Source: a virus. From it: a stretch of 30,369 nucleotides of DNA. Below the pieces are notes generated by a model. The model searched no databases, had not been told where the DNA came from, and saw only the letters and a list, made by a program, of their open reading frames with translations. The stretch lies in IMG/VR virus record IMGVR_UViG_3300037070_006048, positions 1 through 30,369 of that record; one strand, written 5' to 3'. Shown one piece after another: positions 1 through 30,369 of the stretch (its first letter is position 1; every line of letters starts with the position of its first letter). Both the position numbers and the translations under genes were made by a program.

Positions 1-137
1 ACCGTAATCAGTTGAGCATCGCCGATCACCTGACCGGCTAGCTCCATCAGCGGGGATCCGGTATCGTTCAGATCGGCCAGGGAAATGTTTTCCTCGTCGT
101 CTGTCCATCGCTTGGAAGGGTAGACCAGGACGCTCAT
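1..137 (-). CDS. Hypothetical phage protein, N-terminal part only
   Basis: The leftmost gene starts with ATG at 137 and runs off the window, so only about 45 residues are visible. It begins MSVLVYPSKRWTDDEE and continues with an acidic stretch (SLADLNDTGSPLMEL). Its ATG overlaps the TGA of the upstream tail-accessory gene as ATGA, so it is very probably translated by coupling within the late operon. No motif is recognisable in the visible part. Given its place after a gp10-like protein it may be another virion protein, but that is inferred from position only. Confidence 0.6.
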   Translation of the reverse strand, partial: MSVLVYPSKRWTDDEENISLADLNDTGSPLMELAGQVIGDAQLIT

Positions 138-1963
138 GCTGTGCGTCCTTCCCGTTCGGCCGGGGCGCTTTCGACCACCGTCCCTAAGACCGTTGCGTTG
201 CCTCCGTTGCTTTCCACCCGGTAACTGGCGTAGCGCGTCCGGCGCGAGAGCGAACATTGGACGACACTTTCCTGTTCCACTTCGATCGGGATCGGCTCGC
301 TCCCAGGGAGGAAACCGTCTCCCGCCCGGATCGCGTAGTCGAGGCGTTTCGGGGCCAGAAAATCGTCGTTGGCGTTGGTGATGAGATAGGGGGCTTGACT
401 GAGCACGTCGTACTTCGTTCGGTCCGGGTCGATCTTTTTCTTTACCTCCTCGTCATTCACCCCGGCCAGGAGCTCGGTCACGACCACGTTGGGATCATAG
501 GTCGAGATGGCGAGCTGGAGCCCGGCCATTTTCCGTTTCATGTTCCCGGTCGCCCCGATCGTCGCGTAGCCGCGCGTCTCCATGACCCCCCGGATCGGGT
601 AGGTCTTGGGCTCCTCGCCCGCCGCGTTGGCTTGCTGGAGTTGATCGTCGCGGCCCTCATACATGAGGCGCACCGCGGCCGGGCTGTTGCTCACCGCCCA
701 AACGCGGCGACGGCCGTAGAACTCGAAGCCGATCAGGTTATCGATTCGGAGCGGGTTAGGGATCGGCGGATCCACCCGGCCCCGCCGGTCGACATGTTCC
801 CGGCCAAACCAGAGATCCACCGCTGCCCATTTCCGGGTTACGATATCGAGGACCAGGACGGCGTTGTTAAAATTGCATCCGTCCATCGGGACCGAGAAAT
901 AGGCGAAAGTCCCGTCCATGTTCGCGCAAGCCTGGTCGATCGCGGCCCAATTGATCCGGTTAAAGAGCGGCGCGATCATGTCGCTCACTGGCGTCGGATC
1001 GATCTCGAGGCCGCCCGCCGGTTGCCCGGTCCGCCCGGTCTGGATGATCCGGTAAATCGCGCCTTTGCCCGCGTCGGAGAGGAACAGGAGCTCGCTCCCG
1101 GTAAACACCGCGCACTTGCGAGCGGCCAGGCCGACCCCTGCGGGCCCAGGAATGTTGTTCATGCTCGGGGGCGGATCGCTCGCCGGGGAGAGGTTCAAGG
1201 CCAGGGCGCGAAACCACGAATCGCCCAGGTCGCCCGGGATCGGGCCGAGCAGGTCAAAGGATCGGCCTTTGCCGATGATGAGCCCGAATTGCGCCGGGTA
1301 AGGGAAGGCCCCGACAATGTCGTCGCTTGTCCCGGTGTTGATCCGAAACTTGTGCAAGATCGAATCGTAAAGGGTGTAGTTGTTGATATCGCTCGCCCCC
1401 ATCCAACCGGGCTCGGTCGGGATCGGGAACCAGGCCCGGCCCAAAAAGTTGATACTCCAGGGTGCGCGCGGGATCGGGAGGAACCCGAGCCCCAGGCTCG
1501 GCTCAGGGATATCGGTAAAGCCGAGTGGATCCAGGCCGTCCCATTGCAGGGTCGGCATACTGATATCGTCCGAGTGCATCAGGACCTTGTCGAATTGCTG
1601 GCAAAACTCGATCCGGCCGAACGGCGCGAATGGTGTCGGGATCTCGACCGGCACGGTCCCGGAGCGGATTGAGATCACCTTGGTCTGCGTGGCTAGGAGG
1701 CCCATCTCGCGACCGTTCGGGTTCGAGTAGGGGCCGCTCCCCAGGAGAGTGTTGGCCCCGTATAAATTGGCAAAGAGCGGGGTCCTGGTCCCCGGCCGGT
1801 CGGTCACCTTGCCGTCGTGACACCGCTTATTGTCCCCGCGAGCGTAGTAGCCTGGCTGGAGCGTCCACCTGGGATCGCGCATGTTCAAGCCGACGAAGCC
1901 CTCGTCCCCCTCGAGGGTTGGCTGCGACGGCGAAACCGGCGAGAGATTGTACGGGCCGCTCAT
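134..1963 (-). CDS. Virion protein, probable P22 gp10-like tail accessory/DNA stabilisation protein
   Basis: A 609-residue protein. Residues about 20-65 (GFVGLNMRDPRWTLQPG, then GDNKRCHDGKVTDRPGT) follow a pattern typical of podoviral beta-propeller neck proteins, which open with a 'GGLN.R..P..L..G.....N.R...G....R.GT' signature. These proteins plug the portal channel and connect it to the tail needle or spike. P22 gp10 is shorter (about 470 residues). The body is rich in Trp, Pro and Gly with repeated short beta-type segments, as expected of a propeller. The gene lies 6 bases after the endolysin and overlaps the next gene by ATGA. The family call rests on the N-terminal signature and context; a generic tail protein is the alternative. 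Confidence 0.6.
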   Translation of the reverse strand: MSGPYNLSPVSPSQPTLEGDEGFVGLNMRDPRWTLQPGYYARGDNKRCHDGKVTDRPGTRTPLFANLYGANTLLGSGPYSNPNGREMGLLATQTKVISIRSGTVPVEIPTPFAPFGRIEFCQQFDKVLMHSDDISMPTLQWDGLDPLGFTDIPEPSLGLGFLPIPRAPWSINFLGRAWFPIPTEPGWMGASDINNYTLYDSILHKFRINTGTSDDIVGAFPYPAQFGLIIGKGRSFDLLGPIPGDLGDSWFRALALNLSPASDPPPSMNNIPGPAGVGLAARKCAVFTGSELLFLSDAGKGAIYRIIQTGRTGQPAGGLEIDPTPVSDMIAPLFNRINWAAIDQACANMDGTFAYFSVPMDGCNFNNAVLVLDIVTRKWAAVDLWFGREHVDRRGRVDPPIPNPLRIDNLIGFEFYGRRRVWAVSNSPAAVRLMYEGRDDQLQQANAAGEEPKTYPIRGVMETRGYATIGATGNMKRKMAGLQLAISTYDPNVVVTELLAGVNDEEVKKKIDPDRTKYDVLSQAPYLITNANDDFLAPKRLDYAIRAGDGFLPGSEPIPIEVEQESVVQCSLSRRTRYASYRVESNGGNATVLGTVVESAPAEREGRTA

Positions 1964-1969
1964 AGGTTC

Positions 1970-2566
1970 TCATGCTGCCATGACGCGATCGGCGGCGGGC
2001 GATCCGAGCGTTGCCTCGGCCAGGATCTCGACCCGGTTCAGCCATCCGTCGAGGAAACGGTCACGGAAGGGTTTGCCGTTGAGCTTGGCCGGTCGTTTCC
2101 GGTAATAGGTGCAACGTGCCCGCAGAAAATTGATGAGCTCCTGGTCCCCGGCCGCGTTCACGGCCGCGAGCGTCTTGGGACCGATGAGGCCGTCCACCTT
2201 TGCCCCTACGGCTTTTTGTAGATTCGTCCCGACCCATCCGATCCCGGGGTTGACGGCCGAGTCCAGGACGGCCAGGTCCCACGGCGCTTTCATTTCGGCG
2301 CAGCGCGCTTTGTCCCAGGCTTCGTGGCGATAGATCTCGATCGCTTCCGCCTCGGTCAGGTTGACCACGTCGACGTTCGGGTGGTCGCGTTGGTCGATCC
2401 CGTATTTGGTCGTCCCGCCGGGATCGTTCGGGTCGCGATCGATATGCGCTCCGCCCTCCCGGGCCAGAACGAATTTGACGCACTCCAGGAAGCGAGCCTC
2501 TGAGGACGGAGCAACCTTGGGCTCGGCGGACCCGGTGCCTTGCTTTCCAGTTACTCCGTCGCTCAT
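1970..2566 (-). CDS. Endolysin, GH108-type muramidase with peptidoglycan-binding segment
   Basis: A 198-residue lysis enzyme expected to cleave the glycan backbone of peptidoglycan at the end of infection. Residues 34-57 contain the glycoside hydrolase family 108 signature LAREGG, then DPNDPGGTTKYGI; Glu37 in the EGG motif is the expected catalytic acid. A C-terminal segment around 112-136 (TNLQKAVGAKVDGLIGPKTL) matches the peptidoglycan-binding repeat normally fused to GH108 enzymes. There is no signal peptide or SAR segment, so export should depend on a holin; the small membrane proteins encoded just upstream are candidates. Length is normal for the family. The ATG at 2566 has AAGGCG about 8 bases upstream. 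Confidence 0.88.
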   Translation of the reverse strand: MSDGVTGKQGTGSAEPKVAPSSEARFLECVKFVLAREGGAHIDRDPNDPGGTTKYGIDQRDHPNVDVVNLTEAEAIEIYRHEAWDKARCAEMKAPWDLAVLDSAVNPGIGWVGTNLQKAVGAKVDGLIGPKTLAAVNAAGDQELINFLRARCTYYRKRPAKLNGKPFRDRFLDGWLNRVEILAEATLGSPAADRVMAA

Positions 2567-2596
2567 TGTGGTTCGCCTTTTCCGGGGAAGGCCGTG

Positions 2597-2866
2597 CTAA
2601 GACGGCTGGCCGGGGTTCTCGCTCGGCGGCGTGTCCGCCTGGGTTTCTCCTTCGGGTGGCGGCGGCGTTTCGTCGCCCTCTTTTTCGGGCGCTTCACCAA
2701 GGCCCCCGGCGGCGACGCCCGCGCGGGCTTCGGCGACGCTCTGCGCGGCCTTGTTGATGCTCGGCGTGTCCGGCGTTCCTTCTTCGCGCACGGGCGGGGT
2801 TTCCTCCCCGGTGGCGGGATCTGTCTTTACTTCGGGATCAGCGGGATCTGTCTTTGGATCGTCCAT
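2597..2866 (-). CDS. Acidic, proline-rich small protein
   Basis: An 89-residue low-complexity protein, MDDPKTDPADPEVKTD onward, dominated by Pro, Glu, Asp, Thr and Gly and ending PPSENPGQPS. It is predicted to be disordered. The ATG at 2866 is chosen because AGGAG sits 4 bases upstream; an in-frame ATG at 2923 would add 19 residues but would overlap the end of the upstream gene. It lies between the small membrane proteins and the endolysin, so a role in the lysis cassette or as a virion linker is possible, but no function can be read from the sequence. Confidence 0.65.
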   Translation of the reverse strand: MDDPKTDPADPEVKTDPATGEETPPVREEGTPDTPSINKAAQSVAEARAGVAAGGLGEAPEKEGDETPPPPEGETQADTPPSENPGQPS

Positions 2867-2919
2867 TTTTCTCCTTTGGTTGTTAGGTTTGTTAGGTTGA
2901 GCCTGGAGGGTAACAAAGT

Positions 2920-3117
2920 TCAAAATCCAAATAGGTAAAAGCCCAGGATCCCGAACAGGATGATTTGCACGGCGGCGGTCCCACGGACCACGTTAGGGTT
3001 ATCTCTCCACCCGAATGAGCCGATGGCCCAAAGGATCAGGAGCAGCCAGAAGATGATGCGCGGCATCGTTAGATCGCCCCGGCTGCTGACCTGGGCGAGG
3101 ATCGTTAATAGGTTCAT
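2920..3117 (-). CDS. Small membrane protein, holin candidate
   Basis: A 65-residue protein with two hydrophobic spans: about 19-35 (PRIIFWLLLILWAIGSFGW) and 47-65 (TAAVQIILFGILGFYLFGF), joined by a short polar loop WRDNPNVVR. A good ribosome site (AGAAGGA) precedes the ATG at 3117; an internal ATG at codon 18 is possible. Two-span small proteins next to an endolysin are often class II holins that permeabilise the inner membrane, and that is the inference here. No holin family signature is recognisable by eye. The next gene upstream encodes another small membrane protein, so which of them is the holin is open. Confidence 0.65.
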   Translation of the reverse strand: MNLLTILAQVSSRGDLTMPRIIFWLLLILWAIGSFGWRDNPNVVRGTAAVQIILFGILGFYLFGF

Positions 3118-3121
3118 GTTT

Positions 3122-3334
3122 TTATCCTTCTACTTGGGTTTCTTTTGCCGTCCAACGGCCTACCAGCTTTAAGACTAACGTCGCCCCGATCCCGATCTTG
3201 ATAATCCAGGGGACCCAGGTGGCCGGGAAAATCTGATTAACCAGGTCGAGCGTGTCCTTGTCGTAAGGGATGGCCGCGACCAGGGTGAACGCCATCGTGA
3301 GATCTGAGGCTACGAGTGTTTTGTTGATCTTCAT
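3122..3334 (-). CDS. Small membrane protein of the lysis region
   Basis: A 70-residue protein. Residues 1-23 are moderately hydrophobic (LTMAFTLVAAIPYD) and residues 36-58 (FPATWVPWIIKIGIGATLVL) form a likely membrane span, followed by a basic/polar tail (KLVGRWTAKETQVEG). The size, the WVPW entry into the span and the position are reminiscent of short phage holin-like proteins. Its ATG overlaps the stop of the upstream coiled-coil protein (ATGA), showing translational coupling. Holin or antiholin is an inference from context. Confidence 0.65.
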   Translation of the reverse strand: MKINKTLVASDLTMAFTLVAAIPYDKDTLDLVNQIFPATWVPWIIKIGIGATLVLKLVGRWTAKETQVEG

Positions 3335-3621
3335 GGGTCCACTTTCCGTTGTAAGTCTTTCACTTCGCGCTCCAGCTCCTTCAACCGCTCATTCTGGCGT
3401 TCCTGTTGCTTGTCGTAATTCTTCTCGAAGATTTCAAATGAGACTGTGCCCTTGCTGTCCATCCGCTCGATCCTTGGCGCGATCTCCTCTTTCCAGATAA
3501 CCAGGTCGTGGACTTTTTGGCGAGCCCCCCCAACGACAAAAGCAGCAACGATGACACCGGCGACAAAAGAGAGGATCTGTTTGCCGATCCCAAACCACTC
3601 TGTTTTGTGCTCGGGCTCCAT
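3331..3621 (-). CDS. Membrane-anchored coiled-coil protein, possible i-spanin-like lysis protein
   Basis: A 96-residue protein with one N-terminal membrane span at about 14-33 (ILSFVAGVIVAAFVVGGA) followed by a charged helix (residues 37-96, with ERQNERLKELEREVKDLQRK) that should form a coiled coil in the periplasm. This N-in/C-out layout matches inner-membrane spanins (Rz type), which fuse the inner and outer membranes at lysis; no outer-membrane partner is evident. The ATG at 3621 follows the TAA of the esterase gene by a few bases; the longer in-frame ORF would start inside the esterase and is less likely. Tail-end coiled-coil proteins of other roles are alternatives. Confidence 0.6.
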   Translation of the reverse strand: MEPEHKTEWFGIGKQILSFVAGVIVAAFVVGGARQKVHDLVIWKEEIAPRIERMDSKGTVSFEIFEKNYDKQQERQNERLKELEREVKDLQRKVDP

Positions 3622-3625
3622 CCCA

Positions 3626-4531
3626 TTACACGTTCCCTTTGAGCCAGGTGATGACGGCGTCCCGGACCAGGATCGAGCTCCCGTTCTCAATTGGCAGGTT
3701 CCAATACTTGAAAGCGTGGGTCTGTTCGATCACTGGCACCGTCGCGAGCTTGAACGTGTTCGGCTCCGGCGTGTCGGCCTGGCTCTCGGTCATCCCGCAT
3801 TTCAGCAGGCCCCGGATCAGGCTCGGGAACTGGAACGTGTCCACTCCGCCCGAGTCGTCGCTCGAGATCAACGCGAAGATCGGCGGGAGATTGTCTCGTT
3901 CCGCGTAGGTGAGCGGCGAGGCTTTGCGCAACGCCTTCATGTCCCAGGGACCATCGGGGAAGGTGTCCGGGATATCGACGTAGTTGGTGATCGCGTCGTG
4001 GTAGTTAGTCTCCCCGGGCGGATAATCGACTTTGAGATGGGCCTCGTCGTCGAACTGGTAGACCCCGCTGCATAGCACAACCAGGTCGGGCTTGTCATCG
4101 CCCCACTTCCCGCGCGCCGCCATGTACATCGCGTGCGAAGCGCCGGCCGATCCGCCGATACAATAAACGCGACCGTCACACCGTGGATGCGCGCGCGCAG
4201 CTCGCACGGCCGCCCGGCAATCGTCGCTCTGTTTCGGGTAATGACCCTCGTCGCCTACCGTGTTCTGACCTGGGGCCTGGTGGTTGGGCTCGTTCATCGC
4301 GTCGTGCGGTGGGGCCAGGCGATACTCGCTCGGGATCCCGATAAACCCGGCCCGGGCCAGATCGTCGGCCACGTTGAGCGGTCCCATCTCGCCCGACTTG
4401 AACCCGCCCGGGTGCCAGACAAGGCAGGCCGGGGCTTTCTCCGAGCCTGGCGGGAGGATGATGGACCATAGCAGTTGCACGCCACTGGAGGCGGTTCTAA
4501 AGGGGATTCGATCTGGTCGTTGTTGAGGCAT
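3626..4531 (-). CDS. Stand-alone alpha/beta-hydrolase, acetyl-esterase/HSL type
   Basis: A 301-residue esterase-like protein. Residues 38-48 (VWHPGGFKSG) match the oxyanion-hole region of the hormone-sensitive-lipase/acetyl-esterase family (usually HGG; here HPGG). SEYRLAPP (68-75) is the family's YRL.P motif, and GGSAGAS (126-132) carries the nucleophile Ser128 in G-x-S-x-G. His272 (IEQTHAF) and an Asp near 225-230 would complete the triad. There is no signal peptide. It is clearly paralogous to residues 1-325 of the 1230-aa protein encoded at 5804-9496 (shared stretches EYRLAPP, GHYPKQ, DGRVY, IGGSAG, PGETN). In a tail operon the likely job is removing acyl groups from host surface polysaccharide; the substrate is not readable. 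Confidence 0.85.
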   Translation of the reverse strand: MPQQRPDRIPFRTASSGVQLLWSIILPPGSEKAPACLVWHPGGFKSGEMGPLNVADDLARAGFIGIPSEYRLAPPHDAMNEPNHQAPGQNTVGDEGHYPKQSDDCRAAVRAARAHPRCDGRVYCIGGSAGASHAMYMAARGKWGDDKPDLVVLCSGVYQFDDEAHLKVDYPPGETNYHDAITNYVDIPDTFPDGPWDMKALRKASPLTYAERDNLPPIFALISSDDSGGVDTFQFPSLIRGLLKCGMTESQADTPEPNTFKLATVPVIEQTHAFKYWNLPIENGSSILVRDAVITWLKGNV

Positions 4532-4562
4532 AAGTTTGGATTTTTTTGAGCGTTTCGGTTGG

Positions 4563-5153
4563 TTATGGGATCGGGTAAATTGTGACGTAAAAGGAAATCG
4601 TCCCGGTGTTGATGCTGTTCGCCATCTGCCGGATGACCAGTGAGCTCGAGATTGACATAACGGCGGCCGCGTTCGCGCCCCAATTGTTCGCGGTCGGGCT
4701 GCTGGTCGCGGCCGGGGCGGTCGTTTGCAGCATTTGTGTCCCTCCGCCCGCTGCCGCGTCGAAAAGTGCGAGCGTCCCGGCGGCCATCGATCCGGTTTGC
4801 GTCTCGTTCACGAACCAACTGCACGCCGTGACGGCGGTATTGCCGCGCACCGCCCAACGGGTAACCCCGGCCGGGAGCGTGATCGTCGCGATATCCCTCG
4901 GGTTGCCGCTCGTCGTGATCGCCTGGCTTTTGAGGTAAAACGTGATCGCCCCGTTAATGACGGTGGCGTCGGCGGCCGTGGTCGTCATTTGCGCCTGGTT
5001 GATCGCGCCGGTCAGTTGGCTCCCGGCGATTGATTTGTTCGTGAGCGTTTGGGTCCCGTTGGTCGTGACGTTGCCCCCGGGGATCTGGATCTTTTGGGCG
5101 GATGCGGTCGCGATCGCCGCGACCAGGAAGCTAAGAGCAAGAATGTTTTTCAT
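4563..5153 (-). CDS. Signal-peptide protein with tail-fibre-like sequence
   Basis: A 196-residue protein. It opens with a classic signal peptide, MKNILALSFLVAAIATASAQ, with cleavage expected after ASA. The mature part has GTQTLTNKSIAGSQLTGAI, a phrase common in phage tail-fibre shafts, and an Ala/Thr-rich beta-type C-terminal half ending TGTISFYVTIYPIP, like fibre tip domains. The ATG at 5153 is chosen over a TTG at 5168 because the signal peptide then starts correctly and the ATG lies 4 bases after the upstream stop. No Shine-Dalgarno is visible. A secretion signal is unusual for an assembled tail fibre; a secreted phage-encoded surface protein is the alternative. Confidence 0.7.
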   Translation of the reverse strand: MKNILALSFLVAAIATASAQKIQIPGGNVTTNGTQTLTNKSIAGSQLTGAINQAQMTTTAADATVINGAITFYLKSQAITTSGNPRDIATITLPAGVTRWAVRGNTAVTACSWFVNETQTGSMAAGTLALFDAAAGGGTQMLQTTAPAATSSPTANNWGANAAAVMSISSSLVIRQMANSINTGTISFYVTIYPIP

Positions 5154-5157
5154 AGTG

Positions 5158-5799
5158 TTAAGGTGCAATTTTCCAGGCGATATAACGAGGGGATCCGGTC
5201 ATCGAAATGACACTGACGGCCCCGGTCCAGTTGTCGATCCTAACCTGGCCGCCCCGGCCATCGTCGGCCGCGACTCCGCAGGGCAGGATGAAACTGAGTG
5301 AGCTCGTCGTTGGGCTCGCCCCAAATTTCACCCCGAGCGCGTCGGCCGCGTCCAGGTTTTGAATAAACCCAACCTCTCCGGCGGCCAGAGTAAAGACGGT
5401 TGTGTTGTCGGTCGTTGAGATCGTGAAAGTGCTGGGGACCCCGGCATACTGTTTTAGGACGGCCGTGTTGGTCTTGATCGCGTCGATATCGGTCGTCAGG
5501 CGTCGCAGTTTGGCGGAGATCGAGCCTGTGCCTCCGGCCGATGAGACAGAATCCGCCAAGGTCCCCTCGACTACATCGGCCCCGTCCGCGATCGTGACGG
5601 CTCCGCCCCCGCCACCACCGCCCCCGGTCGCGTCGACGTAGGCCCCGGCCGTGTCGACCAGGCGGACCGGGAGCGCGTGCGTCCCGTCGCTGTTCACCTT
5701 CACCTTGGGATCGTTGATGTTGACGTTGCTGGTCTGACCGATGGCCAGTTGGCAGAGGGCGAGCCCGGCGAGGGCCAGGACGAGGATCTTTGTTTTCAT
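5158..5799 (-). CDS. Signal-peptide protein with phage tail-type sequence
   Basis: A 213-residue protein starting with the signal peptide MKTKILVLALAGLALCQLAIGQ. A glycine run (about 59-66) links to a region reading GADVVEGTLADSVSSAGG, then SISAKLRRLTTDIDAIKTN, which resembles phage structural proteins carrying 'DG.D...G...D....G...T....LR.I..D' segments. The C-terminal part (VSVISMTGSPRYIAWKIAP) is beta-rich. The Cys in the signal region (LALCQLAIG) does not form a clear lipobox. It lies 4 bases after the 1230-aa gene and 4 bases before the next signal-peptide gene, so the two secreted proteins are an adjacent pair. Function is unknown; a surface or tail-associated role is inferred. Confidence 0.7.
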   Translation of the reverse strand: MKTKILVLALAGLALCQLAIGQTSNVNINDPKVKVNSDGTHALPVRLVDTAGAYVDATGGGGGGGGAVTIADGADVVEGTLADSVSSAGGTGSISAKLRRLTTDIDAIKTNTAVLKQYAGVPSTFTISTTDNTTVFTLAAGEVGFIQNLDAADALGVKFGASPTTSSLSFILPCGVAADDGRGGQVRIDNWTGAVSVISMTGSPRYIAWKIAP

Positions 5800-5803
5800 G
5801 TTT

Positions 5804-8800
5804 TTATGTTGGTGGATTTGGGACTACATCGCCCCACTCGTTCAAACAGGTGTCCGAAATTGTATTGACCGTGTCGGCCGGTGGCAAGGTTACTGCGAGC
5901 ACGACCTGGCGGCCCCATCGGCGCGGGCCGGTCAGTCGGTAACGTGGCGGGTTCGCACCGACCTCGAGATGTTTGTCCTCGGCGCGGGCCAGGAACTTCG
6001 CGGCCTCCTTCTGGAACATGCCTTTTTGCTGGAGATCGGCCGCCTCGTCGCTTGCTACCATGTAAGTCACGTAGCCCGCCAGGAAGGCCGGGAACGGCAC
6101 GAGCGCCCAATACTGATCCGCCGACGTGTTTCCCGGATCGATCCCCTGGACCGGCTGGAGCGCCCGGTAAACGTCGCCGTCGCTCCAGAGCTGGAGATCG
6201 AGAGTTTTGTAGAGTTTCGTAGAATCGAAATCGCTCGCGCTGAAATGGTAGGTGACGGCGCGATATTTGATGAACACGGTCGCACCGCCGAACCGGAACA
6301 CCTCGAGGCCGCGTGTGCTCATTTGCCAGGGGAGCGAGCGCGGGGTCGGCCGGGTCACGTCGCGCGGATCGCTCGGGAACACTTCCAAGACCTGGCCGAG
6401 CCGACGACGGCAACGCTGGAGCTCCTCGACAAAGAAGTCGTTGGCGGCGAGCTCGAAGGAATTGAAGAACGCGATATTTGTCGGGACCGTGCCCCTGGGT
6501 GCGTCCAGGAAACAACGATAATATCCCTGGCCGGTGACCAGGCCATCGACCCCGACCTGGCCCAGGTAATAGACTTCGTCGCCGACTTTCCAGTCGTCGA
6601 TCGCGTTCCAGATCCGGCGGAAAGCGCGCTCCTCGGTGATAGTCAGATCCGCCCAGGCGTGCAGAGTCCAGGCGTACTCGAGATGCCGGAAGATTTCCGA
6701 GATCCAGCGGCGCGCTCGAGCTGGCGTGAGATCGAACCACTCGATGGCCAGGAGATCCGCGATCGCAAACAGGATATGATCCCGGAAATTGAGCCGTTGA
6801 TAGTTGAGCGACGGCGGAGGGATGAACGAGGGCAGGGGCGGGGGCGGTGGCTCGATGATGATTCCACCCGTAAAGAGGTCATGCGAGTATTCGATGGCGC
6901 CGGGGATCCCGAGCGCGTCGGCCGAATACATCTCCCGGTAATTGGCCCCGTAGCCAAAGATGATATTGCCGACCGTGTTGGAGATCGTCGTCGGATCGCC
7001 CGCCACTCCGCCGTTCATGCGGAAGTTGGGATCGTTAAAGCAAAACCAGAGATCCTGGCCCGCGACGAAGTTGCCCCGTTGATGAATATCCCAAAGGAGC
7101 TTGAGGGTCCCGGTTCCTGGGGCCAGTGGCGTCCTGGTTGAAAATGAGTTGACCGTGGTTACGAGGCGATTCGGGTAGGCAAAATTGATGTTCCCGCAGG
7201 TCGTTTTGGCCAGGAAATTCGGGATATCAGGGTCGCCCGCCAGGTCGGCCGCCGTCTTGTCGAGCACGTCCCCGTTATTGCCGATCGCCGTCTCGATCAG
7301 GACCCCCGGGAAAGCGGCCGTTGCCACGTCGAAGAACCCGGTCTGACGGAAGCGCACGTCCAGGACGACATTGCTCGCCGTCGCCGTCGTGTTATTGGTC
7401 AACTGGACTTCGGTCGGGCTCGTCCAGCTCGCGATAAAGGTCAGGTTTGGGATCCCGGCTCCTTCCACGCCTTTGCCAACGTCGGCCAGGGTCCAGTTCG
7501 CGCTGAGTGAAACCAGGCGCTTGTTGCTGAACGTCTGGCCATCAGTGAGCGCGAAATGGGAGGTCTGCTTGATCGCCGTCTCGTTCATTTTGGCCGTCGT
7601 ATAGCCCGCCCCGCGCGTCGCGAACGTGGTCCCGATCGGCGAGTTGAGCCATTGCTGGTTCCAGTCGATCGAGGGATCGCTCGGATCCTTGCCGTGCGGG
7701 ACGTTCCAGTCCTCGGTCTGCGAGTTGGCGTACGCGATCCGAAACACCACGATCGACGATTTTTCGAGCGGGGTCAGGAGGTTGGTGAAGAACAGATCGT
7801 AACCCAAGCGGTTAATCATCCGCTTTTTGTATTTGCCGAAAGTCGGTTCCCAAAATACCGGGATCGTCGTCTCGTCCGGGCCGCTGTGGAATGGGCTCGG
7901 ATCGTTGTAGGTGAAGGTCGTGCCGTGGACCATGTCGTTGTTGTTCGGCGCGACGCGCGGGCGGCCCGCAATCGTCCAGGCGCATCCGCTATGGCTGCCG
8001 GTCGCGTTCACGTTCACCTGTGAGGTTGGGCTCGAGGAGAGTTTGGCGGTCGTCCCGTTGGTGACGGTGCCGATGTAGGTCGGCGCTCCCGGGATATCGG
8101 TCCCGGTGATTTGGCGGTGCACGTCCGCATCCGAGAAATTGGCCAGGGCCGAGGTAATAACTTCCGACCCGATCGTGACTCCGTCGGTCACTGAGCCGGG
8201 GTTCCCGGCCGGGGTGTTGCCGATCGCCGTGAAAACGAAATCCGGGGTTTTGCCGAAATTGGTATCCGCGCCCGCCATCGTCGCGATCGTTAATTGGACC
8301 TTCTTCCCGGCCGCGACGGCCGCCTGGATCCGGGGGACCAGGTTGGTCACGGTGTATTCGTAGACGCCGTCGAGCCGCTCGTAATCTTTCCAGTCGGTGT
8401 TGATCCCGATGCAATCGATGTTGGGGTCGTCGAGGATTTGTTGGGCAATGTCTTGCGACCCTGAGATCCCGACTATTACGCCCTGGAACGCTCCGCCGCT
8501 CGGGGGGATCGGGATCCCGCCCTGGAGCCAGGCAATCATCGCCTGGCCCGCTGTCGTGTGCCCCGCGATCCCGTCGATCGGCGTGTCCCAGACTTGGAAA
8601 GCGTGTTGGTGACCGGGCGATTGGACTACGTCGTATTTGACCTTGCGATATTCGGGAATGGCCAAGGTGGACCGGGTAAAGCCAACGGCCGGACTGGTCA
8701 GTTTGGGGATGAGGCCGTTTTGGACCTGGTCCTCGAGTGGCCCCTGGTCGCTTTGTCCGACGAGCCCGGTTGAGGTCGGGATCCCGAGCGAATCGTGGAC

Positions 8801-9496
8801 CGACATCAGGACATAACAGGGGGGCATGTCCGGGGTCATGTAAGTGACCGGCGAAGCCGTCGCGAGTAGCGCCAGGTCGGTCGGGTTCGGGAGGACCGGG
8901 TAGAGATAGGGGATCCCGGTGTAGTTGGCGATCGCGTCGTAAGGATTGGTTTCGCCCGGGGTTGGCGGCAGGGAGAGGAGAATCGTGTCGGCCAGGTTGG
9001 AGACGCCGCAGCTCAGGATCCCGCAGAGATCCGGCCGATCGTCCCCGGCCGTGCCGGTCGCCATCATGTAAGCAACGTGCGAGCCGCCGGCCGATCCGCC
9101 GATTGCATAGACCCGGCCGTCGCACTCGACCCGAGCTCGAGCTGCCCGGATCGCTCTTTGCACGTCGTCCGTTTGCTTCGGGTAGTGGCCGCTGTCGTTG
9201 ACCGTGTCCTGGCCGGGCACCGGGTGGTTGTTTCCGTTCGGTGGCGCGGCTGATTTCATCGCGTTCGCCGGAGGCGCGAGGCGATACTCGCAGGCCAGGA
9301 CAACGAACCCGGCCGCTTGCAGGGAGTTGCTGACGGTGCCGTTGTCGTGCCCGCCCGATTTGTAGCCGCCGGGGTGGAACATGCAGACGACCGGCCAGGT
9401 CGGGCCGCCGCTCGTCGGAACGTAGCGCGTCCAATAAAGGGCGACGTGGCCGGGGATCCCGTCCGCGTCTGCGTATTTTTCGTAGACTCCAGCCAT
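5804..9496 (-). CDS. Giant tail protein: esterase + glycosidase barrel + podoviral tail structural domain
   Basis: A 1230-residue fusion. Residues 1-325 are an alpha/beta-hydrolase: FHPGGYKSGG (40-49), CEYRLAPP (69-76), nucleophile Ser135 in IGGSAGGS, Asp235, His298. Residues 337-880 resemble a TIM-barrel glycosidase (GINTDWKDYERLDGVYEY at 364-381; a candidate acid/base Glu in SQTEDW near 595; NYREMYSAD at 852-860) into which two similar beta modules are inserted (about 435-512 and 650-722). A proline hinge (883-895) leads to residues 900-1230, which match a podoviral tail structural pattern: ARRWISEIFRHLEYAW, TITEERAFRRIWNAIDDW, GDEVYYLG and GYYRCFLDAPRG. The protein probably degrades host surface glycan while anchored in the tail. 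The reading frame is uninterrupted. Stand-alone paralogues of the first two domains are encoded at 3626-4531 and 13187-14068. Confidence 0.8.
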   Translation of the reverse strand: MAGVYEKYADADGIPGHVALYWTRYVPTSGGPTWPVVCMFHPGGYKSGGHDNGTVSNSLQAAGFVVLACEYRLAPPANAMKSAAPPNGNNHPVPGQDTVNDSGHYPKQTDDVQRAIRAARARVECDGRVYAIGGSAGGSHVAYMMATGTAGDDRPDLCGILSCGVSNLADTILLSLPPTPGETNPYDAIANYTGIPYLYPVLPNPTDLALLATASPVTYMTPDMPPCYVLMSVHDSLGIPTSTGLVGQSDQGPLEDQVQNGLIPKLTSPAVGFTRSTLAIPEYRKVKYDVVQSPGHQHAFQVWDTPIDGIAGHTTAGQAMIAWLQGGIPIPPSGGAFQGVIVGISGSQDIAQQILDDPNIDCIGINTDWKDYERLDGVYEYTVTNLVPRIQAAVAAGKKVQLTIATMAGADTNFGKTPDFVFTAIGNTPAGNPGSVTDGVTIGSEVITSALANFSDADVHRQITGTDIPGAPTYIGTVTNGTTAKLSSSPTSQVNVNATGSHSGCAWTIAGRPRVAPNNNDMVHGTTFTYNDPSPFHSGPDETTIPVFWEPTFGKYKKRMINRLGYDLFFTNLLTPLEKSSIVVFRIAYANSQTEDWNVPHGKDPSDPSIDWNQQWLNSPIGTTFATRGAGYTTAKMNETAIKQTSHFALTDGQTFSNKRLVSLSANWTLADVGKGVEGAGIPNLTFIASWTSPTEVQLTNNTTATASNVVLDVRFRQTGFFDVATAAFPGVLIETAIGNNGDVLDKTAADLAGDPDIPNFLAKTTCGNINFAYPNRLVTTVNSFSTRTPLAPGTGTLKLLWDIHQRGNFVAGQDLWFCFNDPNFRMNGGVAGDPTTISNTVGNIIFGYGANYREMYSADALGIPGAIEYSHDLFTGGIIIEPPPPPLPSFIPPPSLNYQRLNFRDHILFAIADLLAIEWFDLTPARARRWISEIFRHLEYAWTLHAWADLTITEERAFRRIWNAIDDWKVGDEVYYLGQVGVDGLVTGQGYYRCFLDAPRGTVPTNIAFFNSFELAANDFFVEELQRCRRRLGQVLEVFPSDPRDVTRPTPRSLPWQMSTRGLEVFRFGGATVFIKYRAVTYHFSASDFDSTKLYKTLDLQLWSDGDVYRALQPVQGIDPGNTSADQYWALVPFPAFLAGYVTYMVASDEAADLQQKGMFQKEAAKFLARAEDKHLEVGANPPRYRLTGPRRWGRQVVLAVTLPPADTVNTISDTCLNEWGDVVPNPPT

Positions 9497-9900
9497 TAGC
9501 GTTTAAATCCGTCGATTTGGACTTGGATCTTTTTCGATCGGCTCCGCACCCGCATCTCAGGGTGACGGTTCAAAGTGTCGCGCAGCGTGGCCTTGTCCCG
9601 GAACCAGTTCGGGCCGTACTTCACACAAAGGAAATCCCAATCCTTTTTGCAGATTGAGGCGACTTGTTCCCCCAGGCCCTCGATATGCGCCCGCTGGACC
9701 CGGGCGTTGGCGCGGGCCAGCTCGAGCCTGTCACTGGCGGCCGCGATCGCTCTTACTTGCGCCCGCCGGATCAGGGCCGCGAGGCGCGGACGCAGGACCC
9801 GGCTTGTCTCCAACTCGCGCAGGACGGGAGCACTCACGTTCTCCGGGAGCAGGATCGAGGTCCCCTCCTGGTCGAGCAGCTCCGGCAGTCCTGGCGTCAT
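9496..9900 (-). CDS. Small virion-region protein, possible head-tail completion protein
   Basis: A 134-residue protein. The N-terminal half is helical and rich in Arg, Ala and Leu (VLRPRLAALIRRAQVRAIAA). The C-terminal half reads CKKDWDFLCVKYGPNWFRD, then a basic tail RSRSKKIQVQIDGFKR. It lies between the capsid/decoration genes and the large tail gene, and its stop overlaps the next start as TAATG. The 'DF...YGP.WF.D' phrase recurs in small podoviral proteins near tail-tube genes, but this is recollection and weak. The start has no clear Shine-Dalgarno. A structural or completion role is inferred from position. Confidence 0.6.
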   Translation of the reverse strand: MTPGLPELLDQEGTSILLPENVSAPVLRELETSRVLRPRLAALIRRAQVRAIAAASDRLELARANARVQRAHIEGLGEQVASICKKDWDFLCVKYGPNWFRDKATLRDTLNRHPEMRVRSRSKKIQVQIDGFKR

Positions 9901-9917
9901 CGTTTTGAAAAGGTGAC

Positions 9918-10005
9918 CGTTAAGAGCAGGGCCGGGGATCGAACCCGAGTTTTGCCCGCCAAAATGGCGAGCCGCCTTCCCACTTGGCTACTCCTGCTCT
10001 TAACG
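9918..10005. repeat. 13-bp perfect inverted repeat enclosing the tRNA-like element
   Basis: CGTTAAGAGCAGG at 9918-9930 is the exact reverse complement of 9993-10005. The outer helix is therefore 13 bp, well beyond a normal 7-bp acceptor stem. The enclosed sequence has further tRNA-like stems. The element fills most of the 121-base gap between two late genes. Confidence 0.85.
9924..9999 (-). tRNA. tRNA-like element, anticodon possibly UUU; degenerate or unusual
   Basis: Read on the minus strand from 9999 to 9924 the 76 bases fold like a tRNA. There is a D-arm GCC/GGC around AAGTGGGAA, an anticodon arm GCTCGC/GCGGGC around CATTTTG, a 5-base variable region, and a T-arm TCGGG/CCCGG around TTCGATC, a textbook T-loop. 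Departures from a normal tRNA are plain: the loop has A instead of U before the putative UUU anticodon, the acceptor/D junction has one or two extra bases, the base next to the T-stem is unpaired, and the acceptor helix extends to 13 bp. No CCA is encoded. It could be a real phage tRNA-Lys, a decayed one, or a tRNA mimic used for processing or termination. Confidence 0.5.
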
Positions 10006-10021
10006 AATTTGTTTACCCGGC

Positions 10022-10513
10022 TTACTTCGCGAACGAGACGGCCCCCTTCACGTCCATGAGCGGGTTGGGATTAACGATCCGCACGAGCACGTCGATCTGG
10101 CCCTTGTTCAAGGCCAGGAGAGCGGTGCCGGACTTGGGCGTCCAGGTCGTCTTGAGGATATCGTCGGCCGTGTAGACCGCCGCGCTCAGGGTGCCCTCCT
10201 GGGGATCCACGATTTCCGAGCCGTTGAGGTTGACCTCCTTGTTGGCCAGGACGGTCGCCACGCCGACGCCATCGCCGACGCTAACCCCTGTCGTGTTGTT
10301 CGTGTTATCCGCCGTGTTTTGAAACGGGATCGTGTTGCGGAGCTCGACCTGGATCTTGCTCCCTTTGGGGATCGGTCCGTGTTCGAGTGTTTGCGTGGTC
10401 GTGACGGTGGCGAGGGTGAGGTCGCCCGCTGTCACGGTGAAGATATGCGTGTATCCGTTCATCGCGGACACTTCCGGCGCGGTGAGCGGCCGGAGTCTGT
10501 AACTGGTTTGCAT
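10022..10513 (-). CDS. Probable head decoration or minor head protein
   Basis: A 163-residue, mostly beta-type protein with few charged clusters (YTHIFTVTAGDLTLATVTTT; GSKIQVELRNTIPFQNTADN; QIDVLVRIVNPNPLMDVKGA). It lies 33 bases downstream of the major capsid gene, the usual place of a decoration, cement or small head protein in phages with SU10-like capsids. AAAGGA lies about 12 bases before the ATG. No catalytic motif or signal peptide is present. The function comes from position and fold character, not from a recognised family. Confidence 0.65.
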   Translation of the reverse strand: MQTSYRLRPLTAPEVSAMNGYTHIFTVTAGDLTLATVTTTQTLEHGPIPKGSKIQVELRNTIPFQNTADNTNNTTGVSVGDGVGVATVLANKEVNLNGSEIVDPQEGTLSAAVYTADDILKTTWTPKSGTALLALNKGQIDVLVRIVNPNPLMDVKGAVSFAK

Positions 10514-10546
10514 AGGTGAGTTTGTCCTTTCCTTGGGGTGCTCGGC

Positions 10547-11587
10547 TTACGGGTGAGAGTAAGCCAACGGGTCGATTTTCATGTGCTGCAAGGGGTTGCC
10601 AAACTCGAGGCCGAGGATCGTCTCGATCAAGCCTTCCAGGCCCGCGCCCATATAGGGGAGCATGGAGTGACGCAGATAGAACAAGGGCCGGGTCTGGACC
10701 TTGGTCATATCGAGCGCGTAGCCTCGTGTCACGTAGGGCATGAAGCTGCATTGTTCGATCTGGACCGTGCCGTTGTCGCCCTCGAAAACGTCGATCCCTT
10801 TGGTCAACGTCTGGCTGTCACCACGCGAGAGCCGAGTGATCGCCGTGAAACCCGTTTTGTTGGCTTCAAAGCGGCCGAAATTCTCGCTGATGTGCGCCTT
10901 CAAGAGCGTCCCGCAGAACAGAGTCAGTTCCGCGGTGCCCCCGAGCTGGTCGTGGCGGCTGCGGAGCATGTCGTTGAGCTTCTTCTCCGTGAAGGTCGGG
11001 GTGACCAGGTCGCTTGCGACCAGGTAATCGGTGTAGATCTGCGCCGTCGGCGTCCGGTAATCCTGCGGGATCGCCGTTTGTGTGTCGCCGAAGGTGAGCG
11101 CCGCGCCCGAGGCCCCGATCGAGGTCCCATCGTTGATCGCCCGGCCGAGCGCCATCAGCGCCTCGCCCTTGTCTTTCACTCCCTGATCTTCCTTCGCGTC
11201 CTGATCGCTCAGGAGCACGGTTTCAACGTCGAAGGATTGCTCGCGGATTTTCTTGGCCTTTTGGCCCTTATAATCCTGGCTTGCGCCCAAGAGCCCGCCG
11301 AGTTCTTCCGCCTCGGTCGTGACCATCGGGGTCCGCCAGAATTTCTGTTTCCGGTTGTAGAGCTTTTTCGCGTTGTCGCCTTCAAAGGCGTAAACGTCGA
11401 TTCCTTCCGGCACCGGAGCAGTCCGGCGCGCATTGGATTTCTCGACACCCCATCCATAAGGGCTGTCCATCATTTTCGGCCCCTTACGCACGCGGGCCAA
11501 GAATGTGACATTACGGTCGTCGGCGAGGATGAGCGCATCGCTCAGATCCTCATGGCGGACCTGGTCCGCCTTGGTAACTCCCGGCAT
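10547..11587 (-). CDS. Major capsid protein, SU10/DUF5309-like
   Basis: A 346-residue protein. The segment KKLYNRKQKFWRTPMVT, followed by EELGGLL and KIREQSFDVETVLLSDQDAK, matches the N-arm/spine-helix pattern of SU10-like (DUF5309) HK97-fold capsid proteins, in which 'R..N..Q.F...V.VS.T' precedes a long helix 'A...ELK.D.E...L'. Size and place after the scaffold gene fit. The ATG at 11587 is chosen because AAGGAG sits about 8 bases upstream; the longer in-frame ORF (11650) would overlap the scaffold end and adds a Trp-rich stretch encoded by spacer. It should form the icosahedral shell. The exact capsid family is a judgement by eye. Confidence 0.8.
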   Translation of the reverse strand: MPGVTKADQVRHEDLSDALILADDRNVTFLARVRKGPKMMDSPYGWGVEKSNARRTAPVPEGIDVYAFEGDNAKKLYNRKQKFWRTPMVTTEAEELGGLLGASQDYKGQKAKKIREQSFDVETVLLSDQDAKEDQGVKDKGEALMALGRAINDGTSIGASGAALTFGDTQTAIPQDYRTPTAQIYTDYLVASDLVTPTFTEKKLNDMLRSRHDQLGGTAELTLFCGTLLKAHISENFGRFEANKTGFTAITRLSRGDSQTLTKGIDVFEGDNGTVQIEQCSFMPYVTRGYALDMTKVQTRPLFYLRHSMLPYMGAGLEGLIETILGLEFGNPLQHMKIDPLAYSHP

Positions 11588-11618
11588 AGTAAATTCTCCT
11601 TGGTTAGTTGTTGGTTTT

Positions 11619-12821
11619 TCAGACCATCGCCAACCCCACCCCACCCCCACCCTGGGCTTCGCTCAGGGCCTCGACATAATCAGCGTAGTCCTCATCGGTC
11701 TGGCTGCTGGCGAGGTATTTGGCGCGGGCTTCCTTCACGGACGTATCGGCCCCTGGGGCCGGTGGCGTTCCGCGAGCCGCCGAGGGCACGGCCGGAGCAC
11801 GCTTGGGTTTCGGTGCGAGAAACGGTTGCAACTTGGGATCCACACTCGAGGACGGAGCGGCCGCTGCGCGCGCCGCCTGGGCCGGGAGCAGTCCGGCCGC
11901 GATCAGTTCTTCCTGTTGCTCGATCGCCGCCCTGGCCAGGGTCGCCGCGATCCAGCGACCGTTGATAGCGGTCTTGAGCGCCGGGAATTGCTCCAGCGTT
12001 TGGCTCGTCCATTTCGACATGTCACTCTCGGGATCACGCAGCTCGGGATGTTTGGTTTCGACGTGACGCTCCCACCCTGGGCGGAGCTCCTCCGCTTTTA
12101 CTTGCGCGGCCGCCTGCTGTCCTTCCTGCTGGATCTGGATCCGGCGGGCCGGGATCTGCTTCGCGATCGCGTGGTTGGCCTTGACCAACATCTCGCGAAC
12201 CTCTTGCGGCGTGAAATCCTTCGTCTCTTTCGAGTCGCCCTCTCCCACTTCTATCCCGAAAGCGCCGTCCAGGTTAAGGATGGCCCAATCGTGGATCTGT
12301 TCCGCGATGCGGAGGTGTTCGTCCAACGCCTCCATCGTCTTGAGGTTCTCGTATGGATTGCCGGAGCGCGCTGGCTGATCGGCCGGTGCGGCCGGTGGAG
12401 TCTTTTCGCCTGGCTGCTTTTCGAGGAGAGCCGTGAGTCTCTTGATCTCGGCGTCTTTCTCGGCCACTTGCGGCTCCAGTTCCCCTTTTATTTTGCCGGT
12501 GAGTGCGTCGATCCGGGCCAGGAGTTTCGGGTCGGTGTTGCGACGCTGTTCCTCCGTGAGCTCGGTCCCTTGCTGCGGAGCAGTCGATTGCTGCTCCTGG
12601 TGTTGCGGTTGCTGTTTCTCGACCTTGGCCCTGGCGCGATCCAGGATCTCCTTGGGCACGTCCATGAGTTCCAGCATCTCGAGCTCGGGCGCGCGGTCAT
12701 CGACCGGCTCCGAGTGGGTTTGCTGTTCTCCTGAGCGGTCCTGTGGCCCTGGTGAGGCGACGTTGGCGCTGGTCTGACTTTCCCCGGTGACGCCCGGAGC
12801 GGCGGCTGGTTCAGCGTTCAT
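11619..12821 (-). CDS. Capsid scaffolding protein
   Basis: A 400-residue acidic, Ala/Gln/Glu-rich protein immediately upstream of the capsid gene. Residues about 50-100 are helical and glutamine-rich (LDRARAKVEKQQPQHQEQQS) and residues about 100-140 form a coiled coil (KGELEPQVAEKDAEIKRLTA). A more ordered middle (YENLKTMEALDEHLRIAEQI) and a disordered basic C-terminal part (APKPKRAPAVPSAARG) follow. This composition and order (portal, scaffold, capsid) is standard for podoviral scaffolds, which guide shell assembly and then exit. GGGAGG about 8 bases upstream fixes the ATG at 12821; the longer ORF start at 12911 has no such support. Confidence 0.75.
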   Translation of the reverse strand: MNAEPAAAPGVTGESQTSANVASPGPQDRSGEQQTHSEPVDDRAPELEMLELMDVPKEILDRARAKVEKQQPQHQEQQSTAPQQGTELTEEQRRNTDPKLLARIDALTGKIKGELEPQVAEKDAEIKRLTALLEKQPGEKTPPAAPADQPARSGNPYENLKTMEALDEHLRIAEQIHDWAILNLDGAFGIEVGEGDSKETKDFTPQEVREMLVKANHAIAKQIPARRIQIQQEGQQAAAQVKAEELRPGWERHVETKHPELRDPESDMSKWTSQTLEQFPALKTAINGRWIAATLARAAIEQQEELIAAGLLPAQAARAAAAPSSSVDPKLQPFLAPKPKRAPAVPSAARGTPPAPGADTSVKEARAKYLASSQTDEDYADYVEALSEAQGGGGVGLAMV

Positions 12822-12983
12822 GGAATAGACCTCCCAAGTGGCAACAACACTTATTTGGCTCGTGGCCCGAGGTTGGAGTGAAGGAATGGCCTCGCATTGC
12901 GGTCCGAGCAAAACTCGGCCGGAGAGGCAAAGTCAAAGATTCCGCTATGGTCGGCGGACGGGATCAGACGTGATCGGCCAGGA
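12822..12983. other. Non-coding gap between scaffold gene and small ORF
   Basis: This 162-base gap is one of the few real gaps in the leftward operon. On the minus strand it holds the scaffold ribosome site GGGAGG and a small hairpin (CCGAG, TTTTG loop, CTCGG) with no T-run. A TTGACT at the right place for a -35 has no convincing -10 partner. An open frame covers it but has poor codon choice and no start signal. Confidence 0.4.
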
Positions 12984-13169
12984 TCAGGCCGGATCGGGAG
13001 AGTTCTCGTCTCGTTTAGGGTCCGGGAGGCTCGTCCAATCCTCGGTGTGGCGCTCCGCTCCGCTCGCTCCGCCAATCACGTAAAGGGGGACCTTCATCTC
13101 CCGAGCAGCTTCTTGCGCCCGTTTAATGAGCTCGCGGCCGTGCTCGAGCCCTCCGTGGGACTCGAGCAT
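12984..13169 (-). CDS. Small hypothetical protein, 61 residues
   Basis: The ORF starting with ATG at 13169 encodes a mixed-charge protein: MLESHGGLEHGRELIKRAQE, then REMKVPLYVIGGASGAERH, and a Pro/Asp-rich tail. Amphipathic helix followed by a beta strand and a Gly-rich turn make it look like a genuine protein. It starts 17 bases after the stop of the glycosidase-like gene, suggesting coupling; no Shine-Dalgarno is visible. The frame is open further upstream, but that part overlaps the glycosidase gene and has shadow-like composition. Function is unknown. Confidence 0.45.
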   Translation of the reverse strand: MLESHGGLEHGRELIKRAQEAAREMKVPLYVIGGASGAERHTEDWTSLPDPKRDENSPDPA

Positions 13170-13186
13170 GAGAAGCAGGTAGGCGT

Positions 13187-14068
13187 TTATTTGAAAATCC
13201 CGTTGTATTTGACCAGGAGATCCCGGTAGGCCGGATTTTCCCCGTCGGCCGAGTAGACCTCGACGAAATCCGCGCCCATGTTGTTCGCCGCGATGAAGCA
13301 CTCCTCGAGCGTGCCTTTGAGATCGCCGCCGACGCTCCCGTCAGACGCTCCGGTCATCTGGAACCCGCCCGGGTGCGTGTCGTTAGCCGTAATCAGGTTG
13401 TTGATGTAAAACCCGCTGTTACTTTTGGCGTTGAGGCCCCATTGCATGACGCCAAAGAGCGGATAAGCCAGGAGAGCGCGGTTGACGATCGCGATTAGCT
13501 TGGCCTGGGCGCTCGGATCCTTGAAGGGCGTCCCTCCCGCCAGGATGAACGGAGTTTGACGGAGATAGGCCGCGTAAGTGTCGACCAGGAGATTTGCGAC
13601 GACCGTCCAGGAGGCCATAAAATCCTCGTTCGTTTCCGCCAGGCCGATATCGGCCGGGAGCGGCATGTAGCTCTCGGTCTTGTAACCGAACCCGCCCATC
13701 GTGATGTAATCGACCAGGCCGTCCAGGTGGATGCAAAGCTCGCGCGTAAACCGGATCAACTTGGGCTGCACGATCGGATCAAACGGGAGGATCATGGGCC
13801 CGGTCCCGAACTGTGGCGCGGTGTAGGCTTTTGCCCCGGCCCCGATCAACCAATCCGGGTATTTGGAAAGGCAATTGACGCTCACGCCCAATTGCTTCCG
13901 CGCGGCGACGGCCTCCGCGATCGCTTTGTCGATTACGCCGAATTTGAAAACGCCATCCGACGACTCGCATTGGTTCCAGCCAATGGTTTGTCTGTCGCCC
14001 CCGAAACCGGGGTTACTGAGCGGGTTGCCTCCAATTTCAAAGAGGCCGTGCGGTCGTTTGATTCTCAT
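13187..14068 (-). CDS. Stand-alone glycosidase-like TIM-barrel protein
   Basis: A 293-residue protein resembling clan-A-type glycosidases. WNQCESSDGVFKFGVIDKAI (31-50) is the typical 'W...E...G.FDF..ID..I' entry into barrel helix 1, followed by strand GVSVNCLSKYPDWL. A candidate acid/base Glu132 sits in GGFGYKTESYMP after an Asp-rich strand (LDGLVDYITM), and ADFVEVYSAD (267-274) ends the barrel. The same landmarks (WKDYERLDGVYEY, SQTEDW, YREMYSAD) occur in the middle domain of the 1230-aa tail protein, so the two are paralogues; this one lacks the inserted beta modules. No signal peptide. It lies among head genes, between the portal-associated gene and the scaffold. A tail or host-glycan role is inferred; the catalytic pair is not certain. 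Confidence 0.65.
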   Translation of the reverse strand: MRIKRPHGLFEIGGNPLSNPGFGGDRQTIGWNQCESSDGVFKFGVIDKAIAEAVAARKQLGVSVNCLSKYPDWLIGAGAKAYTAPQFGTGPMILPFDPIVQPKLIRFTRELCIHLDGLVDYITMGGFGYKTESYMPLPADIGLAETNEDFMASWTVVANLLVDTYAAYLRQTPFILAGGTPFKDPSAQAKLIAIVNRALLAYPLFGVMQWGLNAKSNSGFYINNLITANDTHPGGFQMTGASDGSVGGDLKGTLEECFIAANNMGADFVEVYSADGENPAYRDLLVKYNGIFK

Positions 14069-14109
14069 GGGGTTAAATTTATCTCATAGGATCCGTGCCA
14101 AGTCCATTT

Positions 14110-14433
14110 TCACGGCCGGGTCGGTGCCATTTTCGCGGAGTTGCGGATCCGGCCTTGCACTCGGCGAGCGTAGAGAGTTGAGCGCAGATCGGAGAGAGCT
14201 TTGGATCCGCCCAGGTGCCCGGCGGCCGTCGTCGGATCGCCCAGGTAAGCCTGGGCGCTTGCGATCGAGTTGCGCTCGGCCGTGTCGATCAACTGGTTGA
14301 ACGCTCGCCAGGCCGGATGCGTGTCGGGCAAGGTGGTCAGGATCTCGTTGAGCTCGAGCTCGCCTAACTGTTTCCCCTCGCGCACGACCACGATCGGCGC
14401 GGGGCGGAAAATGGCCTCGAGGAATTTATTCAA
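14110..14433 (-). CDS. Small portal-associated protein
   Basis: A 107-residue protein starting at ATG 14433 and overlapping the portal stop (4 bases). The central part LPDTHPAWRAFNQLIDTAER resembles a short helical protein often encoded directly after podoviral portals, with the pattern 'HP.W.A..Q.ID...', followed by AQAYLGDPTTAAGHLGGSKA and a basic C-terminus. The N-terminus (MNKFLEAIFRPAPIVVVREG) is beta-type. No known biochemical role; it may act in head assembly. The resemblance is from memory and not tested. Confidence 0.65.
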   Translation of the reverse strand: MNKFLEAIFRPAPIVVVREGKQLGELELNEILTTLPDTHPAWRAFNQLIDTAERNSIASAQAYLGDPTTAAGHLGGSKALSDLRSTLYARRVQGRIRNSAKMAPTRP

Positions 14434-16670
14434 TAGCCGCCCCCTGTGCTCGGGCCTTTGGTCGTCGGGAGCGCCTTTTGCGGTTCGATCGCCGAGGTCG
14501 CCAGGGTCCGGCCGATTTCCGGGTTGTCCCGGTATTGCTGGATCTGTTTTTGGAAGAATTGCAGCCGTTGTTGCAAGATCTCGACCGTGTCGGGGTTATC
14601 GGCCAGGCGTTTCGCCATCCTTGGGTTTTTCGACTGGAACGTCGCGTTCGTCAGCACGTCGGCCCGGAGCTGGTGGTTGCCGTGCATTGGCGGCGGGACT
14701 TCCAGGCCGTTAAAGGCGCTATTGATCGCCCCGAGCTCGTCTTTCATCTCTTGCTGCGTGGCTTCCTGCTGTGGTCGGCTGATCCGATCGACCAGGCTCG
14801 GGTCGAGCATCTCGAGGCCAACGTCCGCGACCTGGCTCATGTCGTATTTGCCGGTCTGATCGAGCTGGAGGAGCTGCTGGACAAGCGGGATCATTTTGGC
14901 CGCGTATTCCTCGCCCAGGTTGCGCGGATCGTAGAGTGCCCGGATCTCGTGCTGCGCCTGGATCGCGCGGGCGTCCAGGTGAAACGGCCGGCGGAGTGGT
15001 CCGACCACGGCCTGGACTTTGGCGTCCGCCTCGAACTGTTGCATCAGCATGAAAGTATGTTCCAAGACCTGGGTGTATTCGGCCAGGATATCGAAGGTCA
15101 TTTCCTGGCGGTAAGCGGCCTTGAGCTCGGGATCGATGTTGACCCCAAAGAGCGGGAGAAACTCCTCCGCCCGCAGTTCCACCCGGTTCTCGATCTCGAT
15201 CGAGCGCACGCTCGGCGGGGGCAAATTCATAAACTGGTAATCGGTCGCGCGATCGACCCCGAGGACGGCTCGCGGGAGCGGGTAGCCGCCCAGGGTGTCC
15301 ATTCGGTTCTTGGGCACGATCAGGGGCGGGCCGAGCTCGAGCGCGGTTAGATCGGTCCGGCCGTCGCATTGCGTCTTGATCTCTTTCTCCCAGGTGTAGA
15401 GCTTTTCCGGGATCCCTTCGCTCGAGAAGATCGGGCCGTCTGTGTGCTCAATCCGGTGCACCACGTAGGGGTAACGGCCGTGATCGTAGTCCAGTTTCTC
15501 GTGCGTGGCGTAAAACGGGTTTTTGCCCTTGTCCCCGATCGCGAGCGGGTTGAACACCGTCTCGTAAATGCACGTCGAACCCTGCTCGCTCGTCCGATAG
15601 CGGGTGTGATAGAGCTCGTACATCTCCTTGAAGGTGCCGTCCCATTGCGGTTGGTAGTGGCCGGTCCGGCTGCTCGCCCCGTCCTGATAATAGTTGCGCT
15701 CGCCCATTGTCCGGCCGGTCCAGGTCGCGTTCGCCGTCTCGCCCTTGTGTTTGAGGAGCTCGGCCACGAAGTCCTCGCGGTAATCGCGCAAGCGGATCCG
15801 GCTGATGAGATCCTCGCGCGTCACCCATTCGCGATCGGCGATGTAAGGCGCGGCCTGGAGATCGCGCGTCTCGAGAGGGAAAAGCACGTCCACCCCGAGC
15901 CGTTTCGCGGTCCACCGCGGTTGTGATTTGTAGGTGTAACGAACCGGGACCTGGGCTGTGCCCATGACCTGGAGATCGTCCAGGACCCGGGCCGCTGTCC
16001 GCCTCGTCAGCACGTCGGAGATCTGCATCAGGAGCTCGATATAATTCTCCTCGTAGGCCGGATCCCGGAGCGTCTCCATGATCCGCACCATGTTGTTAGG
16101 CTTGCCCGTCTTGGACTGGATAAACATGTCGATCAACGGGAGCGTGAGCTCGTGCTCGTCGATCCGCTCCTCCTGAGCCCACTCGACCGCCATCAGGCAC
16201 GCCCCGTAGGCGTACCGCCAGTTGAGGCACAAGGGGATCTCGCGCCGGACGTTTTCCGCCATTTTGGTCCCTACCATCCACTTGAGGAACATCGTTGCCT
16301 GGCTCGTCTCGCGGGTGCCGATCGCGGGCCGGAACGCTTCGCATTGGATCTTGGCGTTGTAGCTAATGATCTTGCCAACCATGACGTGGCGGCGGACGTG
16401 TTTCTCGGCCAGGCGGATCCGGGTGTCGGAAGATCCTTCCCAGGGAAAGGGTTCGTCTGGATCGTCGGCGTAAGCGTGCTTGAGGCCGTCGTCGCTTTGC
16501 CCGTCCCATCTGGCGTGCCAATAGCCGTAGCAGTTATCCCAACGATCATAGACTCCGTTCAAGTCAGTCAGGGATTTGTTAATGGCCGCGCTGAGAGCCT
16601 TGATTTTCGGCTTCTCGCTGGCCAGTTCGATGAGATCTTCTTCGCGTTCGCGTTCGGTTAATTCGATCAT
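14430..16670 (-). CDS. Portal protein
   Basis: A 746-residue protein, close to the length of P22-type portals. The N-terminal region has WDNCYGYWHARWDGQSDD and DEPFPWEGSSDTRIRLAEKH, the 'PFP..SD.R.PLA......' pattern typical of podoviral portals, followed by helical stem-type segments. The C-terminal part is Gln-rich and helical (EILQQRLQFFQKQIQQYRDN), as in the barrel or crown of large portals. It forms the dodecameric ring at the capsid vertex through which TerL pumps DNA. It overlaps the genes on both sides by 4 bases, and the order TerL, small zinc proteins, portal, scaffold, capsid supports the call. Confidence 0.85.
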   Translation of the reverse strand: MIELTEREREEDLIELASEKPKIKALSAAINKSLTDLNGVYDRWDNCYGYWHARWDGQSDDGLKHAYADDPDEPFPWEGSSDTRIRLAEKHVRRHVMVGKIISYNAKIQCEAFRPAIGTRETSQATMFLKWMVGTKMAENVRREIPLCLNWRYAYGACLMAVEWAQEERIDEHELTLPLIDMFIQSKTGKPNNMVRIMETLRDPAYEENYIELLMQISDVLTRRTAARVLDDLQVMGTAQVPVRYTYKSQPRWTAKRLGVDVLFPLETRDLQAAPYIADREWVTREDLISRIRLRDYREDFVAELLKHKGETANATWTGRTMGERNYYQDGASSRTGHYQPQWDGTFKEMYELYHTRYRTSEQGSTCIYETVFNPLAIGDKGKNPFYATHEKLDYDHGRYPYVVHRIEHTDGPIFSSEGIPEKLYTWEKEIKTQCDGRTDLTALELGPPLIVPKNRMDTLGGYPLPRAVLGVDRATDYQFMNLPPPSVRSIEIENRVELRAEEFLPLFGVNIDPELKAAYRQEMTFDILAEYTQVLEHTFMLMQQFEADAKVQAVVGPLRRPFHLDARAIQAQHEIRALYDPRNLGEEYAAKMIPLVQQLLQLDQTGKYDMSQVADVGLEMLDPSLVDRISRPQQEATQQEMKDELGAINSAFNGLEVPPPMHGNHQLRADVLTNATFQSKNPRMAKRLADNPDTVEILQQRLQFFQKQIQQYRDNPEIGRTLATSAIEPQKALPTTKGPSTGGGY

Positions 16671-17143
16671 GGCGTGGGCTGTTGTTGTGGCGGCGCCGGG
16701 TCGAGGCCGATTTTGTGGAAAACTCTTGCTGCGTAAGTCGTAAATTGGAGAGGGATAGCGGGCGGGAGCGGGGCGCGGCGAACGAATTTCAGGCGATCCT
16801 GATGCACGCTACGCACTAGACCATTCTTAAATCGAACGTCAAAGATTCCCCTCCCGGTGACCCTAAGCGGAGCCCCATAGCGGTTACACCTTGGACAGGC
16901 CAATCGGCAAAGCTGGACCTCGAGCTGGCAGGCGTGGCAGGTCGCGCGTTTGTCGTGCGCCGTTTCCGAGAGGAGCTTGACCTGGCCGAGCATGAAGCAG
17001 TTAGGACAGACCAGGCGGTCCTGTTGCAGTTCGCGGCCGCAATCCATACAACTCCACCAGCTTCCCCAGGGCCGGATGATCTCACCCTCGCCGATCCCGC
17101 GCGCGACGTGCTTAACAATGTCATGCGGTTTCCAGGCTCTCAT
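16667..17143 (-). CDS. Double zinc-ribbon protein
   Basis: A 158-residue protein with four CxxC pairs: CMDCGRELQQDRLVCPNC (32-49) and CHACQLEVQLCRLACPRC (69-86). These make two zinc ribbons in tandem, followed by a basic region (FDVRFKNGLVRSVHQDRLKF) and a Pro/Gln-rich tail. Zinc ribbons of this kind bind nucleic acid or protein partners. It overlaps the portal start by 4 bases and lies downstream of an uncharacterised helical protein, so it may act in packaging or head assembly or be a passenger. No family name is recognised. Confidence 0.75.
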   Translation of the reverse strand: MRAWKPHDIVKHVARGIGEGEIIRPWGSWWSCMDCGRELQQDRLVCPNCFMLGQVKLLSETAHDKRATCHACQLEVQLCRLACPRCNRYGAPLRVTGRGIFDVRFKNGLVRSVHQDRLKFVRRAPLPPAIPLQFTTYAARVFHKIGLDPAPPQQQPTP

Positions 17144-17148
17144 AGGAC

Positions 17149-17793
17149 CTAGTTGGCTAGTTTCAGCATTACATCGGCGACCTTGTCCAGGGTCCCGTCG
17201 GCCGAGAGGGCTTTAAGTTTTTCGCATAACCGAACAAACTCAGAAAGTCGCACCATCTCCTTCTCGTAATCGTGACCCAGGAAGAACTCTCGCAACTCAG
17301 TCAGAGCTTTGATTGACAGGGTTTTTTCGGCCTCCATCGTCATGCGCCAGGAGCGCAAGTTTTTGACGGCTTTAGGGAGCTCGTCCGTGAAATTCATCAC
17401 GTCCTCCCGGAAGTTATCCGTCGCTTCTTCCAGGATCCGCCTGGCGAGCTTTACCTCCTGGGCGTACTCGACGATATCGGTGTCCATAAGTGCTTTTTTC
17501 TTTCTAACTATCAGGTCCGCGACCGGCGCAACTAGCTCCGCCTCGAGTTTTTTCCAATTCTCCTCGCGATAGGGAATGTTTTGTATTTCTCCGCCTCTTG
17601 GCATATCAAACCTCGGCCGCTCTCTCGGCGGGTGGTAAATCTCGCTGCTCCTCGAAAGTAACTTTGCTGCTTCCCGGTTGATTGGTTTCCAGGCGATCGT
17701 CCCGCCCGCGACCAGCTCCCGGCTCGGCCGGACCAGTCGCCTCGGCGGTGGTGGGAGCGGCACGATGTGATCGGGTCGCAACACTGGATTCAT
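17149..17793 (-). CDS. Hypothetical protein with helical C-terminal half
   Basis: A 214-residue protein from ATG 17793. Residues 1-63 are Pro/Arg-rich (HIVPLPPPPRRLVRPSRELV); residues 70-214 are strongly helical with alternating charge (WKKLEAELVAPVADLIVRKK; ARRILEEATDNFREDVMNFT; LSEFVRLCEKLKALSADG). The frame keeps the GC-rich third positions usual here, which favours the long form. A second start at ATG 17604 (MPRGGEIQ) also has GAGG 6 bases upstream, so a 151-residue form is possible. It sits between zinc-finger genes in the TerL-portal interval. No function is recognised. Confidence 0.6.
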   Translation of the reverse strand: MNPVLRPDHIVPLPPPPRRLVRPSRELVAGGTIAWKPINREAAKLLSRSSEIYHPPRERPRFDMPRGGEIQNIPYREENWKKLEAELVAPVADLIVRKKKALMDTDIVEYAQEVKLARRILEEATDNFREDVMNFTDELPKAVKNLRSWRMTMEAEKTLSIKALTELREFFLGHDYEKEMVRLSEFVRLCEKLKALSADGTLDKVADVMLKLAN

Positions 17794-17800
17794 GGCTCAT
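17606..17800 (-). CDS. Alternative overlapping small ORF, 64 residues
   Basis: This frame overlaps the first 63 codons of the gene at 17149-17793. ATG at 17800 has an almost ideal ribosome site (AAGGAG with 5 bases spacing), and its TGA ends one base before the internal ATG at 17604. That would allow a two-gene reading: a 64-residue protein (MSHESSVATRSHRAAP onward, disordered, Ala/Glu/Arg-rich) coupled to a 151-residue protein. Its third codon positions are less GC-rich than those of the competing frame, which argues against it. Confidence 0.3.
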   Translation of the reverse strand: MSHESSVATRSHRAAPTTAEATGPAEPGAGRGRDDRLETNQPGSSKVTFEEQRDLPPAERAAEV

Positions 17801-18420
17801 TTCTTCTCCTTGGCTTGGGCGGCGAAATAGTGACGGCACCTGCTCTGCGCCCACTTAACAAAATCCTCTGCTGTATCCAATGGAGCACCCCAAACTTTGT
17901 AGTTGGCGTCCCTTATGTTGCACAACTCTGCCTCCGCCGTGGCGAGTCGGGCGCGAAGGTCGGATCTCTCCTGTTCACCGAAATAATTCTGGACTGCACA
18001 GAGTTTCTTGTATCGCTCCAACTCAGCCTCCGCTGTGGCGAGTTGGGTGGAAATGCAATAAGCACAGCCATCTTCCGTCGTATCGTGTCCGCAATCAGAA
18101 CAAATTCTGTCGATGGCTACTAATCCCTTGCGGCGCTTGTAGTCCTCCAACTCTGCCTGCACTAGCGCGAGGGCGGCTTCGTGATTGGCACGGGAGATGT
18201 AACTTGTGTCCACGCTGGCGCTCGGTTGCTGGCGCTGCGCGCTTAGTTCGCGTCGATTCCATGCAACGATAGCTGATTCTTGTCCGAGTGAGTTGTTATT
18301 GTAGGAACCACATTTTGCACAGCCGACTCTCCAATGATCTTTGTGCGTTTCTGCCAGCTCAGGATCTGGATTGCCACAGAATGGGCAGGGTAAAAGTTTA
18401 GGCGTGTCGCTCATGCTCAT
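17797..18420 (-). CDS. Lar-like zinc-finger protein with coiled-coil repeats
   Basis: A 207-residue protein. LLPCPFCGNPDPEL (9-22) with CAKCGS and a following IVAWNRR (51-57) is the pattern of the Lar/restriction-alleviation-type zinc finger (CPFCG ... C..C ... AIAAWNRR). A second cysteine cluster, CSDCGHDTTEDGCAYC, lies at about 108-123. Between and after them are three related heptad segments: ALVQAELEDYKRR, LATAEAELERYKKL and LATAEAELCNIRD, encoded by near-identical DNA. Lar proteins relieve or modulate type I restriction; whether this one does is inferred from the finger only. ATG at 18420 overlaps the upstream TGA (ATGA). Its GC content is lower than its neighbours', suggesting a separate origin. 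Confidence 0.65.
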   Translation of the reverse strand: MSMSDTPKLLPCPFCGNPDPELAETHKDHWRVGCAKCGSYNNNSLGQESAIVAWNRRELSAQRQQPSASVDTSYISRANHEAALALVQAELEDYKRRKGLVAIDRICSDCGHDTTEDGCAYCISTQLATAEAELERYKKLCAVQNYFGEQERSDLRARLATAEAELCNIRDANYKVWGAPLDTAEDFVKWAQSRCRHYFAAQAKEKK

Positions 18421-18614
18421 TTCGGTGCGACTAATCCCAGGGATTGCTTGACGGCGGGCCAGTCGTATTTCTTGCGACCGTGCTCGCTGAATTTTCTCGG
18501 CTTGATCTCGCCTTCCCGGATCAGTCGGTTGACCTCGTTCTTGCCGACACCCAGGGCGGTTAGGGCGTCGATCAGTTCGCTCCGGTTGAGAAATCTCGTT
18601 AGTCTCTTACTCAC
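18417..18614 (-). CDS. Small helix-turn-helix protein, excisionase/MerR-like
   Basis: A 65-residue protein. RSELIDALTALGVGKNEVNR followed by LIREGEIKPRKFSEHGRKKY and DWPAVKQSLGL reads as a winged helix-turn-helix of the excisionase/HTH_17 type, in which a recognition helix is followed by a 'G.I.P.......YD...V...' wing. It probably binds DNA as a regulator or architectural protein. The start is GTG at 18614, overlapping the stop of the upstream zinc protein by 8 bases. No Shine-Dalgarno is visible. Confidence 0.65.
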   Translation of the reverse strand: MSKRLTRFLNRSELIDALTALGVGKNEVNRLIREGEIKPRKFSEHGRKKYDWPAVKQSLGLVAPK

Positions 18615-18801
18615 GTTGCGGGTGGATTTTGGTTTTGATGGCCGACCATCGTTTGCGGATGCTATCGGCGGTCTTTTCCAGGGGCTCGACGTAGAGGGCC
18701 GTAGGGCAAATTAACACCGGCTCACCCTGGAGATAGTTCGCCCTGGCGTGCATCTCTTTTGGCATACCGCAGCGGGCACAAGTGTCATTTTCGATTTCCA
18801 T
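18607..18801 (-). CDS. Small zinc-finger-like protein
   Basis: A 64-residue protein starting MEIENDTCARCGMPKEMHAR, with CARC and a later Cys (LICPTAL) plus His that could bind one metal ion. The C-terminal half is a basic helix (EKTADSIRKRWSAIKTKIHP). It starts 3 bases after the TerL stop and overlaps the next gene. GGAGG lies 13 bases before the ATG, a little far. No function recognised. Confidence 0.65.
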   Translation of the reverse strand: MEIENDTCARCGMPKEMHARANYLQGEPVLICPTALYVEPLEKTADSIRKRWSAIKTKIHPQRE

Positions 18802-18804
18802 TTT

Positions 18805-20874
18805 TTAGTAGTGGCCTCCGCCTTTCCAGACCATTTGCATTTCGTCGACGTAATCGAGCTCGCAGAGCACGGCGTAACGGAGGCAATCGACCGGATCCTT
18901 GCACGCCCCATGCGTCCCGTCCCGGCCGGTCCATTCCTTGAGCGCAAAGCGCAAATTCGGGCAGGTGTCCGCGATGAACAGTCGGGGCTCGTTTAGACGT
19001 TGCAGTCTCGGGGAAAACTCTCCCTGGTCGACTTCGTCGTCGTAGGCCAGGAGGGTGTTGATCTTTTCGATCGAGCCGTCGCTCCGGCTCGTGATGTTTT
19101 GCTCGCTCGGGGCCGCCCGGAAGATCAGGCCGACTTTTTCGCACTCGATAATGTTGGTGGTCGGCGCTTCCTTGGCCAGGGTCGGCGAGGAGGCATAGCG
19201 CGAATCCATCCAACGCTCATAGATCCGCTCCCCGGCTTCTTTTTCTTCGTCCTGGACGGCCAGGCCCGGCCGGGCGGGCAACGCGCGACGGCGGCCGAAC
19301 AGGCCCCGGCGGACCGGCATACGGCGCGGCTCGCCCTCCGGTTTCGCGATGTAGAATCCCTCGCGACCCTCGAGCCGGAAAATTTCGTCCCGGTAACGGT
19401 CCAGACCGAATCCAAAGGGAGCTTGCGCGGGCCCAGGACTGCCGTCAAAGGCCACGCGGCCGCCAATCGTGCCCCGGGTGCCTCCGGCGGTCGCCCAGGG
19501 ACCAGGATCGCCGATCCCTTGCACGTACGCGCTCGGCTGGTTGTGTCCCGTCGAGGGCCATTCCCGATAAACGAACCAACGGCCGGCCGGATCGATCAAA
19601 ATCCAAAGCATGAACCAGTTTCGACCTGGGCAAGGGTCCACGATCAGGTAACGGGTCCCATGCGCCGGGATCCGCTCGAGAGTAACCTCGTGCCAGGACG
19701 TGTTGAAGGTCGGAAATTGCTGCAAACGTGCCCGGGAGAGGATCCCGTAGACGCGCGAGAGAATTTTCGACCTGGTCGCGTTCCGCCAGAGCTTGTAAAA
19801 GCGTTCGGCCCCGAAAATTGATCGTTTCCCGGCCTCGGCCGTGCTCGGGTTCCAGGAAAATCCGTAGTAGGGGTTGTCGGTGATGTGAAAATAGACGATC
19901 AGCGCCCGCTGATTGCCGTCCGAGCCTGGTCCGGCGAGCTTGACCCTGGGGACCTTCTCGAAACGGCCGCTCGGACGACCATCCGCCCCTTTGATCGGGA
20001 GCAATTCGGCATCCGACTCGAGCACGACCTTGCTGCCGTGGTCGTATTCGTCGACGATCGCGGTGTAATTCTGATCGATCGACGTGAAAGTGACGAGCAC
20101 GATCCCGCCCCGGTCGCCCATGCGGACCCGCAGCGTGCGCAGGAGCTCGGGATCCCGGAGCTCGTCGCACCAAAGCGCGTCGAGCTGGTCGCCCTCCATG
20201 TCGGCCGGGTTTTGTTTGTAATTTTTGAACCAGTTCTGGCTCTCGTTAGGCAATTTGAATTTGTTCCCGACGAAATTCGTCCCGTTCCAGTTGATCCGGG
20301 CCGAGATCCCCTCCTTGAGCTTCCCGGTCCCGGAGATCCGGGCGCGGATATCGGCGGGCATGTAGCGCCAAAGGATCGGCTGCTGGCGGGCGATCGATAC
20401 GTCCTCCGAATCGGCAAAGCACCAGGTCCGGCGTTCGGCGGCCGCCATCAGGATCCGCATGATCTTTTTTCCGGCGTACTCGCTTTTGCTCGAGCGGTTG
20501 CTCCCGGAGATCCAGATCTCGAGAGCTCCTAAGATCGTTAGGGGTCCGGCCCCGCTCTTTTTCCGGCGGGCCGCTTCGCGCAGGAAATCATCCGGGATCG
20601 TTCGGCAAAATTTCCGGTCCTGGAGGTTCCAATTTGGGTTGACCAGGACGACCTCGTTGCCATCGCAAAGGAGCTGGTCGATCACGTTCCAGATCGGCGA
20701 GTTGTAACCCCTGGTGAAGGGATCCCGCCGCTCGGCGTTCATAATTCGCGCCCGTTCCTGCTTCAAAAACAGGATATCCTGGCGGGCCTGGGCCTCGCCA
20801 AACTTAGCGACCCGAGCGTGGACAGACTCGAGCGAGGGCAAAGGTAGGAGCGGATGAGGTATGTCGAGATTCAT
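18805..20874 (-). CDS. terL: Terminase large subunit (TerL)
   Basis: A 689-residue DNA-packaging motor with both expected domains. The ATPase has a Walker A-like loop ISGSNRSSKSEY (123-133) and a Walker B with catalytic Glu in LDALWCDE (231-238), followed by the coupling-type motif VLVTFTS (259-265). The C-terminal nuclease domain begins with RYLIVDPCPGRNWF, where Asp413 is the expected metal ligand, and ends with DPVDCLRYAVL (Asp660/Asp663), the third acidic motif. It should cut concatemers and pump DNA through the portal. No small terminase is obvious; the upstream 160-aa zinc/wHTH-like protein or another DNA-binding protein could fill the role. ATG at 20874 overlaps the upstream TGA, with AAGGAG upstream. 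Confidence 0.9.
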   Translation of the reverse strand: MNLDIPHPLLPLPSLESVHARVAKFGEAQARQDILFLKQERARIMNAERRDPFTRGYNSPIWNVIDQLLCDGNEVVLVNPNWNLQDRKFCRTIPDDFLREAARRKKSGAGPLTILGALEIWISGSNRSSKSEYAGKKIMRILMAAAERRTWCFADSEDVSIARQQPILWRYMPADIRARISGTGKLKEGISARINWNGTNFVGNKFKLPNESQNWFKNYKQNPADMEGDQLDALWCDELRDPELLRTLRVRMGDRGGIVLVTFTSIDQNYTAIVDEYDHGSKVVLESDAELLPIKGADGRPSGRFEKVPRVKLAGPGSDGNQRALIVYFHITDNPYYGFSWNPSTAEAGKRSIFGAERFYKLWRNATRSKILSRVYGILSRARLQQFPTFNTSWHEVTLERIPAHGTRYLIVDPCPGRNWFMLWILIDPAGRWFVYREWPSTGHNQPSAYVQGIGDPGPWATAGGTRGTIGGRVAFDGSPGPAQAPFGFGLDRYRDEIFRLEGREGFYIAKPEGEPRRMPVRRGLFGRRRALPARPGLAVQDEEKEAGERIYERWMDSRYASSPTLAKEAPTTNIIECEKVGLIFRAAPSEQNITSRSDGSIEKINTLLAYDDEVDQGEFSPRLQRLNEPRLFIADTCPNLRFALKEWTGRDGTHGACKDPVDCLRYAVLCELDYVDEMQMVWKGGGHY

Positions 20875-21353
20875 AGCTCGAGCTCTCCTTGTTCCCCGCC
20901 GCCCAATTGTCGGCGGACCTGGTCCGCATAGTCACCGTGGAACTCGTAGCCGTGTGATGCCTCAAAGAACGAAATGTTAGGTTTCTCGAATCGCGTTACC
21001 TTGCCCCGTCGGGTAAAGACAAATTTTGGGATTTGGATCATGCCGAGAGCGAACAACAGGCCCCTGCGGGTGATTTTCCACCATCCCCGTTTTCGGATCG
21101 TCTCCGCCGTGATCCATTGCTCCGCTAACCCCCAATAGGCTAGTTTTTGTGAGTTCGTCCGTTGCGGGTAGCTCAGGCCCAGATCGTCGGTTCGCGACAG
21201 GCCGCCCGCCTCAAACAACCTTGCCAGGAAGGTCGCCAGTCCTTGATTAAAACCAAACTTGTACTCCACGAGCTTACTACCGCAGAGAGGGCAGATCCCG
21301 CTTTCGTCGTCGCCGCTATCTGCCGTTTGAATCATTTTTTTTAAAGGGTTCAC
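20871..21353 (-). CDS. Zinc-finger/winged-helix-like phage protein
   Basis: About 160 residues from GTG 21353, or 154 from ATG 21335. A CPLCG knuckle (21-25 of the long form) is followed by GLATFLARLFEAGG and NSQKLAYWGLAEQW, and then RGWWKITRRGLLFALG, a 'KL.YWGL......GWW.IT..G..F..G' pattern seen in uncharacterised phage proteins with a winged-helix-like fold, ending with IPKFVFTRRGKV. It overlaps the TerL start by ATGA. DNA binding, perhaps in packaging or early replication, is inferred. Neither start has a clear ribosome site; a run of eight A precedes the ATG. Confidence 0.65.
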   Translation of the reverse strand: MNPLKKMIQTADSGDDESGICPLCGSKLVEYKFGFNQGLATFLARLFEAGGLSRTDDLGLSYPQRTNSQKLAYWGLAEQWITAETIRKRGWWKITRRGLLFALGMIQIPKFVFTRRGKVTRFEKPNISFFEASHGYEFHGDYADQVRRQLGGGEQGELEL

Positions 21354-21405
21354 GGCGGCCGGGGATCGCCCGACCGCCGTCGGCGCTTTTGCGAGCGCAC
21401 AATTT

Positions 21406-21702
21406 TTAGATCTCCAGTCTCGCCTGTATGGTTAGGACATTGTTCCTGGCCTGTCGGAGCAAGTCACAAATTTCCTCGAGCGTGTTGCCGACTGCCGTGG
21501 CCGGGGATTCCCTTTTGTTCTCGGGCGACTCCGAGCGCGACGGCGTCGGCGGATGGCAAATCGCCTCCAAACGGCGCGAGAGATTCGCAATCTCCTCGAG
21601 AAGCGTCTGCGCGACCTCCTGGAGATCGCGCATGTGCATGGGGATTTCCGCCTCCCGCTCCGCAACGGCGGGTCCTATCCCTGTTATTCCTCCTTGATTC
21701 AT
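21406..21702 (-). CDS. Small coiled-coil protein
   Basis: A 98-residue protein with two helical segments, AEREAEIPMHMRDLQEVAQT/LLEEIANLSRRLEAI and LEEICDLLRQARNNVLTIQA, joined by a Ser/Pro-rich linker. It should form a helical hairpin or dimer. ATG at 21702 directly follows the TAA of the secreted-protein gene, with GGAAAGA upstream. No recognised function. A further 52-base gap before the next gene contains nothing clear. Confidence 0.6.
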   Translation of the reverse strand: MNQGGITGIGPAVAEREAEIPMHMRDLQEVAQTLLEEIANLSRRLEAICHPPTPSRSESPENKRESPATAVGNTLEEICDLLRQARNNVLTIQARLEI

Positions 21703-22260
21703 TTACTGATCTTTCCAGGCGGGCACCCACTTAAAGGGCGGGGCCAGTAGGCTACTCGACGGGATCGGCGAGGCGTTCGGACATGGAAACGTGGTCTGCG
21801 ATCGGTAATGCCAGATCCCCGCGCTCACGTCGTAGAAGATGGTCCCGCAGGTCCAGGGATCGGTCACAAAGACCGTTGTCACCTTGCCCGTAAAGGTATC
21901 GATCCCCTGGTAGGTGACGCCGTTCTCTGCTCCGAGGGTCCCCTGGCCCTTGTTCCCACCACCACCGCCGCCGCTTCCGCCACCACCGCCCGGCGTGCAC
22001 TCGCCGATCTTAGGCGTTGCTTGATTCGTTAGGTTCTTATGCAGGATGAGCGGTCCGTAGACTATCACCCCATCCGGCCCGGTCGATTTCAACTGGTCGT
22101 AGACCGTGCCGTTTGAGTAAGTGCCCGATGTGATCGTTTTGGATCCGTCGGCGTTGTTGGTGAAGGTGTGCCACGAAGTGACACCCAGGTTAGCGGCCCA
22201 GGAGGCGGCCGTTGTTATTGCGAGCAGCATGAGAGCTGCGATTGCTGTTTTTTTTATCAT
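21703..22260 (-). CDS. Secreted protein of unknown function, coupled to the helicase gene
   Basis: A 185-residue protein with a clear signal peptide, MIKKTAIAALMLLAITTAAS followed by WA-AN (cleavage about residue 22-23). The mature part has a short beta-type region (TSWHTFTNNADGSKTITSGT), a glycine-rich linker (about 91-102), and a second beta region with two Cys (DPWTCGTIFYDVSAG ... FPCPNA). GAGGAA precedes the ATG, which overlaps the DnaB stop as ATGA, so it is co-translated with replication genes. An exported early protein is unusual; superinfection exclusion or envelope modification is conceivable but purely inferred. Confidence 0.7.
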   Translation of the reverse strand: MIKKTAIAALMLLAITTAASWAANLGVTSWHTFTNNADGSKTITSGTYSNGTVYDQLKSTGPDGVIVYGPLILHKNLTNQATPKIGECTPGGGGGSGGGGGGNKGQGTLGAENGVTYQGIDTFTGKVTTVFVTDPWTCGTIFYDVSAGIWHYRSQTTFPCPNASPIPSSSLLAPPFKWVPAWKDQ

Positions 22261-23714
22261 AATTCCTCGCCTTTCCCGCCCTGGCGCATCAGTGGGTTAT
22301 TGCTCCATTGCTTGGCCGTCACGTTTTTGAACCTGGTTGTGTGACCCTCGAACAAGAGACTGATTTCGCCGACCGGCCCGTTGCGTTGCTTGGCCAGGAT
22401 GAGCTCGGAGTAGAGATCGAGCTCGTCGTCCTTGAGCTTGAGAAATTTGGAAAGTTTTTCGCGGTCCTGGGTCGATTTCGTCCCGATGTTTTTGATCGGC
22501 CGCCAGATCAGCATAACGATATCGGCGTCGTTCTCGATCGAACCGCTCTCGCGCAGATCGGAGAGCTTGGGACGGCCCCAGGTGCGCTTTTCCACGTCCC
22601 GGTTGAGCTGTGCGCACGCGATCACCGCGATCCCGAGCTCCTTGGCCGTGGCCTTGAGCGCCGCGCTGATTTCGGCGATCTCGATTTGCTTGTTTTCCCG
22701 AGCCCGCCGGCTGGTTGACTGCATGAGCTGTAAATAATCGACCACGATGAGCCCGACTTTCTGGCGCATGACCAGGGCGCGAGCTTTGGCTTTGAAATCG
22801 AAGATCTTGAGGGCCGGAGTGTCGTCGATGTAGATCGCGGCCTTGCGTAACGGGTCTAGCTTTTCGCTGATCTCGGCGATCTGACCTTTTTCAAAGAAGC
22901 CGGTGCGCAGCAAGCTGAGATTGAGGTTGGCAAAGGCAAAGGTCGCGCGATCCGCGAGCTCCTGATAACTCATCTCGAGCGAGAAGATCGCGACCGGGAT
23001 GTTTTGGTCGACCGCGACGTGCTCCGCGATGTTCATTGCCATCGCCGTCTTGCCGTTGGACGGCCGGGCCGCGATGATGGCCAGGTTGTGGGGCTTGATC
23101 CCGCCTAACATTCGATCCAGATCGAAGAATCCAGTCGCGAGCCCGCTGATGACGGCCTCGCCCCGGTTCGCGAAGGCCACTTCCATCTTGCGGACCGTCT
23201 CATCGACGCCTTTTCTAATCGGCTGACTCTCCGGTTGGTCGATTCCGTCGAGCGCGATCTCGGTAAAAGCTGCTTGCGTCTCGTCCAGGAGCTCCTGGAC
23301 CTGGTCCTGAGCTTGAAAGGCCAGGCTCGCGGCTCGCTCCGCGGCCGCGATGATCCGGCGCAGGATCCATTTTTCCCTAACGATATCGATGTAGTAACCG
23401 ACATTCGCGGCCGAGGGGACAAAGGTGAACAGGTGCGCAATGTAAGCGGGGCCGCCGATCGCATCGAGGTCGCCCTGGTCTTTCACGAGCTGCGTGAAGG
23501 TGACCATGTCCAGGCCGAGCCCTTTCGCGCCCAGGAGGAGCGAGAAAATGATCCGGTGCGGCTCAGTGACAAAGGCGTCCAGGGTTGGGATCCGGGCCTG
23601 ACATTCTTCGATCGCTTCGGGCTTAATCAGCATCGAGCCCAGGAGAGCTTTCTCCGCTTCGATCGACTGCGGTGGCTCGCGCAATGGCGCGAGATATTCC
23701 TCGCGCTTGGTCAT
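22257..23714 (-). CDS. dnaB: Replicative DNA helicase, DnaB family
   Basis: A 485-residue hexameric helicase that unwinds DNA at the fork. The N-terminal domain has PPQSIEAEKALLGSMLIKPE (14-33), the DnaB hallmark, with ALDGIDQ linking to the RecA-like core. Walker A is AARPSNGKTAMAMN (215-228); FSLEMS (244-249) is helicase motif 1a, and GLIVVDYLQLM around 320 is Walker B. ACAQLNRDVEKR follows, and LRESGSIENDADIVM is motif 4. Length is full. It overlaps both neighbours by ATGA and lies after the initiator-like gene, as in many phages. No separate primase gene is evident. Confidence 0.93.
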   Translation of the reverse strand: MTKREEYLAPLREPPQSIEAEKALLGSMLIKPEAIEECQARIPTLDAFVTEPHRIIFSLLLGAKGLGLDMVTFTQLVKDQGDLDAIGGPAYIAHLFTFVPSAANVGYYIDIVREKWILRRIIAAAERAASLAFQAQDQVQELLDETQAAFTEIALDGIDQPESQPIRKGVDETVRKMEVAFANRGEAVISGLATGFFDLDRMLGGIKPHNLAIIAARPSNGKTAMAMNIAEHVAVDQNIPVAIFSLEMSYQELADRATFAFANLNLSLLRTGFFEKGQIAEISEKLDPLRKAAIYIDDTPALKIFDFKAKARALVMRQKVGLIVVDYLQLMQSTSRRARENKQIEIAEISAALKATAKELGIAVIACAQLNRDVEKRTWGRPKLSDLRESGSIENDADIVMLIWRPIKNIGTKSTQDREKLSKFLKLKDDELDLYSELILAKQRNGPVGEISLLFEGHTTRFKNVTAKQWSNNPLMRQGGKGEEL

Positions 23715-23911
23715 TCCTTGTTGAGCTCCGCGATCAGTAAATCGGCGACGATGACGGCATTTGAGGCAGCGTCAGGATTGCTAATGTCGGGCGATCCGAG
23801 GCCCGCGAGCGCCATACGCAACCGGCGAAGCGCGAGACGCTGCTGGCGTTTCGTTAGGCCACGGTTGGCCTGAGAGGCTCCCGCTGGCGCATCCGCTTCT
23901 GTTTTTTTCAT
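23711..23911 (-). CDS. Small basic protein containing the 33-bp repeat
   Basis: A 66-residue protein, MKKTEADAPAGASQANRGLT followed by KRQQRLALRRLRMALAG, a basic helix, and an acidic C-terminal helix ending LLIAELNKE. The ATG at 23911 has GGGAGA upstream; the longer frame to 24007 lacks this. The basic helix is encoded almost wholly by a 33-bp sequence that recurs in another frame in the initiator gene (24668-24700). It overlaps the helicase start by ATGA. Function unknown. Confidence 0.6.
   Translation of the reverse strand: MKKTEADAPAGASQANRGLTKRQQRLALRRLRMALAGLGSPDISNPDAASNAVIVADLLIAELNKE
23817..23849. repeat. 33-bp direct repeat, copy 1
   Basis: The 33 bases starting CGCAACCGGCGAAGCG are identical to 24668-24700, 851 bases away. 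This copy encodes RQQRLALRRLR (minus strand) in the 66-aa protein. Confidence 0.9.
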
Positions 23912-24156
23912 AATTGTTCTCCCAGGTGCATGAGGAGCTGGCTCATCTCCTCGCCGATCGATTCGTTTACTTCCGAGGCCACAAAGGCGATTCCGCACCA
24001 CGGGCAAAAGCTCGGATCCTCGTCAATCACGGCCTTGGGCACGTAGAAAAATCCTTTACACGTTAGGCACTTGCACGCCTGGACGAGCAATTTCGGGCCG
24101 GTCCCGGTTGCGCTCTGCCAGCAGATCGCCCTCTTTTCTTCGTTAGGCGTGGGCAT
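23908..24156 (-). CDS. Zinc-ribbon protein, 82 residues
   Basis: Contains two CxxC pairs, ACKCLTCKGFFYV (28-40) and SFCPWCGIAF (49-58), the layout of a rubredoxin-like zinc ribbon, followed by an acidic helical C-terminus (NESIGEEMSQLLMHLGEQL). The start overlaps the end of the initiator-like gene by 14 bases, with GGGG upstream. A nucleic-acid or replication-partner role is inferred from its place between initiator and helicase genes. Confidence 0.7.
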   Translation of the reverse strand: MPTPNEEKRAICWQSATGTGPKLLVQACKCLTCKGFFYVPKAVIDEDPSFCPWCGIAFVASEVNESIGEEMSQLLMHLGEQL

Positions 24157-25165
24157 GGACCCCGGGTCTTTCTTTTTTTTCCAGATCCTCGAGCAAGCCG
24201 GGAAGGCGCGATCGCAGCTCCGGCGAGAGCTCCCAAAACGACTCGGGGAGCTCGGCCTCGGGGTATTTCGATCGGTACGCTTCCCGCCACAGGTCGGGCT
24301 CCGGGCGCGGGGTGGCCGTCGTCCCGTCGTCCAGGTCGAGCTCCTTGCGCACGGTGCGAATTTTCTGGATCTCGGGCCGGAGATTTTCCAGGAGCGATTC
24401 CAGGGACCGGCGCAGCTTCGTCGCCTGGCGAAATTCGTCGTCCATCGGGAGCGCGTAAGCCCACTCCAGCAGGCCCATTTCCTCCTCGACGATCGGGAGG
24501 GCCTGGTCGAGCCAAAAGTCGACCTGCGGGTTGGTCCAGAAAGACTCCTTTTTTTTCTCCTGGAACGCGACCATCGAGATCCCGCCGAGCCGTTTTTTTA
24601 TTTCGGCGTGAGGCAAAGCTCCGCCCGAGGACTCGGATCCGGCAGGAGCCGGTCGGGAAAGCTCACTCGCAACCGGCGAAGCGCGAGACGCTGCTGGCGT
24701 CGCGCGCGGGTCGGATGGCGTAGGTCGTAAGTCGTAAGTCGTAAGGCGTGATAAGCCTGCATTTGTCTGCATCTGCCCGCAAAGGTCGGGCACTTGTCCG
24801 ACACTTGCAAACATTTGCTGACAGTTGTCCGCAAATTCTTTGTATTTGCTGAACTTTGCACGCGCACGTTCCCGCCAGCGAAGCACTTGCACAACTTCCT
24901 TCCCATCTTCGTCTTTATAGAAATTACATAGCCCGTTGTCAGACAATTGCCGACACATGTCCGCAATTGCCGACAGTTGTATGTCATCTGTCTGCGGATT
25001 CCCTAATGGAAAGGCGTAAGAACGGATGATTCCGAACGATCCTTCAAAACGGCCATAATCATCGACAAGCGTCACAAGGCGCACGTAGAGGCTTTGCGCC
25101 TCAAAACTGAGGGCGTTGAATCGCTTACTGGTGGTGATCCCAGGTTGAAGGTAGCGGAGTGGCAT
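24143..25165 (-). CDS. Replication initiator-like protein (phage O/DnaD-type organisation)
   Basis: A 340-residue protein. The N-terminal part RYLQPGITTSKRFNALSFEA (4-23) followed by QSLYVRLVTLVDDYGRF is the 'R.L......S....LS..A..LY..L....DD.GR.' pattern of phage replisome organisers with an N-terminal winged helix. Residues 138-185 are a Pro/Ser/Ala linker made largely of repetitive DNA. The C-terminal half (SFWTNPQVDFWLDQALPIVE; EFRQATKLRRSLESLL) is helical and could contact DnaB, encoded two genes later. Iteron-like DNA lies inside the gene (see the origin features), as in lambda O. No Shine-Dalgarno precedes the ATG. The role is inferred from N-terminus, repeats and neighbours. Confidence 0.65.
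   Translation of the reverse strand: MPLRYLQPGITTSKRFNALSFEAQSLYVRLVTLVDDYGRFEGSFGIIRSYAFPLGNPQTDDIQLSAIADMCRQLSDNGLCNFYKDEDGKEVVQVLRWRERARAKFSKYKEFADNCQQMFASVGQVPDLCGQMQTNAGLSRLTTYDLRPTPSDPRATPAASRASPVASELSRPAPAGSESSGGALPHAEIKKRLGGISMVAFQEKKKESFWTNPQVDFWLDQALPIVEEEMGLLEWAYALPMDDEFRQATKLRRSLESLLENLRPEIQKIRTVRKELDLDDGTTATPRPEPDLWREAYRSKYPEAELPESFWELSPELRSRLPGLLEDLEKKERPGVHAHA
24668..24700. repeat. 33-bp direct repeat, copy 2
   Basis: Identical to 23817-23849. Here the minus strand encodes ATPAASRASPVA in the linker of the initiator-like protein, one frame away from the reading used in copy 1. Confidence 0.9.
24717..24751. repeat. Tandem heptamers around GTCGTAA
   Basis: Three exact tandem copies of GTCGTAA (24724-24744) are flanked by the related heptamers GGCGTAG and GGCGTGA. 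They encode the LTTYDLRPTP part of the initiator linker and lie next to both the 33-bp repeat and the iteron-like array. Confidence 0.8.
24759..24860. repeat. Iteron-like array A, candidate replication origin
   Basis: Related decamers recur at almost exactly 10-bp steps: GCATTTGTCT at 24759, GCATCTGCCC at 24769, GCACTTGTCC at 24790, GACACTTGCA at 24800, AACATTTGCT at 24810, GACAGTTGTC at 24820, then weaker copies to 24860. A 10-bp period is out of step with codons, pointing to DNA-level selection such as initiator binding on one helix face. It lies inside the initiator-like gene. Confidence 0.6.
24897..24930. other. AT-rich segment between the two iteron-like arrays
   Basis: The stretch CTTTATAGAAATTACATA (near 24912-24930) is markedly AT-rich for this window and lies between arrays A and B. 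In iteron origins such a segment is the DNA-unwinding element; that role is inferred. Confidence 0.4.
24931..25000. repeat. Iteron-like array B, candidate replication origin
   Basis: A second set of decamers in 10-bp register: AGACAATTGC at 24941, CGACACATGT at 24951, CCGCAATTGC at 24961, CGACAGTTGT at 24971, ATGTCATCTG at 24981. The consensus (about CGACAATTGT) matches array A. It encodes residues about 56-79 of the initiator-like protein. Confidence 0.6.
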
Positions 25166-25172
25166 GGTGTTT

Positions 25173-25607
25173 TTAGCGGAACATTTTTCCCCGACGGCGC
25201 GGGCAAGGCCCGACTAGTTCAAAGGCCGAGCTCCCCGGCGCTTTGGGCCTGGCCGTGATCTTCATCCCCGGCACGAAATTTTTGTTGGTCTTGACCGACA
25301 CAAACACCCGCCGAGAGTCGCGCGGGTCGACTAGGAACTGCGCTTGGATCAGGTGATGATTCGGGCAAACCCGGGTGACCAGCATCGCGCACGGCCCGAG
25401 CGGGACCGCCAGAGGCGGGTTGTCGAGCGGGAGCGGCCCGAGTTCTTTTTCCAGCTTCTCGATCCCGGCCTCGGTGATCGTGATCTCCTGACCGGCCTCC
25501 GCGATGAAATCGCCATCGTCGAGGATTTTTTTTCTGACGGATCGAAGATCGCGTCTCGTTAGGCCGAGGCGCGCCGCCAATTTTTTTTCTGAGACTGGTT
25601 CGAGCAT
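25173..25607 (-). CDS. HTH-containing protein upstream of the initiator gene
   Basis: A 144-residue protein. The N-terminus VSEKKLAARLGLTRRDLRSV (5-24) followed by RKKILDDGDFIAEAGQEI is a helix-turn-helix with a wing. The C-terminal region has CPNHHLIQAQF and FVSVKTNKNFVPGMKITARP, beta-rich, ending in a basic tail CPRRRGKMFR. It could be a replication or transcription regulator acting early. AGGA lies 7 bases before ATG 25607, 12 bases after the stop of the preceding gene. No family recognised for the C-terminal part. Confidence 0.7.
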   Translation of the reverse strand: MLEPVSEKKLAARLGLTRRDLRSVRKKILDDGDFIAEAGQEITITEAGIEKLEKELGPLPLDNPPLAVPLGPCAMLVTRVCPNHHLIQAQFLVDPRDSRRVFVSVKTNKNFVPGMKITARPKAPGSSAFELVGPCPRRRGKMFR

Positions 25608-25618
25608 GATGGTTCCTA

Positions 25619-26629
25619 TTAGTCAAAATTTTCCAAGGAGGTCGATGAGTCCGTCTCAGTCGCCCCTCGCGTCGCGCGGGGCACCCCCCCCCGGTCCTCG
25701 CGGCCGACGGATCCTGGTGCTGGTGGACCGTCCAGATCCGACGGCTCGGGGCTCGGGGTGGTCGGGTTAGTGGCCAGGTCCGGGATCCCGTCACTCGGGG
25801 CCAGGGTTGATCTCGCATCGACCAGCTCGGCCTGGTCGGCCTGGGCCTGGGCCTGGTCGGCGGCCGGATCCGGGGCCAGGTCGAGCTCGAGCTCGCCGAG
25901 CTCGGGGCCAGGTCCACCGGTCGCGGCCGGATCCTGGTCGGCCGTCGTGCCGGCCGAATAGGCGGGTTTTTTCTCCGGCTCAAAACCATCCTGGGCGGGA
26001 TCCACCGATCCTGGCGGCTCGGATCCCGGCGGCTCGGCCTGGATCTCGCGCACCGAGCCTGGCGCCAGGGCTCGAGCTCCGGCCAGTTCTTTTTCGCTCA
26101 CGAAATCAGCGACCAGGTCATCCCAGGGAGCGTGCACGTCGACGGCCTGGTAACTCTCGACTCGGGCCGTGGGCAGCCCGGCGAGGAGCTGGCGCGACCC
26201 GATCAGGTCGGTGATGAGCTTGGACACGTGCGTCATCGGGACCAGGCCCGGATACTCGAGCAACCGCTCGACTTGGAACGCGATCGCGGTCCCGAGATCC
26301 ACGACCAGGCGCTTGTTTGCTATGTCGATAGCATCCTGGATCTCGCCGATCCGCTCGGCCTCGCTGTTGCGCACGGCCGCGACGGTCAGATGATGCACAC
26401 CCAGGATCCGGCCGATCTTTAGCATCCCGACGTTGCACGCGAGGAGCTCGAGCACGGCCTGGAACGCTTCCGGCCGTCGCACCCGCAACCGCTCGCCAGT
26501 GTATCGGCCCCGTTCTTCCTCCGCCTGAACTAACGACTCGATTTCGTCGGAAAAAAGAAGGCCCTGGCCGATCGTGGCGGGTGGACCTAACGACTGGCCT
26601 AACGAGGGATCAATCTCGAGCTCGGGCAT
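25619..26629 (-). CDS. HTH-like protein with long acidic, disordered tail
   Basis: A 336-residue protein from ATG 26629 (MPELEIDPSLG). Residues about 45-110 contain RPEAFQAVLELLACNVGMLK then IGRILGVHHLTVAAVRNSEA, a helix-turn-helix pattern, followed by a helical region (DIANKRLVVDLGTAIAFQVE). After about residue 195 the sequence becomes low-complexity, rich in Pro, Asp, Gln, Ala and Gly (LELDLAPDPAADQAQAQADQ), probably disordered. The C-terminal part carries a run of nine G on the coding strand (25684-25692). It overlaps the upstream small HTH gene by 20 bases and has only weak AGG before the ATG. Role unknown; DNA-binding early protein inferred. Confidence 0.65.
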   Translation of the reverse strand: MPELEIDPSLGQSLGPPATIGQGLLFSDEIESLVQAEEERGRYTGERLRVRRPEAFQAVLELLACNVGMLKIGRILGVHHLTVAAVRNSEAERIGEIQDAIDIANKRLVVDLGTAIAFQVERLLEYPGLVPMTHVSKLITDLIGSRQLLAGLPTARVESYQAVDVHAPWDDLVADFVSEKELAGARALAPGSVREIQAEPPGSEPPGSVDPAQDGFEPEKKPAYSAGTTADQDPAATGGPGPELGELELDLAPDPAADQAQAQADQAELVDARSTLAPSDGIPDLATNPTTPSPEPSDLDGPPAPGSVGREDRGGVPRATRGATETDSSTSLENFD

Positions 26630-26912
26630 CCTGGTTCTTTTCCAAATTGAGAGCCGTCTCATCATCCCAGGCCATGACGGCCGAGAGCGGAGCACGGTAA
26701 CGGTTATGGGCGCACAGGTGAGAGCGGATCGTCCCGGCCTTCATGAGCTCGAGCACGGTCGTCGCGCGCATCCGGCGGGCCTCGGCGATCTCGGCCGGGG
26801 TGTAAAACGTCTCGAGGTTGGCCAGGCGATGGATCAGATCCAGGAGCTCGCCGCGCTCTTTTCGCGCCAGGCGGATCTCGAGCTGGTCCCGGGTCAGGCC
26901 GCGCAAGGTCAT
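26610..26912 (-). CDS. Small HTH regulator-like protein
   Basis: A 100-residue protein from ATG 26912, preceded by an excellent GGAGG 6 bases upstream; the frame upstream of this is a shadow of another gene. An N-terminal charged helix (LTRDQLEIRLARKERGELLD) leads to FYTPAEIAEARRMRATTVLE then LMKAGTIRSHLCAHNRYRAP, a MerR/excisionase-type helix-turn-helix ('T..EIA......T......G.I......Y......'). It may regulate early genes or act as an excisionase-like factor. Overlaps its neighbours on both sides. Confidence 0.7.
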   Translation of the reverse strand: MTLRGLTRDQLEIRLARKERGELLDLIHRLANLETFYTPAEIAEARRMRATTVLELMKAGTIRSHLCAHNRYRAPLSAVMAWDDETALNLEKNQDARARD

Positions 26913-27040
26913 CGAAATCCTCCGGCTAAAAAAAGAGAGCCCAGGATGTAAAGAGCCCCCAGGACGGCCAGGGCGACGATCAGCGACACGATGAACGCAA
27001 CACCGACCGGCGGTGGATCCGGGCCGAGCGGGGTTAACAT
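26909..27040 (-). CDS. 43-residue single-span membrane protein
   Basis: An ORF from ATG 27040 to TGA 26909 encodes MLTPLGPDPPPVGVAFI, then a strongly hydrophobic span VSLIVALAVLGALYILGSLF, and ends LAGGFR. Its ATG overlaps the stop region of the upstream gene (ATGTTAA), and its TGA overlaps the next ATG (ATGA), exactly the packing seen elsewhere in this operon, which supports translation. Small early membrane proteins often act in superinfection exclusion or lysis timing; nothing more specific can be read. Confidence 0.6.
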   Translation of the reverse strand: MLTPLGPDPPPVGVAFIVSLIVALAVLGALYILGSLFLAGGFR

Positions 27041-27390
27041 GCGTCTTGCCCCTCAGTCGGTGCCAGGATCTTTTCTGGCATGAAGAAACCGGCGGCCGCC
27101 ATCTCGACCACGAACCCGGCGAGCGTCTCGGCCTCGGGTGTTGGCTGAGGGGACGCTGTAAACTTGGCCTGGAGCCGTTCGATGTTGCGAGCGTACAAGC
27201 CGAGGAGCTGCTCGAGCGCACCGGCCGAGACACACTCGACTTCCAGGCCGAGCGTCTTGTCACCACGTTGCGCGACCAGGCGACAATGCGGCGGGCCTTG
27301 CCGGGTTTGTGTCGAGTCGCAATAGCGTGCCACCGAGAGGATGACACCGTTCGCGAGCGTGCGAGTGGCCTGGCCGAGGATCTCACGCAT
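27034..27390 (-). CDS. Hypothetical early protein
   Basis: A 118-residue protein, MREILGQATRTLANGVILSV onward, with mixed alpha/beta character: a strand-rich N-terminal half (GPPHCRLVAQRGDKTLGLEV) and a helical C-terminal half (LEQLLGLYARNIERLQAKFT; LAGFVVEMAAAGFFMPEKIL). GGGAG stands 7 bases before the ATG, and the start overlaps the end of the first leftward gene by 8 bases. No family or catalytic motif is recognised. Confidence 0.6.
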   Translation of the reverse strand: MREILGQATRTLANGVILSVARYCDSTQTRQGPPHCRLVAQRGDKTLGLEVECVSAGALEQLLGLYARNIERLQAKFTASPQPTPEAETLAGFVVEMAAAGFFMPEKILAPTEGQDAC

Positions 27391-27706
27391 CGATGAGCTC
27401 CCGTTTTTGGACCTGACAAGCCAGGGTATTTTCAGCGTCGCAACACCGGCGGCTTTCGCCGGGCAGATCCGTCATGAAATACAACGCGGGCCGCTTGTGA
27501 GTTTCGCAGAACCACGCCTCGCCGAGCTCGGCCTGGCGGATCTGAACCAGGGGAGGCGGATCCTGGGGAACTTGCAACGTCAGGGTGACAGCGGGCTTGC
27601 TGAGAAAATGTTCAATTGCGAGCCGACCAAGATCCGGGACCCTCATCCCGGTCCTGCGTGCCATCGCGACGAGCCTGAGCTTCTGTTCAGTCGATAATCG
27701 CACCAT
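27383..27706 (-). CDS. First leftward early gene: ribbon-helix-helix-like protein
   Basis: A 107-residue protein from ATG 27706. MVRLSTEQKLRLVAMARRTG followed by MRVPDLGRLAIEHFLSK reads as a ribbon-helix-helix DNA-binding unit (short strand, helix, turn, helix). The C-terminal half has FCETHKRP and RRCCDAENTLAC, which could bind a metal ion. It is the promoter-proximal gene of the leftward operon, beside a palindrome, so it may be an autoregulator. The longer frame from a TTG at 27844 runs back through the promoter candidate and is rejected. The ribosome site is weak. Confidence 0.6.
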   Translation of the reverse strand: MVRLSTEQKLRLVAMARRTGMRVPDLGRLAIEHFLSKPAVTLTLQVPQDPPPLVQIRQAELGEAWFCETHKRPALYFMTDLPGESRRCCDAENTLACQVQKRELIDA

Positions 27707-27729
27707 GACTTGAGTGTCGAAAATCAAAG

Positions 27730-27745
27730 GTTTGGGCACCCAAAC
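27730..27745. promoter_or_regulatory. Operator candidate: perfect palindrome
   Basis: GTTTGGG, two bases, CCCAAAC: 7-bp arms with perfect symmetry, 24 bases upstream of the first leftward start and directly downstream of the leftward -35/-10 candidate. A repressor bound here would block initiation. The bound protein is unknown; the ribbon-helix-helix-like product of the adjacent gene is a candidate. Confidence 0.5.
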
Positions 27746-27774
27746 GGATACCGTTATGCTTTCCCGAGTGTCAA
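27746..27774 (-). promoter_or_regulatory. Leftward early promoter candidate
   Basis: On the minus strand a perfect -35 TTGACA lies at 27774-27769. The best -10 at 17-18 bp spacing is weak (GTATCC or TATCCG, 27751-27745). It is 40-60 bases upstream of the first gene of the leftward operon and abuts the palindrome. Confidence 0.4.
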
Positions 27775-27958
27775 GTTTTCGGCCAGGGTAGGACAGGTCG
27801 CGACCGACCCCGACCTGGTCGTGGTAAGTGGTCAGGTCGACCAACTACCACCCGCCGGAAGTGGTAAGGTTTGTGGCCAGTCGGGGCCGCCGTCACTCGT
27901 GACGCTAGGTGATGTTTGATCCCGGGACCGGGGATTAGATCAACCACCAATCGCACCT

Positions 27959-28090
27959 ATGAAACGGCCGATTTACCTATGGCAATTCAACCCGCCGGCC
28001 GATTTTATCTCGGGCCTTTTGCCGTGCTTTAATCGACTTAAACGAGGTATTGACTGGCCAGGTAAGTGGTCATACGGTTTCAACCAATGA
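27959..28090 (+). CDS. Possible 43-residue leader ORF
   Basis: ATG at 27959 opens MKRPIYLWQFNPPADFISGL then LPCFNRLKRGIDWPGKWSYG and ends FNQ. Its TGA overlaps the ATG of the cysteine-rich gene (ATGA), the junction style used throughout the window, which is the main support. No Shine-Dalgarno precedes it, and a promoter candidate at 28050-28078 would skip it. It could be a leader peptide whose translation is coupled to the next gene, or chance. Confidence 0.35.
   Translation: MKRPIYLWQFNPPADFISGLLPCFNRLKRGIDWPGKWSYGFNQ
28050..28078 (+). promoter_or_regulatory. Rightward promoter candidate with an operator-like repeat in the spacer
   Basis: TTGACT (28050-28055), a 17-bp spacer, then TACGGT (28073-28078). 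The exact repeat GGTAAGTGGTCA fills 28061-28072 between the two boxes. The start codon of the next gene would lie about two bases after the expected transcription start, giving a nearly leaderless mRNA. Confidence 0.4.
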
Positions 28091-28560
28091 ACGAACCAAA
28101 AACAATCGGTAAAATACTTGCTGGAGAGCGGACTCAGTTCAATGAAACGGTTGGCGACTTCCGGGAGCGGATCGCCGGGATAATGAAACCGGCGCATGTC
28201 CCCTACCAACCAAAGACCGGGCAGCAATGCACCTGCCGGATCGGGGCGGCCCGGGACAATTGCCGACTGTGCGAAGGAACCGGCCAGGTGATCGACTTCG
28301 CCAAGGTCCGGGCCAAGCAGCCACACGTCACGATCGGGGGCGGACGGCCGATCCGGCCGCACCTGGGGCGCGGTGAGCGGCCGACGATCTGGAAGCTCTA
28401 CGAGTGCGGCGGTGGTTGCCGCTGGAGCTCGACCCTCGACGATTGCGACGGGAAGATCTGCGACTATTCCGGGTGCGGGTGCGGGACCAAAGTTTATATG
28501 ATCGACGTGACCACGTCCCGGGACGTGGCGGCCAATTGGTTCCGGGGGGTGCAATCGTGA
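28087..28560 (+). CDS. Cysteine-rich zinc-binding protein upstream of the integrase
   Basis: A 157-residue protein from ATG 28087. CTCRIGAARDNCRLCEGTGQ (48-67) has the CxC...CxxCxGxG spacing of DnaJ-type zinc knuckles, and a second cluster ECGGGCRWSSTLDDC, then CDYSGCGCGTKV, follows at about 106-137. It probably binds two metal ions. The N-terminal part is helical and charged. Its TGA overlaps the integrase GTG, so the two are co-expressed; an accessory role in recombination or regulation is inferred from that alone. No Shine-Dalgarno is present. Confidence 0.65.
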   Translation: MNEPKTIGKILAGERTQFNETVGDFRERIAGIMKPAHVPYQPKTGQQCTCRIGAARDNCRLCEGTGQVIDFAKVRAKQPHVTIGGGRPIRPHLGRGERPTIWKLYECGGGCRWSSTLDDCDGKICDYSGCGCGTKVYMIDVTTSRDVAANWFRGVQS

Positions 28561-29762
28561 GCCGTCTCGCTTTCAACGCCCAGGGCCGCAAGCGGACCCT
28601 CATCCGCATGACGCCCCAGGGACCGTTTCACATCCGCTTTATGGCCCAGGGCCAACGGGTCCTGCGCTCCCTGGGGACGACGATCCCGGCCGTCGCGATC
28701 CAAAAGGCGAAAACCCTGATCGATGCAGCCTACGCGGGCGACCAGGTCGCGATGCGCAGCTCTAAGGTCCGATCGGACTACCCGCTCCTTCGCGAGGTTG
28801 CCGAGCGTTACCGGGAGCGGTTCGGGACCGACCGACGCCGACGGCGCACGGCCATGCACAACATTGGGAGCCTGGCCAAGATCGTCCGCCTGGGTGCGGG
28901 CCTGAGCCTCGAGCAAGCTCGGATCTCGATCCTGGACGGTGCCCTGGTGCGCGACTACGAGGCGGCCGAGGAGCGCCGGATTGACCGGGACGGGAACGGT
29001 CACATGATCCAGGCCAGTGAGCTCAGGATCCGCACGACGATCGCGAGCACGCTACGGATGGCTCGGAGCATGTTCAAAAAGTCGAGCCTCAATTGGTTCG
29101 ACGATCTCGGGATCCCGGATCTTAAGCAGTTCCGCGACCAGGGGACCACGTCCCCCGATCGGCCGAAACCGCAACCCCTGGATCCCGGGGTGATCGAAGC
29201 AATAAACGCGGCCGCGCCCAGGTTAAAGATCGACGACCCGCCCGTCTACGCGGCTCACCTGTTGTTTAAGTTCTGCGGACTGCGCAACGGTGAGGCCCGC
29301 TCGGCTCGTTGGTCCTGGGTGACTAGGACGGCCGACGGCGGGGGCAAGCTCGGGATCATCTATCGGCCCAACGAAGGCTACAAGCCCAAGGCGAAAACGG
29401 AAGGCCAGGTCCCGATCGCGGCGGCCGTCCTGGCCGAGCTCGAGCAGCTCGCCGACGGTAACGGGTTCCTGGTGCCCGGGGCGAGCGCCTACGCTCGGCT
29501 CCAGGCCGTGGATATCCGGCACTCAAAATGGGTCGGCCAATGGATCCACGACCGCAGCAAGACCAGTTACGAGCTCCGCCGCTACGCGGGATCCCTGGTC
29601 TACCAAAAGACCGGGAGAATCGAGCACGCCCAGGCGTTCTTGCGTCACGGCAATGTCCAGACGACGATGTTGTGGTACTGGTATTTGCTGAGTGAAGTGG
29701 CGGCCCTCGAGCCTGCCGATTTCGCTCCGGCGGTCCCGACGCAGTTGGCCATAGTGGCCTAG
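28557..29762 (+). CDS. int: Tyrosine-type site-specific integrase
   Basis: A 401-residue recombinase starting at GTG 28557, which overlaps the upstream stop. The N-terminal third (GPFHIRFMAQGQRVLRSLGT; basic RRRRR at 93-97) fits an arm/core-binding domain. The catalytic domain has Arg243 in KFCGLRNGEARSARW, a Lys near 278-280 (KPKAKTEGQVPI), Arg341 in YELRRYAGSLVY, His364 in FLRHGNVQTT, and the nucleophile among Tyr374/Tyr376 in TTMLWYWYL. The usual His of the H-x-x-R box appears to be Tyr338, a tolerated variant. It should insert the phage genome at an attachment site. No attP core could be identified. Confidence 0.85.
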   Translation: MSRLAFNAQGRKRTLIRMTPQGPFHIRFMAQGQRVLRSLGTTIPAVAIQKAKTLIDAAYAGDQVAMRSSKVRSDYPLLREVAERYRERFGTDRRRRRTAMHNIGSLAKIVRLGAGLSLEQARISILDGALVRDYEAAEERRIDRDGNGHMIQASELRIRTTIASTLRMARSMFKKSSLNWFDDLGIPDLKQFRDQGTTSPDRPKPQPLDPGVIEAINAAAPRLKIDDPPVYAAHLLFKFCGLRNGEARSARWSWVTRTADGGGKLGIIYRPNEGYKPKAKTEGQVPIAAAVLAELEQLADGNGFLVPGASAYARLQAVDIRHSKWVGQWIHDRSKTSYELRRYAGSLVYQKTGRIEHAQAFLRHGNVQTTMLWYWYLLSEVAALEPADFAPAVPTQLAIVA

Positions 29763-29770
29763 TGAACAGC

Positions 29771-29805
29771 GCCCCGATCGCGGCCGTCCTGGTCGCGGTC
29801 GGGGC
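29771..29805 (+). terminator. Strong GC-rich hairpin after the integrase gene
   Basis: Fifteen-base arms GCCCCGATCGCGGCC (29771-29785) and GGTCGCGGTCGGGGC (29791-29805) pair fully when two G-U pairs are allowed, with a 5-base loop. It lies 8 bases after the integrase stop. There is no T-run after it, so it may be a weak intrinsic terminator, an RNA-stability element, or a protein-binding site near attP. Confidence 0.5.
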
Positions 29806-29825
29806 GGACCCGAGGACGAAATAAA

Positions 29826-30341
29826 ATGCCCGACATTCACGAGGACCCGCCCGCAAAGCAATACGCGGATATCGTCGAGCTCATCCTGGCGACCGATTTT
29901 CTGCCGCTGATGATCTCGACCGCGACCGAGGCCCGCTATGTCGAGGCCACCTTAAACGCGATCGGCCTGGCCGGACCGGGCCCGGCCAGTGACGGACTCA
30001 GGAGCTTGTTCCAGGCGCTCCCGATGCCATCCCAGGCCGATCTCAGGCAGTCCGTGGAGTTTTGCGTCCCCTCCGCTCGCGTTGTCTGGCATCCGGCGGG
30101 CAACTGGCGGGTCCGGCTCAACAACGATCGCTTCGATCTCATCCAGTCACGCGGCCGGAAGGGAAAGCAATGGTTCAACGTAGCCATGCGAAATCTCGCA
30201 CCGTTCGCGGACTTCGATAAGCTCGGTGATTACAGTCAGAGCCCCGAGCTCCCTGGGCTCGGCCAACTGAGCCCATACGGGTCGCGCCATCCGCTCCAAG
30301 GAAACAACTTCTTCCAACCGATCGGTCGCCTTTATCTCTAA
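29826..30341 (+). CDS. Hypothetical protein, 171 residues
   Basis: MPDIHEDPPAKQYADIVELI onward, with a helical N-terminal half (LATDFLPLMISTATEARYVE) and a basic, beta-type middle (SARVVWHPAGNWRVRLNNDR, then FDLIQSRGRKGKQWFNVAMR). GAGGA lies about 9 bases before the ATG. It is the last complete gene, 63 bases after the integrase, in the same direction. No family is recognised. It could be phage-encoded or belong to the host flank if this is a prophage edge. The 28 bases after its stop show nothing. Confidence 0.55.
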   Translation: MPDIHEDPPAKQYADIVELILATDFLPLMISTATEARYVEATLNAIGLAGPGPASDGLRSLFQALPMPSQADLRQSVEFCVPSARVVWHPAGNWRVRLNNDRFDLIQSRGRKGKQWFNVAMRNLAPFADFDKLGDYSQSPELPGLGQLSPYGSRHPLQGNNFFQPIGRLYL

Positions 30342-30369
30342 ACCGGCCGTGAAAGTCATCGCCCTTTTT

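Follow-up and report, generated by a model that had tools for sequence, protein, structure and literature searches.

In the window, a 30,369-nucleotide stretch of viral DNA that forms positions 1 to 30,369 of IMG/VR record IMGVR_UViG_3300037070_006048, an ORF on the minus strand (5804..9496, ATG start) encodes a 1230-aa, 133-kDa protein in which a head-to-tail adaptor is preceded by an esterase and, possibly, a glycosidase-like barrel. We consider it probable, at about 60%, that this uncultured podophage with an SU10-type capsid builds an adaptor ring whose N-terminal arms, made of the esterase and the possible barrel, deacylate a host surface glycan and perhaps cleave it. The three-part architecture was seen in one virus only, and the relatives found were without the extension.

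The fusion is real and consists of one intact ORF. No internal stop codon was present in the 1230-residue frame, and the ATG overlapped the stop codon of the upstream gene (TAATG). The initial annotation had named an assembly join of separate genes as an observation that would refute it; the ORF recurred with 100% identity in two further IMG/VR contigs, which makes such a join unlikely. The three identical records may share one project or site; however, the two others come from differently numbered datasets, both contain the entire ORF, and 14.8-17.5 kb pieces of both align to the window with neither mismatches nor gaps. The middle domain is connected in frame to the adaptor by a proline-rich linker, IEPPPPPLPSFIPPP (residues 881-895; 6812..6856, minus strand). 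An assembly or annotation artefact is thus hardly credible as the origin of the fusion. No in-frame ATG, GTG or TTG codon was found at residues 857-1000 around the adaptor junction, the nearest upstream being at residues 827, 831 and 856. GC3 was similar across the domains. Compared with pooled virion and replication genes, the adaptor part deviated in codon use (0 of 300 segments lay as far off), whereas the added part did not. This pattern, for which we have no explanation, is a mild argument against recent import of the added part.

The last ~335 residues (896-1230; 5804..6811, minus strand) are, as judged from sequence, gene order and predicted fold, a head-to-tail adaptor of the T7 gp11/SU10 gp11/P22 gp4 type with an inserted carbohydrate-binding-module-like dock domain. 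Two-sequence comparison with the stand-alone adaptor of L164 (IMGVR_UViG_3300010362_000394) gave 31% identity over 310 aa (E 6e-34), and phmmer found the same adaptor among 7804 ORFs at E 3e-29. The phmmer matches of this part in relatives were stand-alone ORFs 3′ of the major capsid protein (MCP) gene. The C-terminal motifs quoted in the initial annotation were present, and TEERAFR-IW, DE--YLG and GYY recur in the L164 adaptor. Gene order in the window is portal (14430..16670), MCP (SU10_MCP; 10547..11650; PF17236, E 9e-25), a 163-aa gene, a 134-aa gene (9496..9900) and the fusion, with portal, MCP, 134-aa gene and fusion on the minus strand; the fusion, lying after portal and MCP, occupies the adaptor position. 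Homologues of the 134-aa gene precede many stand-alone adaptors, being adjacent to the adaptor in 50 of 99 cases among the relatives.

For the adaptor part, AlphaFold2 gave pLDDT averages over 10-residue stretches of 74-93 for residues 21-80 and for residues 141-290 of the folded part; the model overall had a mean pLDDT of 68 and a pTM of 0.58. Every chain in the first 32 rows of the VIA comparison came from a phage portal-tail, tail or neck entry. Z was 10.4 for SU10, 10.4 for Shigella phage B2 (chain 'Head to tail adaptor Gp50'), 9.2 for T7 gp11 (7box) and 8.9 for the P22 gp4-containing entry 8u10, and 8-12 for portal-tail chains among the first rows listed; with this aligner, helical bundles with Z under about 13 can be a common arrangement. 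Foldseek gave no match to the model below E 0.001 (best 2.4e-3). It is sequence and gene order on which the adaptor assignment rests. Family profiles did not place the C-terminus, and a PDB sequence search had 'Head to tail adaptor Gp50' in its third row at E 1.1; as the best adaptor row, this amounts to no sequence-level match to the T7, SU10 or P22 adaptors. Phage records gave chance-level rows only (best E 0.4). The proposal that the C-terminal part is a core podoviral tail protein nevertheless held, since the L164 adaptor and the predicted fold place it among virion proteins, though family profiles do not; the other refuting outcome named in the initial annotation, a C-terminus without a place among virion proteins, thus did not occur.

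Residues 1-328 (8513..9496, minus strand) are by homology an alpha/beta-hydrolase esterase with an intact triad and predicted activity. Pfam BD-FAE (PF20434) matched at 31.2 bits (cut-off 26.8; E 2e-7), and PHROG 3341, an esterase family, matched at E 1e-7. The esterase set that had been claimed for the N-terminus was located as described: GGSAGGS spans residues 133-139 and includes Ser135, and Asp235 and His298 are in place; HPGG lies at residues 41-44. We take Ser135, Asp235 and His298 to be the catalytic triad and HPGG to be an oxyanion-type motif. A stand-alone esterase encoded downstream (3626..4531, minus strand) is a paralogue of the fused one, with 46% identity over residues 18-329, and keeps all three residues and HPGG, which suggests selection for catalysis. 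A search for the esterase pair found only the two identical contigs among viral contigs and none among genome contigs; the best matches of the paralogue in phage records were Mycobacterium-phage esterases at E 0.2.

The middle domain (residues 334-880, ~550 residues; 6857..8497, minus strand) may be a (beta/alpha)8 glycosidase-like barrel, as weak PDB profile matches suggest. It carries the motifs W--YE---DGVY-Y, TPDF and TEDW. A profile of its first ~100 aa together with a stand-alone ORF (13187..14068, minus strand) placed beta-galactosidases in five of six PDB rows (E 0.12-1.2, none significant), and these five rows seem to represent about three enzymes. No Pfam family matched the domain, even with inserts removed, and there was no significant family match; it was therefore not filed as a clan GH-A-like glycosidase (GH35/GH42). 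The glycosidase barrel annotated at residues 337-880 is weakly supported: beta-galactosidases lead the PDB profile rows (E 0.12), and Pfam has no counterpart. AlphaFold2 of residues 1-897 gave a mean pLDDT of 30 from an alignment that held the esterase paralogue only, a partial relative.

The ORF at 13187-14068 weakly resembles the start of the middle domain. Two-sequence BLAST gave E 0.003 over 56 aa; the local alignment score of 51 was reached by 12 of 500 shuffles and the global score by 15 of 500, a marginal result. A MAFFT alignment of the two was unreliable past about the first 90 residues and was left out of the evidence. Clan GH-A glycosidases have two catalytic Glu, on strands 4 and 7; here one possible catalytic Glu region (TEDW/TESY) is common to both sequences, and by eye no second common Glu was found; the middle domain may therefore be non-catalytic. 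The barrel pair was found in viral contigs only in the two identical contigs, and the ORF had no match at E 1 in phage records. Two small modules lie inside the middle domain on the minus strand, module 1 at residues 438-504 (7985..8185) and module 2 at residues 651-716 (7349..7546). They are related to each other (score 74; shuffles 26.8 ± 5.3, maximum 61, n=1000). Module 1 matched phage decoration protein 8eci at E 1.4.

To place the fusion among its relatives, 187 loci were assembled, and the removal of 21 loci that were all own copies of the virus left 166, most of them from two scans (the best 80 of 515 and the best 80 of 591). Iterated search found 99 adaptor ORFs in 92 of the 166 loci. 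Not one of the 99 had an enzyme ahead of the adaptor fold, and 88 begin at the fold; within the loci searched, the architecture that the initial annotation had not recognised is indeed without parallel. N-terminal extensions of 133-153 aa in the other 11 were considered and rejected. These readings start with TTG, have extensions of 39-48% Arg+Pro and an in-frame start at the fold, and all overlap another ORF out of frame; they were therefore taken as mis-starts. An MCP gene lay no more than 5 kb upstream of 85 of the adaptor ORFs, and 14 were without one. All of the ORFs were complete at the 5′ end; nine, of which three were shorter than 150 aa, were truncated 3′, so that C-terminal additions could be missed there.

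Viral contigs searched with the whole protein or the C-terminus alone yielded only the two identical contigs, and a search with the adaptor alignment yielded these and six weak relatives. Genome contigs gave no match to the C-terminus, plasmids none to the whole protein, and phage records none to the whole protein at 1e-3. L164 is the nearest of the relatives found (portal 34% identity), and MCP and further small genes precede its adaptor as well; however, that adaptor is a stand-alone protein of 419 aa with a short C-terminal extension and no N-terminal addition. In a second relative, L155, the adaptor (755 aa) is likewise enlarged by fusion, but the extra ~435 aa are C-terminal and match no Pfam enzyme family.

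Tail enzymes usually sit on spikes or fibres that are proteins of their own and are easily exchanged. An esterase fold or activity at podophage tails is described, in the accessible parts of the reports, for the Moo19/B2 and G7C tailspikes and the DEV gp53 fibre (PMC11654681, PMC10925440); these spike and fibre proteins are separate from the adaptor polypeptide. The initial annotation's generalisation that depolymerases are usually separate spikes or fibres fits these cases, but there are earlier claims of enzymatic activity in adaptors. KP32 TTPA is presented as an adaptor that is itself enzymatically active (PMC5440376), and P22 Gp4 as the only neck virion-associated lysin described by then (PMC5380687), in the text available of each. 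In both, activity is ascribed to the small adaptor itself (for KP32, to a region of the helical part), and the text available describes no added enzyme domain, whereas the present adaptor is joined to a dedicated esterase domain. SU10 gp11, T7 gp11 and KP32 TTPA share with the predicted fold the order of two helices, a beta insertion that follows the second of them, and two long helices (Z 9-10); their solved chains are about 185-230 aa, whereas ~895 residues precede the fold here. In limited literature searches, partly on incomplete texts, no adaptor with dedicated enzyme domains fused to it was encountered.

We propose that the ~895-residue N-terminal extension, with its esterase and possible glycosidase-like barrel, would project from the neck as two-domain arms on proline-rich linkers. 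There would be about twelve arms per virion, because adaptors of this fold form a twelve-membered ring under the portal, as inferred from the family in the accessible text of PMC9509320. In phage DEV the insertion that follows helix 2 of the adaptor points outward (PMC10925440, accessible part). The N-terminus of the adaptor part would probably lie near this outward face, since it leads into helix 1 beside helix 2. The arms would deacylate host surface polysaccharide and perhaps also cleave or bind it. The neck would thus take on a task that other podophages leave to spikes or fibres which are separate proteins docked on the adaptor; the SU10 adaptor docks long fibres (PMC9509320, same part). 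We infer the twelve copies, the outward arms, catalysis and the polysaccharide target. If true, the proposal would mean that an essential structural protein tolerates an addition of about 93 kDa; with the fusion in one lineage and plain adaptors in the relatives examined, it could then be tested whether enzyme function can be built into the tail core. A tentative extension of it is that the adaptor ring is the main glycan-processing organ, with twelve covalent esterase-plus-glycosidase arms in place of docked depolymerase spikes; core tail symmetry would then fix the number and position of the enzymes. With the esterase paralogue, and perhaps also a paralogue of the second domain, in the same genome, the arm may on this reading derive from parts already carried.

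The N-terminal domains might instead be binding modules that form a receptor-binding arm holding an acylated surface glycan. An esterase fold need not act, given that the available text on DEV gp53 records an esterase-like domain and no LPS hydrolase activity detected in isolated virions (PMC10925440), and the catalytic residues of our middle domain could not be named with confidence. Ser135, Asp235, His298 and HPGG are conserved both in the fusion and in its paralogue (46% identity), which speaks against this alternative; we regard it as unlikely.

Release of the enzymes from a polyprotein-like precursor, by cuts at the proline-rich linkers that would free them at entry or lysis, is improbable. 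A proline-rich and probably exposed linker would suit this reading, as would the free esterase paralogue encoded downstream; however, a simple second gene such as 3626-4531 would serve equally, and we know of no cleavage motif in the fusion protein. It is highly improbable that the fusion is a recent, non-functional accident in which an enzyme gene lost its stop before the adaptor gene and the product was tolerated. Its restriction to this virus, against 99 adaptor ORFs of relatives, would fit such an event, as would an addition that extends exactly from the stop of the upstream gene to the adaptor fold. The triad is intact, however, the linker is proline-rich, the frame is open over 3.7 kb, GC3 and codon use of the added part are ordinary, and the junction has no residual usual start codon.

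Among the other genes of the window, the terminase large subunit is encoded at 18805..20874 and a nozzle/head-closure-like protein at 134..1963, both on the minus strand. By phmmer the latter matched L169 (E 1e-31), the C75C1 'head closure' gene (E 1e-7) and the ctxSa4 'phage stabilization protein' (E 3.5e-6).

The ORF at 5804-9496 (-) is a single reading frame encoding 1230 aa (133 kDa), and its ATG overlaps the stop codon of the preceding gene (TAATG). A 100% identical ORF was found in IMGVR_UViG_3300037071_003817 and IMGVR_UViG_3300037119_005060, and six pieces of these two contigs (14.8-17.5 kb, within the window) matched the window with 0 mismatches and 0 gaps. An assembly join of separate genes is therefore unlikely, with the caveat that the three samples possibly come from one project; the single polypeptide proposed in the initial annotation was upheld. 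Because identical contigs extend beyond its end, the virus record, of which the window (30,369 bases) is the whole, is a fragment of a longer genome. The three-part fusion is known from one virus.

The fusion gene follows, on the (-) strand, genes for a terminase (18805-20874) and a portal (14430-16670), then an ORF placed where a scaffold gene is usual (11619-12911), the gene for a major capsid protein of SU10 type (10547-11650; PF17236, E 9e-25) and two small genes (10022-10513, 163 aa; 9496-9900, 134 aa). After it come two small leader-bearing genes, then genes for a free-standing esterase, an endolysin (GH108) and a nozzle/head-closure-like protein, all (-). This gene order suggests that the fusion is the only adaptor gene of the phage. 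Relatives were collected by a terminase scan (best 80 of 515) and a portal scan (best 80 of 591); 166 loci remained once the virus's own copies were taken out. By iterated search, 99 adaptor ORFs (61 clusters at 90% identity) occurred in 92 of the 166 loci. A capsid gene lies ≤5 kb upstream of 85 of them, and 50 adjoin a gene homologous to the 134-aa one. Of the 14 with no capsid gene in that range, some lie on short contigs, and L117, L118 and L167 have the capsid gene farther off. The closest adaptor among these matches, from the nearest relative L164 (IMGVR_UViG_3300010362_000394), has 419 aa, starts at the fold and shows 31% identity over 310 aa (E 6e-34). Seven of the 92 loci (L120, L123, L124, L139, L152, L153, L161) carry two adaptor-like ORFs apiece; in L120 and L124 the pair (387 and 320 aa) forms a tandem.

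An AlphaFold2 model of residues 896-1230 was built on 24 aligned adaptors. Its core was good (10-residue pLDDT means 74-93 at model residues 21-80 and 141-290); overall, mean pLDDT was 68 and pTM 0.58, with one loop and both ends poor. The top five Foldseek rows against the PDB all came from phage necks or tails, with E from 2.4e-3 to 4.7e-2. Every one of VIA-align rows 1-32 was a phage portal-tail, tail or neck entry, including cyanophage A4 (Z 11.8), SU10 (10.4), N4 (10.1), T7 gp11 (7box, 9.2) and a P22 gp4-containing entry (8.9). Homology to L164, gene order and predicted fold indicate that these residues, earlier described as a podoviral tail structural protein, are a head-to-tail adaptor. 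The subsequent VIA-align rows were chitinases, which aligned over model residues 206-254 alone (45 residues at Z about 7), so this stretch is predicted to be like a chitinase-borne binding module. Pfam CBM_5_12 was found in two of three relatives' adaptors scanned (L155 above cut-off, L124 below; none in L164). The stretch sits between helices 2 and 3 of the model, where SU10 is described as carrying a fibre-dock domain (PMC9509320) and DEV, at the corresponding place, a lectin-like domain (PMC10925440); we read the three as equivalent by position. Codon use in 5804-6811 (-) sets the adaptor part apart from the virion and replication genes taken as a pool: of 300 segments, 0 were as far away. 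Its GC3 is similar, and codon use in the fused part is ordinary.

Of the 99 relatives' adaptor ORFs, 88 start ≤40 residues from the fold, and all 99 have an intact 5′ end. Apparent long N-terminal forms in the other 11 were judged mis-starts. Within these loci none of the 99 ORFs has an N-terminal enzyme, which agrees with the earlier view of the architecture as unfamiliar. At E 0.01, none of 7804 ORFs in the relatives' loci matched the esterase, its paralogue, the middle domain or the sister ORF 13187-14068. The 755-aa adaptor L155:7253-9517 (+), which has the CBM5/12 match, is enlarged by a ~435-aa extension at its C-terminus, whereas the fusion is enlarged at its N-terminus. Separate production of the adaptor appears unlikely, since no in-frame ATG, GTG or TTG occurs within residues 857-1000. 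If the fusion is the sole adaptor, the virion must contain it, whether whole or cut.

Residues 1-328 passed the Pfam cut-off for BD-FAE and also matched PHROG 3341 ('esterase'). A free-standing copy in the same genome (3626-4531 (-), 46% identical) keeps Ser135, Asp235 and His298, in agreement with the esterase set originally noted at the N-terminus. By sequence, esterase homology is firm, and esterase activity is predicted from it. The free paralogue may work in the medium or form a further component of the virion.

Family-profile searches gave no significant match for residues 334-880. This domain bears the pattern W--YE---DGVY-Y, which we take to resemble GH35/GH42 enzymes. Of six PDB rows obtained with a two-sequence profile of its first ~100 residues and a sister ORF (13187-14068 (-)), five were beta-galactosidases (E 0.12-1.2), representing about three enzymes, none significant. 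Against NCBIfam, the sister ORF had GH35 in second place, weakly (E 0.11); its resemblance to the middle domain is marginal, with a BLAST E of 0.003 over 56 aa and a score that 12 of 500 shuffles reached. Two modules inside the domain (67 and 66 residues) scored 74, against a mean of 26.8 (s.d. 5.3, maximum 61) in 1000 shuffles, and by this measure are copies of one another. The proposed glycosidase-like barrel, to which the sequence pattern and the beta-galactosidase and GH35 rows weakly point, is somewhat more likely than not; catalysis is less probable than the barrel.

Adaptors of this fold are described as rings of twelve (PMC9509320). In our model the N-terminus opens helix 1, which lies next to helix 2, where the inserted module departs, and the module leaving helix 2 in DEV is reported to face outward (PMC10925440); by analogy, the proline-rich linker should therefore emerge at the ring's outer face. 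Twelve arms of about 93 kDa each would then surround the phage neck, deacylating and perhaps also cleaving host glycan while the phage settles. In Moo19 and B2 (PMC11654681), G7C (as cited there) and DEV (PMC10925440), the esterase spike or esterase-like fibre domain is on a protein separate from the adaptor; here esterase and adaptor share one polypeptide. The lipase/esterase of Peru-2 is a separate protein too; virions contain it in abundance, but it was not resolved in the structure (PMC13320782). Activity has been claimed for the adaptor itself in KP32 TTPA (PMC5440376; also PMC5741709, PMC7060351), and P22 gp4 is listed with activity of its own (PMC5380687). Titles and abstracts from a limited literature search named no enzyme-adaptor fusion, and none is described in the available passages of PMC9509320, PMC5380687, PMC10925440, PMC11654681, PMC13320782, PMC10975493, PMC12724387 and PMC5440376.

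In BLAST against a 39-protein set, phage C75C1 (OQ984151) was distant kin by terminase (E 8e-34), portal (1e-51) and capsid (2e-21). An integrase-family match (phrog_1) at the far end (28404-29762 (+)), on the strand opposite to the structural genes, suggests a temperate phage. A Lar-like restriction-alleviation protein (PF14354) is encoded near the terminase (17797-18420 (-)); ctxSa4 likewise has an annotated Lar gene immediately ahead of its terminase genes. The products of 5158-5799 and 4563-5168 (-), directly after the fusion, have signal-peptide-like hydrophobic leaders, odd in a virion module; for the former, phmmer listed hits at five related loci (L163, E 6e-11). Within the structural block, a tRNA-Lys (TTT) gene (9923-9999 (-)) separates the 163-aa gene from the 134-aa gene. 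The same slot in L164 holds a 208-aa ORF (7389-8015), glycosyltransferase-like by eye and with no Pfam match; the slot is possibly an insertion hotspot.

Follow-up and report, generated by a model that had tools for sequence, protein, structure and literature searches.

Does a viral gene resembling those of replication initiators also hold, within its own coding sequence, the origin of replication? This question is raised by the IMG/VR virus record IMGVR_UViG_3300037070_006048, analyzed here as one stretch of 30,369 bp (the window), in which an original prediction had pointed to 10-bp-phased repeats inside an initiator-like gene. We examined the gene, its product, the repeats and their counterparts in related phages.

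The initiator gene, its product and its neighbors

Residues 2–121 of the encoded protein match two PHROG profiles annotated as 'replication initiation protein' (phrog_1408, E = 8e-8; phrog_2149, E = 5e-5), and the Pfam scan returned no match to this protein. A DnaB-type replicative helicase, which the original prediction had placed two genes downstream, is indeed encoded on the same strand and is separated from the initiator gene by two small ORFs (Table 1). Among the ~20 window ORFs scanned, PHROG matches were few beyond the endolysin, DnaB, integrase, initiator and weak esterase hits; judged by these sequences, the phage is highly divergent. Cumulative GC skew was uninformative: across the window it does not turn clearly at the initiator region, although the record may be a fragment.

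Table 1. Positions of the candidate origin elements and of the genes around them in the window.
Feature	Position	Strand	Description
DnaB-type replicative helicase	22257-23714	minus, same as initiator	PF03796 (E=1e-87), PF00772; phrog_19
Initiator gene	24143-25165	minus	340 aa; whole candidate origin inside
Probable stem-loop	24681-24707	minus	GCGCG.GACGC-CAGCA-GCGTC.CGCGC; 10 bp, one mismatch; 3' of the tract
Tandem tract	24719-24749	minus	7-bp unit TTACGAC, about 4 copies (TRF)
Array 2 (core, family-wide)	24760-24827	minus	CANNTG at 24760, 24770, 24791, 24802, 24812, 24822
N-terminal DNA-binding domain, aa 1-125	24791-25165	minus	predicted winged helix, AlphaFold2 pLDDT 87.7
Lone CANNTG site	24884		between arrays 1 and 2
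AT-rich low-stability segment	24897-24930	none	32% GC
Array 1	24944-24990	minus	CANNTG at 24944, 24954, 24964, 24974, 24985
Integrase	28404-29762	opposite to initiator and DnaB	PHROG/Pfam scans

The structure predicted for the N-terminal domain resembles, among others, the N-domains of the plasmid initiators 4pql, 4pt7 and 5kbj (Z 7–8), which we take to be of the RepA_N type. The match to 4pql (Z 7.8 over 88 residues, rmsd 3.3) is tied with those to the winged helices of Fur, MecI and ORC, and the modeled fold supports DNA binding without pointing to a particular family. RepA_N plasmid initiators have their origin inside the rep gene. Staphylococcal RepA and its kind may recall the window protein through the predicted winged-helix N-domain, for which they are among the best fold matches; however, they show no sequence match to it, and similarity at this Z level is common to many winged helices. 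A search by sequence found no relatives of solved structure.

Phased sites, tandem tract and probable stem-loop

The initiator gene contains 12 CANNTG sites, mostly in two runs with 10/11-bp steps; the run designated array 2 lies where the DNA-binding domain ends, about 330 nt into the gene. Counting each site that has a neighbor 10 or 11 bp on, the gene holds 8 pairs. At least 8 pairs occurred in none of 20,000 synonymous shuffles, which kept the protein and the codon set (mean 1.2, maximum 7), and codon-order shuffles of the gene gave a mean of 0.01 pairs. No such pair is found outside the initiator gene region in the whole 30-kb window. Autocorrelation of 24759–25000, performed without reference to any motif, peaks at lags 10/11, 20, 31 and 41, and the repeat period is 10.0–10.4 bp, that is, one helical turn with 10s and 11s mixed. 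The phased repeats put forward by the original prediction are therefore real by both autocorrelation and protein-preserving shuffles, the codon-preserving controls being those against which it had proposed to be judged. Its helical phasing holds, whereas the strict 10-bp step gives way to the mixed one; likewise, its decamer CGACAATTGT is one version of the repeat, the family-wide unit being CA(A/G)ATG plus 4 bp. Elsewhere in the window, the second strongest lag-10 stretch (12957–12995; GACGGGATCA-like units with period 10) lies between two minus-strand genes and may belong to an operator or terminator that has nothing to do with the arrays.

Relatives of the window protein were collected in steps. 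A first tblastn search found L003, 49% identical to it, and L004, 54% identical over its 90 residues. Both carry the upstream array at the same position as the window; L003 also has array 2, and the L004 contig ends ahead of the array-2 position. The more distant L005, L006, L009 and L010 have array 2 or a related array. Profile scans added about 150 further loci, giving 115 non-redundant genes, of which 113 were long enough to test. In these 113 genes CANNTG pairs number 197 at spacing 10 (35 ± 5 in synonymous shuffles), 28 at spacing 11 (6 in shuffles) and 125 at spacing 20 (24 in shuffles), with one pair each at spacings 9 and 12 and two pairs at spacing 10 in the remainder of the genes outside the array region. 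The motif-free autocorrelation excess has a z of 18 at lag 10 and of 20 at lag 20; since the relatives were gathered via a conserved motif, VDDYGRF, and are phylogenetically dependent, these pooled statistics are descriptive and the z-values are not probabilities.

The original prediction would have been refuted by relatives that keep the protein and lose the repeats. Instead, phased CANNTG pairs are present in 87 of the 113 genes, and a 10/11-bp array detected without any motif is individually significant in 101 (p < 0.05). The unit and its 10–11-bp spacing are kept among proteins 26–50% identical to that of the window, while the phased sites fall in all three codon frames (104/126/96). Because the array is kept through changes of reading frame, the protein cannot be its cause, and the array is maintained as DNA. 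Repetition of codons, a source that the original prediction had already discounted, or of protein sequence is ruled out by the synonymous shuffles and the frame changes together. Some members have another unit in place of CANNTG at the same step, for example L164 and L114 with GCGGCAAGTT-like units; co-evolution of the initiator with its sites would lead to such changes.

Neither array nor tandem tract was found in L115, L128 and L020 among the 113 genes tested. The initiator-like genes of L115 and L128 also differ in their downstream protein sequence, and their products are possibly regulators rather than initiators. In the L020 gene, the origin linker (about nt 320–480) is apparently swapped for an inserted domain that by eye resembles a GIY-YIG type nuclease (YFIQAV...KIGFS...).

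Directly 3' of array 2 in gene sense lies a tandem tract, an element absent from the original prediction. Its unit is not a codon repeat because it is 7 bp long. Relatives likewise carry a tract of 5–8-bp units 3' of the array, with a median gap of 17 nt. In 97 of the 113 genes the tract surpasses the 99th percentile of shuffled codon orders, whereas the same test found repeats of this level in the N-terminal gene regions of 0/113. Across 88 genes the junction between array and tract has the consensus CAAATGT.CCCgTAaTCCAAtcCAAtCC. The same strings are read in different frames: CCGTAATCCAATCC is translated as RNPIQS in 29 genes and as VIQSN in 11; repeats of CGAATC encode SESE in 9 genes and NPNP in 8. 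This, too, indicates that it is the DNA and not the protein that is kept. In the single-strand folding comparison the tract itself is unstructured.

Beyond the tract, the window has a candidate stem-loop that the original prediction had likewise not described. On its own, the 100-nt stretch around it is not exceptional (z -1.45). Among relatives, synonymous shuffles fold less strongly than the real sequence 50–100 nt past the array (difference -1.9 kcal/mol, t -6.4). The signal is modest, as the background itself moves to t -4.6 far downstream; a structure excess is also seen family-wide at the array itself. When perfect stems were sought from the end of the detected tract, the excess was weak (12% vs 4–6%); with the array end as anchor instead, it was clear. 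The stem-loop is probably a third conserved element, and the least secure of the three.

An exact 33-nt duplication (ACGCCAGCAGCGTCTCGCGCTTCGCCGGTTGCG, minus strand) is present at 24668–24700 and 23817–23849. It spans much of the candidate origin hairpin; the downstream copy lies inside a small gene and is apparently read there in another frame. No copy was found in the fetched relatives.

Two elements do not extend across the family. Array 1, considered as a core element, was rejected, as hardly any gene other than those of the window and its closest relatives (L003/L011 and L004) has it. The AT-rich segment between the two arrays is real in the window, where 0.04% of 34-bp segments are less stable, and it may be an unwinding site in this phage. 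As a family-wide unwinding element, however, it was dismissed: neither array 1 nor the low stability is conserved, so that this part of the original prediction stands for the window only. The conserved core consists of array 2, then the short tandem tract and then, probably, the stem-loop.

The host genomes in which family members occur include those of Lachnospiraceae, Omnitrophota, Bacteroidales, Balneolia, Limisphaerales and Alicyclobacillus; genomes of Magnetococcales and Nitrospira gave weaker and partial matches. These genomes are mostly metagenome-assembled, and binning errors are possible. A tblastn search with the window DnaB matched 13 of the 112 flanks fetched, which were short; the low count is uninformative, as many of these phages may use other helicases.

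Known origins and DUF6291 genes

Origins inside initiator genes are already known from lambda, Tuc2009 and TP901-1. The comparison with lambda drawn in the original prediction is apt in position and layout, as the lambda sites lie in gene O past the region for the N-terminal DNA-binding domain and are followed by a strand-biased simple tract. However, lambda has four 18-bp iterons 20–24 bp apart, unlike the CANNTG units of the window at 10/11 bp, and its tract is AT-rich, whereas that of the window family is often GC-rich. Lambda O matches PF04492 (Phage_rep_O), to which the window protein has no match in the same library. PHROG 5810 does link lambda O to the family: lambda O matches this profile at E 1e-13, and L009, L070 and SOVA965, all members of the family, match it at E 1e-22 to 1e-36; the window protein itself has no match to it.

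The initiators of TP901-1 and Tuc2009 are reported to bind direct repeats located within the genes that encode them, and these repeats act as the ori (PMC8965321). The rep gene of Tuc2009, annotated as 'contains origin of replication', carries CAACCAAGTGT-CAACCATTCCG-CAACCAAATGA-CAACCAAATGT at 11-bp steps, and three of the four units have CAA(G/A)TG; the tract that comes next reads AGGATAGGATAGGAGAGGTTAGGTTAGG (AGGATAGGATAGGAGAGGTTAGGTTAGGTAAGG). In an order like that of the window, rep2009 places CAANTG units one turn apart ahead of a short tandem tract. Unlike in the window, its units are strictly 11 bp apart and its C-terminus is a PF06926 domain (Rep_Org_C), not found in the window protein. 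The link of Tuc2009 to the window family through the N-terminal profile is marginal in sequence (E 0.006), and therefore this anchor backs the layout rather than homology. TP901-1 orf13 differs from the window in having longer, different repeats.

The array-then-tract layout of Tuc2009 and the window is also seen in Ruminococcus gnavus phage phiRgIBDN1. By eye, short tandem tracts occupy the same place in named Stenotrophomonas, Vibrio, Mycobacterium and Gordonia phages, several of them after differently worded repeats. The initiator genes of Mycobacterium phage Panchino (L255) and Gordonia phage Matteo (L261) contain an 8-bp tandem, GGAACAGG, directly after inverted and direct repeats of other wording (GCGAGACCCTCGCGAG; CGGAAGTTCCG), the same layout being written with other words in these actinobacterial phages.

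A further parallel is offered by bacterial DnaA-trios, short direct repeats that lie beside DnaA boxes, always with the same polarity, and that DnaA binds as a single strand (PMC10797057). An oriC with DnaA boxes and trios resembles the window in placing double-strand sites ahead of a short direct repeat. Unlike the 3-nt trios, the units of the window family measure 5–8 nt and lie inside a gene, and no AAA+ initiator is recognized.

Viral contigs were also scanned for runs of four CANATG units in phase, without any use of protein information; this returned 61 stretches, and 19 of the 56 ORF-associated matches fell inside the window's initiator family. Others lie in DUF6291 genes: PF19808 was confirmed in L198, L203, L204, L206, L222, L231 and L235, and several further DUF6291 loci are near-copies by sequence. 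Here too short tandem tracts (TGATAA, TGTAAG, TACTGA, CTCCAA) come after the arrays; the rest of the matches proved to be short ORFs, or repeats lacking the array-tract context. The C-termini of L203, L206 and L235 match helicase-loader or initiator families. Among DUF6291 genes picked from bacterial genomes by Pfam only (L279–L292), 5 of 12 have a significant 10/11-bp array, and many also have tandem tracts. The modeled DUF6291 N-domain (pLDDT 92) is all helical with a long third helix; it has no PDB match (best E 2.1) and no sign of a shared winged helix. On the basis of these sequence features, the DUF6291 genes L203, L204, L206, L208, L222, L231 and L235 probably encode phage replication initiators. 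A full-text search, with most subscription journals outside its reach, found no literature mentioning DUF6291.

A probable in-gene origin and what it would mean

Judged from sequence, the region is very probably a lambda-like replication origin situated inside the gene of its own initiator; the roles of tract and hairpin are proposed with lower confidence. We hypothesize that the winged-helix N-domain binds CANNTG units side by side along one helix face, at 10–10.4 bp per unit, and that the bound initiators build a filament or wrap. This would open the adjacent tandem tract, one strand of which may be held single-stranded through direct recognition of its 5–8-nt units. The stem-loop beyond could mark or protect a site of helicase loading or priming, where the DnaB encoded nearby, or that of the host, would then be loaded.

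Repressors that bind cooperatively typically do so at short palindromes in phase, and a predicted winged helix is shared with many regulators, so that the array could be an operator through which the protein represses its own early operon from within the gene, no origin being present here. This is improbable: the core array lies some 330 nt inside the gene and not at a promoter, an operator would leave the conserved tract and the probable stem-loop unexplained, PHROG classes members of the family as replication initiators, with a DnaT C-terminus in one of them (L210), and the in-gene repeats of Tuc2009 are reported to be an ori (PMC8965321). Less probable still is neutral low-complexity DNA, an interdomain linker free to gather slippage repeats without any DNA function. 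The tract consists of simple-sequence DNA, lying in what is probably a linker, and slippage can yield tandem units; however, it does not produce diverged units in strict phase, nor would it account for a unit and spacing conserved at 26–50% protein identity in all three codon frames, for identical tract strings retained in different frames or for the constant order of array, tract and hairpin. Some partition sites consist of 10–11-bp phased repeats, but a parS/parC-like segregation centromere embedded in the gene is hardly credible in a window that carries an integrase and shows no partition gene among the proteins scanned; moreover, diverse phages have the array in initiator genes.

Returning to the in-gene origin, we also put forward, tentatively and as a claim somewhat less likely to hold than to fail, that the window represents a widespread, undescribed class of three-part phage origins, composed of a phased array, a 5–8-nt tandem recognized as single-stranded DNA and a loading or priming hairpin. 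Such a class would be served by several initiator families with different N-domains, DUF6291 included, and its tandem would be functionally like the DnaA-trios, but with no AAA+ initiator.

A full-text literature search, most subscription journals being outside its reach, found no prior description of the array-tract-hairpin layout. As far as such searches allow, the one-turn-phased CANNTG type, its cross-family tract companion, the probable stem-loop and the DUF6291 prediction are new.

The in-gene phage origins known so far come from a small set of model phages, while the layout of one-turn-phased sites, tract and probable stem-loop recurs widely among phages and prophages from several bacterial phyla. 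Being recognizable from sequence alone, it would allow origins to be located in uncultured phages. It also offers a DNA-level reason for the odd SESESE, TVTVTV and SPSPSP linkers of these initiators, and DUF6291 would gain a predicted function in phage replication initiation. The layout finally raises the question of whether phage initiators that lack an AAA+ domain open DNA as DnaA does, by holding a short repeated motif in single-stranded form.
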